Positions 1 to 64,000 of a stretch of DNA of 64,000 bases are shown here, piece by piece. Under the pieces are notes generated by a model. That model ran no database searches. It saw only the letters and a list, made by a program, of their open reading frames with translations, and had not been told where the DNA came from. Origin of the DNA: Saprospiraceae bacterium (lineage in GTDB: Bacteria > Bacteroidota > Bacteroidia > Chitinophagales > Saprospiraceae); assembly GCA_020631355.1 (NCBI GenBank), contig JAHDHL010000014.1, forward strand, positions 1 to 64,000, written 5' to 3'. Position 1 is the stretch's first letter. Each line of letters starts with the position of its first letter. The translations under genes and the position numbers were made by a program.

Positions 1-522
1 AAAATCATGTACTCACTCGGTTGTTCCAATGAATGGCAGGAAATCTGGTCCGATAGTGGTGCATCACTTGCAACTGCTTCCCCAAGTACATCCCTATATT
101 TACCGAATCCCCAGTCTGACTGGGAAAATAAGATGATGGGCATCAATACGGAAGGATTCAACTTCATCCGGATTGCATTCGTCAATATTTCAGGTAGGGG
201 TAACAATCTTTTCTTGGATAATATCAATATTCAAGGCTCGATGTCCATTGTATCCAATGAAAATATCAGCTCTTTGGATTATTTGAATATATCACCTAAT
301 CCAAGTAAGGGATGGCTGAATTTGGATATCTCCTTTAGTCAGATAGAGGATTATTCGATAGTCATCCATGATGCGGTAGGTAGAATGTCTTATTCTCAAA
401 ATCATTCAGGAAATCGTTTGAATGAAAGTATGGACATATCTCAACTGTCCAATGGCGTGTATTTCATTAGCATTATCTCTGGAAATGAGTCCATAACCAG
501 AAAATTCATACTAGCCCAATAA
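1..522 (+). CDS. M43-type secreted metalloprotease paralogue, C-terminal part only (5' end outside window)
   Basis: The reading frame is open from base 1, so the ATG at 7 is an internal methionine and the gene begins before the window. The visible 173 residues match the last quarter of the next five proteins: the end of the jelly-roll module (RIAFVNISGRGNNLFLDNIN) and a type A T9SS sorting domain beginning near ISPNPSKGW and ending in a basic, hydrophobic strand (ITRKFILAQ). The product is therefore most likely a secreted protease cleaved or anchored at the outer membrane by the type IX system. The catalytic domain is not visible, so protease identity is inferred from the paralogues. The next gene starts 26 bases downstream with no hairpin between them, so the two are probably cotranscribed. 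Confidence 0.85.
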   Translation, partial: KIMYSLGCSNEWQEIWSDSGASLATASPSTSLYLPNPQSDWENKMMGINTEGFNFIRIAFVNISGRGNNLFLDNINIQGSMSIVSNENISSLDYLNISPNPSKGWLNLDISFSQIEDYSIVIHDAVGRMSYSQNHSGNRLNESMDISQLSNGVYFISIISGNESITRKFILAQ

Positions 523-548
523 ACGAATTCAATCAACACAGAAAATAA

Positions 549-2741
549 ATGACCATGCGGATATTTTACTTCCTCACTTTCCTTACAATTATCCTCTGCA
601 CGGAGTTGGCATCAGGGCAACATGTACAACGTTGTCATGCAACTGAGATTCATGATGAAACATACGTTCAAGACGCGGATTACAGGCATTGGTATGATAC
701 GAGAATGGTAGAATTAGATGCTATCAGAACATCTACAGTGAATAATGCTGAGCGATTTGATTGTATCAATCCGATACTTATTCCTGTAGCAGTTCATTAC
801 GAGGGTGTGACAAATCAATCCATGTCTTGCTTGACCAATCTGGCTTTAGCCCAATTGGAAGTGATGAATGAAGCATTCTCTGCCTCTAATCCTGATATTT
901 CTGCATTCAATGCTGTCGTGGATCAGACGGAGATGACCATAGATCAGTTGGCGCAAGAGGGAGCTTGTATAGAGTTTTGTTTGGCCGATGCGGATCATCC
1001 TGCGGGATTCGGACTGAATGATGGTGATTATGCCATCACAATCAATGAGGATTATGTAGCTAATAATAACTTCCCCAATTTCACTAATGGAATATGGGCG
1101 GGGTATCTGAATATTTTCGTAACTGAAGGTACTGGAGTATTGGGTTATTCCCCATTATATGGTAATGCCAATGGTTCAGGAATTGTTATAGAGGCTTGTG
1201 TTTTTGGCACAACTTCTACTGCATGTGGTAATGGAATTGGTCCGGATGGGAACTGCCTGTTTTCACAGTATAACACAGGTAGAACATCTGTTCATGAAGC
1301 AGGACACTATTTGGGATTGAATCACCTCTGGGGCCCAGGAAATCAGGGTACAGGAAGTTGTAGCACAGATGATGGACTACCTGATACACCTAACTCTGAA
1401 TCAGAGAATTTTGGTTGCCCTATCATTGGTTCTTCTTCTTGTGGTTCAGCTGACATGTTCATGAATTATATGGATTATGCCAATGACGAGTGCATGTACA
1501 TGTTCTCTGAGATGCAGGCACAATTGATGTATAATTCTGCAAGCTCCATTTGGAATACACAATCGGTCAAGTGTAGTAGTTCGATAACTATCAATGATGC
1601 ATCCATCGCTAATATTGTATTCCCAGCTAATAACTCTTGTGGGTCTTCGGTTGCACCTATAGTACTGTTGAGGAATGCGGGTGCGAATACATTGACGAAT
1701 GTTGAAATCAATTATAGTGCAGGAGCCGCAGGATCCAATACGTTCAACTGGACAGGTAGCTTGCAACAGAACGAATTTGAGACCCTTACATTGCCATCAA
1801 TTGCTATTCCGAGTACGAATTATACCTTAGTGGTTTCGACTGCCAATCCAAATGGCATGGCGGATGAGAATCCTACTAATGATTCAAAATCTGAACCACT
1901 TGCAGTGCTTGAGGGTGTGGGTTTGCCATTCACAGAGGATGTGGAGGATTTCTCACAGCCATTCCCTGCCCAAGGAATCATCATAGACAATATTGATAAT
2001 GATAATTTCACATGGGATAGGAGACCAGGAGCTTCAGCATATGGGAATGGGGTTTATTCCATTTATTTCAATAATTTCGATGCGACAAGTGGTGTAGGAA
2101 ATGAAGATTGGTTCATTCTTCCTGAAACAGATGCTTCTGGCTTCAATTCAGTTAATTTATCCTTTGACTTGGCTTATGCTTATTTTTCAAGTGGAACGGA
2201 TATCAGGGAAGACCAACTGAAAATCATGTATTCTTTGGGTTGTACGGATACTTGGCAAGAAGCTTGGTTGGATGGTGGAACATCACTCGCTACAACTTCT
2301 CCTAGTGCATCATTCTATTTACCTAATGCCCAGAATGACTGGGTAAACAAAACAATCGGAATCAATACGGATGGCTTTGATTTTATTAGGATTGCATTCG
2401 TCAATATTTCAGGTAATGGCAATAATCTTTATATGGATAATATCAATATCCAAGGATCTACTGCTATCGTCTCCAACAACGAAATCGAATCCCTGTCCAA
2501 GTTTGACATATCACCGAATCCATCACAAGGATACCTGAATGTGAATGTGGAATTTAAGCAACACAAGGAATTCGAAATCCTGATTCATGATATCATGGGT
2601 AGACAATTGTATTTCAGAAAACAAACTGCTGCCATATCCAATGAGCAATTGGATTTGAACGAGTTTGCGAATGGAGTGTATATGATTAGTATTCGCTCCG
2701 GTAATCAGATAATAACGGAGAAGTTTATATTGAATAAGTAA
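549..2741 (+). CDS. Secreted M43-type zinc metalloprotease with T9SS sorting domain (array copy A)
   Basis: The protein is a 730-residue secreted metalloprotease of the pappalysin/cytophagalysin (M43) type. It starts with a signal peptide ending near residue 23. The catalytic domain holds the zinc motif HEAGHYLGLNH at 249-259 and the Met-turn MNYMDY at 305-310. An Ig-like/CARDB-like module follows (about 350-450), then a jelly-roll module of the 'choice-of-anchor' type (about 458-635, ending in MDNINIQGS) and a type A T9SS sorting domain (about 650-730). A second ATG two codons downstream (555) is an equally good start. The final 200 or so bases are identical to those of the next copy. It lies in a co-directional array of paralogues, and substrate specificity cannot be read from the sequence. 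Confidence 0.9.
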   Translation: MTMRIFYFLTFLTIILCTELASGQHVQRCHATEIHDETYVQDADYRHWYDTRMVELDAIRTSTVNNAERFDCINPILIPVAVHYEGVTNQSMSCLTNLALAQLEVMNEAFSASNPDISAFNAVVDQTEMTIDQLAQEGACIEFCLADADHPAGFGLNDGDYAITINEDYVANNNFPNFTNGIWAGYLNIFVTEGTGVLGYSPLYGNANGSGIVIEACVFGTTSTACGNGIGPDGNCLFSQYNTGRTSVHEAGHYLGLNHLWGPGNQGTGSCSTDDGLPDTPNSESENFGCPIIGSSSCGSADMFMNYMDYANDECMYMFSEMQAQLMYNSASSIWNTQSVKCSSSITINDASIANIVFPANNSCGSSVAPIVLLRNAGANTLTNVEINYSAGAAGSNTFNWTGSLQQNEFETLTLPSIAIPSTNYTLVVSTANPNGMADENPTNDSKSEPLAVLEGVGLPFTEDVEDFSQPFPAQGIIIDNIDNDNFTWDRRPGASAYGNGVYSIYFNNFDATSGVGNEDWFILPETDASGFNSVNLSFDLAYAYFSSGTDIREDQLKIMYSLGCTDTWQEAWLDGGTSLATTSPSASFYLPNAQNDWVNKTIGINTDGFDFIRIAFVNISGNGNNLYMDNINIQGSTAIVSNNEIESLSKFDISPNPSQGYLNVNVEFKQHKEFEILIHDIMGRQLYFRKQTAAISNEQLDLNEFANGVYMISIRSGNQIITEKFILNK
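2517..2733 (+). repeat. 217-bp identical tract, copy 1 (partner 4851-5067)
   Basis: These 217 bases encode most of the sorting domain of array copy A and match 4851-5067 in copy B base for base, including third codon positions. The flanking DNA differs: CCG versus CCT just upstream, and AAT versus AGT just before the stop. Upstream the two genes are only moderately similar. This pattern fits recent gene conversion. Confidence 0.93.
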
Positions 2742-2811
2742 GATGTCTTAATTTTGGAAACAAGTGTTTAGACAGCTAACTATTTTAATATAAAATATAT
2801 CTTATAATCAT

Positions 2812-2843
2812 AACAGCCTATATTTGTAGAAGTATAGGTTGTT
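2812..2843 (+). terminator. Intergenic hairpin, family member 1
   Basis: The arms AACAGCCTATA and TATAGGTTGTT pair over 11 bases with one G-T wobble, then TTTTGATTT follows. It lies between array copies A and B and probably ends transcription of A. The left arm also carries TATATTTG (2819-2826), which matches the Bacteroidota -7 promoter box, so the element may instead serve copy B. Related hairpins lie at 5120 and 7428. Confidence 0.6.
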
Positions 2844-2873
2844 TTGATTTCTGTTGACGACAAAAATATACCC

Positions 2874-5075
2874 ATGAATAACAACAGCACCATAAGTACA
2901 ATAGTATTTTTAATTCTCATTTTGGTTTCATGGCGACCATTGAATGCACAGTCACCTTGTTATACAGATGAGCTTCACCAAGAACGGTACGATATTAACC
3001 CAGAATATCGCCATGATTTTGATGTTAGGATGCAAAAAAGGAGGTCGCTACTTGAATCGACTCAGAATCAGGATAGATTCTTTTGCGTGGATCCTATTAT
3101 CGTTCCCGTTGCCGTACATTATAATGGGGTTACGAGCCAATCACTGAGTTGTCTAACCGATTTGGCTCTTTCCCAGATAGAGTTATTAAACAAGGATTTC
3201 TCTGCCACTAATGATGAAATTTCAAATTTCACAAATGATATTTTTGGTACAGATATAGAACCATCATTTTTGGCTGCAGAAGGAGCATGTATCCAATTTT
3301 GCTTGGCTGATGCTGATCATCCACCTCAATCTGGTCTTGCCGAGGGGGATTATGCTATTACCGTTAATGCGGATTATATAGCGGATGGATCATATCTATA
3401 TTCCGATCCCATGTGGGCTGGTTACATGAACATCGTTGTACCCAATGATTTATTTGATGTTTATGGTTTTACAGAAATATTATTACCAGCGGATGGTAGT
3501 ACCATAGTGGTCAGTAGTTGTGTATGGGGAAGTGGTGATATTGAATGCGGTGATGGATTCGGTTCGGGTGAAAGTCCGTTTGGAAATTGTTTTTATACTC
3601 CTCCAGATTACACTTATGGAAAAACGACCACGCATGAAATCGGCCATTTTTTAGGACTTCATCATACTTGGGCTTCAGAATTTGGTGCTGGTTGCAATTA
3701 TGACGATGGTTTTACGGACACACCTGATACGGACTCTCCTGCATTCCAGTGTCCGATAAATGACGCATCCTGTGGCAGTGATGACATGTATATGAATTTT
3801 ATGGATTACGCAGATGACGAATGCCGTTATATGTTCTCGGAACAACAGGCTACTTTCATGTATAACAGGGCAAGTGAAATATGGAGTACGACGACTACAA
3901 AATGTAGTAGTACATTTACTGTGAATGATGCGAGTATACAAGATATTCTATTTCCGGTCAATACTGTATGTGGTTCGACTGTCGCACCTATAATCAGGCT
4001 GAAAAATGAAGGTTCTGCTGATTTGATTTCTGCTGATATACAATACGAGGTAATTGGCGGAGGTTCTGGAATGTTCTCATGGTCTGGTAACTTATCAGAG
4101 AATGAGAGTGAAGTCGTTTCGCTACCTCCTGTTGCTAGTTTAATGAATGATTTTACACTATCCATCCAAACTGTTAATCCGAATGGAGTGCAGGATGAGA
4201 ATGTGTTGAATGATATTATTGAAAAGAATCTCGTGGTAGTCGAGGGTGTAAATTTACCTTTCACTGAGGATGTGGAGGATTTCTCCCAACCATTTCCTGC
4301 TCAGGGTATCACTATATTCAGTGAGGTGAATGATGGTTTCGAATGGGAAAAGAAAATAGGCGTTTCTGGTTACGGTAATGGTGTGTATTCTATTCTATTT
4401 GATAATTTTTCTGTAGGAAATCCTAATCTTGGTAATAGTGATTGGTTTATCTTGCCTGAAATGGATATAACAGGTTTTAATTCAGCAAAGCTGAATTTTG
4501 ATTTGGCTTACACTTATTATGAGAGTGGTTCCCAAGTGCGTAGTGATGAGTTGAGGATTATGTATGCCTTGGGATGTTCCGGTGATTGGCAGGAAATCTG
4601 GTCAGCTAATGGAACAGATTTGGCAACAGCTTCACCAAGGGCAACCATTTATCAGCCTGAGAGTAGCAGCGATTGGGTATCCCAAGAGATAGGAATCAAT
4701 ACCGATGGTTCAGATTATGTAAGGATTGCTTTCGTGAATATTACTGGAAAAGGAAATTCACTTTATTTGGACAACATAAATGTCGAAGGTTCCATGAATA
4801 TCGTTTCCACCAATGAAATTGAATCCTTGTCCAAATTCGATATTGCACCTAATCCATCACAAGGATACCTGAATGTGAATGTGGAATTTAAGCAACACAA
4901 GGAATTCGAAATCCTGATTCATGATATCATGGGTAGACAATTGTATTTCAGAAAACAAACTGCTGCCATATCCAATGAGCAATTGGATTTGAACGAGTTT
5001 GCGAATGGAGTGTATATGATTAGTATTCGCTCCGGTAATCAGATAATAACGGAGAAGTTTATATTGAGTAAGTAA
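2874..5075 (+). CDS. Secreted M43-type zinc metalloprotease with T9SS sorting domain (array copy B)
   Basis: This is a paralogue of its neighbours, with a signal peptide, the zinc motif HEIGHFLGLHH starting at residue 254, and a Met-turn of the form MNFMDY. The same Ig-like module, jelly-roll module (beginning LPFTEDVEDF) and type A T9SS domain follow. I chose the ATG at 2874 because it gives MNNNSTIS, matching the start of copy C (MNNNITL), and begins directly before the signal peptide. The frame stays open upstream to a TTG at 2844, which would add ten residues without signal-peptide character. Copy B resembles copies C and D more than A over its catalytic half, yet its sorting domain is identical to that of A. 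Confidence 0.9.
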   Translation: MNNNSTISTIVFLILILVSWRPLNAQSPCYTDELHQERYDINPEYRHDFDVRMQKRRSLLESTQNQDRFFCVDPIIVPVAVHYNGVTSQSLSCLTDLALSQIELLNKDFSATNDEISNFTNDIFGTDIEPSFLAAEGACIQFCLADADHPPQSGLAEGDYAITVNADYIADGSYLYSDPMWAGYMNIVVPNDLFDVYGFTEILLPADGSTIVVSSCVWGSGDIECGDGFGSGESPFGNCFYTPPDYTYGKTTTHEIGHFLGLHHTWASEFGAGCNYDDGFTDTPDTDSPAFQCPINDASCGSDDMYMNFMDYADDECRYMFSEQQATFMYNRASEIWSTTTTKCSSTFTVNDASIQDILFPVNTVCGSTVAPIIRLKNEGSADLISADIQYEVIGGGSGMFSWSGNLSENESEVVSLPPVASLMNDFTLSIQTVNPNGVQDENVLNDIIEKNLVVVEGVNLPFTEDVEDFSQPFPAQGITIFSEVNDGFEWEKKIGVSGYGNGVYSILFDNFSVGNPNLGNSDWFILPEMDITGFNSAKLNFDLAYTYYESGSQVRSDELRIMYALGCSGDWQEIWSANGTDLATASPRATIYQPESSSDWVSQEIGINTDGSDYVRIAFVNITGKGNSLYLDNINVEGSMNIVSTNEIESLSKFDIAPNPSQGYLNVNVEFKQHKEFEILIHDIMGRQLYFRKQTAAISNEQLDLNEFANGVYMISIRSGNQIITEKFILSK
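4851..5067 (+). repeat. 217-bp identical tract, copy 2 (partner 2517-2733)
   Basis: This is the copy B side of the identical 217-base tract shared with copy A. It covers codons from the conserved Asn-Pro-Ser of the sorting domain to three codons before the stop. Confidence 0.93.
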
Positions 5076-5119
5076 GGGTTTTCCTGAACTCATTTCTCTT
5101 AGTACTTACATTTATGATG

Positions 5120-5154
5120 AAAACACCCTATATTGCGAAAATATAGGGTGTTTT
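5120..5154 (+). terminator. Intergenic hairpin, family member 2
   Basis: A perfect 15-bp stem (AAAACACCCTATATT with AATATAGGGTGTTTT) encloses a five-base loop and ends in TTTTGTATTA. It lies between array copies B and C and shares the core ACACCCTATA/TATAGGGTGT with the hairpins at 2812 and 7428. It fits an intrinsic terminator with a short U tract. Confidence 0.7.
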
Positions 5155-5199
5155 GTATTAAAAGTACATTAGACCATCATACCATAATTTAAATATCCC

Positions 5200-7383
5200 A
5201 TGAACAACAACATTACCCTTTGGGGAATCCTCTTATTATTACTAATTCCTTTCTTTCCTCTAAGTTCTCAAATACCTTGCGGAACTTCACAACATCATGC
5301 TGAATTATACAGCAGTGATCCCAATTATCGTCATGATTTTGATGTCAGGATGCAACATAGGAACACACTCCTAGAAAATGCACTCAGTCAGGACAGGTTA
5401 TTTTGTGCCAATCCAATAATAGTACCTGTGGCGGTTCATTATAGAGGTGTTACTGGGCAATCCCTGAACTGTTTGACTGATCTGGCCCTATTTCAGATTG
5501 ACGAATTGAACAAGGAATTTTCTGCTACGAATGATGAGATTTCCAATTTTAGCAGTGATATCGCAAACACGGATATTAGTCCTACATCACTTGCAGCAGA
5601 GGGTACATGTATCCAGTTCTGTTTAGCTGATGCGGATCATCCACCTGGATCGGGTTTAACTGATGGGGAATTTGCCATTACCATCAATGCCGGGTATACC
5701 TATTTTTTTACTGATCCTATGTGGGCAGGATATATGAATATTGTCGTTGCCAGTGATTTACTAGAATTTAATGGTTATGCGGAGATTATGGATTCTGCCG
5801 ATGGTAGTTCGGTTGTAGTAAGCAGTTGCGTCTGGGGCAGGGGTGATGTCGAATGCGGAGGTAGTTTCGGGTCAGGTACTAGTCCATTTGGAGAATGTCA
5901 ATATATTCCACCCAGCCATACCACCAGTAAGACTACAACTCATGAAATAGGCCACTTTCTTGGATTATTCCATATTTGGGAATCAGCAAATGGTTCCGGT
6001 TGTGATAACGATGACGGATTTTCAGACACTCCTGACGCTGGTTTTCCATCCTACGGCTGTCCTCTAATGAGTGAAGCTTGTGGTAGTAATAACATGTTCA
6101 TGAATTATATGGATTATTCCTTTGATGAATGTCGCTACATGTTCTCGGAACAACAAGCAATATTCCTTAACAGTAGGGCAAGTGAGTTTTGGGGCACTAC
6201 GAGTACCAAGTGTAGTGGCACTTTTTCTGAGAATGATGCGAGTATTCAGGAAATCGTATTTCCTGTGAATTCAACATGTGGGACAAGTGTCGCCCCAATT
6301 ATCCGATTAGAGAATGCGGGGTCCTTGGTATTGTCATCTGTGGATATCTCTTATTCTGTGGTAGGTGGCGGAAGCGGTATGTATACATGGTCTGGTAGCT
6401 TACCTGCAGGACAATCAACCATTGTTAATTTGCCTGCTATTGCCAGTACGGGTAACGATTTTACATTAATCATACAAACATCAAGTCCTAATGGAACTAG
6501 TGATGATTACATCTATAATGATGATATAGAAACGGATATCACAATTATTGAGGGAATAGAAACACCATTTTATGAAGATCTCGAAGATTTCAATCAACCC
6601 TTTCCAGCTCAGGGAGCAACCATTTTTAGTACAGTAGATGATGATTATGATTGGGAAAAGAAAATAGGTGTCTCAAGTTATGATAACGGTTTTTACAGTA
6701 TTCATTTTAATAATTTTAGTGTAGGTAACTCAAGTATAGGTAATGATGATTGGTTCTTATTTCCAGAAATGGATATAACAGGATACAATTCTGTAAACCT
6801 TTCATTCGATATGGCTTATACTTATTATATGAGTGGGTCGCAAACGCGCAGTGACGAATTCAAGGTCATGTATTCATTAGGTTGTTCGAATGAATGGCAG
6901 GAGGTCTGGTATGCCAATGGAACTGATTGGGCTACGGCTCCTCCTAGTAGTTCCATCTATCAGCCAAGTGGAGAAAATGACTGGGTTACCAAAGATTTCG
7001 CAATCAATACGAATGGTTCCGATTTTATAAGGATTGCCTTTGTGAACATTACAGGAAAAGGAAATTCCCTTTACTTGGATAACATCAACATCCAAGGTTC
7101 GACAGCTATAGTCTCCACCAATGAAATCGAATCCTTGTCCCAATTCGATATATCACCGAATCCATCACAAGGATACTTGAATGTGAACGTAGAATTCGAA
7201 CAAAACAAACAGTTCGAAATCCTGATACATGATGTGATGGGTAGGGAATTGTATTACAGAAAACAAATTGCTGCCATATCCAATGAGCAGTTGGATTTGA
7301 GTACATTCTCGAATGGTGTTTATCTGATAAGTATCCGAAGTGGTAATCAGATCGTTACGGAGAAAATTGTTCTGAATAAGTAA
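5200..7383 (+). CDS. Secreted M43-type zinc metalloprotease with T9SS sorting domain (array copy C)
   Basis: This 727-residue paralogue begins with a hydrophobic signal peptide (LWGILLLLLIPFFPL) and a cleavage site near residue 24. It has the zinc motif HEIGHFLGLFH from residue 248 and a Met-turn MNYMDY. Next come the Ig-like module, the jelly-roll module and a type A sorting domain ending in VTEKIVLNK. The third zinc ligand of the HExxHxxGxxH motif is intact although the residue before it is Phe rather than Asn. The last 330 bases up to and including the stop codon are identical to copy D. It is flanked on both sides by related hairpins, so it may be transcribed on its own. Confidence 0.9.
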   Translation: MNNNITLWGILLLLLIPFFPLSSQIPCGTSQHHAELYSSDPNYRHDFDVRMQHRNTLLENALSQDRLFCANPIIVPVAVHYRGVTGQSLNCLTDLALFQIDELNKEFSATNDEISNFSSDIANTDISPTSLAAEGTCIQFCLADADHPPGSGLTDGEFAITINAGYTYFFTDPMWAGYMNIVVASDLLEFNGYAEIMDSADGSSVVVSSCVWGRGDVECGGSFGSGTSPFGECQYIPPSHTTSKTTTHEIGHFLGLFHIWESANGSGCDNDDGFSDTPDAGFPSYGCPLMSEACGSNNMFMNYMDYSFDECRYMFSEQQAIFLNSRASEFWGTTSTKCSGTFSENDASIQEIVFPVNSTCGTSVAPIIRLENAGSLVLSSVDISYSVVGGGSGMYTWSGSLPAGQSTIVNLPAIASTGNDFTLIIQTSSPNGTSDDYIYNDDIETDITIIEGIETPFYEDLEDFNQPFPAQGATIFSTVDDDYDWEKKIGVSSYDNGFYSIHFNNFSVGNSSIGNDDWFLFPEMDITGYNSVNLSFDMAYTYYMSGSQTRSDEFKVMYSLGCSNEWQEVWYANGTDWATAPPSSSIYQPSGENDWVTKDFAINTNGSDFIRIAFVNITGKGNSLYLDNINIQGSTAIVSTNEIESLSQFDISPNPSQGYLNVNVEFEQNKQFEILIHDVMGRELYYRKQIAAISNEQLDLSTFSNGVYLISIRSGNQIVTEKIVLNK
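7054..7383 (+). repeat. 330-bp identical tract, copy 1 (partner 9378-9707)
   Basis: The last 330 bases of array copy C, through its stop codon, match the last 330 bases of copy D exactly. Identity begins within the Gly-Lys-Gly-Asn turn of the jelly-roll module and stops at the base after the stop codon. The genes diverge upstream and downstream, as expected from gene conversion. Confidence 0.93.
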
Positions 7384-7427
7384 TCAATATTGAAATTCCT
7401 GATAAGGAAACACTCATGTTTTTAATT

Positions 7428-7460
7428 AGAACACTCTATACTTAAAGTATAGGGTGTTCT
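7428..7460 (+). terminator. Intergenic hairpin, family member 3
   Basis: The arms AGAACACTCTATA and TATAGGGTGTTCT pair over 13 bases with one wobble and a short loop. It lies between copies C and D and shares its core with the hairpins at 2812 and 5120. No long U tract follows, so termination is likely but not certain. Confidence 0.6.
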
Positions 7461-7505
7461 AAGTTTCAGGATTACCATTCAGTTCTAAAATAATAAAATG
7501 TATCC

Positions 7506-9707
7506 ATGCTCAATTTTTATAACAACGCTTACTTATCCTCCATCCTTTTAATTTTATTATTTCTTAATCCTATTTTTTCTCAGGTTCCCTGTGGAACTAC
7601 AGAAATTCATGACAATCGATATGTAATAGATGCAAATTACCGCCACGATTTCGATGTCAGAATGCAGCATCGGAAAACAATATTGGAGACAACGTTGAGT
7701 CAGGACAGATTCATTTGCAACGAACCTATAATAGTACCAGTTGCAGTACATTATAACGGTGTCACAACCCAGACATTGGATTGTTTGACAGACCTTGCAC
7801 TTTTTCAGATTGACCAGTTGAATAAGGAATTTTCTGCTACGAATGATGAAATTTCCAATTTCTATGAAGATATTATTGGCACTGATATAGACCCTGAGTC
7901 ATTAGCAGAAGAAGGAACTTGTATTCAATTTTGTTTGGCTGATGTCAATCATCCACCACTATCAGGTATTAGCGAGGGTGAATATGCAATAACTGTGAAT
8001 GAAAGTTTTGTAGCTAACGGTAGCTATCTATTCACACACCCCATGTGGGCGGGTTATCTGAATATCGTTGTTCCTAATGATTTATTCGAATATTTGGGAT
8101 ATACCCAACTTTTACAACCAGCTGATGGAAGTACGATTGTAGTCAGTAGCTGTGTTTGGGGTAGAGGAGGAGCAGAATGTGGTGATGGATTCGGTTCAGG
8201 CCAAACGCCATTTGGTGAATGTACTTATATACCTCCGAGTCATACATACAATAAAACAACCAGCCACGAAGTAGGCCATTTTCTTGGATTGAATCACGTT
8301 TGGGAATCAGAGGAGGGTAGTGGATGTGATTATGATGACGGCTTTACAGATACTCCTAATGCAAGTGGTCCCACCTATGGTTGTCCGAATAATAACAATT
8401 CTTGTTGGAGTGATGATATGCAAATGAATTATATGGATTATTCAGATGATGAATGCCGATATATGTTTTCAGAACAACAAGCAACGTTTATGTATAATAG
8501 AGCTAGTGAGCTGTGGGGTGTTTTCTCATCCAAGTGTAGTAGTAATCTAACTGTAAATGATGCCAGCGTAAGAAATATAATATTCCCATTAAATACTTCT
8601 TGTACTTCTGATGTTGCTCCTGTAGTACTTTTGGAAAACGTAGGTACGACAAATTTAACATCAGTAGAATTTTCTTATTCTGTGGATGGAGGTGAGTCTG
8701 GTACCTATGTTTGGACAGGCAATTTGTCAATGAATGAAACTGAAATAGTCTATTTGCCAATGATTGCGGGTTTGTCAGGGAATTATACCTTGAATATTGA
8801 AACCTCTAATCCGAATGGTCTCTTGGACGATAACCCTTTTAATGACGCAAAGGATAAGAGTGTGTCAATAGTAGATGGTATAAGTTTGCCATTTATGGAG
8901 GACAATGAAGATTTCTTACAACCCTTTCCTGCACAGGGAGCCTTGACAACCAGCATTATTGGTGATGCTCATGATTGGATTAAAAAGTCAGGTATCTCAG
9001 GTTATAATGAAGGGCTTTATTGCATTCATTTTGATAATTTTAATGTAGAAGATAAAAATAAAGGCAATGATGATTGGTTTGTTTTACCGGATTTAAATGT
9101 TACTGAATTCAATTCAATTAACTTGACCTTTGATTTGGCTTACACCTATTTTCAGAATGAATCGGAGATACGTGATGATGAATTAAGCATTATGTATTCA
9201 CTTGGTTGTTCTGGGGCATGGGAAGAAATATGGTCAAAAAATGGTTCTGATTTAGCTACCGTACCTCCTATGGCTTCCATATATGAACCTGAATCAGTTG
9301 GTGATTGGGTAACAAAGGAAATGGGTATCAATACCAATGGTTCTGATTATATCCGTATTGCTTTCGTCAATAAAACCGGAAAAGGAAATTCCCTTTACTT
9401 GGATAACATCAACATCCAAGGTTCGACAGCTATAGTCTCCACCAATGAAATCGAATCCTTGTCCCAATTCGATATATCACCGAATCCATCACAAGGATAC
9501 TTGAATGTGAACGTAGAATTCGAACAAAACAAACAGTTCGAAATCCTGATACATGATGTGATGGGTAGGGAATTGTATTACAGAAAACAAATTGCTGCCA
9601 TATCCAATGAGCAGTTGGATTTGAGTACATTCTCGAATGGTGTTTATCTGATAAGTATCCGAAGTGGTAATCAGATCGTTACGGAGAAAATTGTTCTGAA
9701 TAAGTAA
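7506..9707 (+). CDS. Secreted M43-type zinc metalloprotease with T9SS sorting domain (array copy D)
   Basis: This 733-residue paralogue has a signal peptide (SSILLILLFLNPIFSQ) and the zinc motif HEVGHFLGLNH from residue 254. A Met-turn MNYMDY is followed by the Ig-like, jelly-roll and type A T9SS modules seen in its neighbours. The ATG at 7506 is the first in frame and directly precedes the signal peptide. Its 3' end is identical to that of copy C over 330 bases, whereas its catalytic half differs from C at many positions (for instance CTYIPPSHTYNKT against CQYIPPSHTTSKT). The protein is expected outside the cell or on its surface; its substrates are unknown. Confidence 0.9.
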   Translation: MLNFYNNAYLSSILLILLFLNPIFSQVPCGTTEIHDNRYVIDANYRHDFDVRMQHRKTILETTLSQDRFICNEPIIVPVAVHYNGVTTQTLDCLTDLALFQIDQLNKEFSATNDEISNFYEDIIGTDIDPESLAEEGTCIQFCLADVNHPPLSGISEGEYAITVNESFVANGSYLFTHPMWAGYLNIVVPNDLFEYLGYTQLLQPADGSTIVVSSCVWGRGGAECGDGFGSGQTPFGECTYIPPSHTYNKTTSHEVGHFLGLNHVWESEEGSGCDYDDGFTDTPNASGPTYGCPNNNNSCWSDDMQMNYMDYSDDECRYMFSEQQATFMYNRASELWGVFSSKCSSNLTVNDASVRNIIFPLNTSCTSDVAPVVLLENVGTTNLTSVEFSYSVDGGESGTYVWTGNLSMNETEIVYLPMIAGLSGNYTLNIETSNPNGLLDDNPFNDAKDKSVSIVDGISLPFMEDNEDFLQPFPAQGALTTSIIGDAHDWIKKSGISGYNEGLYCIHFDNFNVEDKNKGNDDWFVLPDLNVTEFNSINLTFDLAYTYFQNESEIRDDELSIMYSLGCSGAWEEIWSKNGSDLATVPPMASIYEPESVGDWVTKEMGINTNGSDYIRIAFVNKTGKGNSLYLDNINIQGSTAIVSTNEIESLSQFDISPNPSQGYLNVNVEFEQNKQFEILIHDVMGRELYYRKQIAAISNEQLDLSTFSNGVYLISIRSGNQIVTEKIVLNK
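9378..9707 (+). repeat. 330-bp identical tract, copy 2 (partner 7054-7383)
   Basis: This is the copy D side of the 330-base identical tract shared with copy C. It ends exactly at the stop codon. Confidence 0.93.
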
Positions 9708-9815
9708 GTGTATTGAAAGTTGTAAATCAAATCTTTACTGAATGAAATAGGAATTGAATATTTCAGAATCATCTACATTATAACTTAAAATCAGGCAATT
9801 GATACCTAAACCCCG

Positions 9816-9868
9816 TATATTTAAGTTTCCGGTTATTCATATATAGAATACCCGGAAACTTAAATATA
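9816..9868. promoter_or_regulatory. 17-bp perfect inverted repeat just upstream of array copy E
   Basis: TATATTTAAGTTTCCGG (9816-9832) is repeated inverted at 9852-9868 around a 19-base loop that itself contains TATTC and GAATA. The right arm ends 18 bases before the ATG of copy E and no U tract follows it. It differs in sequence from the other three array hairpins. It may be a terminator for copy D, an operator, or a leader structure of copy E; the sequence does not decide. Confidence 0.6.
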
Positions 9869-9886
9869 TACCAAAAAACAATTCCC

Positions 9887-12097
9887 ATGATTAACAACAT
9901 TGGCCTCACCCTAGGCTATATAACCATCTTCTTGATTTGTTTCATTAACCATTCTTGGTCCCAATCCTCAGTTTGTTACACGGATGTGTTGCATGAACAG
10001 AACTACGCCAGCAACGAAGAATACAGACGTGATTATGATGAACGAATGGAAGCCCGTTCGGAGCTTCTTGACGCTGTTAAGCTAGGTGCTAGACTAGATT
10101 GCGAATCTCCCATTATGATTCCTGTCGCAGTGCATTATGACAATGTAGGAAATCAGACATTATCCTGTTTGACTGAGTTGGCATTATCCCAGATTGACAG
10201 ACTTAATCAAGATTTCTCATCGAATAATATTGATATATTCGATTATTATAATGCTACGGAAGGCACAAGACTTACAGTGGAACAACTGGCTGAGAATGGT
10301 GCTTGTATCCAATTCTGTTTGGCAGATAAGGACCATCCTTCAGGAATGGGTTTGGAAGATGGGGATTATGCCATCACAATCAATCAGGGTTATACCACGC
10401 CCGGTGGTTGGAATAGTCAGATACCTAGTGTTTGGGCTGGATATTTGAATATGAAAGTCATAGATGATATGCCTACGAACGTATTGGGATATTCTCCTGT
10501 ATTTGGTGATCCCAATGAAAGAGGGTTGGTGGTTTCCAGTTGTGTTTGGGGAACTCCTGAGTATGGATGTGGTAGCGGAATAGGTTCTGGGTATAGTAGT
10601 AATTGTAGTGTGAATGACAATTATGAATTAGGACGAATTGCCACACATGAAGTTGGACACTATCTTGGCCTCCAACATCCTTGGGGTTGTAATTATATTA
10701 TGAATTCATCATGTTGTAATTTCGATGATGGAATAGATGATACACCCAATACCGATGCTCCTTGGTTTGGTTGCCCTGAGAAAGGTTCTGAATCATGTGA
10801 AAGTGATGACATGTACATGAATTATATGGATTATACTGGCGATGCCTGTGCCTACATGTTCACAGAACAACAATCAGCTTTGATGTATGCCCGGGCTGGG
10901 GAACTGTGGAGTGAGGATTGCCCCAAATGCAGTTCGACACAAAAAAATCATGATGCTAGAATCCTTGGATTCGATTACCCGAAATACAGGGTATGTGGAG
11001 ATGTGGTATCGCCCAGAGTCATATTAAACAATGGTGGTTCTGAAATATTGACTTCCGTCGAGATTCACTATACCCTCGGGAATGGCCCTGTCAACACCTA
11101 CACTTGGAATGGATCTTTGAATCAGCATGAATCAGAAGTAGTAACACTTCCAAATGCTACTCAACCAGATGGTAGTTTTTACATATTATCGGTATATACC
11201 TCCATGCCGAATGGCTTTAATGACCAAAATCCATCCAATGACCGTCAGGATCGAAAAGTATTATCCGAATTCGGAGCAGCATCACCTTTCGTGGAAGATA
11301 TGGAAGTATTTGGAGCAGCATTCCCGACCCAAGGTATATTGATAGATAATAAGGACGATGATGAATATACTTGGGAGAGAAAGCCTGGTGCCTCGGCCTT
11401 TGGCAATGGGGTTTATGGATTACATATGAATAATTTTCTCGCTTTTGAAAGTACTGGGAATGAGGATTGGTTCATCTTGCCTGAGATAGCTACGTCAACT
11501 TATCCCTCGGTGGAACTATCCTATGATTTGGCATATGCTTATTTTTTGGTGAGTTCTACAGAGAGGATTGATATGATGAAAATTATGTACTCATTGGATT
11601 GCTCTGGCGAATGGCAGGAGCTATGGTCTGGTTCAGGAGCTGAACTATCCACTACGGCTCCAATGGATTCACCTTTTGTCCCATCAATAAATGATTGGGA
11701 TTCAAAGATGCATTTCATTGATACATACGGTGCTGATTTTGTCAGGATTGCTTTCGTTAATATATCAGGTAGTGGGAATAATCTATATCTGGATAATATC
11801 AATGTAACGGGTTCGAATACGATTGTTTCAAATCAGGAAATCAATTCTTTGTCCGAGTTTAATATTTCACCGAACCCAAGTACGGGCTACTTGGATTTAT
11901 CCATAGAATTTGAGAAACAGAATAATTATCAAATCAGGATTTTTGATGCCGTTGGAAAAATGGTGCATCAACAAGGAGGAAGTAATATTCAATTGAATGA
12001 AAGAATTGACTTATCACATCTTCCAAATGGGATATACTTCATCAACTTAATGGTAGCTGACCAAATGATAACCAAGAAATTAATCTTATCCCAATAG
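9887..12097 (+). CDS. Secreted M43-type zinc metalloprotease with T9SS sorting domain (array copy E)
   Basis: This is the last and most divergent array member, with 736 residues. It shows a signal peptide, the zinc motif HEVGHYLGLQH from residue 254, and a Cys-rich stretch after it (NSSCCNFDDG). A Met-turn MNYMDY is followed by the Ig-like and jelly-roll modules and a type A sorting domain (ISPNPSTGYLDL near residue 660, ending ITKKLILSQ). Its sorting domain resembles that of the truncated first gene rather than those of copies A to D, so it has not been drawn into the gene-converted pairs. A strong hairpin ends the array just downstream, where it meets a convergent gene. Confidence 0.9.
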   Translation: MINNIGLTLGYITIFLICFINHSWSQSSVCYTDVLHEQNYASNEEYRRDYDERMEARSELLDAVKLGARLDCESPIMIPVAVHYDNVGNQTLSCLTELALSQIDRLNQDFSSNNIDIFDYYNATEGTRLTVEQLAENGACIQFCLADKDHPSGMGLEDGDYAITINQGYTTPGGWNSQIPSVWAGYLNMKVIDDMPTNVLGYSPVFGDPNERGLVVSSCVWGTPEYGCGSGIGSGYSSNCSVNDNYELGRIATHEVGHYLGLQHPWGCNYIMNSSCCNFDDGIDDTPNTDAPWFGCPEKGSESCESDDMYMNYMDYTGDACAYMFTEQQSALMYARAGELWSEDCPKCSSTQKNHDARILGFDYPKYRVCGDVVSPRVILNNGGSEILTSVEIHYTLGNGPVNTYTWNGSLNQHESEVVTLPNATQPDGSFYILSVYTSMPNGFNDQNPSNDRQDRKVLSEFGAASPFVEDMEVFGAAFPTQGILIDNKDDDEYTWERKPGASAFGNGVYGLHMNNFLAFESTGNEDWFILPEIATSTYPSVELSYDLAYAYFLVSSTERIDMMKIMYSLDCSGEWQELWSGSGAELSTTAPMDSPFVPSINDWDSKMHFIDTYGADFVRIAFVNISGSGNNLYLDNINVTGSNTIVSNQEINSLSEFNISPNPSTGYLDLSIEFEKQNNYQIRIFDAVGKMVHQQGGSNIQLNERIDLSHLPNGIYFINLMVADQMITKKLILSQ

Positions 12098-12120
12098 GTT
12101 TGATTTAGGAAAATGATTAG

Positions 12121-12154
12121 GAAAGCCCGAATAGAATTATCTATTTGGGCTTTC
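12121..12154. terminator. Bidirectional terminator between array copy E and the M23 gene
   Basis: GAAAGCCCGAATAG pairs with CTATTTGGGCTTTC over 14 bases with one wobble around a six-base loop. It lies between convergent genes and overlaps the last codons of the minus-strand M23 gene. It could serve both strands. Confidence 0.75.
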
Positions 12155-12799
12155 TCCATTGATGAACAAATGTTGCTCCACAAAATCTGAAGGATTGATA
12201 TAGCCAGTGGTATCCATTTTGTATCCGCTTCCGATTCCCATAAAAATATCATCCCTGACTTCAAAGTGAAGATGTGATTTGTACAAACCATCGGCATTGC
12301 CAATCTTTCCTATGATTTGTCCTCGTTTGACCCAATCATGCTTACGGATATGCATTTCACTACAATGCGCATACAAGGAAATAATGAATGGTCGTTCCTT
12401 GATATTCGTTTCATGAATGATGGCAATCACCTTGCCCCATCCACTCCAACGCCCCAAATCCGAGGCAAATAATGTATATCCATTTCCAATGGAATGAATA
12501 TCGTCACCATAATCCGTATCGCCTCCACCCACACCGTTCAAATCATCTCCGAGGTGATAATTTTTCTTGAAAGGTTGGGCATTATAATATCCCTTGCCAT
12601 CGGGAAATCCTACGGGATGTCCGAAACCCTCCCCAGCACTAAATGTAGGATGCTCCTTGAAAAGAGATATATAGGATTGAATCGTAGAATGCCTATAACT
12701 CTCCTGAAATGAACCAAGGCCCATTTCAGATGTGCGCTCTCCGTTTTGACAGGAGAGAAAAAGAATGGAGAATAATATGCAGTTGAATAATGGTTTCAT
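12137..12799 (-). CDS. M23-family (LytM-type) peptidase lipoprotein
   Basis: The product is a probable zinc endopeptidase of the M23 family, which cleaves peptide crosslinks in peptidoglycan. The two metal-binding motifs are present: HLGDD (HxxxD) and, near the C-terminus, SHLHFEVRD (HxH). Between them lies the usual beta-sheet core with YAHCSEMHI and GQIIGKIGNADG. I chose the ATG at 12799 because it gives MKPLFNCILFSILFLSC, a lipoprotein signal with Cys at the lipobox. The longer frame to 12847 would start inside the terminator of the upstream gene. It may remodel the cell wall, and it separates the metalloprotease array from the macroglobulin gene. Confidence 0.85.
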   Translation of the reverse strand: MKPLFNCILFSILFLSCQNGERTSEMGLGSFQESYRHSTIQSYISLFKEHPTFSAGEGFGHPVGFPDGKGYYNAQPFKKNYHLGDDLNGVGGGDTDYGDDIHSIGNGYTLFASDLGRWSGWGKVIAIIHETNIKERPFIISLYAHCSEMHIRKHDWVKRGQIIGKIGNADGLYKSHLHFEVRDDIFMGIGSGYKMDTTGYINPSDFVEQHLFINGESPNR

Positions 12800-12814
12800 A
12801 TAAGGAAACGAAAA

Positions 12815-12840
12815 GGGTTCACCCAAACTTGGATGAACCC
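12815..12840 (-). terminator. Terminator of the alpha-2-macroglobulin gene
   Basis: The stem GGGTTCA/TGAACCC is extended by CC/GG inside the loop and is followed on the minus strand by TTTTCGTTTCC. It lies 9 bases past the macroglobulin stop and before the chosen start of the M23 gene. Confidence 0.75.
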
Positions 12841-12849
12841 CGATCAAAT

Positions 12850-15800
12850 TTATTTTACCTCAATCCTTACACCCTCGGAATGGGAAGTGAATTCAGGAGC
12901 ATACATACATTGTATCGTTGTGATTCCATTCGAAAAATCTCCTTTATGTTGTACCATTAGTGGATACTCGAAAACATAAGTACCCTTTGGAAGACGATCA
13001 AAGAAGAAATTCGTACTGGCATCCCTTGTGGATTCATAATAGCCAAGTCCCCCTTGCCATTTATATTGGCTGAGTACATTGACGGGTTCGAGTCCAGAAG
13101 CCCTCATGTCTTTCATGTGGACATATTCCATATCTCGATCAACTCGCAGTTCAATCCTTACCATTAGCTTGTCCCCTGGTGTAATCTGTTCCTGTGATAT
13201 GGGTTCCATGAATTTACCCTTGGGGCCATCCTTTTCAAGAAACAGCTGTTTCTTCAAAGTCAGTGGTGTTTCCTCGAATGTGGTAATCTTATCCAAATCC
13301 TCCAAATATTGCCAATAAACAGCACCCCACGCAACCACATCATTAGGATTCGTCACCTTTACTTGTCCCATTTCCGGACGTACTTCATCCTTTTCGTATT
13401 TCACTTTGAAATAACCGGTACCTGCCTCTTTTTCCATCGCAGCAACATCCACAGGTTGCCCACCCATTTCTATCTGTATATCCTGGTCCTGCATCAGCCA
13501 ATTGTCACCTCTCATCAAAAGGGCATATACTGCGGCAGCTGTACCCTTTGTGGTTTTCCAATTATTGGTCTGTTTGTTCTTCAGTAGCCAAACCTTTAGG
13601 TCGTCCACTGCTTGAACATCCTGGGCTACTTCGTCAAATGCCTCAATCATCAGTGCATGTGTCTCGATGGGTAATTGGTACCAGTAATATCCGGTATTAT
13701 ATTTCCAGTACATCCCCATTTCCTCATGATTCAAAGAACGTTCCTTGAGTGATTTCATAATATCATTGGTCGTACGCTCGTGACCACCCTTACGGTGTAG
13801 GGCCAATGCAATCATACCTTCCTGATACATGCCCTTATTCAACCAGAATTTCTGGGCTTGACCAATGTAATAGGTAGCTGCCTTATTAGCAGCTGAATTC
13901 ATATCAATATCATTAAAGAATGAACGGGCATACAGATAATGGATAATTATTGAATTCAGATTGTCATCTTCCCATTTCGCATGTCCTTTCTTGACCCTCT
14001 TTTCCAGTCGTTCATATTCCTCAACCATTCTGTCATCGCAATAGACAACAGCCTTTCTCATCATCATATTCACCTTGTCATCCTTGCGGATATCCTTGAC
14101 TCCTAATCTATCCAGATGCCCCATACCCTCAACGAGGTATTGTGTAATGTACCAGCTATCCCTGCCTCCCGGGAACCATGAAAAACCACCATTACCCAAT
14201 TGCCTTTCCGTAATTTTGGCTATAGCCTTATCTTGTTCCTTGGCCATTTTATTCAAATCGAATAACAAGCCGATATTCTTTTTCTGCTGCGCCTCATTCT
14301 GAGCATCCATAACCCAGGGTGTGTCCTCAAGAATAGCATATTTCAATTCCTGATTCTTGGATAAATTGGATTGTAGGGCATCCGTATTCTTCCATTTTTC
14401 GAATACCTTTTGGATATTGGGCTGGCTATTGGCAACGGTACTAGCCAATGAATTGGCATAATATCTACTGAATATCTGCTCGGTACAATCATATGGATAT
14501 TCCATAAGATAGGGTAGGGATTGGACAGCATACCATGCAGGATTGGAAGTGAATTCCAACGTCATCTGATGGTGTTGCAATGTATTGGAACTACCCGAAT
14601 TCATCAGTTTGCTGAAAGTGAAATCCTTACTTTGTTTTCCCCTTACGGGTAATGGCAACGTTTCAGTGACCATCATTCTATTGGTTAGAATGGGTAGTGC
14701 ATTTTCTTCTCCGTCTGAGAAATCCCCTGACTTTGCAATTACCCTATGTGTAATTGCATTCACTTTTCCCATGGGAATATCTAATGTCCATTTCAAAGGA
14801 GCGGATTGTCCGGCTTTAGCATCGAAACTTACCTGATTATTTTCATTGCCAAGTAACGCATCCACAGGCTCATTGGTAATGGCATCAAAAAGTTGTAATA
14901 CGGCACTACCAGCCATATTTTTTTCTGTTAGATTAGATACCTTGGCAGTGAATTCAATTCGATCCCCCTCCCTCATGAATCTAGGAGGATTGGGTACAAC
15001 CATCAAGTCCTTTTGTGTTACGACTTCTTTCTCCGTATAGGCTGTTTCCAAATCTTTCGTATGGGCAAATCCCATGAATTTCCATTTAGTCAATGCTTCA
15101 TTCATGGTGAATTTAATAATGATGTTTCCATCCTTATCAGTCTTCAAATGAGGGAAGAAGAAAACAGTTTCGTTCAGATTCGTCCGGACTTTTACGTCAT
15201 CAAAATCATCCGCATCATTCTTTTGCTCCTCAGATTTAACACCATTAGCCATCGTATTCAAATTCCCTGCAGGCAGACCCGTCTTCCTCATTTCTTCTGC
15301 TATTTTAGCTTTCTTCTTAGGTGAGGGTGGCGGTGGTGGTGGTGCTGCAGTTCTTGGAACCTCGGCTGCAACTGCCGTATCCATGACCATAGACTCTTCC
15401 ACGGCATAAGCTCCATAACTCCTATATGAGTATGAATTGATAGGGAAGCCAAACCATTGAAGGGATCGGTACTCCCTATATCTGACATTAGGTATAGCAT
15501 GTTGGAATTTATTCCCGTGTCGATAGTTTGAATGGCTGACACCGAAGTGATTGATTCTTAATCCAAGGCTAGGGTAGTGCCCGGGATAGAATTGGTTCGG
15601 CCAGTTATTGGAAGCGAATTGATCAAGGGAAGCATCATACATTCCTGCTAGCATTTCGGCGGTGACCATGTCTCCCTTAGGACCCGAAATCTTGATTTGC
15701 CATTCCTCATCCTGACCGGGATACAATTTGTCCCTGAATGTTCCATATTCGACTGATAATTCCTTATTGGACCAGGGTACAGCAATATTGATTGTTTTGG

Positions 15801-18800
15801 ATTCGGTACGGTTGTCATGCACGAATTGTAAGTGATAGCTCAAGCCTCCCCTGTGTTTTTCTTCGATGGGGATTTCCAATGATTTCAACCCTTTCGGTGA
15901 AATCCATTCTCTTTTGACAATCTTATCCTGATGTTCGATTTCAAACAATACCTTAGCATCCCTGTGAGCTGAACCGATATGGATGACGGCCTTTTCCCCG
16001 GGTTCCAATTTGTTCTTCTCTATATTATGGAAGAATGCATGATGGTCCATGGACTTTTTATCCTTAACATCAAATACTGAGAAATACTTAGTGACCTCAA
16101 CCACTTTTCCATATTTGTCCTTGGATTTCAATTCAAGCTTATATGAGCCTGCTGCAAAATCCGAGGGACTAAGATTGATGGATTGGGATGATTCAGTGTC
16201 GAACTTCTGATCTATGATTTTCTTACCCTGCAGATAATTCCTTTTGAGGTTTTCCTCTTTGTAGGGACGATTGGGGAATGTCTCCTTATATTCTTCCTTG
16301 GTTAGAACGAATTCATCTGGAACCGACCAAAACCTATCAATGACAAGACCATTGGGTATCAACTGGTGGATGGTGACTTGTCCTTTTGATTTTTCGTATT
16401 CACCATTCAGATTTTTCGAACTGATTTCAAATGATTCCAATTGGTTTCTATTAATGGACTCATCCACACTGATGTCAATATCCAAGGCAATGGTTCCCAC
16501 ATTGACGGTAGTGGTACTATTACGGGTCTCGCCCGTAATATCCGTTATGGCCGCATTGATGGTGTAGGAGAATAGTGGATTGGATGCTGCATCAACTGAT
16601 TTATCTGGTATCGCATTGAATGAAATCTTGAATTGGCCCTTTTCATCCGTCGTTGTAGTACCATTGGTAATGATTTGGCTAGGAGAGGTAGGAAAACCTC
16701 TCCACCAATATCTCCAATAGGGGAAACGAGTGTTTCTAGTTACGGTATATTTGACTTTTGCGCCATCTATATTATTCCCGGCAAGGGCTTTGGCAAACCC
16801 ACTGACTGTCACTTCGTCTTCCAGTTTATAAGAAGATTTCACAGGGTCGAATTTGACTTCGAATTTGGGTCGTTTGTATTCTTCTACCCTAAGATATTGT
16901 CTTCCGATGTTATTACCACCATAATGAACCACGATGGACATTTGTCCAAGCATGCCAGTTTCAGGTGCCGTAAAAGTACCACTAACCGTACCATATTCAT
17001 TTGTAGTCAGATTGGTTTTTTTGATTTCTTGGTAATTGGCATCCAAGAAAGAAATTTCCAATTTCTTATTGGGTAGAATGCTTGGTAAACCTGTTTGACC
17101 ATTCATTAGCAGAGGCAATGCCTTATAGTATATTGTTTGCCCGGGACGATAAATGGCTCTATCCAAAAACATGTGATTATTGACATAATCCTTTTCTTCA
17201 TTTTTTCTTCTATAACCATAATGGGAATCACCAAAATCCTGATAATCCTTTCCATTCCTTAACTTGATGAAAATGGAATTGTTCTTGGTTTTGGAACTGG
17301 CAAAGCCATCCTTACTGGTCAGTTCTGTCTTAACCAATTTGTAATCATAACCCCTTTTTTTATAATTATAATCCCTTTGGAAAAATTCAACCGAAACATT
17401 AGTTAGGGGATATCCATTTTTTCTATTTACAACAAAGATTTCGACTTCACCAGTCAGATTATTATTGCGGCTGTGGTAAGCTAAGTTTGAAATTGTGGTT
17501 TTTGCAAATGTTACCGATCCTGCCTTATCATCAAACTTCTCATTAGTGGAAACCAAAACATAGTGGGTTCCAAAATCCAAACCTTTGATTTTATATTCAA
17601 TGGAATGCGGATTATAATCCAAATCATTGGGGAGATCGATTTGTCCCTTATCTACAATAGTTCGTTGATTCATATAAGGCAGGAAATCATCATATTTTTT
17701 ACGCTTTAGAATCTTTTCCTCCTCCACGCTGAGTTTGATTACCTTATACCAAACTTTATTTTCGTTTTGGTATTGAATACTGAAAGGAAAAGCTTCCTCA
17801 GAAACATTGACCTTTTCTACTTCTATGCTCAAATTCCTCTGCATGATCCTAGCCCATAACATGGCACATAATTGGGCACCGTATGTATCCCTTTTTTCCT
17901 GTTTTACCCTGGTACAAATTTCCAGCGCTTTCTTTTTATGCCATTTGAATTTTTCTTGACCAGAATTGAACTTGAATGATTCATCATAATAAAACTGGGC
18001 GATATGATAGTCTATTTCGGCACTTGATGGATGGGCTGCATACTTTTTAGACAGTTTTTGTAATGCATTGTAATACAATTCATCCTTGTTGGAAAGGATA
18101 CTGTTCTGTCTGACATATTTAAGACGTTTGAGGTCTGCATCAATCAGTGCTTCAGGATTTTCATCATTCTTATGAAAATCGAGGATATTTTGGAAAAGTA
18201 ATAGATTAATGTACTTATTATTCTCTGTATCCGCTGTCTTGAATGCCGTATTGATAAAAGCAGAATGGTCAGATAAGGCAGATTCCTGGTCAATATAAAA
18301 TACATTCGCAGGTTCTGTCAAGTATGTCCTTTCATTCATAAAATGATCTATGGCCCTATGCATCAGAAAATCATAGAGCGTGGGCCTCAAGCCGTCCTGG
18401 AATTTTCTCTTTTTGTTGGGAGCTTGCGTTATGGCATCGAAGTCCCTGATAATCACCCTTTGAACATCCTTGTTACCAACGGAAGCAAGATAGAGGCGAC
18501 TGATTTCCTCATTCAATTTTTCTATGGACCAAGTACTGATGTCATCGGGCTTATATTCTCCTGTATCTGTGCGGTCATTGAATTTCCAAATATTCTGACT
18601 CAGATAGTTCTGGTACAATTCCGCTACTATGGATTGAAGGATTTCCTTACTCGGAAAGGACGAAGATTCGATTTCCTTTTCCATATTATGAATGGCCTTT
18701 ACATACCCATTTTCCTCTAGCTGTCCGATATATTTCCCCTTATACATCAGGGTCTTAATCACTTGGGATGGATTATTGTCTGCCTTGGCCCTGAGATAAA

Positions 18801-19017
18801 GTGCATCCACTTTTTCGAGCGCTGATTTTGGTAGTCCCTTTTTATCAAGGGAGTCGATGGTTGCCCATTCCTTAGGATAGTCCCCATCATTGAAAGACAT
18901 CATAGGTTTCTCGTTTTTCGAATTATTGAATCCGAACAATGCTATGATTCCAATGGAAACAAACACTGTCAGGATACTCAAGTACGTTTTATTCATGATC
19001 AATTGGCTTCTTTTCAT
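12850..19017 (-). CDS. Alpha-2-macroglobulin family protein with thioester motif
   Basis: This 2055-residue protein belongs to the bacterial alpha-2-macroglobulin family, protease traps that react covalently with attacking proteases through an internal thioester. An N-terminal hydrophobic segment (about 11-30) acts as signal or anchor; no lipobox Cys is seen. An N-terminal region of unknown type spans about 40-470. Macroglobulin domains follow, including the MG2-like RPGQTIYYKALPL near 620. An Ala/Pro linker near 1220 has a run of Pro residues then PKKKAK, and the A2M core (LTKWKFMGFAHT) lies near 1300. The thioester motif CTEQ is at 1511-1514 within YPYDCTEQIFSRYY, and an alpha-helical thioester domain and C-terminal receptor-like domain follow. 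No pbpC gene is adjacent, unlike the classical bacterial arrangement. Confidence 0.92.
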   Translation of the reverse strand: MKRSQLIMNKTYLSILTVFVSIGIIALFGFNNSKNEKPMMSFNDGDYPKEWATIDSLDKKGLPKSALEKVDALYLRAKADNNPSQVIKTLMYKGKYIGQLEENGYVKAIHNMEKEIESSSFPSKEILQSIVAELYQNYLSQNIWKFNDRTDTGEYKPDDISTWSIEKLNEEISRLYLASVGNKDVQRVIIRDFDAITQAPNKKRKFQDGLRPTLYDFLMHRAIDHFMNERTYLTEPANVFYIDQESALSDHSAFINTAFKTADTENNKYINLLLFQNILDFHKNDENPEALIDADLKRLKYVRQNSILSNKDELYYNALQKLSKKYAAHPSSAEIDYHIAQFYYDESFKFNSGQEKFKWHKKKALEICTRVKQEKRDTYGAQLCAMLWARIMQRNLSIEVEKVNVSEEAFPFSIQYQNENKVWYKVIKLSVEEEKILKRKKYDDFLPYMNQRTIVDKGQIDLPNDLDYNPHSIEYKIKGLDFGTHYVLVSTNEKFDDKAGSVTFAKTTISNLAYHSRNNNLTGEVEIFVVNRKNGYPLTNVSVEFFQRDYNYKKRGYDYKLVKTELTSKDGFASSKTKNNSIFIKLRNGKDYQDFGDSHYGYRRKNEEKDYVNNHMFLDRAIYRPGQTIYYKALPLLMNGQTGLPSILPNKKLEISFLDANYQEIKKTNLTTNEYGTVSGTFTAPETGMLGQMSIVVHYGGNNIGRQYLRVEEYKRPKFEVKFDPVKSSYKLEDEVTVSGFAKALAGNNIDGAKVKYTVTRNTRFPYWRYWWRGFPTSPSQIITNGTTTTDEKGQFKISFNAIPDKSVDAASNPLFSYTINAAITDITGETRNSTTTVNVGTIALDIDISVDESINRNQLESFEISSKNLNGEYEKSKGQVTIHQLIPNGLVIDRFWSVPDEFVLTKEEYKETFPNRPYKEENLKRNYLQGKKIIDQKFDTESSQSINLSPSDFAAGSYKLELKSKDKYGKVVEVTKYFSVFDVKDKKSMDHHAFFHNIEKNKLEPGEKAVIHIGSAHRDAKVLFEIEHQDKIVKREWISPKGLKSLEIPIEEKHRGGLSYHLQFVHDNRTESKTINIAVPWSNKELSVEYGTFRDKLYPGQDEEWQIKISGPKGDMVTAEMLAGMYDASLDQFASNNWPNQFYPGHYPSLGLRINHFGVSHSNYRHGNKFQHAIPNVRYREYRSLQWFGFPINSYSYRSYGAYAVEESMVMDTAVAAEVPRTAAPPPPPPSPKKKAKIAEEMRKTGLPAGNLNTMANGVKSEEQKNDADDFDDVKVRTNLNETVFFFPHLKTDKDGNIIIKFTMNEALTKWKFMGFAHTKDLETAYTEKEVVTQKDLMVVPNPPRFMREGDRIEFTAKVSNLTEKNMAGSAVLQLFDAITNEPVDALLGNENNQVSFDAKAGQSAPLKWTLDIPMGKVNAITHRVIAKSGDFSDGEENALPILTNRMMVTETLPLPVRGKQSKDFTFSKLMNSGSSNTLQHHQMTLEFTSNPAWYAVQSLPYLMEYPYDCTEQIFSRYYANSLASTVANSQPNIQKVFEKWKNTDALQSNLSKNQELKYAILEDTPWVMDAQNEAQQKKNIGLLFDLNKMAKEQDKAIAKITERQLGNGGFSWFPGGRDSWYITQYLVEGMGHLDRLGVKDIRKDDKVNMMMRKAVVYCDDRMVEEYERLEKRVKKGHAKWEDDNLNSIIIHYLYARSFFNDIDMNSAANKAATYYIGQAQKFWLNKGMYQEGMIALALHRKGGHERTTNDIMKSLKERSLNHEEMGMYWKYNTGYYWYQLPIETHALMIEAFDEVAQDVQAVDDLKVWLLKNKQTNNWKTTKGTAAAVYALLMRGDNWLMQDQDIQIEMGGQPVDVAAMEKEAGTGYFKVKYEKDEVRPEMGQVKVTNPNDVVAWGAVYWQYLEDLDKITTFEETPLTLKKQLFLEKDGPKGKFMEPISQEQITPGDKLMVRIELRVDRDMEYVHMKDMRASGLEPVNVLSQYKWQGGLGYYESTRDASTNFFFDRLPKGTYVFEYPLMVQHKGDFSNGITTIQCMYAPEFTSHSEGVRIEVK

Positions 19018-19051
19018 AACAATATAGTTAGTTATGTATAGACTGTGTTAT

Positions 19052-19113
19052 TCATCACAAGAGATTCATTCAAATTCATTGAAGTAATTAGGAATATGAA
19101 TCATCTGTGATGA
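19052..19113. repeat. Imperfect 15-bp inverted repeat upstream of the macroglobulin gene
   Basis: TCATCACA-aga-GATTCAT (19052-19069) is matched by ATGAATC-atc-TGTGATGA (19096-19113), with a 26-base spacer. No U tract follows on either strand. It lies 35 bases before the macroglobulin start and about 100 bases after the end of the kinase gene, so it may be a regulatory palindrome or a weak terminator of the kinase transcript. Confidence 0.5.
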
Positions 19114-19209
19114 GGGAATACTATTAAGATGCGGATTGTAATGAAATGGTGCTTTATCAGTAGGACATTAGTATTTCGTTAACGACCTTGATGAAGTACA
19201 AGGAGGGAA

Positions 19210-20568
19210 CTATTGGAGCATGGGGTTGGAGGAGGAGGGGAGAGCTGCTTCGACAGGTAAGGAAACATGGAAAACGGAACCTTTGCCTAATTCTGATTCT
19301 ACCCAAATGTGCCCTTCCATTTTCTCTACAATCTTCTTACATGCAGCCAAGCCGATGCCATGCCCCTCATACGTTTGGTTGTCATGAAGCCTATTGAATA
19401 TACCAAAAACATTCTGCTGATATTCCTTGGCTATACCAATCCCATTATCTTCGATTGAAATCAGGTGTTGGCCCTCTTTCAGGTGATAATTGACATTTAT
19501 GATAGGATTGATTTCTTTTTTTCTGAACTTAATGGCATTGGAAATCAGATTCTGGAACAGTTGTATGGCGATACTCCTTGGCATATTAAGCGTTGGCAGA
19601 TGCTCCTGCACATTGATTTCAGCAGCATTATCAGATATATTATGGATGAGATTGCACAGTATGGAATTGAAGATTTCGTTCATATCCGTATCATGTACTA
19701 AGTCATCCGACCTTTCGATTGTGGCATAATCCAGAAGATCATCAAGCATTTGGGACATATCCTTTACACCCCCATTGATAAAACCCATGAGTTCAATGGT
19801 ACTATCATCTAACTTTCCATTAAGTTTCCGTTGGAGTAGTTGGGTAAAATTACCAATGGTTCTCAGGGGAGCTTTCAAGTCATGGGAAGATGCATAAGCA
19901 AAGGCTTTTAACTCCTCATTTTTTTCCTTAATGATTTGGTTCATCTCCACAAGTTCCCTGTTTTTTTCGAACAGTAATTCCTCGTTTTCATGCGACTTGA
20001 TCCTGTTTCGGAGTTGATATACCGCCAACATGTAGCTAGGGCACATGATACCAAGGATTTCAATTACTCTGACAAGTCGGTCCCGGAAGATAAGGTCACT
20101 GAAAAATAGAGATACGATCATGATGCCGAGAATGGAAACATTAGTCAGTAGCTTATACCGTAAATCCGTTTCGAAGATGAGATTGATGACACATATGAAT
20201 ATGGCAAAGGAAATCATTTCTCCTCTGGTATGTGTTCCCATTATGGCTAACGGAATGATGGTGATATGAACCACAAGTATGGTTAGGAGGGCTGTAGTGT
20301 CCAATGGGAAACGACTCAACTCGAATTGGAAAAGCTTAAATTTCCTATTTAAGAGTGGTAAAAAATATAGTACGAATGATAAATGGATTATAGCTAATAC
20401 CTTGTAATTGGTATTATCCTGAATGATACCATCTCTCCAACGGTATACATCCAGAATGAGAAGTGCAAAGAAGAAAAAGATACCTAAATAAGATATGGCA
20501 ACGGCACGGTCACCGTTGGCTTTGCGTAGTTTTTGATCTAATGATATGACGTTTGAGTTAATCCCCAT
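19210..20568 (-). CDS. Membrane sensor histidine kinase
   Basis: The 452-residue protein has about six predicted membrane helices in residues 20-195, with no evident periplasmic sensor domain. A coiled-coil linker rich in Glu and Lys follows. The HisKA dimerisation domain has the phosphoacceptor His229 in SSHDLKAPL. The HATPase domain has all boxes: N (FQNLISNAIKF), G1 (EDNGIGIA), F (VFGIFNRLH) and G2 (GHGIGLAACKKIVEKMEG). It should autophosphorylate and signal through a response regulator, but none is encoded nearby, so it is an orphan kinase. The HisKA type resembles phytochrome-like kinases common in Bacteroidota. The signal it senses is unknown. Confidence 0.92.
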   Translation of the reverse strand: MGINSNVISLDQKLRKANGDRAVAISYLGIFFFFALLILDVYRWRDGIIQDNTNYKVLAIIHLSFVLYFLPLLNRKFKLFQFELSRFPLDTTALLTILVVHITIIPLAIMGTHTRGEMISFAIFICVINLIFETDLRYKLLTNVSILGIMIVSLFFSDLIFRDRLVRVIEILGIMCPSYMLAVYQLRNRIKSHENEELLFEKNRELVEMNQIIKEKNEELKAFAYASSHDLKAPLRTIGNFTQLLQRKLNGKLDDSTIELMGFINGGVKDMSQMLDDLLDYATIERSDDLVHDTDMNEIFNSILCNLIHNISDNAAEINVQEHLPTLNMPRSIAIQLFQNLISNAIKFRKKEINPIINVNYHLKEGQHLISIEDNGIGIAKEYQQNVFGIFNRLHDNQTYEGHGIGLAACKKIVEKMEGHIWVESELGKGSVFHVSLPVEAALPSSSNPMLQ

Positions 20569-20613
20569 GAGTGGGTGGCATCTAGTTTAGCTGAGAATTT
20601 ATGTTTTTATACG

Positions 20614-21402
20614 TCAGCTACTGGCTTTCAGTTTCATATCTTTTGCAATTTCCTTACCCAGATAACCATCTATTACATGGTGCAACCAATAAATTACTGG
20701 CGTGAGTATGACCGCCATGATGAACTTATAGATATAGTTATTGAATCCAACTGCCAGGAAAGTAACGAATGTCCAAGGTGTAGGGCCCCCCGAAATTAAT
20801 CTGGGTCCTAAGTAAAATGCTATGAAAAGAACCACGAAGCTGTCTATGAATTGGGAAACTAAAGTAGAACCGGTAGCCCGCGCCCAAATCTTTTCCTCCC
20901 CGGCCATCTTTTTTATCTTATGAAATACAAGGACATCTACGATTTGTCCTACCAAGAATGCGACCAATGAACCGATGATGATAAGTAATCCCTGTCCGAA
21001 AACACTCTTGAATGCTGCTTGCATGTCAGGTACACCAGATTTTGAAGCGCTTCCCACCCACCAACCAACGGGATCTAATGCGATTGCAGCATAAACCATC
21101 AGGAAAGCATAACTGATAAGCCCAACAGCGAGATAGGAAAGGAAACGTACCCCTTTCTTACCGTAATATTCGTTGATGACATCGGTCATGATGAAGACCA
21201 CCGGCCATAACAATACTCCAGCCGTATATGTAAGTGAAACTTGTTCTCCAAGGATTTTATAGGATAATGGTTCGAATCCGAAAGTGGATTCCATCTGAAA
21301 TATCTTAACTCCGATGAATTCTGCGATGAGAGCGTTAGAAATGAAAAAACCACCCAGAATAATAAAAAGTCGGGTTCCTTTATGTTCTATGATATGGCTC
21401 AT
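20614..21402 (-). CDS. Queuosine precursor transporter (YhhQ/VUT family)
   Basis: The 262-residue integral membrane protein shows about six hydrophobic segments and the family's conserved features: WPVVFIMTDVINEYYGKKGVR near residues 67-87 and a later FLVGQIVDVLVFHKIKK. Members of this family (Pfam Vut_1, DUF165) import precursors such as preQ0 or preQ1 for the tRNA base queuosine. The exact substrate here is inferred from the family. The gene ends 45 bases from the kinase start and begins 9 bases from the end of the MBOAT gene, so it may be the last gene of that transcript. No queuosine biosynthesis gene lies in the window. Confidence 0.85.
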   Translation of the reverse strand: MSHIIEHKGTRLFIILGGFFISNALIAEFIGVKIFQMESTFGFEPLSYKILGEQVSLTYTAGVLLWPVVFIMTDVINEYYGKKGVRFLSYLAVGLISYAFLMVYAAIALDPVGWWVGSASKSGVPDMQAAFKSVFGQGLLIIIGSLVAFLVGQIVDVLVFHKIKKMAGEEKIWARATGSTLVSQFIDSFVVLFIAFYLGPRLISGGPTPWTFVTFLAVGFNNYIYKFIMAVILTPVIYWLHHVIDGYLGKEIAKDMKLKASS

Positions 21403-21411
21403 GCTGATGAA

Positions 21412-22875
21412 TTAGAATTGGTAGTAAACAAATGTTTTTGCCGTGCCGAAGTATTCTATGATGGATAAAGATAATAAAAGATATATCGACCATCGGATAA
21501 CCTTGTTGTGGTGTATTTGTTCAAGACCGTGCAAATGATTCCTATTGAACCATTCCATCAAGAACATGAATCCGAGATACAAGAAAACCAAAGCCATTTC
21601 CACTTGACTCATCCCTAAGTGATTGATTTGTTCCAAGGGGTTATTAAGGATACCAATAAAGATATCTTGAATGATTTCAATGAATCTGAACATTGGTATA
21701 TCATTAAAAAAAATACCGATTGAAAAGAATATCGAGGAGGTATAAATGAACCCCAACATATCCTTAGTGTGCGGGAGTTTCTTATACTTTTCAGGGAATC
21801 CTACTATTTTTTTATCCCATTCCATTATTCTCTCCAAGATGAGAATCAGTGAATGTAGAATTCCCCAAATGATAAACCCCCAGGCTGCACCATGCCAAAA
21901 TCCCGAAAGGATGAAAATGATGAGTAAATTTCTACGGGTTTTGGATTCGCTTCTATTTTCCTTATTTCCCTGTAGTGGCCTATAAACATAATAAAGTAAC
22001 CAGCCGAATAAAGATTTGTGCCATCGTTTCCAAAATTCTGTCATGGTTCTGGAAAAGAAAGGAAATGCGAAATTCTGCTGTAATTTAAAACCGAATAACC
22101 TTGCCGAACCTATGGCTATATCCGAATACCCAGAAAAGTCTGCATAAATCATTATGGAACTCATCAGGCAGAGGAATAAAATGAAAGAGCCATCATGTAG
22201 ACCGGGTTCATAATATAAGTGCTGATAATAGATGAGCAAATTATCCGCAATGACAATTTTCTTGAAGAAACCCCAAAGGATTTGTCTCAAACCATCTATG
22301 GCCTGACGATAATCGAAAGCTCTTGGTTTATGGAATTGGGGAAGCAGATTCCTGGCCCTTTCTATGGGACCAGCCACCAACTGTGGGAAAAAGGCTACAT
22401 AGCATGCAAATGATACCCAACTACTGGTTGGTTTTATCCGCCTTTCGTAAACGTCGATGGTATAACTCATGGTTTGGAACGTGTAGAAACTGATTCCGAT
22501 GGGTAGGATGATGTTGAGTGTAATGGGGTCCGCTTCCATTCCGAAAAGGGAAAGTAAGGCAATGAAACTATCCGTGAAAAAATTAAAGTATTTGAATCCC
22601 ACCAAAATGGAAAGGTTACCAATGATACTTAGCAAAAGCCATCTCTTTCTTATGTGTTTTTCCTGTTGCTGGTTTAATTGTAATCCTATGAAATAATCCA
22701 GGCATGTGCTGATGATAACCAATGATAAGAATCGATAATCCCACCATCCATAAAAAACATAACTAGCTATCAGAATCAGTAAATTCTGCAACTTGAATTT
22801 CTCCTTTTGAATCCACCAATACAGTAGAAAAACCAAGGGTAAGAATAATATGTATTCGATGGAATTAAATAACAT
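21412..22875 (-). CDS. MBOAT family O-acyltransferase (AlgI/DltB-like)
   Basis: The product is a 487-residue polytopic acyltransferase of the membrane-bound O-acyltransferase family. Such proteins move acyl groups across the membrane onto extracytoplasmic polymers such as alginate or teichoic acid. The family landmarks are visible: DYFIGLQL near residue 60, FWKRWHKSLFGWLLYYVYRPL near 280, and the predicted catalytic His in SGFWHGAAWGFIIWG near 325. The gene lies one base downstream of the SGNH-like gene, which is the typical partnership in which the MBOAT protein supplies acyl groups and the SGNH protein transfers them. The glycan exporter genes divergently transcribed next door suggest a cell-surface polysaccharide as acceptor; that is inference. 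Confidence 0.92.
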   Translation of the reverse strand: MLFNSIEYILFLPLVFLLYWWIQKEKFKLQNLLILIASYVFYGWWDYRFLSLVIISTCLDYFIGLQLNQQQEKHIRKRWLLLSIIGNLSILVGFKYFNFFTDSFIALLSLFGMEADPITLNIILPIGISFYTFQTMSYTIDVYERRIKPTSSWVSFACYVAFFPQLVAGPIERARNLLPQFHKPRAFDYRQAIDGLRQILWGFFKKIVIADNLLIYYQHLYYEPGLHDGSFILFLCLMSSIMIYADFSGYSDIAIGSARLFGFKLQQNFAFPFFSRTMTEFWKRWHKSLFGWLLYYVYRPLQGNKENRSESKTRRNLLIIFILSGFWHGAAWGFIIWGILHSLILILERIMEWDKKIVGFPEKYKKLPHTKDMLGFIYTSSIFFSIGIFFNDIPMFRFIEIIQDIFIGILNNPLEQINHLGMSQVEMALVFLYLGFMFLMEWFNRNHLHGLEQIHHNKVIRWSIYLLLSLSIIEYFGTAKTFVYYQF

Positions 22876-22876
22876 A

Positions 22877-23899
22877 TTATTTCAAGTTCAGTTCTTGCAT
22901 GTTCTTCACTAATGCCGATGTATATTCCAAGGAACCCAGATGATTTAGATGACCCGGATTACTACAATATTCCATTTTATAAAAATTGGGATATTGACTA
23001 GGGTTGGAAAGGTTAATACAAGGGATTTCATGGAGGCTTTCTACATGTGATAATGTATTCTGACTCAGTCTACTGGGTATTAGTAGAATCAATTGGCCAC
23101 CTAATTTTAAAACTTTTTTATTGATGGATTGCAATTCCTGAATATATATGGGATTGATTTTTCCTTTGATTTTTCCTTGGTTCAGAAGTAAGGAATTCTT
23201 ATTCAGTTCATCCAATAATCTTTTATTATCCAAAACATCCCAAACCAATTGATGTCCCAGATTCTTTTTAACTCCTTTCCTGTCCCGCATGGCAAGAAAT
23301 CCCTTTTGTTGTTGTATTTTTTGGATGAGGCGATTTTCCTTTTTATCGGATTTTCCTCGTAATAAATACTTTTTCATATCATTCAGCATCTGATATTTGA
23401 ATACGCTATAAATAAATACCTTGTAACTGGAAAAAATCGATTGGAAATCCTTTTCATGATAATAATGACGAGTGTTGTACCATAATTTATCCAGTGACAT
23501 TGTGCCTCTGATTCTCAAGGAATGCTGATTATTGGAATCCATTGGTTTGACATCGACTACCTCAAGGAATACATATTTCAATTGCTGTTGTTCTGGCCAA
23601 TGTTTCAGAAAATGATTCACTACATAAAAAGACTCGGGAGGACGCATTCCATTCACACCCAAATTATACGAATCCGTAGATTGGAACAAGGAATCAAATA
23701 ATATGGGTTGGATCTGACTATGTGTCAGACTAGAACCGAAGAAATAGGTGTCATACCTGAAAGCCTGCTCCTCAATATGTTCCATCTTCAGATTCAATTG
23801 GTCGATGGACCAATAATATGGCAACATCATTTCGGGTATCTGTAATACCAAAACCAGTAATACCAAATAGAGGACAATATGTCTGACGAATCTTCTCAC
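22877..23899 (-). CDS. SGNH-like membrane-anchored protein, MBOAT partner
   Basis: About 340 residues with an N-terminal signal anchor (RRFVRHIVLYLVLLVLVL). The features fit an SGNH/AlgX-type esterase fold: a nucleophile-like FFGSSLTHSQI, a block-III-like Asn in YNLGVNGMRPPES, and a C-terminal NPGHLNHLGS carrying a candidate catalytic His. I did not recognise a named family, and overall similarity is weak. It most likely helps the neighbouring MBOAT protein acylate a surface glycan. The frame is open to a TTG at 23962, only six bases from the divergent exporter frame. I prefer the GTG at 23899, which places basic residues directly before the membrane segment and leaves room for promoters. Confidence 0.7.
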   Translation of the reverse strand: MRRFVRHIVLYLVLLVLVLQIPEMMLPYYWSIDQLNLKMEHIEEQAFRYDTYFFGSSLTHSQIQPILFDSLFQSTDSYNLGVNGMRPPESFYVVNHFLKHWPEQQQLKYVFLEVVDVKPMDSNNQHSLRIRGTMSLDKLWYNTRHYYHEKDFQSIFSSYKVFIYSVFKYQMLNDMKKYLLRGKSDKKENRLIQKIQQQKGFLAMRDRKGVKKNLGHQLVWDVLDNKRLLDELNKNSLLLNQGKIKGKINPIYIQELQSINKKVLKLGGQLILLIPSRLSQNTLSHVESLHEIPCINLSNPSQYPNFYKMEYCSNPGHLNHLGSLEYTSALVKNMQELNLK

Positions 23900-24001
23900 A
23901 AAAGCGCACCGATGCTGAGGTGTTAAGATATTAAGAATTTGATAGGCTGATGAGGATAACAACGTTTATTGTCTCAAATTCTCAATATCTTTCGAGAATA
24001 C

Positions 24002-24784
24002 ATGAAAGGCATCCTGTCATATCGATATTTCATACAACAATTGGCCAAGGTCAATATCCTTACCCGTTACAAGAAAACGAGATTGGGGGTATTGTGGATG
24101 CTATTATCGCCACTCCTTACAGTGGTCATATGGGTGACACTACATAAGGCGGGATTGTTTCAACCCGGGGATACGGGTATTTCTTATCCTGCATATGTGT
24201 TTTTCAGTACGACCCTGTGGGCCTTATTCTACGAGACTTATCGCTCTGTGAGTGAAAGTGTCACTTTCAATAGTAAATTATTACTTTCCCACCGCATACC
24301 CTACGGTACGATTGTGATTGAAAGGATGATTTTCCAATTCGTCCATTCGATGATACCCTTATTGTTGAGTTTGCCGGTAATTTATTTGTTCGGTGCAGAA
24401 TTGGGCGCCGGGCTCTTTTTCTTCTTTTTCTCCATTATCCCTCTTTTGTTATTCGGAGTGGCCATAGGAATGGTAGTCGCTGTATTGAAAGTCGTTGCAG
24501 TTGATTTTTCCAATGCAATGGATGAGTTCATGCGGGTTGTCAAGTTCCTTTGTCCCGTCGTTTACGCCAGTCAGGCTGATTTGGGTTTCCTGAACCCGAT
24601 TGTCAAATGGAATCCCCTGACATACCTCATCGGATTCCCAAGGGATTTGTTACTGAACCAGCATTTGGGTTTGGGGCAGAATTACCTGTGGGTTTGTTTG
24701 GGGTTGTGCATGTTCTTATTGCTGTCCTATCGTTTTTTTACGAAGTCGGCTCCCTTATTGGTTGAAAGATTATTCGGTAATTAA
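24002..24784 (+). CDS. ABC-2 type polysaccharide exporter permease (Wzm-like)
   Basis: The 261-residue permease has about six membrane helices and the typical entry motif of Wzm-like proteins, RYKKTRLGVLWMLLSPLL, near its N-terminus. Together with the following ATPase it should form the inner-membrane exporter for a lipid-linked surface polysaccharide such as O-antigen or a teichoic-acid-like polymer. I used the ATG at 24002; a TTG at 23969 would add eleven residues (SQILNIFREY) and cannot be excluded. The stop codon overlaps the start of the ATPase gene by one base (TAATG), which suggests translational coupling. Confidence 0.88.
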   Translation: MKGILSYRYFIQQLAKVNILTRYKKTRLGVLWMLLSPLLTVVIWVTLHKAGLFQPGDTGISYPAYVFFSTTLWALFYETYRSVSESVTFNSKLLLSHRIPYGTIVIERMIFQFVHSMIPLLLSLPVIYLFGAELGAGLFFFFFSIIPLLLFGVAIGMVVAVLKVVAVDFSNAMDEFMRVVKFLCPVVYASQADLGFLNPIVKWNPLTYLIGFPRDLLLNQHLGLGQNYLWVCLGLCMFLLLSYRFFTKSAPLLVERLFGN

Positions 24785-25629
24785 TGGATATGGCAGCCGA
24801 CATATCAATACGATTAGAAGGGATAAGCAAGAAATTCTGCTCCGATATCAAAACCAATCTATGGTATTGTCTTCAGGATGTGACGAAGGTGAATCTGAAT
24901 CTTTCCTTGAAAAGAAACCGATTGAGGAAAAAGGAATTTTGGGCATTGGATGAAATTTCGACCTCAATCTCCAAGGGAGAAGTAATAGCTATGGTCGGCA
25001 AGAATGGTTCAGGAAAAACAACCTTATCCAGAATTATATCTGGCATCTATCAACCCGATAAGGGAAATTGTCATATTGGTAGCAATCTAAGAGTGACACC
25101 TATTTTCGCACTGAAAGCAGGATTACACCCATTATATACCGGTAAGGAGAATATCTATCTCAAGGCTGCTGCATATGGAATGAATGAGAAAGAGATAGAT
25201 GAGGCATTGGATAATATTATAACATTTTCTGAGTTGGGCGAATTCATCCATACTCCTGTTGGAAGTTATTCCACGGGCATGAAAGCCCGGTTATCCTATG
25301 CAATAGCAATGGCTACCAACCCTGATATTTTTGTAATAGATGAGGCACTTGCGGTAGGTGATGCTGTATTCAGAGCCAAATGTCTGGAGCATATCCGCAA
25401 AATGACCAAAGAAAGAAAAAAGACAGTCGTGTATGTCACTCATCATTTGGATAGGGTCTTACAAACAGCGGATAGGGTTTTGGTTTTGGATAAGGGGAAA
25501 TTAATTCGGGACACTTATGATGTAAAGGATGGATTACAATTTTATATAAAGAATTGTCTGAAAGATGAGGCTTTGGAAAGACAGGAAGCCCTGCGGGAAT
25601 TAATAGAACAATGGGATAATGAAAAATGA
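24784..25629 (+). CDS. ABC transporter ATP-binding protein, polysaccharide export (Wzt-like)
   Basis: The 281-residue ATPase carries Walker A GKNGSGKTT (from residue 72) and the signature YSTGMKARLSYAIA, which is typical of the polysaccharide-export subfamily. Walker B is IFVIDEALAVGDAVF and the H-loop is in YVTHHLD. It ends after the ATPase domain and lacks the C-terminal glycan-binding domain found in some Wzt proteins, so chain length is probably not sensed by this subunit. It pairs with the permease immediately upstream (one-base overlap). Its end overlaps the following glycosyltransferase by 11 bases, so exporter and glycosyltransferases form one operon. Confidence 0.93.
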   Translation: MDMAADISIRLEGISKKFCSDIKTNLWYCLQDVTKVNLNLSLKRNRLRKKEFWALDEISTSISKGEVIAMVGKNGSGKTTLSRIISGIYQPDKGNCHIGSNLRVTPIFALKAGLHPLYTGKENIYLKAAAYGMNEKEIDEALDNIITFSELGEFIHTPVGSYSTGMKARLSYAIAMATNPDIFVIDEALAVGDAVFRAKCLEHIRKMTKERKKTVVYVTHHLDRVLQTADRVLVLDKGKLIRDTYDVKDGLQFYIKNCLKDEALERQEALRELIEQWDNEK

Positions 25630-26926
25630 TGATTCCCGATATAGAATTCTGATTGAAGCTTCCAAACTGACCCAGAACCAGATGGATGGTGTTGCGAGAT
25701 ACCTCCATGGTCTGATTAATGGATTATGGGAATTAACCAAAGCGTCAGAGGAAGTAGAAATAGATCTATTGTTAGGGAATTATATTATATCCCTCAAGGA
25801 TTATAAGTCTAAGAATCCAATAAAATATAGACCAGAAGTGATTTTCAAAAAAGGAATATTGATGAATATCATTTATCCTTTTATTTCAAGATTTTTTCAA
25901 AATGATGCCAACTTTAATAGATATGCTTTATGGAATAAAATAAGGTTTATATTATTTCAATTATATCAGCGTCGTTATTATCCGGTGCAATTGACATTGC
26001 TGACACGATTGGGAAAAGGAAGATACAATGATGTGATTAAAAATATCAATCAATACGACTTGGTACATGTTGCATTACCACAAAATATATTATTCCTTAG
26101 ATATTGTACTGCCAAATGCCTGGTTACCCTCCATGATATATCACATCGACTTTTTCCGGATTTTCATACCAAGGATAATATCTTTAGGTCAGAAAAAGGA
26201 ATCAACTTGGCAATAGAAAAAGAAGCAGATTTTAAAATCGTATCCTATGCATCCCAAAAAGATTTTTTACAATATTATCCAATAAAATCCCAGTCAAAAG
26301 TCATTTATGAAGCAGTGGATATTTCCCACTTGACATGGGATGCACCCAATTATAATCTTAGTAAGAAGTACTTCAAGGAACACGAAAAAAAATACTTCAT
26401 TTGCATAGGAACATTGGAGCCTAGAAAAAATCTAATGAACGTATTGAAATCATTTTCATTATTAGAAAAGGAGTTTGATGATATACATTTGGTGGTCATT
26501 GGAGGAAAAGGATGGAATAATAAATCCATTAAAAAGGAATTGGGAGTCCAGTCAGATAATGTTCATTTCCTTGGATACATAGCGGACGAATTCTTGGGTT
26601 ATTTTTATCATCATGCCATAGCTTTGGTGTACCCGTCATTCTATGAGGGATTTGGTTTACCTTTACTTGAATCCATGACGATTGGGACACCGGTGATTTA
26701 TGGAAATAATAGTGCTATGGTAGAAATAGTAGGCGAGAATGGCATTGCAGTCAATCCTAATGATAGCTTAGGAATCAAGGAAGCCATGAAATTCATGATG
26801 GACCCTGAAACAAGGAATAAATACAAGCAGTTAGGTCTTCAAAGGGCTACTGATTTTTCATGGAGAAAAGCCGCAGTGGAAACATTGGATTATTATAAGA
26901 AAATCATTGATACATCAAGAAGGTAA
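25619..26926 (+). CDS. Glycosyltransferase family 1/4-like (GT-B fold)
   Basis: The 435-residue cytoplasmic enzyme has a GT-B fold. The C-terminal half contains the conserved FICIGTLEPRKNLMNVLKSF and the nucleotide-sugar site EGFGLPLLE (residues 343-351), which has the Ex7E spacing of GT4 retaining enzymes. Its N-terminal acceptor domain is longer than usual, with an insertion of charged and aromatic residues around 50-120. Start and stop overlaps tie it to the exporter genes, so it should add a sugar to the exported glycan. Donor and acceptor cannot be deduced. Base composition is A/T-rich compared with the preceding ATPase gene, which may hint at a separate origin. Confidence 0.92.
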   Translation: MKNDDSRYRILIEASKLTQNQMDGVARYLHGLINGLWELTKASEEVEIDLLLGNYIISLKDYKSKNPIKYRPEVIFKKGILMNIIYPFISRFFQNDANFNRYALWNKIRFILFQLYQRRYYPVQLTLLTRLGKGRYNDVIKNINQYDLVHVALPQNILFLRYCTAKCLVTLHDISHRLFPDFHTKDNIFRSEKGINLAIEKEADFKIVSYASQKDFLQYYPIKSQSKVIYEAVDISHLTWDAPNYNLSKKYFKEHEKKYFICIGTLEPRKNLMNVLKSFSLLEKEFDDIHLVVIGGKGWNNKSIKKELGVQSDNVHFLGYIADEFLGYFYHHAIALVYPSFYEGFGLPLLESMTIGTPVIYGNNSAMVEIVGENGIAVNPNDSLGIKEAMKFMMDPETRNKYKQLGLQRATDFSWRKAAVETLDYYKKIIDTSRR

Positions 26927-26937
26927 GGGTAGGCATA

Positions 26938-28047
26938 TTGGCGGACAGTCTGGATAATCAGAATGCAGGAGTACACCAGTACACCCGTTCGCTGATTGAG
27001 GCCTTGACCAAAAAGAAAGAGTGTGCTTTCGAATATGTCATATTCAGACAAAAAAAAGATGAGGCACTCGATTTCGAACAGATAGCCGTCAAAAACATCC
27101 AATTACCGATTGGGTATGCTTCTCTCCGTTTATTTTTTATCATCCCTTTTCTGATAAGGAAATATAAGATAGATATCGTATTTGAACCCGCTCATTTTGG
27201 TCCGTTTAATCTTCCAAAAAAAACGAAAAGGGTTACAATGATTCATGATTTGACACCGATATTATTCCCACAATACCATAGGTGGCATAGCCGGGTGCTT
27301 CAACAATTATTCTTACCTCGAATCTTACAAAAGGCAAACCTGATTTTATCGAATTCCGATACTACATCAAATGATATCATGAAGTATCAGAGAAATATAA
27401 ATAAGGATAAGGTGAAAAGAATTTATCTTGGTAAGGATGAATATTATAGCCCCATTTTGGAAAATGAAAAAATAACCCAACCCAAACCAAATCCCTTTTT
27501 CTTATTCGTAGGTACTATCGAGCCAAGGAAAAATATAATCTATTTATTAGATGCATTCGAAATTTTTAAAAAGAATGATGATAAAGGCATACGATTAAAA
27601 ATAATCGGAGGAAAGGGATGGAAATATGAATCCATTTTCAAAAAATTGGAAACACACCCTAATCGGAATGAAATTGAATATCTGGGTTTCGTAGAAAAAA
27701 ACGAATTAAAGTATTATTATAATCATGCAATGGTAATGATATATCCGTCCTTGTATGAAGGGTTCGGATTTCCTATTGTTGAAGCCATGTCATGTGGTAC
27801 GAATGTCATTACATCCAATATTTCAAGTATGCCGGAGGTAGGCGGTGAAATGGCTTATTATTGTAATCCTGGAAATGTGGAATCCTTAACCGAATTAATG
27901 CATCAATTCTCAAATGGAACCCTTGGCAGAACCACCAATGAGCTTCTGTCATATGTCGCGCGTTTTTCATGGATGCAATATGCGGAGGCCTTTGAGGATG
28001 CCCTAAGGACGCTCAGTATACAAAAATCCCGTTTAGATTCATTTTGA
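26938..28047 (+). CDS. Glycosyltransferase family 1/4-like (GT-B fold), start uncertain
   Basis: A second GT-B glycosyltransferase, about 369 residues, with FFLFVGTIEPRKNIIYLL and EGFGFPIVE (Ex7E) in the C-terminal half. The first available start is a TTG at 26938, which gives LADSLDNQNAGVHQYTRSL. In frame directly upstream lie codons for KKVRVGI, which look like the first beta strand of this fold, but they contain no ATG, GTG or TTG before an in-frame stop at 26908. The true start may therefore be an unusual codon (ATC 26914 or ATA 26935), or the strand may have been lost. It follows the first glycosyltransferase after 11 bases and probably acts in the same glycan pathway. Confidence 0.88.
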   Translation: MADSLDNQNAGVHQYTRSLIEALTKKKECAFEYVIFRQKKDEALDFEQIAVKNIQLPIGYASLRLFFIIPFLIRKYKIDIVFEPAHFGPFNLPKKTKRVTMIHDLTPILFPQYHRWHSRVLQQLFLPRILQKANLILSNSDTTSNDIMKYQRNINKDKVKRIYLGKDEYYSPILENEKITQPKPNPFFLFVGTIEPRKNIIYLLDAFEIFKKNDDKGIRLKIIGGKGWKYESIFKKLETHPNRNEIEYLGFVEKNELKYYYNHAMVMIYPSLYEGFGFPIVEAMSCGTNVITSNISSMPEVGGEMAYYCNPGNVESLTELMHQFSNGTLGRTTNELLSYVARFSWMQYAEAFEDALRTLSIQKSRLDSF

Positions 28048-28090
28048 TAACTCATTATCTTTACCTTACCAATAAATAAAAATCAGGACC

Positions 28091-30646
28091 ATGAAATTGA
28101 ACTTTCTACTATCGTTTCTATCCCTCTTGCTGCTGCATACCACAATGCAGGCCCAAGTCGTCGTGAATGAATACTCCGCATCCAATATGAATACATTCAT
28201 AGACCAGAATGAAAAATATGAGGATTGGATTGAATTATACAATACTTCCTCAAGTCCCGTAGACCTGGGTGGATGGTTTTTATCTGATAAGGAAAATAAT
28301 CCATTGAAATGGGAAATTCCCCAAGGAACGATGATAGACGGAAACGGTTTCCTGATATTTTTCTGTTCTGGACGTGATGGTGAGGTAATGGGTGAATACC
28401 ACACCAATTACAAACTTACCCAAACCAAGGGGAATGAATTCATTATCCTTTCCAGACCCGATGGAACTGCTGTGACCCACGAACCGATGATTGTAACACA
28501 ACTGGCCCATTCCGTTAGTTTGGATTCGGACGGTGGTACAGAATGGAAAATCGTTGAGCAACCCACATTCAATGCCTCTAATAATACAGCTGTGATGCGT
28601 GACGGCTATACAGCCGAGCCAACCATTGATTTGGAAGCGGGTTTCTACAATGGCACCCAGACCGTAACGATTGAGAACAACGAACCGAACTCAACCCTAT
28701 ACTATACGATTGACGGAACGCTACCCACACCATCCTCAGATGAATATGCCGGACCGATTACGGTTACGGAAACAACGGTGGTCAAGGCCCGTGCATATAG
28801 TAATGATGAGAATATCATTCCCGGAAAAGTGGATTTTGCCACTTACTTCATTGATGAGTCTTTCACCTTGCCTGTTTTCTCCATTGCTGCGGACCAACTT
28901 CAGGATTTGGCAAATGGTAATGGCGACCTCAGACCGATTGGTTCCATCGAATATTTTGAGAATGGGGAACTGGTAGCGGATTCCTATGGTGAATTGAATC
29001 GACATGGACAGGATTCTTGGGTGAACCCACATAGAAGTCTTGATTGGGTGTCTAGGGATGAAATGGGATATAATTCAAAGGTGGTCGCCAAGTTGTTTAC
29101 CTATTCTGATCGTGTGGATTACCAAAGACTGATGTTGCGTGCTTCAGGTGATGACAACTATCCTGCTAACGGAGATGCGGACCATGAGGGTTCCTGTCAC
29201 GTCAGGGATGAGTATGTCCACCAATTGGCCATGGATGGTAATATGAAAATGGATGTCCGTGCCGTAGAACGTGTGATTGTCTTTTTGGATGGGAATTATT
29301 GGGGGGTCTACGGTCTGAGGGAAAGACCGGCTGACCATGATTATACCAAGGAGTATTATGACCAAGGAAAATACGACCTATTGTACCTTGCAACTTGGGG
29401 AGATACATGGGCTGAATACGGAGGTGATGAGGCTTTTGCCGAATGGGAATCATTCCGTGACTTCATCTTGGATAATGATATGAGCGACCCTGCGAATTAT
29501 GAATATGTAAAGGATAACTATCAGGTGAAATCATTGATTGACTATATGATGATTAATCTGAATGTGGTTTCTTCCGACTGGTTGAATTACAATACCGGAT
29601 GGTGGAGAGGTACCAACCCGGATGGAGACCATAAGAAATGGGGGTATATCCTATGGGATAATGATGCGACTTTCGATTATTATATCAATTATTCCGGAGT
29701 ACCTGATATCAGTCCGTATGCAGAACCTTGTGATATCAATGATATTTCCGATTTCATGGACCAATTCTTCAGTGGAGGTTGGGGTGCAGAGAATGTTGGA
29801 AAACACGAGAAGATATTCCTGAAATTACAGGAAGAAAATGAGGAATTCAGACAATTGTATTATGGCCGTTCGGCAGATATGATGAATACGGTTTTCTCAT
29901 GTGAGAATATGCTGATGACATTCGATAGTATGGTAGCCACTATCTATCCTGAAATGCCTAGACAGATTGCTCGTTGGGGTGGTACGATGGAAGAATGGGA
30001 ACAGAATATTGCGGATATGAGGGATTTCATCCAAATCCGTTGTACTCAGATTGATGATGGCCTTACGGAATGCTTCGACTTGGATGGTCCTTATAATCTG
30101 ACATTGGTTGTGGAGCCAGCCGGAGTAGGGGAGATTGAAATCAATACCTTGACTAATATTGAGAGTTTCCCTTGGACAGGCGAATATTTCGGTAACATGG
30201 TGAATCTTATTGAAGCCAATTCGAAGAATGATAATTTCGGTTTCTTGGAATGGGAAAGTACATCCGGTAATCTAATTGATGATTTATTCGATGATAATAC
30301 GAATATTACACTGACGCAGGATGATACGTTGATTGCTCATTTTTCTACATCCGTTTCCACTTATAATCTGGATGACGTCATGAGCTTATCCGTATATCCT
30401 ACTTTGACCAATGATATCATTAATCTCGATTTCTCATTGACGGAAAAGGTTGATTTGCAATTTGAAATGTATACGATGCTGGGACAGCAAGTAGCGGATT
30501 TCAGGGAATTGAATGACACCTATATCCAAGGGGAATATGTCCGTACAATTGATGTGTCCAATCTGGGATTATCGCCCGGAATGTATTTGCTGAACATCAG
30601 AACAGCTATTGCCGCAAAGGCAGTCAAGATTTCCATTACGGAATAG
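28091..30646 (+). CDS. Secreted CotH-kinase protein with lamin-tail domain and T9SS sorting domain
   Basis: The 851-residue protein begins with a signal peptide ending near AQA (residue 21). A lamin-tail domain follows (VVNEYSASNMNTF to about 140), then a chitobiase C-terminal-like module (about 175-245, LYYTIDGTLPTPSS). The CotH kinase domain (about 255-660) has RLMLRASGDD, VFLDGNYWGVYGLRERP and the metal-site-like WDNDATFDY. The C-terminus (about 770-851) is a type A T9SS sorting domain (LSVYPTLTND to VKISITE). CotH kinases are atypical secretory-pathway kinases; here the enzyme would act at or beyond the outer membrane. It lies 43 bases after the glycosyltransferase and has its own strong terminator. 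Confidence 0.9.
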   Translation: MKLNFLLSFLSLLLLHTTMQAQVVVNEYSASNMNTFIDQNEKYEDWIELYNTSSSPVDLGGWFLSDKENNPLKWEIPQGTMIDGNGFLIFFCSGRDGEVMGEYHTNYKLTQTKGNEFIILSRPDGTAVTHEPMIVTQLAHSVSLDSDGGTEWKIVEQPTFNASNNTAVMRDGYTAEPTIDLEAGFYNGTQTVTIENNEPNSTLYYTIDGTLPTPSSDEYAGPITVTETTVVKARAYSNDENIIPGKVDFATYFIDESFTLPVFSIAADQLQDLANGNGDLRPIGSIEYFENGELVADSYGELNRHGQDSWVNPHRSLDWVSRDEMGYNSKVVAKLFTYSDRVDYQRLMLRASGDDNYPANGDADHEGSCHVRDEYVHQLAMDGNMKMDVRAVERVIVFLDGNYWGVYGLRERPADHDYTKEYYDQGKYDLLYLATWGDTWAEYGGDEAFAEWESFRDFILDNDMSDPANYEYVKDNYQVKSLIDYMMINLNVVSSDWLNYNTGWWRGTNPDGDHKKWGYILWDNDATFDYYINYSGVPDISPYAEPCDINDISDFMDQFFSGGWGAENVGKHEKIFLKLQEENEEFRQLYYGRSADMMNTVFSCENMLMTFDSMVATIYPEMPRQIARWGGTMEEWEQNIADMRDFIQIRCTQIDDGLTECFDLDGPYNLTLVVEPAGVGEIEINTLTNIESFPWTGEYFGNMVNLIEANSKNDNFGFLEWESTSGNLIDDLFDDNTNITLTQDDTLIAHFSTSVSTYNLDDVMSLSVYPTLTNDIINLDFSLTEKVDLQFEMYTMLGQQVADFRELNDTYIQGEYVRTIDVSNLGLSPGMYLLNIRTAIAAKAVKISITE

Positions 30647-30668
30647 GAATCGAATGACCAGAAAGAAC

Positions 30669-30703
30669 AAACCCGGATTTTCAATTGATGAAAATCCGGG
30701 TTT
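30669..30703. terminator. Terminator between convergent CotH and PAP2 genes
   Basis: A perfect 14-bp stem (AAACCCGGATTTTC with GAAAATCCGGGTTT) encloses a seven-base loop, followed by ATCTTTTTC on the plus strand. On the minus strand it is followed by TGTTCTTTC, which is weaker. Confidence 0.88.
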
Positions 30704-30723
30704 ATCTTTTTCAACTGATATCA

Positions 30724-31287
30724 TCAGGAAATAGTATCCGTCATTAAGATGAACCCCCTATAGAATCCATATCCAATCAGACTTCCAAGCAAACCTCCAC
30801 AAATCACATCCAACGGATAATGAACGCCCACATAGACCTGGGCATATGAAATCAGGAATGCCCAAGTCAGAAATAATTTTTTCGATGGTTTGAATAAGGC
30901 AAATGAAACCCAACCCAAATACACTGCCAATGCAAAATGATTGGTGGCGTGGGAGGAAGTAAAGCTGAATCCGCCTCCACAGTCTATCAATAAACGGTGA
31001 ATAATATCTGCTTCATCATGACAGGGCCTTGCACGTGCCACGAGTGGCTTGATGATTTTACTACTCAATGTATCACTTACTGCTATCGTACACAAGGCCA
31101 AAAGTATGGCAAGGCTGCCTTTCTTCCATTTGAATTGCTTGATGAAGATAAAGGCCAATAGAATATATAATGGAATCCAATTCTTTTTTTCACGCATGAA
31201 TGGCAGGATGAAATCAAGTACATCATAGGTGAACAACTGATTCACCATGCGGAACAATTCACGATCCAATTGTACTAGAAAATCCAT
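30724..31287 (-). CDS. PAP2-superfamily membrane phosphatase
   Basis: The 187-residue membrane protein belongs to the type 2 phosphatidic acid phosphatase family, which dephosphorylates lipid or polyprenyl phosphates. Motif 1 is KPLVARARP (Kx6RP), motif 2 is SSHATNHFA, and motif 3 is YAQVYVGVHYPLD. Motif 3 keeps the catalytic His and Asp, but Gln stands where the canonical SRx5HxxxD has Arg. Undecaprenyl diphosphate recycling or lipid A dephosphorylation are both possible. The next gene on the same strand ends 35 bases upstream, so they could be cotranscribed. Confidence 0.88.
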   Translation of the reverse strand: MDFLVQLDRELFRMVNQLFTYDVLDFILPFMREKKNWIPLYILLAFIFIKQFKWKKGSLAILLALCTIAVSDTLSSKIIKPLVARARPCHDEADIIHRLLIDCGGGFSFTSSHATNHFALAVYLGWVSFALFKPSKKLFLTWAFLISYAQVYVGVHYPLDVICGGLLGSLIGYGFYRGFILMTDTIS

Positions 31288-31322
31288 GCATCAATAATTA
31301 TCGAAATAAAAGGCTGAAAATT

Positions 31323-32066
31323 TTAATTTCCATTCTGATGACCCAAAAGTTTACAAACCATAATCATTCTACCGGAATCGAAAATATTGAAAGCTCCCAA
31401 TTCGTAATCACCATAAACATCCATGAGTTCCAATCCGTTTTTTCTAAACATACGGGCCATCTCTGAAAGGTTGAATGCCCTGACTCTTTCCTCAAATGAA
31501 TAGGAATGTCCACCATCCTCGAATTGAATGGTCTTTACAATCACGCCATTGGTCACTTCTCTTGTAATATTGAATGTGATGCCCTGGATGGTCTTCTTTT
31601 CCTCTGGTACCAAATTCTGAATGGCCTTATGACCATTCATGAAATCCATGACCAACAAACCATCGTCTTTCAATCCCGTACGGATGGCCGATAGTGTATC
31701 ATGATGATCTTGTTCTTTGGAAAAATAGCCGAAACTGGTGAAGAAATTAAAGATGAAGTTGAACTGTTTGGGCTGGAGTTGTTCCCGCATATCATGTACA
31801 TGGAATCGTAAACGGTCATGTGCATATTGAGAAGCATGTTCGATGCTCTCCTTGGACAAGTCAACTCCGGTTACATCAAAACCCTTATTGGCCAGATAAA
31901 TGGAATGTCGGCCCTTTCCGCAAGCCAAATCCAGCATTTTGGCATCAATACTAGGTTGGTATTTCTCGATAAGGGAATCAATGAATAAATGGGCTTCCTC
32001 ATCATTGCGATGCTGATAAAGAATATGATAATATTTGGAGTCGAACCAAGAAGAAAACCATTCCAT
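31323..32066 (-). CDS. Class I SAM-dependent methyltransferase
   Basis: The 247-residue protein has a Rossmann-type methyltransferase core. Motif I is MLDLACGKGRHSIYLANKGF (about residues 41-60), followed by the acidic DVTGVDLS and the post-motif segment FNFIFNFFTSFGYF. The lid and C-terminal beta strands are present, so the enzyme appears complete. The N-terminal WFDSKYYHILYQHRNDEEA is common to a broad Bacteroidota group of unknown substrate. It lies 10 bases downstream of the LuxC-like gene and probably belongs to the transcript that starts at the YggS-type gene. Confidence 0.88.
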   Translation of the reverse strand: MEWFSSWFDSKYYHILYQHRNDEEAHLFIDSLIEKYQPSIDAKMLDLACGKGRHSIYLANKGFDVTGVDLSKESIEHASQYAHDRLRFHVHDMREQLQPKQFNFIFNFFTSFGYFSKEQDHHDTLSAIRTGLKDDGLLVMDFMNGHKAIQNLVPEEKKTIQGITFNITREVTNGVIVKTIQFEDGGHSYSFEERVRAFNLSEMARMFRKNGLELMDVYGDYELGAFNIFDSGRMIMVCKLLGHQNGN

Positions 32067-32076
32067 ATGAATTGAT

Positions 32077-33108
32077 TTATGCTAAGGAATTTTGAAGAAA
32101 AGTGATGATGTTCTGTTGATTTTCAAAGTCATTAAGGCCAGGGGTATGGCTATTTCCGAAAGGAATGTATCGGGTTGTCACTCTGCTCTTTTGGGCCAGG
32201 ATGTGATGGGTTTCCCCTTTGTCCCTTTCTAATAATTGCAACAGATGTTGCTCATCCTGATACGCTTCGAAATGTAATACTGAAATTGGAGAATGTATTC
32301 CATCACTTTCAGCCAGTATAATGGACCCGTTATTCCAGTGCAATACCTTATTCAATATCAACAATGAGATTTGGTAATCATAGTTGTTTTTGTAAGCATC
32401 ATGTTGGATGATTGCATTGGATTCGTGGAATGTCTCAAGGAACAAATTGAAATCATAATCCTTAGGGACATATATCTTAGATACATTGCGATAACCCAAC
32501 CCGAAATAGCTCAGGACATCCTTGGCAAGCCCCTTGAAATCATCCTTGGTTTCGTACCCGCTAATGATGGCAGTTGTGTGTTGCGTATTTCTGATAAGGG
32601 CCTTTTTCTCATTAAAATATTTTTTATAATACTCAATGATTCCTCCTTTCCCAGTAGCGATGATGGCATCTATTTCCTTGATGGGAAGCTTATCAGGAAA
32701 TTCAAAATAATCAGCGACGCCAGGATTGATCTCATTCATTTTCTTTACCCAGAACGGAAGCATGAACTGATCCTTTTCGGATAGTTTTACAACTGATTTT
32801 TGCCCCATGATAAATGTGGCTAATATATCATGGAAAGCATCAAAAGGCGTTTTCCCCTGATGGATAATACCTACCTTGATACATTGTTCCGAGTCCTTAA
32901 TATCATTTTGGACGACCCATGATTCCAACAATTCACGATTCAACCATTGTTCTGTAATGGCATCAATGGCCAAGGACTGATTTTCCTTGGTGAACCATTT
33001 ATTATTGAAAACAGTTCGATGCATAAAGGCCTGTAACCGTTCATCCTTGAGTTGGAGATAATGCCCCAATGCTACCAACACATCAATTCTATCCCTTAGA
33101 TTCAGCAT
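32077..33108 (-). CDS. LuxC-like acyl-CoA reductase family protein, catalytic Cys apparently replaced
   Basis: The 343-residue protein matches the Bacteroidota branch of the LuxC acyl-CoA reductase family, an aldehyde-dehydrogenase-like fold that reduces acyl-CoA to aldehyde. Family features include LATFIMGQKSVVKLSEKD, the nucleotide-binding AIIATGKGGIIEYY and FGNSHTPGLNDF near the C-terminus. In related proteins, as I recall them, the segment around the nucleophile reads FGLGCRNVSK. Here it is FGLGYRNVSK, with TAT encoding Tyr, so reductase activity by the usual mechanism is doubtful. The start overlaps the end of the YggS-type gene by one base, which indicates cotranscription. Confidence 0.82.
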   Translation of the reverse strand: MLNLRDRIDVLVALGHYLQLKDERLQAFMHRTVFNNKWFTKENQSLAIDAITEQWLNRELLESWVVQNDIKDSEQCIKVGIIHQGKTPFDAFHDILATFIMGQKSVVKLSEKDQFMLPFWVKKMNEINPGVADYFEFPDKLPIKEIDAIIATGKGGIIEYYKKYFNEKKALIRNTQHTTAIISGYETKDDFKGLAKDVLSYFGLGYRNVSKIYVPKDYDFNLFLETFHESNAIIQHDAYKNNYDYQISLLILNKVLHWNNGSIILAESDGIHSPISVLHFEAYQDEQHLLQLLERDKGETHHILAQKSRVTTRYIPFGNSHTPGLNDFENQQNIITFLQNSLA

Positions 33109-33767
33109 TAATTATAGTTTCGATTCCCAAACAATAGACTACCTATTCTCACCATGGTACTGCCTTCCTCTATAGCTATGGCATAATCACCGGACATTCC
33201 CATACTGATCTCCCTAAATGATGCCGCCTCTGCAAATACCTCTGTTTTCAATTGGTTGAAGATGGTCTTCAATTGTTTGAATTCATTACGGACTTGCAGG
33301 ATATCATCCGTAAAGGTAGCCATGCCCATTACACCTACGATTCTGACATGTTCAAGGTCCTTGAATGCAGAAGATGACAGATAAGGTATGATTTCACTAC
33401 GCTGTAGTCCGTGTTTGCTATCTTCCGTAGCAATCTTGAATTGCAAAAGACAAGGTATGACCCTATCGTGTTTCCTGGCTTGTTTATTGATTTCCTCCAA
33501 GAGTTGAATGCTTTCCACTGAATGAATCATTCCTACAAAAGGAGCAATGTATTTCACTTTATTCCTTTGCAAATGTCCAATCATGTGCCATTCTATATCC
33601 TTTGGAAGTTCTTCGTACTTTTGTGCTAGTTCCTGTACACGGTTTTCGCCGAATATACGTTGACCTTTGTGATACATCTCTAGGATTTGACTCACAGGTT
33701 TGGTTTTGGAAACAGCGACAAGCGTCGTATCGGAATTCGTTAATTCAGTAAGGATTTTTTCAAGCAT
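33108..33767 (-). CDS. YggS/PROSC family pyridoxal phosphate homeostasis protein
   Basis: The 219-residue protein belongs to the single-domain alanine-racemase-fold family that binds PLP and buffers its cellular level. The PLP lysine lies in LVAVSKTKP (Lys near residue 21). Other family signatures are FGENRVQEL, WHMIGHLQRNKVKY and the C-terminal SMGMSGDYAIAIEEGSTMVRIGSLLFG, whose residues hold the cofactor phosphate. Length is normal. Its ATG is separated by only 15 bases from the divergent DUF4296 gene. A -7-like box for it lies inside that gene's first codons. Confidence 0.95.
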   Translation of the reverse strand: MLEKILTELTNSDTTLVAVSKTKPVSQILEMYHKGQRIFGENRVQELAQKYEELPKDIEWHMIGHLQRNKVKYIAPFVGMIHSVESIQLLEEINKQARKHDRVIPCLLQFKIATEDSKHGLQRSEIIPYLSSSAFKDLEHVRIVGVMGMATFTDDILQVRNEFKQLKTIFNQLKTEVFAEAASFREISMGMSGDYAIAIEEGSTMVRIGSLLFGNRNYN

Positions 33768-33782
33768 AGAAGCCTAATTTAG

Positions 33783-34145
33783 ATGACAAAAGTAAGGTAT
33801 TCCCCGTTTAGAATTCTAATAATTTTGGTAATCGGACTGACGATTCAATCTTGTGTGCAAAAGCATGAGGCACCCAGCGAGTTGATTCCAAAAGCGAAGA
33901 TGTCCAATATACTGGCTGATGTACATATCGCGGAAGCTTCGCTTCAGATGGTGAATGTAGGGGATAGGGATAGCATAGCGCGTCTTTATTATGGTCATAT
34001 TTTCAGAATACACAAGATAGATGAGGATTTGTACTACAAGTCCTTGGAACATTATTCAATGAGTCCAGCTGATCTTCAGGAAATCTACGAAGCGTCAGAA
34101 AACATGCTAAGAGGTCAGAAAGTTGGGGAAGGGGCAAAAAAATAA
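33783..34145 (+). CDS. DUF4296-type lipoprotein
   Basis: The 120-residue protein starts with a lipoprotein signal ending in LTIQSC (Cys near residue 24). It continues with the family pattern IPKAKMSNILADVHIAEA and YYGHIFRIHKIDEDLYYKSLEHY. This small helical domain is widespread in Bacteroidota and has no known function. The protein should be anchored to a membrane on its periplasmic face. It is monocistronic: it is divergent from the YggS-type gene and followed by a terminator. Confidence 0.85.
   Translation: MTKVRYSPFRILIILVIGLTIQSCVQKHEAPSELIPKAKMSNILADVHIAEASLQMVNVGDRDSIARLYYGHIFRIHKIDEDLYYKSLEHYSMSPADLQEIYEASENMLRGQKVGEGAKK
33787..33794 (-). promoter_or_regulatory. Candidate -7 box for the YggS-type gene
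   Basis: On the minus strand TACTTTTG fits the Bacteroidota consensus TAnnTTTG, 19 bases before the ATG at 33767. No good TTG element was found at the usual distance. The box lies inside the first codons of the divergent gene. Confidence 0.35.
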
Positions 34146-34173
34146 AGCTCCCATTAGGTAGGAAGGAGCTTTA
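34143..34173 (+). terminator. Terminator after the DUF4296 gene
   Basis: TAAAGCTCC pairs with GGAGCTTTA over nine bases around a 13-base loop. It overlaps the last codon and stop of the DUF4296 gene. Only a short T stretch follows. Confidence 0.7.
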
Positions 34174-34316
34174 TACTTATGAGAGAATAATTAAAAAGGC
34201 AATTCTAATGTTAAATATCAGCTTTTTTATGTCATTATATCCGGCGAATATGTGAAATTGTCATTTCTGGTTATCAACGTAGACTTATAAGTGATTAACG
34301 TATCCTGTGTAAATGA

Positions 34317-35252
34317 TCAATACCATCCGAATTCCTCACTATCAATCACATATATAAAAAACATCTCATGTGAGTCCCCGAGGAAAGTCGTCCATTCCGT
34401 GAATTGAGTCGAATAGGAATATCCGAATTTATACCTTTGGTTCAGGTTCATGCCAAATTCCCCGGTCAGCATATTGGAAGTGGAATATCCAAAACCAATC
34501 ACGAATTTTTCATCAAATATCATTTTAAGATTAATATTCAGATGGAGTGGGGAGTGAATGGAATACTTAGCCCAAATCTGAGGCATGATATAACTGGATT
34601 CCTCATATCCTACTGGGATTTTCCCATACATATTTCCATATATGTGTCTTTCCCTTTTGATGGGTGAAACTTCATCATCAAGTGTGAAGTTGGAGGTTAG
34701 TCCCAGAATCTGAGGGACTGAAAACCCAAAACCCATATATTCATTGTAATAAAATATACCCGCACCTAACTCAGGAAGAAAGGAAGAACTTCGGTCTCCT
34801 ACCACTAATTCATCATCCAAATCATTAACGATAAGCTGTTCACCATCCAAACGATGTTGGAACAAAGAAGCCTGCGCTCCGAATGCTACATAATGCGACT
34901 CCCCTCCAAAGGATGGGATTTCGATGTGATAGGCATAGTTCACGGCTACACCATTACTCATCGTAGGTCCGGTCCTATCATGCATCACATAACCGGATAA
35001 GGCCATATTGTAATCATCCATGAACCGATTGGTATCATAGGTGAGATAACCCGTTTGTGGTGCGCCCGGCATGCTGGTCCATTGATATCTGTAGAACATG
35101 CCCACACTCTCATTCTTCTGTGAGCCCGACATGGCAGGATTCAGAACAAAACCCATATTCCTATATTGCTCGAAAAGCGGTAGTTGTTGGGCTTCAGCCC
35201 AAACAGTACTTAGGAAAGGAATGAGTAGTATGAGTGCAGTTCTTAGTTTCAC
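34317..35252 (-). CDS. PorP/SprF family type IX secretion membrane protein
   Basis: The 311-residue protein has a signal peptide (cleavage after WAEA, residue 21) and the family start [23 protein letters not shown], followed by alternating strands of an outer-membrane beta-barrel. PorP/SprF proteins attach to the type IX secretion system. In gliding bacteria SprF is needed to secrete the adhesin SprB and other cargo with type B sorting domains. Such a cargo, the 3457-residue protein at 51378-61751, is in this window but not adjacent. The start codon overlaps the end of gcvT by four bases (ATGA), so the two genes are cotranscribed, an unusual pairing. Confidence 0.93.
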
Positions 35253-36343
35253 TTTTCAATCTTTAGGAAAGGTAATTTAACCACTTTGGCCGGAAATTTT
35301 TTATTCCTCATCACAATATTCACATCAGTATCGGCACTACTATATCCTTTTGCGACATAACCCATCCCAATCGGATAACCCAAGGAAGGAGACATCGTAC
35401 CACTCGTAACCTCTCCGATCACGTTGCCCTCCATGTCCTCAATCTGATATCCATGTCTTGGAACCCTTTTGCCGTCCATGGTGAAACCAACTAGTTTTTT
35501 GGTTACTCCATCAGTTTTTTGCGCTTGGAAAATAGCTTGGGAATTGAAATCTCCTTTCTTTACCTTAGTTATCCAACCCAAACCAGCTTCAATCGGGGAT
35601 GTCGTATCGTTAATGTCATTGCCGTAAAGGCAATATCCCATTTCCAATCTCAGGGTATCCCTAGCCCCTAAACCACATGGCTGTATACCATATTCTTCTC
35701 CCGCTTTCATAACCTGGTTCCAGATGGTTTCGGCAGAATCCTTTGGTATGTACAGTTCAAAACCTCCTGAACCCGTATAACCCGTTGCTGAAATAATAAC
35801 ATCCCTTTCGCCTGCGAAATCACCTATCTTGAAAGTATAGAATCCTACTTCGGATAGATTAACTTCCGTTAGCTTCTGGAGGGTTTCATCAGCTTTGGGG
35901 CCCTGAACAGCCAATAAGGCAATGTCATCAGATATGTTTTTCATATCTGCTCCGATATCCTTATTGTTTTCTTCTATCCAATTCCAATCCTTTTCGATAT
36001 TGGAAGCATTGACAACCAGCAGGTACTTCTCATCCTCTAACTTATACACGATAAGGTCATCTACGATACCGCCTTCCTTATTCGGAAAACAGGAATACTG
36101 TGCATCCCCAATCTTGAGTTTGGATACATTGTTGGAAGTGACGAATTGGACCAAATCGAATGCCTTCGGGCCTGAAATGATGAATTCACCCATGTGGGAT
36201 ACATCAAACATTCCTACACCATTCCTCACTGCATGATGTTCCTCCTTGATTCCGGCATAACTGATAGGCATGTTATAACCTGCGAATTCAGCCATTTTTG
36301 CACCCAGGCTGGTATGGATATTGGTTAGTGCTGTGGTTTTCAT
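35249..36343 (-). CDS. gcvT: Aminomethyltransferase, glycine cleavage system T protein
   Basis: The 364-residue enzyme transfers the aminomethyl group from lipoylated H protein to tetrahydrofolate, releasing ammonia and forming methylene-tetrahydrofolate. The start is typical ([18 protein letters not shown]). The sequence shows [11 protein letters not shown], the folate-site region [29 protein letters not shown] and the C-terminal barrel with [20 protein letters not shown]. Length agrees with the family. No gcvH or gcvP is visible nearby. Translation is coupled to the downstream PorP/SprF gene by a four-base overlap. Confidence 0.96.
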
Positions 36344-36379
36344 GATTAATTTTTCGATGTAATAATCTGGTTGAAATAA

Positions 36380-38389
36380 TTAGAACTTGATGACGGCTTT
36401 TTCTATGACATCACCTATTTGGAGTTGATGGACTACATCCATTCCGTCCCTGACCTTTCCGAAGATGGTATAATTGCCATCCAAGTGTGGCGTAGGACTA
36501 TGCGTGATGAACCATTGTGTACTTTCTGTATCATTGCCGGCTGAGGCCATTCCGATATAGCCCTCATCATTGTAGTATAAGGGTGAGAATTCGGACCGTA
36601 TGGAAAAGTCCTCACTACCATAGCCATCACCTCTATTACATCCGCCTTGTACCACGAAATTGGGTACAACCCTGTGGATGACCTTACCATCATAGTAACC
36701 ATCTTTGGTAAGCCTGATGAAGTTGGAAGCAGAACCCGGAGAAGAATACGGGAAGAACTCGATCACAATCTTACCCTTATTCGTCTGAATGATTCCTCTT
36801 GTCCTACCGCTTAGATTTTCCACCATTTCCCATTCTATCGGGTGGTTGTAATCTGGTTTGCTATCCTTAACTTCCTCATCTCCATTTAGGAATGCAATTG
36901 CCTTTTCCAAGGATTTATAGGTTTCGATTTCCTTAGGAACGGGTAATTCCATCCTTACGGTATCAAGGAATTTGAATCCTGTGGTTTCGAAGTAAGTTTT
37001 GAAGTCCAATGCAGCATCTGATATGGCATCAGCAGCTACTGCAATCGAGCCTGCGTCCTTACTCCTGATACTTTGCATAAGCATATCCTTGATTTCATTG
37101 CCAACCCTTCTTTTACCCAAGCCGAATGTCTTATCGAATTTATCACTTTTCAGGATTTTAACGAGTCCATTGGTTCCGGCAGTTTTAAGAACTGGTTCAT
37201 TGCTGTCCAGCCCCAATTTTTTCATTTGTGGATAATTCCATTCGAATTCCGCCAATGCATCAATAATGGCAACTTTGATTTGCATGTCATCAGTGGTGTT
37301 GAACATTTTGAGCAAATCCATGGTGATACTCGACTTGGAATTAGTGAAGTAAACACTCAGGTTTTTATTGGCAGCTGCATAGAGCCTGATTTTCAATCTT
37401 GAATTGGTTTCTTGTCTGGCCAAATTCCTATAAACATTACCATCTTCCGCTTTTCCATTGTGATAGAAAAAATCAGCAGCGGCATGTTGTACATGTTGGT
37501 TCTTGTCAGACAAAGCTGTGAAAACGGCATTCGCTACATCATCATATTCAAAAAAGCTGAATGCTCTGATAATATTACATTTTACCCTATAATCCTCATC
37601 CGTCCCAAGCATACTAATAAGCGTGTCCCTTGAGAAATCAAGTTTGCTCTTAGCTATTCCAGTGACGAGTGCCATTCTGATCTTAGGATCTTTTTCTTCC
37701 TTGATTGTACTACAAACTGTAGCAATGGTACTATCTATTTCAATGCGCCTGGCCCTGTGCAGATAATTGGCAGCCATGATTCTGACTTCCTGAGGATACT
37801 TTTCTGACTGCGCATATTTGAGCATGAGTTCTGTTCCCTTGGAATGTGTGATGCCCCTTAGTGCGAAGCGGTAGATACCCCTAACTTGGCCTAGAATGAG
37901 TGCGGTATCCAATTCATTGTAAGTCTTAACGGAAGCCAAGGAAGTCAATTCAGGTAGTTGGCCGCATTTTCCGACTGCCTCAAGGATTTGGCCATTGGAA
38001 GAATTGAATAACCTCATACTGTCATTACTATCAAAACCATTCAATAGATAGGATGTGGACAAGGTATCCCCGATTTGGCCAATTGCAAATGCCACTGCAC
38101 CCCTGACATTATCTACAGGATCTTGCAACAACGGATATAATTGTTCCAAAGCATCCTTATCCTTGGAGGATGCTATTCCCAAGGCAGCTGCATATCTGTG
38201 GGTTGGATTCTTACTAAGGAGATAAGTTGCCAAACTATCTGTCAGGCGCTTGTCCTTGAAATCCATGATTTGTTGTAATTCCTTATCGGAATAATCCAAC
38301 TTGATTGAGGTCAGTGTATCTTCCTCGTAGGGCATACAACTTGACCAAACCAATATAATAGTAACCAAATAAAGGCCGATTTTCTTCAT
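36380..38389 (-). CDS. HEAT-repeat lipoprotein with C-terminal cyclophilin-type peptidyl-prolyl isomerase
   Basis: The 669-residue protein has a lipoprotein signal (KKIGLYLVTIILVWSSC). About 430 residues of HEAT-like alpha-helical repeats follow (for example NPTHRYAAALGIASSKDKDA, DNVRGAVAFAIGQIGD). The C-terminal cyclophilin domain (about 530-669) contains GKIVIEFFPYSSPGSASNF, GKVIHRVVPNFVVQGG and STQWFITHSPTPHLDGNYTIFG. The isomerase may help fold exported proteins, with the HEAT scaffold binding partners. The ATG at 38395 two codons upstream is an alternative start. It lies 36 bases upstream of gcvT and probably shares its transcript. Confidence 0.92.
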   Translation of the reverse strand: MKKIGLYLVTIILVWSSCMPYEEDTLTSIKLDYSDKELQQIMDFKDKRLTDSLATYLLSKNPTHRYAAALGIASSKDKDALEQLYPLLQDPVDNVRGAVAFAIGQIGDTLSTSYLLNGFDSNDSMRLFNSSNGQILEAVGKCGQLPELTSLASVKTYNELDTALILGQVRGIYRFALRGITHSKGTELMLKYAQSEKYPQEVRIMAANYLHRARRIEIDSTIATVCSTIKEEKDPKIRMALVTGIAKSKLDFSRDTLISMLGTDEDYRVKCNIIRAFSFFEYDDVANAVFTALSDKNQHVQHAAADFFYHNGKAEDGNVYRNLARQETNSRLKIRLYAAANKNLSVYFTNSKSSITMDLLKMFNTTDDMQIKVAIIDALAEFEWNYPQMKKLGLDSNEPVLKTAGTNGLVKILKSDKFDKTFGLGKRRVGNEIKDMLMQSIRSKDAGSIAVAADAISDAALDFKTYFETTGFKFLDTVRMELPVPKEIETYKSLEKAIAFLNGDEEVKDSKPDYNHPIEWEMVENLSGRTRGIIQTNKGKIVIEFFPYSSPGSASNFIRLTKDGYYDGKVIHRVVPNFVVQGGCNRGDGYGSEDFSIRSEFSPLYYNDEGYIGMASAGNDTESTQWFITHSPTPHLDGNYTIFGKVRDGMDVVHQLQIGDVIEKAVIKF

Positions 38390-38440
38390 AACCATGATTT
38401 GAATGGCAAAGATACATTTCCAATATGGTATTATAAAAAA

Positions 38441-38473
38441 GACCCATTAGTAAAATCAATGAACTAATGGGTC
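38441..38473 (-). terminator. Terminator of the small membrane-protein gene
   Basis: GACCCATTAG pairs with CTAATGGGTC over ten bases. On the minus strand the stem is followed by six T residues (38435-38440). It lies directly after the minus-strand gene at 38498. Confidence 0.88.
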
Positions 38474-38497
38474 TCTTATCCTAAATGTGATTTAGTA

Positions 38498-38857
38498 TCA
38501 AGCTTCTCGAGCTTTTCGGGCATCAATGAAACTCTTGATGAAACTAACCATGGCTATAACTGAAGTCACGATCATCATTCCGATTCTAAGGATACCCATA
38601 TTGTCACCTGAACTGATATTACTCGTCAATGGCTTAATCAAGGCAATGATAAGCACCAAGGTCAATAATACTACAATATGTGCTACAGCCTTATTTTCTT
38701 TCTTCATCAGCGGAGTACAAAGTATGAAGATTACACCAAAAGCAGGAGCAATCAGAGCTGTTAGTGACCGATCAGCAGGTTCGTTGGAATAATAACCCCA
38801 CAAACCAAGTCCAATAAGTGTGATGGCATTGATGAGGTTGGCAATATATGGTTTCAT
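38498..38857 (-). CDS. Small four-helix membrane protein of unknown function
   Basis: I do not recognise a named family. The 119-residue protein is predicted to cross the membrane four times: NLINAITLIGLGLWGYY, LIAPAFGVIFILCTPLM, IVVLLTLVLIIALIKPL and IGMMIVTSVIAMVSFIKSF, with a short basic tail (DARKAREA). It has no signal peptide, Cys pair or obvious catalytic motif. Proteins of this size and layout occur in many Bacteroidota. It stands alone between two hairpin terminators, so it probably has its own promoter in the roughly 50 bases upstream. Confidence 0.75.
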   Translation of the reverse strand: MKPYIANLINAITLIGLGLWGYYSNEPADRSLTALIAPAFGVIFILCTPLMKKENKAVAHIVVLLTLVLIIALIKPLTSNISSGDNMGILRIGMMIVTSVIAMVSFIKSFIDARKAREA

Positions 38858-38908
38858 GTTATGATAAATTTTAATGAAAGTCCAATGTAGTTAACTTATT
38901 CGCAAAAA

Positions 38909-38938
38909 GAAAGGGACTATCAGATGACAGTCCCTTTC
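38909..38938 (-). terminator. Terminator of the M43-SprB hybrid gene
   Basis: GAAAGGGACT pairs perfectly with AGTCCCTTTC around a ten-base loop. On the minus strand TTTTTGCG follows directly. Confidence 0.88.
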
Positions 38939-38964
38939 TCGGTCAAATTTTACATAAATATGTA

Positions 38965-41900
38965 TTATTTCACGACCATCAATTTCTCGACAACCCTAGA
39001 ATTATCAATTCTGATTTCAAGGAAGTAGGCGCCTTGTGCGAATTGTTGCAAATCCAAGGTTTCTGATAATTGTGAGGCATTATAATGGGTTTGCTTCACA
39101 ACTTGGCCAAGAACATTAACCACTTTGATGGAGATTTCCTCACTTTGTGCTAATTCCATGTTGAATTGGAATAGGCCATTACTCGGATTCGGAGTTACGG
39201 ACCAATTCAAGACAACGTCAGGGTCGAATGTACTGGTAAGGTCATCAACAGAAGCTACTGCTGTGGAAGTACATCCGTTGGCATCAGTTACTACCACATT
39301 GTAATCACCCGGAGTCAGATTGTTATTCAAGATACCTGTTACTCCATTGGACCATTGCCATGTGTAAGGAGGCGTACCACCGGTTGTATTAGCTGTTGCT
39401 GAACCATTGGAACCATTAGAAGCACCAATTGTGGTTGTAGTGGTGACCATAGGGGAGGGCTCACTGATATTGAATGCTGTACCAGTGGAACAGTTATTCG
39501 CATCAGTTACCAAAAGAACATAACTTCCTGCTGGAAGATTGTCCAAATCCTCTGAAGTACCACCATTATTCCAATCAAAAGTATAAGGAGGTGTACCACC
39601 TGAAATGGTAACATCTATGGAACCATCACTTTCACCATTACAAGATACATTCATCGTAACTCCACTTAGATTCATTGCTGAAGCTTGTCCGATAGTCACT
39701 GTACTGGTCGCCATACATCCACTAGCATCCATTACGGTTACGGAGTATGCACCCCCATCAAGGCCTGTTACGAAGTTATTGGTATCACCTGTATTCCAAG
39801 TATATTGGAATGGGGATGTACCACCAATTACATTCACGGAAACGCTACCTGTACCTTCTCCACAGTTCGCATCATTACCATTGGTTATCAAATTCATGGA
39901 TTGAGGATCTTCCACCAAGATACTCGTTGTTTCGACACAGCTATTATCATCAGTTGCAGTCACAGTATAAGTACCTGCACATAGATTCATGATTGTATTT
40001 CCGGTCATGCCATTGGACCATTGGTAAATCACATTGGTAGCATTGGATGAGACAGTCGCTGTTGCATCACACTCACCTGGACAAGATGGGGTGGAAGCGG
40101 TAGCCTCAATCACAAGATTACAACCACAATCTTCAATTACGGTCACTGTCTCGGTAGCGGTACAAGAATTAGGGTCGGTAGCGGTAACGGTATAAATTCC
40201 TGCAGAAAGTCCTGTAATGGTATTGCCACTCATACCTGTACTCCAGGAATAAGTAAGATTTCCACTGCCTGTAGCTGTTGCTGTACCATCGTCTCCAGCA
40301 CATGTTTCAGGTGTCGTACTGGTAGTGAAATTGATAGGTTGGGCAGCTCCGATACTAAAGCTAGCAGTGAATGTACAGTTATTCGCATCCGTCACGGTTA
40401 CAGAATAATCACCCGGACACACATTGGAGATACTCTCCATATTCATTCCGTTATTCCAAGCATAACTGTAAGGAGGGGTACCTCCTGTCGTATTACCATT
40501 GATGGAACCATCGCAAGTTCCCACACAGGATTCATTACTTACATTACCCGTGTAATTCAATGAACCATCACAACCACAATCATTAGTTACGATTACGGTT
40601 TGGGTAGCAGAACATTGCGTATTAATATCTGTAACAGTTACGGTATAAGTTCCCGCAGGAATATTGGGATTACTTGGTCCATTGACACCATTACTCCAAG
40701 CGTAAGTATAAATAGCGATACCCACTGAAGAAACAACGGCAGAACCATCGTTACCCGCACAAGTTTCTGGTGTGCTAGCTGTTGTGAAATCAATTAGAGC
40801 CGGTTCGGTAATAGCCGTTTCAGCTGTAGCTGTACAACCATCGTTATCAGTTACCGTAACAGTATAGGTGCCGGCACAAAGATTTGATGCAGTACTGGTC
40901 GTTGTTCCATTACTCCACAAATATGAGTAAGGAGTATTGCCACCATTTCCAATGGCATCAATTATACCATCACATTCATCAAAGCAGGAAACGTTATTGA
41001 CAACATTTGCTGAAGCGGACAAGCTGCCACAGTTACAGCCATCAGCAACAGTAGCAGTAGCGGTGGTCATACAACCCGTATTAGTTTCTGTCACGGTAAC
41101 GGTGTAAGTGCCTGGTGTCAATGAAGAAATACTTGCACTTGTACCTCCGTTACTCCAAGAGTAGCTATAGTTGGTGCCTCCGTTGGCGCTGACAGTAGCT
41201 GTTCCATCGTTACCTGCGCAAGTAGCGTCAGTGGCTGTGGTCGTTGCACTAAGGTCGATGACATTCACAACATTCATCATCGTAATGGAATCTTGCATAC
41301 AATCATTATACGCAATGAAAGTCACATTGTAGCTTCCTGCAGCACCATAGGTGACAGTAGGATTCGCACTTGTTGAACTTGCCGGTGAACCACCCGGGAA
41401 TTCCCAGTAATAACTGGTAGCATCAGTCGATGTGCTATTGTATGTAATGGTTTCACCTGTACAGGAAGTTGTATTTGTAGGCATGAATGAAGCCGTTGGC
41501 TGGATACCCAATACAGGATAAATCAAATGGGCTACATCCAATGACCAAGAACTAGCATCGTTATAATTGTACCAAGAATTATCATTCCATTGCTCCCAGG
41601 CAGTACCTGTACCTGGAGTCATTTCTCCATCCACATTTGTAAGAATGGTTACGGTATCGGCACCTGATCCTGCGAATTCAATTCCAACAAAGAATTCATT
41701 AGATGCAGGAACTGCAACTGAATTAGGGAATTCTATGAATTGCAGGGAATTGGCTACGGCATCAGCATAAGGCATCGGATATGAATACAAAGATGCTCCG
41801 GGTGTTCCTCCTGTTCCTTCCCAAACCGTTACGTTGAAAGTAGCACCGGGAGTTGCTGCGGTAATTGTTCCGAAAGTAAGGTAAGTACCCTTAATGGAAG

Positions 41901-44253
41901 TATTGGTACCTGTATAATTGAAATAGTCGGCCTTGGCGATGTCACCATATCCATTGATACCTGAGACATAACCCGAATTATCGGATGTATAAAGATTTGG
42001 TGTATCAGTGCTACTGACATTAGACAATGTGTCACATCCTACACCAGGCACAACACAACCATCTGTTACTGTCGCAGTTGCAGTTGCTGTACAACCATCG
42101 TTATCCGTCATGGTAACAGTATAAGTTCCGGCAGAAAGGCCAGTGATTTGCATGCCAGTCATACTATTACTCCAAACATAGCTGTAAGGAGCATTACCAG
42201 TAGCGGTAGCAGTTGCAGTACCATCATTACCGGCACAAGATTCTTGTGTGGCATTAGCTTGGACACTACATGTAGGTGCGATTGGTGAATTGATATTAAT
42301 ATTATCAATGTATAAGTTATTTCCCCATCCTGAAAAATTCACGAATGCAATGGATACATCCGTAGCACCATCGTACGCACTTAGATCAACAGTAATATTG
42401 TTCCAGTCAGCTGCAGTAGGTGTGAATGCAGCAGTTTGGTCAGCTACTGTAGCCAATCCTGAACTTCCTTCTGTAAATACTGCTTGGTCATATAAGTTGC
42501 CACAATCCGTACTAACCAGCACTACTAAAGTATCCGTATAGGTAGCGTCGTATTGCGCATAAGCCACATCGAATGTCAATTGGGCACCGGTTACATTGGT
42601 GAAATTGAATACAGGAGTAGCGATGGCATCTATTGTTCCGCCAGGATTATTTCCTGCTCCATCTTCATCATAATTATTGAAGAAAGCAGAATAATTCCCA
42701 GTACCGTTAGCAGATACATTGGCCTGGGCCCAAGCAAATGCATCTCCATCCGGATTGATAACGAATAAGCCTGAGTTCGTAGGATTGAAACTAGCATCCT
42801 CGAAATCTTCTTGGTATGGTAACAATTGGGTTTGTACTGTTTGATGATTAGTGGTTATCCCATCATTAGTAGCGTCATCATCTGCCGTATTATTAGGGTT
42901 GGATGTATAAGACTCGAAAGTGTATACACCAGCCGGCTCTGTATAGGAAGGTAGGATTGCGTTGGCGGTAGCGCCTGTGGCAAGATTACCGTTCCAGTTG
43001 AATGTGACTGGGGCACCTGCGTTAATTTCATAAGAAATGGTAACGGATGTTAGGTTGGCAGCTCCAAAGTTTTGGATGGTTACCTCAGGAGTGACTGTAT
43101 TGCCCACTGCACAAGATGATGAATTGGCAACTGGCGAAATGTGTGCTATTACACCAGCATCATTATTCGCAGGATTACAACCACTCGGTAGTGTAGCTAA
43201 AGGATAGGATGGAGTGGAACTACACTTATTGGATGTTGTACTCCATATGTTACCTGCTGTTTGATACATCAGGTTTACTTGTTGCTCAGAGAACATATAC
43301 ATACATGCGTCATTCACATAATCCATATAATTCATATACATATCATCCGAACCACAACTATTCGTTCCCTGGGCTGGACATCCATAATACTCATTTCCAG
43401 ATGTTGGAGTATCAGCAAAACCATCGTCTTGAGCACAACCACCATCTCCCCAGATGTGATTAAGACCCAAATAGTGTCCAACTTCATGAGTGGCAGTTCT
43501 ACCTAGATTGTAGACAGAGTAGCTAGCACATCCCGCACCGGGGCCAATTCCGTTTCCACACCCGTTTCCTTGAAGACCAAAAGCACATGCTTCGATTACC
43601 ACACCATCACCATTTCCACTACCGAAAAGTGGTGCGTAACCCAAGACTCCAGTTCCTTCTGTCACGAAAATATTCAAGTAACCAGACCAAACACCGAGCG
43701 TGAAGTTCGGGAAACTATTATTGGCAACATAGTTTTGGTTGGTTGTAATGGCGTAATCACCATTACTCAAACCAAATCCACTTGGGTGATTCTGGGTAGC
43801 CAGGCAAAATTGGATACAAGCACCACCATATGCCAAGGCATTCGGATCTAGATTACTATTGTCCACATCACTACAGAAATTCGAAATGTCCACGTTCGAA
43901 GCGGAATAATCCTCGTTCAATACTTGGATTTGGGATAGTGCCAATTGCTCTAGACAGGCAGCAGTCTGGGAAGTAACACCCTCGTAATGGACTGCAACAG
44001 GAATGATGATTGGGCTAGGACAATTCAGGCGTTCCTCGATGTTATTTGCAGTGGCTGTCATCGCATCCAGCTGTACTTTTCGGACATCAAAGTTGTGTCT
44101 GTAGTCCGCATCATTAGCATAGTGATGCTCATGAATTTCTGTTGCATTACATCTTTGTGGAGCATTATTGATAGTAGCCTGGAAACTGGGTGTTTGTTGG
44201 CCAAATGCAAACGATGTAATACCTAAAAAGAGTAAAAAGGATAGTAATCGCAT
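38965..44253 (-). CDS. Hybrid surface protein: M43-type metalloprotease plus PKD, SprB repeats and T9SS sorting domain
   Basis: The N-terminal 660 residues match the array proteases at 549-12097: signal peptide, zinc motif HEVGHYLGLNH from residue 256, Met-turn MNYMDY, Ig-like module (about 363-470) and jelly-roll module (about 474-660). Then come one SprB repeat, a beta-rich domain of unknown type (about 743-914), a PKD domain (about 918-1000) with YYWEFPGG, and nine more SprB repeats of about 75 residues. A type A T9SS sorting domain (about 1673-1762) ends the protein. I chose the ATG at 44253 because it starts the signal peptide MRLLSFLLFLGI; the frame extends to 44370 through a terminator stem. 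The design suggests a protease held on a long cell-surface stalk. Confidence 0.92.
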   Translation of the reverse strand: MRLLSFLLFLGITSFAFGQQTPSFQATINNAPQRCNATEIHEHHYANDADYRHNFDVRKVQLDAMTATANNIEERLNCPSPIIIPVAVHYEGVTSQTAACLEQLALSQIQVLNEDYSASNVDISNFCSDVDNSNLDPNALAYGGACIQFCLATQNHPSGFGLSNGDYAITTNQNYVANNSFPNFTLGVWSGYLNIFVTEGTGVLGYAPLFGSGNGDGVVIEACAFGLQGNGCGNGIGPGAGCASYSVYNLGRTATHEVGHYLGLNHIWGDGGCAQDDGFADTPTSGNEYYGCPAQGTNSCGSDDMYMNYMDYVNDACMYMFSEQQVNLMYQTAGNIWSTTSNKCSSTPSYPLATLPSGCNPANNDAGVIAHISPVANSSSCAVGNTVTPEVTIQNFGAANLTSVTISYEINAGAPVTFNWNGNLATGATANAILPSYTEPAGVYTFESYTSNPNNTADDDATNDGITTNHQTVQTQLLPYQEDFEDASFNPTNSGLFVINPDGDAFAWAQANVSANGTGNYSAFFNNYDEDGAGNNPGGTIDAIATPVFNFTNVTGAQLTFDVAYAQYDATYTDTLVVLVSTDCGNLYDQAVFTEGSSGLATVADQTAAFTPTAADWNNITVDLSAYDGATDVSIAFVNFSGWGNNLYIDNININSPIAPTCSVQANATQESCAGNDGTATATATGNAPYSYVWSNSMTGMQITGLSAGTYTVTMTDNDGCTATATATVTDGCVVPGVGCDTLSNVSSTDTPNLYTSDNSGYVSGINGYGDIAKADYFNYTGTNTSIKGTYLTFGTITAATPGATFNVTVWEGTGGTPGASLYSYPMPYADAVANSLQFIEFPNSVAVPASNEFFVGIEFAGSGADTVTILTNVDGEMTPGTGTAWEQWNDNSWYNYNDASSWSLDVAHLIYPVLGIQPTASFMPTNTTSCTGETITYNSTSTDATSYYWEFPGGSPASSTSANPTVTYGAAGSYNVTFIAYNDCMQDSITMMNVVNVIDLSATTTATDATCAGNDGTATVSANGGTNYSYSWSNGGTSASISSLTPGTYTVTVTETNTGCMTTATATVADGCNCGSLSASANVVNNVSCFDECDGIIDAIGNGGNTPYSYLWSNGTTTSTASNLCAGTYTVTVTDNDGCTATAETAITEPALIDFTTASTPETCAGNDGSAVVSSVGIAIYTYAWSNGVNGPSNPNIPAGTYTVTVTDINTQCSATQTVIVTNDCGCDGSLNYTGNVSNESCVGTCDGSINGNTTGGTPPYSYAWNNGMNMESISNVCPGDYSVTVTDANNCTFTASFSIGAAQPINFTTSTTPETCAGDDGTATATGSGNLTYSWSTGMSGNTITGLSAGIYTVTATDPNSCTATETVTVIEDCGCNLVIEATASTPSCPGECDATATVSSNATNVIYQWSNGMTGNTIMNLCAGTYTVTATDDNSCVETTSILVEDPQSMNLITNGNDANCGEGTGSVSVNVIGGTSPFQYTWNTGDTNNFVTGLDGGAYSVTVMDASGCMATSTVTIGQASAMNLSGVTMNVSCNGESDGSIDVTISGGTPPYTFDWNNGGTSEDLDNLPAGSYVLLVTDANNCSTGTAFNISEPSPMVTTTTTIGASNGSNGSATANTTGGTPPYTWQWSNGVTGILNNNLTPGDYNVVVTDANGCTSTAVASVDDLTSTFDPDVVLNWSVTPNPSNGLFQFNMELAQSEEISIKVVNVLGQVVKQTHYNASQLSETLDLQQFAQGAYFLEIRIDNSRVVEKLMVVK
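39240..41250 (-). repeat. Nine SprB repeats in the M43 hybrid protein
   Basis: Nine consecutive repeats, roughly 225 bases each, encode the SprB pattern: Cys-x-G-x-x-DG near the start, Y(S/T)Y-x-W-(S/N)-x-G in the middle, then AGTYTVTVTD and a Cys. The copies are more diverged than those in the giant protein at 51378. An isolated tenth repeat lies near 42040-42270. Confidence 0.85.
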
Positions 44254-44307
44254 GATTATTATTTGAATTAATAGATAGGATCTGCTATGCTTGATTAAAA
44301 GCATTAA

Positions 44308-44315
44308 CAAAAATA
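44308..44315 (-). promoter_or_regulatory. Candidate -7 box for the M43-SprB hybrid gene
   Basis: On the minus strand TATTTTTG matches TAnnTTTG, 54 bases before the ATG at 44253. No TTG lies at the usual distance upstream, so support is partial. Confidence 0.3.
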
Positions 44316-44360
44316 ACAATGTTATTGGGAGAATTAAGTACTTATAGTTGAAATGTAAAA

Positions 44361-44395
44361 TAACAGTCAAATAGTTTGTATCTATTTGACTGTTA
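44361..44395 (-). terminator. Terminator of accD
   Basis: A perfect 14-bp stem (TAACAGTCAAATAG with CTATTTGACTGTTA) surrounds a seven-base loop. On the minus strand it is followed by TTTTACATTT. It lies 18 bases after the accD stop. Confidence 0.85.
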
Positions 44396-44412
44396 GAGGA
44401 TTGTGGGTTGTG

Positions 44413-45279
44413 TTATGCGGACTCTTTCGAGGGGGATTTTTCGAAGTATTGCAGCAAATCCCCAACGGTATTTTTCAATGATCTACGATCCGTGATGAAA
44501 TCCAAGAATCCATGTTCCATAAGGAATTCAGAGGTTTGGAATCCATCGGGTAAATCCTTTTTGATGGTTTCCTTGACAACTCTGGGCCCCGCAAAGGCAA
44601 TCAGGGCATTGGGTTCGGCAAAATTAATATCACCAAGCATTGCAAATGATGCTGTAACGCCTCCGGTAGTAGGGTCAGTCAGTAATGAAAAGTAAGGTAC
44701 TCCTGATTTGGCCAATAGGGTTAGTTTTGATGCCGTTTTTGCCATCTGCATGAGGGAAAACGCAGATTCCATCATCCTTGCACCTCCTGATTTTGATATC
44801 ATAAGGAACGGCGTTTGAGTTTCTAATGCGTAGTCTATTGCCTTGGCTATTTTTTCTCCAACTACGGAACCCATTGAACCGCCAATGAAACTGAAATCCA
44901 TGGCCGCTACTACAAGTGGACGCTTATTCACCTTACCTGTAGCTACAGAAACTGCATCTGTAAGGCTGGTTTTATCTTGGGCACTTTTGAGTCTCTCAGT
45001 ATAGGGTTTGAGGTCGGTGAACTCCAAGTGGTCCTTAGAAACCAAGCCTTCGAAAAGTTCAGTGTATTTTTCATTGTCGAATAACAAATCAAAATAGTCA
45101 GCCGAACCAATCCTTACATGGTGTTCGCATTTGACACAGATAAAACTGTTTTCCTTGAGTTCCTTGATTGTATTGGCATGCTTGCATTTCTTGCATTTAT
45201 GCCAGACACCATCAGGTACTTCTTTCTTATTTTTGGTAGTCGTTTGAATTCCTTCCCTAAGTCTCTTGAACCAGCTCAT
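44413..45279 (-). CDS. accD: Acetyl-CoA carboxylase carboxyltransferase subunit beta
   Basis: The 288-residue subunit works with AccA to transfer carboxyl from biotin to acetyl-CoA, forming malonyl-CoA for fatty acid synthesis. The N-terminal zinc ribbon is visible as CKKC and CVKC (residues about 33-55). The crotonase-like core has AMDFSFIGGSMGSVVGEK, the oxyanion region SGGARMMES and LTDPTTGGVTASFAMLGD, all hallmarks of AccD. Length matches the family. It has its own terminator and a -7-like box, so it is probably transcribed alone. Confidence 0.97.
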   Translation of the reverse strand: MSWFKRLREGIQTTTKNKKEVPDGVWHKCKKCKHANTIKELKENSFICVKCEHHVRIGSADYFDLLFDNEKYTELFEGLVSKDHLEFTDLKPYTERLKSAQDKTSLTDAVSVATGKVNKRPLVVAAMDFSFIGGSMGSVVGEKIAKAIDYALETQTPFLMISKSGGARMMESAFSLMQMAKTASKLTLLAKSGVPYFSLLTDPTTGGVTASFAMLGDINFAEPNALIAFAGPRVVKETIKKDLPDGFQTSEFLMEHGFLDFITDRRSLKNTVGDLLQYFEKSPSKESA

Positions 45280-45302
45280 ATATCTGTTTTATTCAATGAG
45301 TG

Positions 45303-45310
45303 CAAAAATA
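45303..45310 (-). promoter_or_regulatory. Candidate -7 box for accD
   Basis: On the minus strand TATTTTTGC fits the Bacteroidota consensus TAnnTTTGC, 23 bases before the accD ATG. It directly follows the terminator of the upstream ilvE gene. No clear -33 TTG was found. Confidence 0.4.
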
Positions 45311-45314
45311 AAAC

Positions 45315-45352
45315 AAAAAGGTCTTGGATTAATGAAAATCCAAGACCTTTTT
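45315..45352 (-). terminator. Terminator of ilvE
   Basis: A perfect 16-bp stem (AAAAAGGTCTTGGATT with AATCCAAGACCTTTTT) has a six-base loop. T-rich sequence follows on the minus strand (TTTTTGTTTTATTTTTG). It is the strongest intrinsic terminator in the window. Confidence 0.92.
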
Positions 45353-45378
45353 TCATATTGCTGTAAACAGTACTGATA

Positions 45379-46458
45379 TTACAATTTTTCAACCCAGCCG
45401 AATGGGTCAGCAATTACACCTGTTCTGATATCGTTGATTTCTTTTTTCAGCATGTTGCCAATCTTCCTGTCCTCAACGGGCGGAAGCACCATTTTGACAT
45501 CCTTGTGGGTTAGGTCCGCTACGTGCGAAACAACTGCAGCTGTACCAGAACCAAAAATTTCTTTCAACTCTCCATTGTTGTGGGCTTCAATGACCTCGTC
45601 AATCGAAATCTTTCTTTCTTCAACTTCGATTCCCTTATTCTTAAGGATATCAATGAAACTCTTTCTTGTGATTCCTTTCAGGATAGCACCATCTGTATTG
45701 GGAGTAACCACCTTATCACCTATTACGAAGAAAAGGTTCATTGTTCCTACTTCCTGTATGTATTTGAATTCATGTGCATCCATCCACATTACTTGGTCGT
45801 AACCAGCTTCATTGGCTAATCTCATGGGTAATAGGGATGCAGCGTAGTTTCCTGCTGCCTTTGCTTCACCTACACCCCCAACCACTGCACGGACATATTT
45901 CTGTGCCGTAACTAAGGAAACTGGCTTTGGATAGTATGGGCCAACTGGACAAAGGAAAATGATGAATTGGAATGTTTCGGATGCTTTTACACCCAAGTAT
46001 CCATCTACACCGATAATATAGGGTCTGATGTAAAGAGAACTTCCCTCAAAAGTAGGAATCCATTCCCTATCCATATCTACTAAACGCTCAATGGCCTCAC
46101 GGAATAATTCTGCAGGTACCTCTGCCATACACAATCTCCTTGCCGAAGCATTCAGTCTGTTGATGTGTTCATCAACCCTGAATAATATCGGAGTACCATC
46201 CACTTGTTTGAATGCTTTCATGCCTTCAAAAATGGCTTGGCCATAATGTAGTACATTAGATGCCGGATGTAGTGTAAGGTTTCCAAATGGCTTTATTTGG
46301 GCATTTTGCCATTTTCCATCCTTAAAATCCACAATGAACATGTGGTCTGTGAAAGTTCTTCCAAAAGGAAGATCATCAAAGTTTACTTGGTTGATTCTGG
46401 ACTCAGAAACTTTAGTAACTTTGATATCATATTTGGTTTTGACATAGAGCTTTTCCAT
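45379..46458 (-). CDS. ilvE: Branched-chain amino acid aminotransferase
   Basis: The 359-residue PLP enzyme (fold type IV) interconverts Val, Leu and Ile with their 2-oxo acids. Typical segments are FGRTFTDHMFIVDFKDGKW, LHYGQAIFEGMKAF, FRVDEHINRLNASARRLCMA, SLYIRPYI and the Bacteroidota-type VGGVGEAKAAGNYAASLLP. The later EVGTMNLFFV and FGSGTAAVVSHV contribute to the cofactor site. Length is that of the larger BCAT II-like group. The gene has its own terminator and a -7-like box 16 bases before the start, so it is probably a single-gene transcript. Confidence 0.96.
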   Translation of the reverse strand: MEKLYVKTKYDIKVTKVSESRINQVNFDDLPFGRTFTDHMFIVDFKDGKWQNAQIKPFGNLTLHPASNVLHYGQAIFEGMKAFKQVDGTPILFRVDEHINRLNASARRLCMAEVPAELFREAIERLVDMDREWIPTFEGSSLYIRPYIIGVDGYLGVKASETFQFIIFLCPVGPYYPKPVSLVTAQKYVRAVVGGVGEAKAAGNYAASLLPMRLANEAGYDQVMWMDAHEFKYIQEVGTMNLFFVIGDKVVTPNTDGAILKGITRKSFIDILKNKGIEVEERKISIDEVIEAHNNGELKEIFGSGTAAVVSHVADLTHKDVKMVLPPVEDRKIGNMLKKEINDIRTGVIADPFGWVEKL

Positions 46459-46474
46459 CTTGAAATATTTTCTA

Positions 46475-46482
46475 CAAAAATA
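46475..46482 (-). promoter_or_regulatory. Candidate -7 box for ilvE
   Basis: On the minus strand TATTTTTG fits TAnnTTTG, 16 bases before the ilvE ATG, which would give a very short leader. The upstream region is A/T-rich and no TTG at normal spacing was identified. Confidence 0.4.
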
Positions 46483-46583
46483 ACAAATTATTAAATTATA
46501 ATTTGTTAAGAAGCTGAATTGTTTAACAATTCTTCTAAAATGTTTCTAATATGACATTCATACAAAATTATATTCTGTAAAAG

Positions 46584-47006
46584 ATGGCATTTACTTACGA
46601 CTTCTATTCTGTAAAAGAATGGTTTGATGAAAATTTTGAACCTAATGGAAGCAACCAAAGTCAGGTTTTATTCGTCTACGCTTCTGATGATAAGGATCAT
46701 CTCGGATTTTTATCCAAAGTTATTTCTGCTGTCAATTTGGATATGGAACGTTCATTGAGTTGTGCCATTGATAATGATGGGTATATGAAAATACCTAGTA
46801 CTTGGGAAGGTCGGAATATCAGTGTTATCCTTGCTTTTGGATTGCTTCCCAAGCAATTATGTCATAATTATAGTTGTAATGCTTATGAAGTGCAACAGTA
46901 TAATGGGGTGAAAGTATTATATGCGGAGGGACTGTCTCATATTAAAGATAGTAAGGAAAGCAAGAAGAAATTATGGATTTGTTTGAAAGAATTATTCGGA
47001 GTTTGA
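46584..47006 (+). CDS. Conserved-looking protein of unknown function
   Basis: I do not recognise this 140-residue soluble protein. It starts with FTYDFYSVKEWFDENF and continues with QVLFVYASDDKDHLGFLSKV, ISVILAFGLLPKQL and a C-terminal segment ending in KKKLWICLKELFG. Alternating hydrophobic strands and helices suggest an alpha/beta fold. The closing pattern, a Lys-rich helix leading to Leu-Trp and Leu-x-x-Leu-Phe, faintly recalls the psi subunit/uracil-glycosylase-like fold, but that is only a guess. It is the first gene of a run with rdgB (13 bases apart), so it may be linked to nucleotide or DNA metabolism. Confidence 0.75.
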   Translation: MAFTYDFYSVKEWFDENFEPNGSNQSQVLFVYASDDKDHLGFLSKVISAVNLDMERSLSCAIDNDGYMKIPSTWEGRNISVILAFGLLPKQLCHNYSCNAYEVQQYNGVKVLYAEGLSHIKDSKESKKKLWICLKELFGV

Positions 47007-47019
47007 TTAACTTTCAACC

Positions 47020-47592
47020 ATGAAAATCGTATTTGGTACTTCCAATAAGAACAAATTGAGAGAAATTGTCTCCATGCTACCGGAAAGTATGGATTTAGTG
47101 GGTTTGAAAGACATTGGTTGCCATGAAGAAGTACCGGAAACTTCTCTTACGATAGAGGGAAATGCTCGTCAGAAAGCACAATACATATATGATCATTATG
47201 GCCATGATTGTTTTGCAGAGGATACGGGTTTGGAAGTCAAGTCATTAGATATGAGACCGGGAGTGTATACTGCAAGATATGCAGGCCCACAAAGGAATCC
47301 GGTTGATAATATGAATAAGGTCTTAGAAGAATTACAGGAAGAAAAGGGTAGGGAGGCCCGGTTCAAAACTGTTATAGCGTATATAAGACGTGGAGAGATG
47401 TTCACTTTTGAGGGAATCATTAATGGACAAATTGCTCACGAAAAATTAGGTACTGATGGGTTCGGTTACGATCCTATATTCATACCAGATGGAGAAACGA
47501 GATCTTTCGCTCAAATGACTAAGGATGAGAAAAATTCAATGAGCCATAGAGCAAGGGCGTTCAAGTCATTTTTAAACTTTTTAAACAAATAA
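47020..47592 (+). CDS. rdgB: Non-canonical purine NTP pyrophosphatase (RdgB/HAM1 family)
   Basis: The 190-residue enzyme hydrolyses dITP, ITP and XTP to monophosphates and so keeps deaminated purines out of DNA and RNA. The family signatures are all present: IVFGTSNKNKLREI at the N-terminus, FAEDTGLEVKSLDMRPGVYTARYAG in the middle (with the metal-binding Glu and Asp), and FGYDPIF followed by FAQM and SHRARA near the end. Length is normal. It follows the unknown gene at 46584 after 13 bases and precedes the sigma factor gene by 45 bases. Confidence 0.96.
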   Translation: MKIVFGTSNKNKLREIVSMLPESMDLVGLKDIGCHEEVPETSLTIEGNARQKAQYIYDHYGHDCFAEDTGLEVKSLDMRPGVYTARYAGPQRNPVDNMNKVLEELQEEKGREARFKTVIAYIRRGEMFTFEGIINGQIAHEKLGTDGFGYDPIFIPDGETRSFAQMTKDEKNSMSHRARAFKSFLNFLNK

Positions 47593-47637
47593 GGGGGAAT
47601 ACATTAGAACATCTTTGAGAACAATTAACTGAAATAT

Positions 47638-48195
47638 ATGGCAGATTTGTCTATAAATTCTGGATTAGTTATCAGCACGGACTTACTACAGTCCTGCATT
47701 GCTGGTAATCGTGCCAGTCAAGAACTATTGTACAAGAAATTCGCACCTAAAATGTTTGCTATCTGTCTCAGATATGCAGAGAATAGCCAGAGTGCGGAGG
47801 ATATTTTACAGGAAGGCTTCATCAAGGTCTTCAACCATTTGGATCGTTTCAGGTCAGATGGTTCTTTTGAAGGATGGATGAAACGAATATTCGTGAATAC
47901 ATCCATAGAGTATTACAGGAAATCAATCGTAGCCAAACGATATGTAGAGATTGAAAAGGTATATGACTACCAAACCCGTGAGGAAGATGCAGTCAGTAAG
48001 CTGGCTAAAATGGATCTCATAGGAATGGTACAGAAATTGCCTACTGGATATAGGACAGTGTTCAATCTATATGCAATCGAGGGCTACACACACAAAGAAA
48101 TCAGCAAACTACTCTCCATATCGGAGGGTACATCGAAATCGCAGTTAGCAAGAGCAAGGGCAATGTTGCAGAAAATGCTAAAAAGGGTGAAATGA
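47638..48195 (+). CDS. ECF-type RNA polymerase sigma factor
   Basis: The 185-residue protein has the two-domain structure of ECF sigma factors. Region 2 (about 22-90) includes LLYKKFAPKMFAICLRYA, SAEDILQEGFIKVFNHLDRF and FEGWMKRIFVNTSIEYYR. Region 4 (about 130-180) includes LPTGYRTVFNLYAIEGYTHKEISKLLSISEGTSKSQLARAR, whose helix-turn-helix binds the -35 element. It would direct transcription of an unknown regulon. Its last four bases overlap the start of the next gene (ATGA), which encodes a membrane protein likely to control it. Confidence 0.94.
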   Translation: MADLSINSGLVISTDLLQSCIAGNRASQELLYKKFAPKMFAICLRYAENSQSAEDILQEGFIKVFNHLDRFRSDGSFEGWMKRIFVNTSIEYYRKSIVAKRYVEIEKVYDYQTREEDAVSKLAKMDLIGMVQKLPTGYRTVFNLYAIEGYTHKEISKLLSISEGTSKSQLARARAMLQKMLKRVK

Positions 48196-48869
48196 GTAAA
48201 GAACATGACCATATAGATGACCTCTTTAGAGAGGCTTTCAATGATATGGAATCCAATCCGGGTGATCAGCTCTGGGATAAGATTTCAGATGGTATTTCTG
48301 AAGAGCAGGTCGATGATTTGTTCAAGGAGGCATTAGGTAGCCAAATGGCACAACCATCCGAAAAGGTTTGGAAAGAAGTGGAACAGAACCTACCTCTGAA
48401 CCTCGAACTCAAGAGAAGTTTGAGTTATCTATCTTATGTAGCTGCATTCACAGTTATAGGAATGCTTTGCATGAGTGTTTATTTCTTCGTAACAGAAGAA
48501 AAGAAAGAAACGCCTACACCTGAACCATCGGTAAATATTGCCATAGCCATTGATGAGGTGGAAACTCCTGTCATTCCTGATGAATCCGTAGTATCAGAAG
48601 AAGAAAAGATTGATGGTAGTTTGGCTACCGATAATACATTGAATGAGAAAATCCAGTCAGTAGAACTGAATAAGGAAGATGAGTTTGTCTTCGATGTGGA
48701 CGAGGATAAAATCAGACAAATACTTGAACCATTATCACCTTTACCGATTGATTCTGCAATAGCAAGGGTCAACGGAAACACCAGTACACAGAAAGAAAAT
48801 ACTGAGGGAATCATCATTCCGGAAAATTTTGATGAGACCATACTCCCTCTGGATGATAGCTTTGAATAG
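48192..48869 (+). CDS. Single-pass membrane protein, candidate anti-sigma factor
   Basis: The 225-residue protein has a cytoplasmic N-terminus of about 75 residues, one membrane helix (about 76-98, YVAAFTVIGMLCMSVYFFV) and an acidic periplasmic tail. The N-terminus holds two similar motifs: DDLFREAF followed by GDQLWDKI, then DDLFKEAL followed by SEKVWKEV, so it looks internally duplicated. No zinc-binding His-Cys-Cys motif is seen. Overlap with the sigma factor gene and its topology suggest that it holds or regulates the sigma factor at the membrane. Function is inferred from position, not from a recognised domain. Confidence 0.82.
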   Translation: MSKEHDHIDDLFREAFNDMESNPGDQLWDKISDGISEEQVDDLFKEALGSQMAQPSEKVWKEVEQNLPLNLELKRSLSYLSYVAAFTVIGMLCMSVYFFVTEEKKETPTPEPSVNIAIAIDEVETPVIPDESVVSEEEKIDGSLATDNTLNEKIQSVELNKEDEFVFDVDEDKIRQILEPLSPLPIDSAIARVNGNTSTQKENTEGIIIPENFDETILPLDDSFE

Positions 48870-48897
48870 TTTCAAAGTCTAATAATCACCAAGTAAT

Positions 48898-48937
48898 GAG
48901 CCAGTTATCCTATATTGAGGTAGCTGGTTCTTTTTTT
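48898..48937 (+). terminator. Terminator of the sigma factor operon
   Basis: GAGCCAGTTA pairs with TAGCTGGTTC (two G-T wobbles) around a 13-base loop, then seven T residues follow. It overlaps the 3' end of the convergent esterase gene. Confidence 0.75.
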
Positions 48938-49839
48938 GCAATCATCCTTAACAGGTATGCCCCGATTTCCTGTAATGCTTGTTGCGACTCAGGCATAAAG
49001 AACTGGCGATTAAAATGCCAGACATGAGGTAATCCCTCATATTCATTCAATATACATTCCACACCATCATCCTGAGCCCTTTGGGCCAATTTCCTTGAAT
49101 CATCCGCGAGTACTTCTATAGAGCCAACATGAATCAGCATAGGAGGCAAACCCTCTAAATTCGCATACAGGGCATTGCATTCAGGATGTTCTGGGTAATA
49201 AGGGGGCCTGATATAATACGGTATGATTTCCCGAATGAATTTGGGAATGACAAAAGGATCTTTTTCCGCATTGGCTTCTACACTATCGGAAGAACAGGTC
49301 ATGTCCAAGAAAGGTGAAAGGAGTACTACGCAACCTGGCATATTGACATTGAGTTGTTTCATGGCTACCAGGGATTGCATGATCAGACCAGCACCTGCGG
49401 AATCACCAATCAATGCAATCCGCTTATTCGGATACTCTTTTTGCAAGGCCGAATAAACCCTGATGACATCATCCCTTCCTGCAGGGAATGGATGCTCCGG
49501 TGCTAATCTATAATTGAATATGACAGCAGGTAAACCGGATTCATGGACGATCCAACCCGCCAAGGGGCGATGGGTATCTATGCTCCCCATGAAATAACCT
49601 CCACCATGTACGTACATGATGATGGCATCCTCTCGTTCAAGTTCATTGGGCGTGATGATTTCAGCTTCGATAGTATCAAGTGTTATGGGCGTAACACTGA
49701 CTGTCCAAGGAGTAAGGAACGTTTTGATGAATAAGTCATCCATGGTATGGCGGATGTCAAGGATATCAAAATCCTGTTTTTCCATCGTCTTTCGACGATA
49801 CTTCATCACAAACTTGATGATTTCGTTTTGTAAACTCAT
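48910..49839 (-). CDS. Alpha/beta hydrolase, HSL-like esterase/lipase family
   Basis: The 309-residue protein is an esterase of the hormone-sensitive-lipase group. The oxyanion motif is YVHGGGYFMGS (HGGG near residue 78) and the nucleophile elbow is GDSAGAGL. The acid is likely in IEVLADDSR and the catalytic His in GLPHVWHF near residue 280. Preferred substrates of the family are short to medium acyl esters; the natural substrate is unknown. No signal peptide is present, so it is probably cytoplasmic. It lies 8 bases after ribH on the same strand. Confidence 0.92.
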   Translation of the reverse strand: MSLQNEIIKFVMKYRRKTMEKQDFDILDIRHTMDDLFIKTFLTPWTVSVTPITLDTIEAEIITPNELEREDAIIMYVHGGGYFMGSIDTHRPLAGWIVHESGLPAVIFNYRLAPEHPFPAGRDDVIRVYSALQKEYPNKRIALIGDSAGAGLIMQSLVAMKQLNVNMPGCVVLLSPFLDMTCSSDSVEANAEKDPFVIPKFIREIIPYYIRPPYYPEHPECNALYANLEGLPPMLIHVGSIEVLADDSRKLAQRAQDDGVECILNEYEGLPHVWHFNRQFFMPESQQALQEIGAYLLRMIAKKEPATSI

Positions 49840-49847
49840 GGTTTGGG

Positions 49848-50363
49848 CTAGAATCCGATTTTTTTCTTTCCGGTATCAAAAGATTTTTCAAGGGCTACCA
49901 TTCTGATGGCAGTAGTGGCTGCTTCCACACCTTTATTGCCATATTTTCCACCAGCCCTGTCTTTGGCTTGTTGCTCGTCATTAGGAGTAAGTACACCGAA
50001 AATATGAGGGACACCTGTCATCAGGCCAAGGCTGACCAAACCACTCGCTACGGACTGGTTGATGTATTCATTATGAGAAGTTTCACCCTTGATGACACAA
50101 CCGATACAAATCATTGCATCCACCTCTTTCTTGGTTCCGAGTATCTTGGCACCTCCGGGCAGCTCGTAAGTGCCGGGGACTTGGACAGTGTGGATGTTTT
50201 CCGACTTAGCCCCTAATTCTACCAAAGTATCAAAACAGCCCTCGTATAGTTTATGTGTGATTTCCTTATTCCAGGCGGATACCACGATACCGAATCTCAT
50301 ATCAACGGCACTTGGCATTTCTTCCTTATCATAATCCGATAAGTTTTGTAGGGCACTACTCAT
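49848..50363 (-). CDS. ribH: 6,7-dimethyl-8-ribityllumazine synthase
   Basis: The 171-residue enzyme condenses ribitylamino-uracil with dihydroxybutanone phosphate in riboflavin synthesis and usually assembles into pentamers or icosahedral shells. Visible signatures are GIVVSAWNKEIT, QVPGTYELPGGAKIL, CIGCVIKGETSHNEYI (with the catalytic His) and GVLTPNDEQQAKDRAGG. Length is slightly above that of many homologues because of an N-terminal extension. It starts two bases after the rfaD stop and probably shares that transcript. Confidence 0.97.
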   Translation of the reverse strand: MSSALQNLSDYDKEEMPSAVDMRFGIVVSAWNKEITHKLYEGCFDTLVELGAKSENIHTVQVPGTYELPGGAKILGTKKEVDAMICIGCVIKGETSHNEYINQSVASGLVSLGLMTGVPHIFGVLTPNDEQQAKDRAGGKYGNKGVEAATTAIRMVALEKSFDTGKKKIGF

Positions 50364-50365
50364 GA

Positions 50366-51331
50366 CTAAAAGTATTTTTGTTGTGTCAGATAATCTTGTA
50401 CATATTCCCGAATCCCTTGCTCCAAAGTCTTGAACTCATGTACCAAAACAGAGGCCGAAGATAATTTTTTAACATCAGCTTCTGTAAAATATTGATAATT
50501 TTCTCTGATATCAATAGGTGTATCTATAAAACCTATCCTTGGTGTAATGTTCAATGAATGGAATACATTTTCGACCAAATCCAGAAATGTTCTCGCCTGT
50601 CCCGTACCAAGATTATATATGCCAGTTTGTGGCGTCGATTCCATGAAATGATACAAGGTAGAAACAACATCTTCCACATGAATGAAATCCCTTTTTTGTT
50701 CTCCATCCTTGAAATCAGGGTGATGGGATCGGAATAACTTCATTTGTTGTGTTTCCTGTATCTGACGATAACAATGAAAAATTACTGAAGCCATTCTGCC
50801 CTTGTGGTATTCATTAGGCCCATAAACATTGAAAAATTTGAAACCATACCAATAGGGAGGCGTTATGTTCTGCTTCAAAATCCATTTATCAAACTCATTT
50901 TTAGATTCGCCATAAGGATTCAAGGGTTGTAACGATGAAACAATATCATGAGAATCCTCATATCCCAATGCTCCGTCACCGTATGTGGCGGCACTAGACG
51001 CATAGATGAATGTGATGTTTTTACGAATGCAGGTAATCCATAGTTTTTTAGAATATTCAAGATTTAATTCATCAAATATCGCTTGGTCGCTTTCGGCTGT
51101 ATCGGTTCTGGCTCCCAGATGAATGATACATTCCAAGTCTAAACCATCCAATTTGTTTTCATCCAAATCATTCCTATGGATTATGGAATGGAATTCCAAT
51201 CGTTTCCAGTTATTATCCTTTCTGTGCTGATTAAAATCATCTACAAGGATAACATCATGATGTCCCATCTTATTGAGATAGGACAACATACAACTTCCAA
51301 TGAATCCTGCTGCTCCTGTAAGTAGTATCAT
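50366..51331 (-). CDS. rfaD: ADP-L-glycero-D-manno-heptose 6-epimerase (NAD-dependent epimerase)
   Basis: The 321-residue short-chain dehydrogenase/epimerase has the NADP-binding motif ILLTGAAGFIGSCML and the HldD-type continuation DVILVDDFNQHRKDNNWKRL. The catalytic Tyr and Lys lie in PYGESKNEFDKWI. Other typical segments are YASSAATYGDG, FKFFNVYGPNEYHKGRMASV and KRDFIHVEDV. It makes the heptose precursor for the lipopolysaccharide inner core, so it links to the surface-glycan theme of the window. Related sugar epimerases remain possible, but the HldD-specific N-terminal and central motifs favour this call. It begins 46 bases after the giant adhesin gene ends. Confidence 0.88.
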   Translation of the reverse strand: MILLTGAAGFIGSCMLSYLNKMGHHDVILVDDFNQHRKDNNWKRLEFHSIIHRNDLDENKLDGLDLECIIHLGARTDTAESDQAIFDELNLEYSKKLWITCIRKNITFIYASSAATYGDGALGYEDSHDIVSSLQPLNPYGESKNEFDKWILKQNITPPYWYGFKFFNVYGPNEYHKGRMASVIFHCYRQIQETQQMKLFRSHHPDFKDGEQKRDFIHVEDVVSTLYHFMESTPQTGIYNLGTGQARTFLDLVENVFHSLNITPRIGFIDTPIDIRENYQYFTEADVKKLSSASVLVHEFKTLEQGIREYVQDYLTQQKYF

Positions 51332-51342
51332 AATTAAGCATG

Positions 51343-51371
51343 CAGGGCCAACAATTGTCTTGTTGGCCCTG
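51343..51371 (-). terminator. Terminator of the giant adhesin gene
   Basis: A perfect 12-bp stem (CAGGGCCAACAA with TTGTTGGCCCTG) has a five-base loop. It lies seven bases after the stop of the giant gene. The minus-strand sequence beyond it (CATGCTTAATTATG) is only weakly T-rich. Confidence 0.75.
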
Positions 51372-51377
51372 ATTATT

Positions 51378-61751
<10,374 letters not shown>

Positions 61752-61910
61752 GTTGATTGTTGTTTTGCAACCTTATAGTTCTTAAAAAAACAGACATATA
61801 AAGATAGATGAACATTCGCTCAATCCATAATGAAATAATGTATCGCTTTAAGCAATATATCAGATTAATCGAAATGTCATTTGAAAATTCTGTATTATGA
61901 CCATAAATAA

Positions 61911-61918
61911 TAATTTTG
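61911..61918 (+). promoter_or_regulatory. Candidate -7 box for the sugar-phosphate isomerase gene
   Basis: TAATTTTGC fits the Bacteroidota -7 consensus TAnnTTTGC. A TTG lies 27 bases upstream, longer than the usual spacing. If real, transcription would begin after the ATG at 61897, which supports the start at 61951. Confidence 0.4.
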
Positions 61919-61950
61919 CTGTACAAGCTTATTTTAAGAGCAAAAAAACT

Positions 61951-62931
61951 ATGGAAGATCTCATCAATCAATTTCCCGTTCATCTTAAGACACAACTGGA
62001 AACGCATTCATTTGACCAGTTGGACGCCGATGGCATATCCAATGTGGTCATCCTAGGAATGGGTGGTTCAGGTATTGGTGGGAGAATCGTACAATCACTC
62101 GTATCAGAGGAATGTTCAGTTCCCATAATCATTGTGAATAATTATGCCATACCGGGTTTTGTGAATCAGAACAGTTTGGTTATTGCTTCCTCTTATTCAG
62201 GGAATACGGAGGAAACCTTGGCTGCTTTCAGAAAAGCGCAAGAGAAAAAAGCCAGACTAGCAGCCATCACATCAGGTGGAAAGATGGAGGCATTGTGTAA
62301 TACCTCATCTTTTCCCTATGTAAAATTGCCGGGAGGATATCCGGCTCCTAGGGCTTGCCTTGGATTTTCAACTCTTGCATTATTAAAAGTGCTGAATGCT
62401 TTCGGATTGATTGGTGTTGGCTTATTGAATGAAATGGGTGATGTAAGTGATTTCTTGATCAATCATCAATCCGATATCAGGAAACTTGCAAAGGAAGTGG
62501 CTGAATCCACTCATGGGAAGATGAAAGTCCTTTATGCTGAGAATGATTTTGCGGCTGTCTTGGTAAGATGGGCCCAACAAATCAACGAAAACGCCAAGGA
62601 ATTGGCACTTCATCATACCATACCTGAGATGAATCACAATGAAATAGTAGGCTGGGAATCCGAAAATAAGGAAAAAGCCGTGATTTATCTAAGGAACCGT
62701 GATGACTTGGAAAGAAACCAAAAAAGGATGGATATCATGCGGGTGACCATTGAACCCAATGCCGCATCCATTACGGAAATTGAAGCCCAAGGGAAAAATT
62801 TTATGGAAAAATTATTCTATTCCATACATTTGGGTGACTATCTTTCATTAGAAATGTCTATTTTGAACGAAGTGGATGTCATGTCCATTGAATCCATAAA
62901 CCACCTCAAAGGTGAATTAGCCAAATTGTAG
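61951..62931 (+). CDS. Bifunctional phosphoglucose/phosphomannose isomerase (SIS domains)
   Basis: The 326-residue enzyme has two SIS domains and interconverts glucose 6-phosphate or mannose 6-phosphate with fructose 6-phosphate. Characteristic segments are VVILGMGGSGIGGRIV, VIASSYSGNTEETLAAF, ITSGGKMEAL, LPGGYPAPRACLGFSTLALL and the C-terminal HNEIVGWE and ETIxMS-like EMSILNEVDVMSIESI. I chose the ATG at 61951 (MEDLINQFP) because it agrees with the family's usual beginning and because a -7-like box lies just upstream. The frame extends to an ATG at 61897, which would add 18 residues. Its product feeds both glycolysis and GDP-sugar supply for surface glycans. Confidence 0.92.
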   Translation: MEDLINQFPVHLKTQLETHSFDQLDADGISNVVILGMGGSGIGGRIVQSLVSEECSVPIIIVNNYAIPGFVNQNSLVIASSYSGNTEETLAAFRKAQEKKARLAAITSGGKMEALCNTSSFPYVKLPGGYPAPRACLGFSTLALLKVLNAFGLIGVGLLNEMGDVSDFLINHQSDIRKLAKEVAESTHGKMKVLYAENDFAAVLVRWAQQINENAKELALHHTIPEMNHNEIVGWESENKEKAVIYLRNRDDLERNQKRMDIMRVTIEPNAASITEIEAQGKNFMEKLFYSIHLGDYLSLEMSILNEVDVMSIESINHLKGELAKL

Positions 62932-62965
62932 GAAAACAAAAGTAGAACTACATAAGATGGATTAG

Positions 62966-62999
62966 GGTATTGGCCTTGTGTCAGTACCTTAATTTTTTT
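62966..62999 (+). terminator. Terminator of the sugar-phosphate isomerase gene
   Basis: GGTATTG pairs with CAGTACC (one wobble) around a nine-base loop, and TTAATTTTTTT follows. It overlaps the 3' end of the convergent gene at 62981. Confidence 0.6.
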
Positions 63000-63565
63000 G
63001 TCTCACCTGAAAGTAATAATTCCACCAAATCCAGTACTTGTTTGGGTTTTAGCATTCTCCAATTAACGGTATTGAAAGGCGCTCCGAAATTTGTATAAAA
63101 ATTCAATTGCCCCTCTTTCATTTCATCCTCAACATGGTCAAGTGTATTGATGAAACTAATCCAACCCCCTTCTTCGACGATATCATTTTGCCATTCTTCA
63201 TAATAATCATCATCACCCACATGAAAATTGAGCACATTTTCACAAATGATGATATACTTATGGATACCATGTTCAATCATAGGGTCGATGACATCCCTTT
63301 TTAGGAACATGATATCATTGTTGAGACAATCATTCCATTCTCCCAGCATTTCGAATATGGCATAGCCCCTATCATAATCCGTGAATAATAGTTTGGTGTA
63401 TAAAGTCGCAGAACCGAATGCATCCCACTGAGGATGAACGAAGTAGTTGTAGATTTTATTGGAAAATGTGAATTCGTCGTAAATTCTTCCAAAGAAAGGC
63501 GTCCTATCATCATTGGAGGATATGTACTTGTCTCTCCAGTGGTAGTGTGGTTCTATATCATGCAT
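62981..63565 (-). CDS. Protein of unknown function, acidic and aromatic-rich
   Basis: I do not recognise this 194-residue protein. It lacks signal peptide and membrane helices, so it is probably cytoplasmic. It begins HDIEPHYHWRDKYISSNDD and shows FFGRIYDEF, NYFVHPQWDAFGSATLY, an extended KYIIICENVLNFHVGDDDYYEEW, and GGWISFINTLDHVEDEM. The core IHKYIIICENVLNFHVGDDDY looks like a buried beta strand followed by a loop, as in an alpha/beta fold. Clusters of Asp, Tyr and Trp are conspicuous. It stands alone between convergent isomerase and divergent rimO, giving no functional hint. Confidence 0.75.
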   Translation of the reverse strand: MHDIEPHYHWRDKYISSNDDRTPFFGRIYDEFTFSNKIYNYFVHPQWDAFGSATLYTKLLFTDYDRGYAIFEMLGEWNDCLNNDIMFLKRDVIDPMIEHGIHKYIIICENVLNFHVGDDDYYEEWQNDIVEEGGWISFINTLDHVEDEMKEGQLNFYTNFGAPFNTVNWRMLKPKQVLDLVELLLSGETKKLRY

Positions 63566-63676
63566 GAATTATAATTGGTATTTTATGCTAATTTCTCAAT
63601 CGTATGAAACGCAATGTAGCCAAAAGAAAGTATTACAGCAATATTGTGAATTTGGTTTAATCTTTTAATGGATTTT

Positions 63677-63712
63677 TTGTTGGGCCAAACCGTCAGGAAG
63701 GGTGTATATTTG
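63677..63712 (+). promoter_or_regulatory. Bacteroidota-type promoter of rimO
   Basis: TATATTTGC (box at 63705-63712) matches TAnnTTTGC, and TTG elements lie 22 and 25 bases upstream (63680-63682 and 63677-63679). The rimO ATG follows the box after only four bases, so the transcript would be leaderless or nearly so. It is the best promoter match found in the window. Confidence 0.55.
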
Positions 63713-63716
63713 CGAC

Positions 63717-64000
63717 ATGAAAGCCAAAACGCTAAGAAAGGATAAGATTAATGTCATCACATTGGGGTGTTCGAAGAACCTTGTGGATTCTGAAAATCTG
63801 ATTACCCAACTCAAGGGGAATGATTATGAGGTATTCCATGAAAAGAACAACAGTGATGCGAATGTGATTATTGTCAATACCTGTGGTTTCATTGATTTGG
63901 CCAAGGAGGAATCCGTGAATACCATCTTGGAATACGCAGAGGTTAAGAAACAGGGAGGGATTGACAAATTATATGTTACAGGTTGTCTTTCCCAGCGTTA
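63717..64000 (+). CDS. rimO: Ribosomal protein S12 methylthiotransferase RimO, N-terminal part (runs off the window)
   Basis: The 94 visible residues form the start of a radical-SAM methylthiotransferase. INVITLGCSKNLVDSENL carries the first Cys ligand of the auxiliary iron-sulfur cluster and the NLVDSE signature that separates RimO from MiaB. Further on, VIIVNTCGFIDLAKEESVNTI and YVTGCLSQR carry the second and third Cys. RimO modifies Asp88 of ribosomal protein S12. The gene continues beyond base 64000, so the radical-SAM core is not visible. The ATG at 63717 gives the basic start KAKTLRKDK and follows a good promoter. Confidence 0.93.
   Translation, partial: MKAKTLRKDKINVITLGCSKNLVDSENLITQLKGNDYEVFHEKNNSDANVIIVNTCGFIDLAKEESVNTILEYAEVKKQGGIDKLYVTGCLSQR

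Follow-up and report, generated by a model that had tools for sequence, protein, structure and literature searches.

Identical tails in neighbouring T9SS protease genes of a Saprospiraceae bacterium, best explained by gene conversion

The C-terminal tails of T9SS cargo proteins are described as necessary and sufficient for export (PMC10202324). Type A tails are reported to be recognised by their structure, not their sequence, via one shuttle (PMC12618676), and to be cleaved off by PorU (PMC4804311). Like the array described below, the KLIKK proteases of Tannerella forsythia are T9SS proteases with nearly identical tails on different enzyme parts; their genes lie in two clusters, and three metallo- and three serine proteases carry the one tail (PMC4404884, PMC5445135). 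In the passages that treat these tails, the authors call the near-identity unusual and leave its origin open (PMC4404884). A second parallel is the gingipain/hemagglutinin rearrangement of Porphyromonas gingivalis, for which a reshuffling of T9SS protease parts by recombination is reported and gene conversion is invoked (PMC5266723). Copying between paralogues is also described for bacterial multigene families such as rRNA operons, PE_PGRS genes and release factors (PMC8022953, PMC1762029, PMC4530459). Here we describe a tandem array of M43 metalloprotease genes in a Saprospiraceae bacterium, in which two pairs of neighbours carry identical DNA in their T9SS tails.

Layout of the protease array

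The window, the whole 64,000-nt stretch that we analysed, is the first 64 kb of a contig of 121,901 bases (C100) in a 6.16-Mb genome of 142 contigs. Bases 1-12097 are taken up by a tandem series of genes on the + strand, the first truncated (Z) and the next five complete (A to E):

1..522, + strand: gene Z, 3' part only; frame open from base 1, 5' end cut by the contig start
549..2741, + strand: gene A, M43 metalloprotease with T9SS tail, 730 aa (open reading frame, profile matches, motifs)
2742..2843, + strand: A-B spacer, outside the shared tract; by eye unlike the other spacers except for a related hairpin
2874..5075, + strand: gene B, M43 metalloprotease with T9SS tail, 733 aa from ATG (open reading frame, profile matches, motifs)
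5200..7383, + strand: gene C, M43 metalloprotease with T9SS tail, 727 aa (open reading frame, profile matches, motifs)
7506..9707, + strand: gene D, M43 metalloprotease with T9SS tail, 733 aa (open reading frame, profile matches, motifs)
9887..12097, + strand: gene E, M43 metalloprotease, 736 aa, whose tail forms a separate type (open reading frame, profile matches, motifs, tail comparison)

For gene B the list of open reading frames begins at a TTG (2844), and we used the ATG at 2874 instead. The Pfam family PF05572 scores above its cut-off in A to E; Z is truncated. The signature of M43 (pappalysin) proteases is HExxHxxGxxH plus a Met-turn. The zinc motif is intact and the Met-turn present in A to E, gene A containing HEAGHYLGLNH and MNYMDY, and likewise in gene Y, an additional complete copy that lies at the end of contig C28 and is followed, by eye, by the start of another array gene. 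A C-terminal Por_Secre_tail domain scores above the curated cut-off of both profile libraries in Z and A to E, and the tail of Z (E 7.7e-14) is a T9SS type A tail of the type found in Y and Z. By this domain, A to E are predicted T9SS type A cargo, and what is described for the family suggests that they would be exported and lose their tails to PorU (PMC4804311).

From the sequence layout, the array probably runs Y, Z, A to E with a gap inside Z. The assembly breaks within this gene (C28:1-135 and window 1-60); neither edge is an exact repeat elsewhere in the genome, and a protein search of the genome brought up no fitting body piece. By eye, the spacers after A, B and C (2742-2843, 5076-5199 and 7384-7505) carry related terminator-like hairpins and are otherwise different. 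The closest named relatives of the array genes are from Bacteroidota, many of them Saprospiraceae and Chitinophagales. Eight same-genus genomes, searched at E 1e-60, gave one match each in four and none in the other four; since these genomes are fragmented and two of the four matches reach a contig end, the array is likely, not certainly, absent from them. Outside Bacteroidota, two Massilia genomes (L099, L102) hold M43 relatives at 33-34%, for which transfer is possible.

Several other features of the window are recorded here in their own right. A bacterial alpha-2-macroglobulin gene adjoins the protease array in opposite orientation, beside an M23 peptidase (12137-19017). On the - strand, 38965-44370 encodes a protein of 1801 aa that combines an array-related M43 protease (41%) with SprB repeats, PKD and its own T9SS tail; a similar long frame is found in a same-genus genome (G001), and the protein is perhaps an older single-copy relative of the array. 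A 3457-aa open frame (51378-61751, - strand) encodes a large repetitive protein, with 12 listed copies of a 300-nt reference at 53536-56955, spaced 240 or 480 nt apart; the remaining 11 copies are 63-69% like the reference.

Identical 3' ends in two pairs of neighbours

The original prediction was a tract of 217 identical bases at the ends of genes A and B. This identity is exact and maximal, and it has a longer twin in C and D that had been overlooked. Four putative conversion tracts result:

2517..2733, + strand: A copy, 217 nt, identical to 4851-5067
4851..5067, + strand: B copy, 217 nt, identical to 2517-2733
7054..7383, + strand: C copy, 330 nt, identical to 9378-9707; its last base is the end of the stop codon
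9378..9707, + strand: D copy, 330 nt, identical to 7054-7383

Beyond A/B and C/D, the window contains no other exact direct repeat of at least 40 nt with copies at least 300 nt apart, and no 40-mer recurs in inverted orientation. Both tracts terminate at the stop codon, that of A/B with a single A/G mismatch at 2734/5068 followed by identity through the stop codon. Their upstream ends differ: the A/B tract starts 9 nt inside the domain match (2517 vs 2508), the C/D tract 96 nt upstream of it (7054 vs 7150). The expectation that the tract would cover just the sorting domain thus holds for A/B and fails for C/D. Within each pair the copies are identical while the flanks differ, and the spacers were not copied along with the tails. 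Among Z and A to E, the longest exact run outside the tails is 27 nt.

The tails contrast sharply with the rest of the genes. Outside the tail domain, A and B have a DNA identity of 58.9% and a protein identity of 52.6%, against a DNA identity of 98.3% within it; the C and D bodies are 67% identical in DNA. Tail protein identity is 97.4% for A/B and 100% for C/D. It had been claimed that silent sites are included while the rest of both genes differs clearly, and the codons bear this out: identical synonymous codons number 71/73 in the A/B tail vs 142/323 in the body, and 76/76 vs 207/390 for C/D. At fourfold sites the bodies agree at 40/125 (A/B) and 62/157 (C/D). The tracts contain about 42 (A/B) and 69 (C/D) synonymous sites with zero differences, so that, by the rule of three, silent divergence within them is probably below ~7% and ~4%, respectively.

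Permutation of alignment columns came nowhere near these runs. For A/B, unbroken runs extend to 140 matching polymorphic sites (0/2000 permutations reach this, largest 17) and to 71 identical synonymous codons (0/5000, largest 21); for C/D, the corresponding runs are 201 sites (0/2000, largest 27) and 108 codons (0/5000, largest 30). Of the other 13 of the 15 pairs, a few gave weaker runs. C-E share 14 synonymous codons in the catalytic region (alignment columns 925-1008; 1/5000 permutations), which may reflect an early exchange beyond the tail or a coincidence given the 15 pairs compared. Y-E share a run of 13 synonymous codons (49/5000) and Y-D a run of 12 sites (27/2000), and in the tails A-C and A-D have runs of 14 sites (10/2000 and 20/2000). 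The identity is confined to the 3' ends in the two strong cases; given the weaker runs in C-E, Y-E and Y-D, this confinement to the tail is imperfect.

Such identity is not a general property of the domain. At the DNA level, the A/B tails are 18-20% different from the C/D tails, tail protein identity to A-D is 38% for E and 47-51% for Y or Z, and gene A shares 51% identity with a same-genus homologue (G003) along the gene as a whole, against 34% in the tail. Between tail types the tail domain is thus not conserved, being about as diverged as the bodies or more. In protein, Y and Z are an exception, with 82% identity in the tail and 66% in the body (about 96 compared body codons). Recent tail copying between these two is not supported, as fourfold sites agree at 10/22 in the tail vs 16/25 in those ~96 codons (p 0.25).

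Body and tail also disagree in their trees. In the body tree, computed without gene Z, A pairs with Y (99/99), and B, C and D are joined (100/100). AU tests reject a grouping of A with B for the body (p 2.6e-26) and of A with Y for the tail (p 3.9e-39, a group chosen after the identities had been seen). Grouping C with D in the body is not rejected (p 0.22), so their body and tail trees show no conflict and the C/D case rests on the identity contrast. Comparisons between the two pairs suggest an older exchange of one tail type among A to D: fourfold identity for A-C is 13/17 in the tail and 42/115 in the body (Fisher p 0.003), for B-C 11/16 and 54/163 (p 0.007), and the tail excess recurs in A-D (p 0.010) and B-D (p 0.012), the four comparisons not being independent. 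A simple B to A direction was attractive, as the A body groups with Y; we set it aside, as positions 2481-2516 suggest that an older exchange preceded the recent one.

T9SS tails elsewhere in the genome and in relatives

In the source genome, we scored 150 of 413 candidate tails; further tails exist, for example at window 28091-30646. Median identity is 28% over 11154 pairs of these 150 tails, with array-internal pairs left out, and among them the best tail DNA identity outside the array is 77%, none reaching 80%. Same-strand tail pairs within 6 kb outside the array reach 50% protein identity in 3/22 cases, from two clusters (C27, C119). The C27 pair is 51% identical in the body and 76% in the tail. 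In C119, the gene at 15215 resembles its neighbour at 16922 in its repeats (60% over 326 aa) and the gene at 19383 in its tail (65%, vs 24%); by eye, the part shared by 15215 and 19383 includes a fibronectin-like region.

Outside the array, tail identity minus body identity averages -0.04 in 9 near pairs (same strand, within 10 kb, body at least 90 bits; drawn from few clusters and not independent) vs -0.16 in 314 others (Mann-Whitney p 0.02). The tail exceeds the body by 0.10 in 2/9 near pairs vs 0/314 others (Fisher p 0.0007, with a cut-off chosen after looking). In 16 near pairs without related bodies, on either strand, there is no tail excess (mean 0.286). There is thus a modest tail excess between neighbours in this genome outside the array.

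Among 80 named loci, 74 contain tail genes (121 genes, 34 same-strand pairs), and an exact tail tract occurs in 1/34 pairs. This pair, from a groundwater Bacteroidetes MAG (L106), consists of neighbours with 45% identical bodies that share 126 nt exactly, from the tail end through the terminator; fourfold identity is 14/19 in the tail vs 28/69 in the body (p 0.018). Exact repeats are also found in L039 and L154, and those in L086 lie within a single gene.

We further inspected 20 regions of three genomes (G011, G024, G022), chosen by eye for closeness among the matches listed, with 52 tail genes and 39 same-strand pairs. Tails are at least 80% identical in DNA in 3/39, all from G011, a relative in the same family as the source genome. 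At L217 (G011:C140, 1283-4137), neighbouring FG-GAP proteins are 90% identical in DNA in the tail and 72% in the body; exact stretches are found towards either end, in the signal region and the tail, and also span the stop codon, and the middle differs. One of these bodies is closer in protein to a third copy (73% vs 67%), whose tail is 62%. At L214 (G011), an Omp28-like gene and a gene with thioredoxin-like matches below the Pfam cut-offs encode C-terminal halves that are 46% identical in protein, with the DNA match limited to the last 282 nt (84%). At L219 (G011:C32, 2-5506), an M36 fungalysin and an adjoining Kelch protein have a common PKD-Ig-tail block, 74% identical in DNA over 1182 nt. 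The silent-site tail excess is not significant in these three pairs (L217 p 0.58, L214 p 0.16, L219 p 0.18), so they are older or have a different history.

Probable gene conversion, its alternatives and known systems

Ectopic gene conversion of the 3' ends between neighbouring genes of the M43 array is by far the best explanation of these data, and we hold it with high confidence. The same reading had been put forward for A and B at the outset, and it is well supported by the silent sites, the permutation runs and the A/B tree conflict. We propose that neighbouring genes exchanged their 3' ends by homologous recombination, presumably of the RecA type, between direct repeats ~2.3 kb apart and without exchange of flanks. 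An older exchange would have given A the tail type of B, C and D, and the two recent ones (A/B and C/D) would have started within the T9SS type A domain or shortly upstream of it and extended as far as the stop codon, beyond which the genes are no longer homologous. The bodies seem too diverged to recombine often, with no exact run above 27 nt outside the tails. No perfect match in the array is longer than a copied tail, which would therefore continue to attract exchange; tails may thus remain good recombination substrates because copying keeps them alike.

Copying would be tolerated if every functional tail does the job and if the tail is removed after export, as in type A cargo that has been characterised. 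Given the structure-based recognition and PorU cleavage described above, a copied tail should leave the mature enzyme unchanged, and we read the tail as the part of the gene where copying is tolerated. This tolerance appears limited to tails of one genome, since a tail swap between P. gingivalis and T. forsythia is reported to have failed, indicating that tails are not freely interchangeable between species (PMC11285876). It had also been suggested that secretion signals are homogenised while catalytic parts diverge. As a description of the array this is apt; it does not extend to a need for matching signals, since a median identity of 28% among the scored tails implies that the export machine does not need identical ones.

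Had the secretion machine demanded this particular tail sequence, purifying selection might account for the identity, which does coincide with a domain of known export function. The identity, however, spans 71 and 108 consecutive synonymous codons, and tails in the same array differ widely (18-20% in DNA between A/B and C/D, 38% protein identity for E), as do the scored tails outside it; we consider selection of this kind exceedingly improbable. An assembly artefact, either a single consensus built from the reads of two distinct tails or a misplaced repeat, deserves consideration in a draft of 142 contigs with a contig edge within the array. A misjoin in a repeat swaps flanks and cannot make distant tails identical, and merging requires tails that are nearly identical beforehand, for which unconverted tails are too different. 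The frames are open, the flanks are distinct, and an exact tail tract is also found in another assembly, that of L106. An artefact is therefore very improbable, although merging of already very similar tails would exaggerate their identity, and that of A/B and C/D could be slightly exaggerated in this way.

Whole-gene tandem duplication, followed by body replacement or fast diversification, would make the shared tail a relic of the duplicated unit. The genes are indeed tandem paralogues, the L217 neighbours in G011 are near-identical near both ends and different in the middle, and recombination that swaps an entire body is conceivable. Selection on the protein is insufficient to explain the bodies, however, as their silent sites have diverged too (fourfold 40/125 and 62/157); the A body groups with Y, not B, and the spacers were not copied, which makes this history quite improbable. 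By argument, unequal crossover alone was rejected: it duplicates or deletes whole units and cannot give two bodies and two spacers around one tail. The tail might instead have come from another strain, by DNA uptake and ectopic recombination. One genome cannot distinguish a donor strain from a neighbour, and P. gingivalis is described as naturally competent, its surface proteins reportedly varying through allelic exchange (PMC5266723). Both recent pairs, however, are immediate neighbours in one array, for which an internal copy is simpler, and the scored tails outside the array have at most a short partial DNA match to the array tails; we regard a foreign donor as unlikely. As for donors within the genome, a distant tail was rejected, as besides B, C and D only short stretches match the A tail, and so was a donor among the 150 scored tails, none of which matches well outside the array.

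On the gene conversion explanation, the array is a case of partial gene conversion in a tandem family, a process well known among paralogues. Whether it reflects something broader is a separate matter. T9SS tails may be a shared recombining commons in Bacteroidota, in which clustered cargo genes repeatedly overwrite each other's tails so that tails follow neighbourhood, not descent, and in which the exchange sometimes extends to adjoining Ig/PKD domains or the terminator and also takes place between genes with different N-terminal domains. A general sharing of tails is plausible rather than shown, and we put this whole reading forward only tentatively, because silent sites give no significant result in any of the three G011 pairs. 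If true, it would explain one nearly identical tail on different enzymes, as in the KLIKK proteases, and effectors could be re-addressed in one step; tail sequence would be unusable for tracing the descent of T9SS cargo in gene clusters. Re-addressing of neighbouring enzymes by copying is conceivable because swapped tails can change cargo destination: in Flavobacterium johnsoniae, a replaced tail is reported to have kept secretion and changed the destination, by engineering and not naturally (PMC12618676).

In the open-access literature, the scope of our search (subscription papers lay outside it), we found no report of gene conversion of a T9SS sorting domain. In the available text of PMC5714932, PMC5808330 and PMC6767994, 'gene conversion' appears in other senses or references only, as does 'concerted evolution' in that of PMC7323717. 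The described systems differ from the array in several respects. Judged by title and abstract start, the reports on rRNA operons, PE_PGRS genes and release factors involve no secretion sorting domain (PMC8022953, PMC1762029, PMC4530459). The gingipain rearrangements, as far as described in the text available, concern adhesin and catalytic variants between strains, not the copying of a sorting domain between neighbours of one genome (PMC5266723). The KLIKK tail is carried by different protease families, and the available text on it reports no DNA-level test for copying, whereas here the bodies are homologous and the pairs with recent identity are neighbours; the KLIKK tail ending is absent from the array, whose tails end in ILNK, ILSK, VLNK, ILSQ, ILAQ or ILAK. 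The exchange proposed here offers a testable origin for the near-identical KLIKK tails of Tannerella (PMC4404884).
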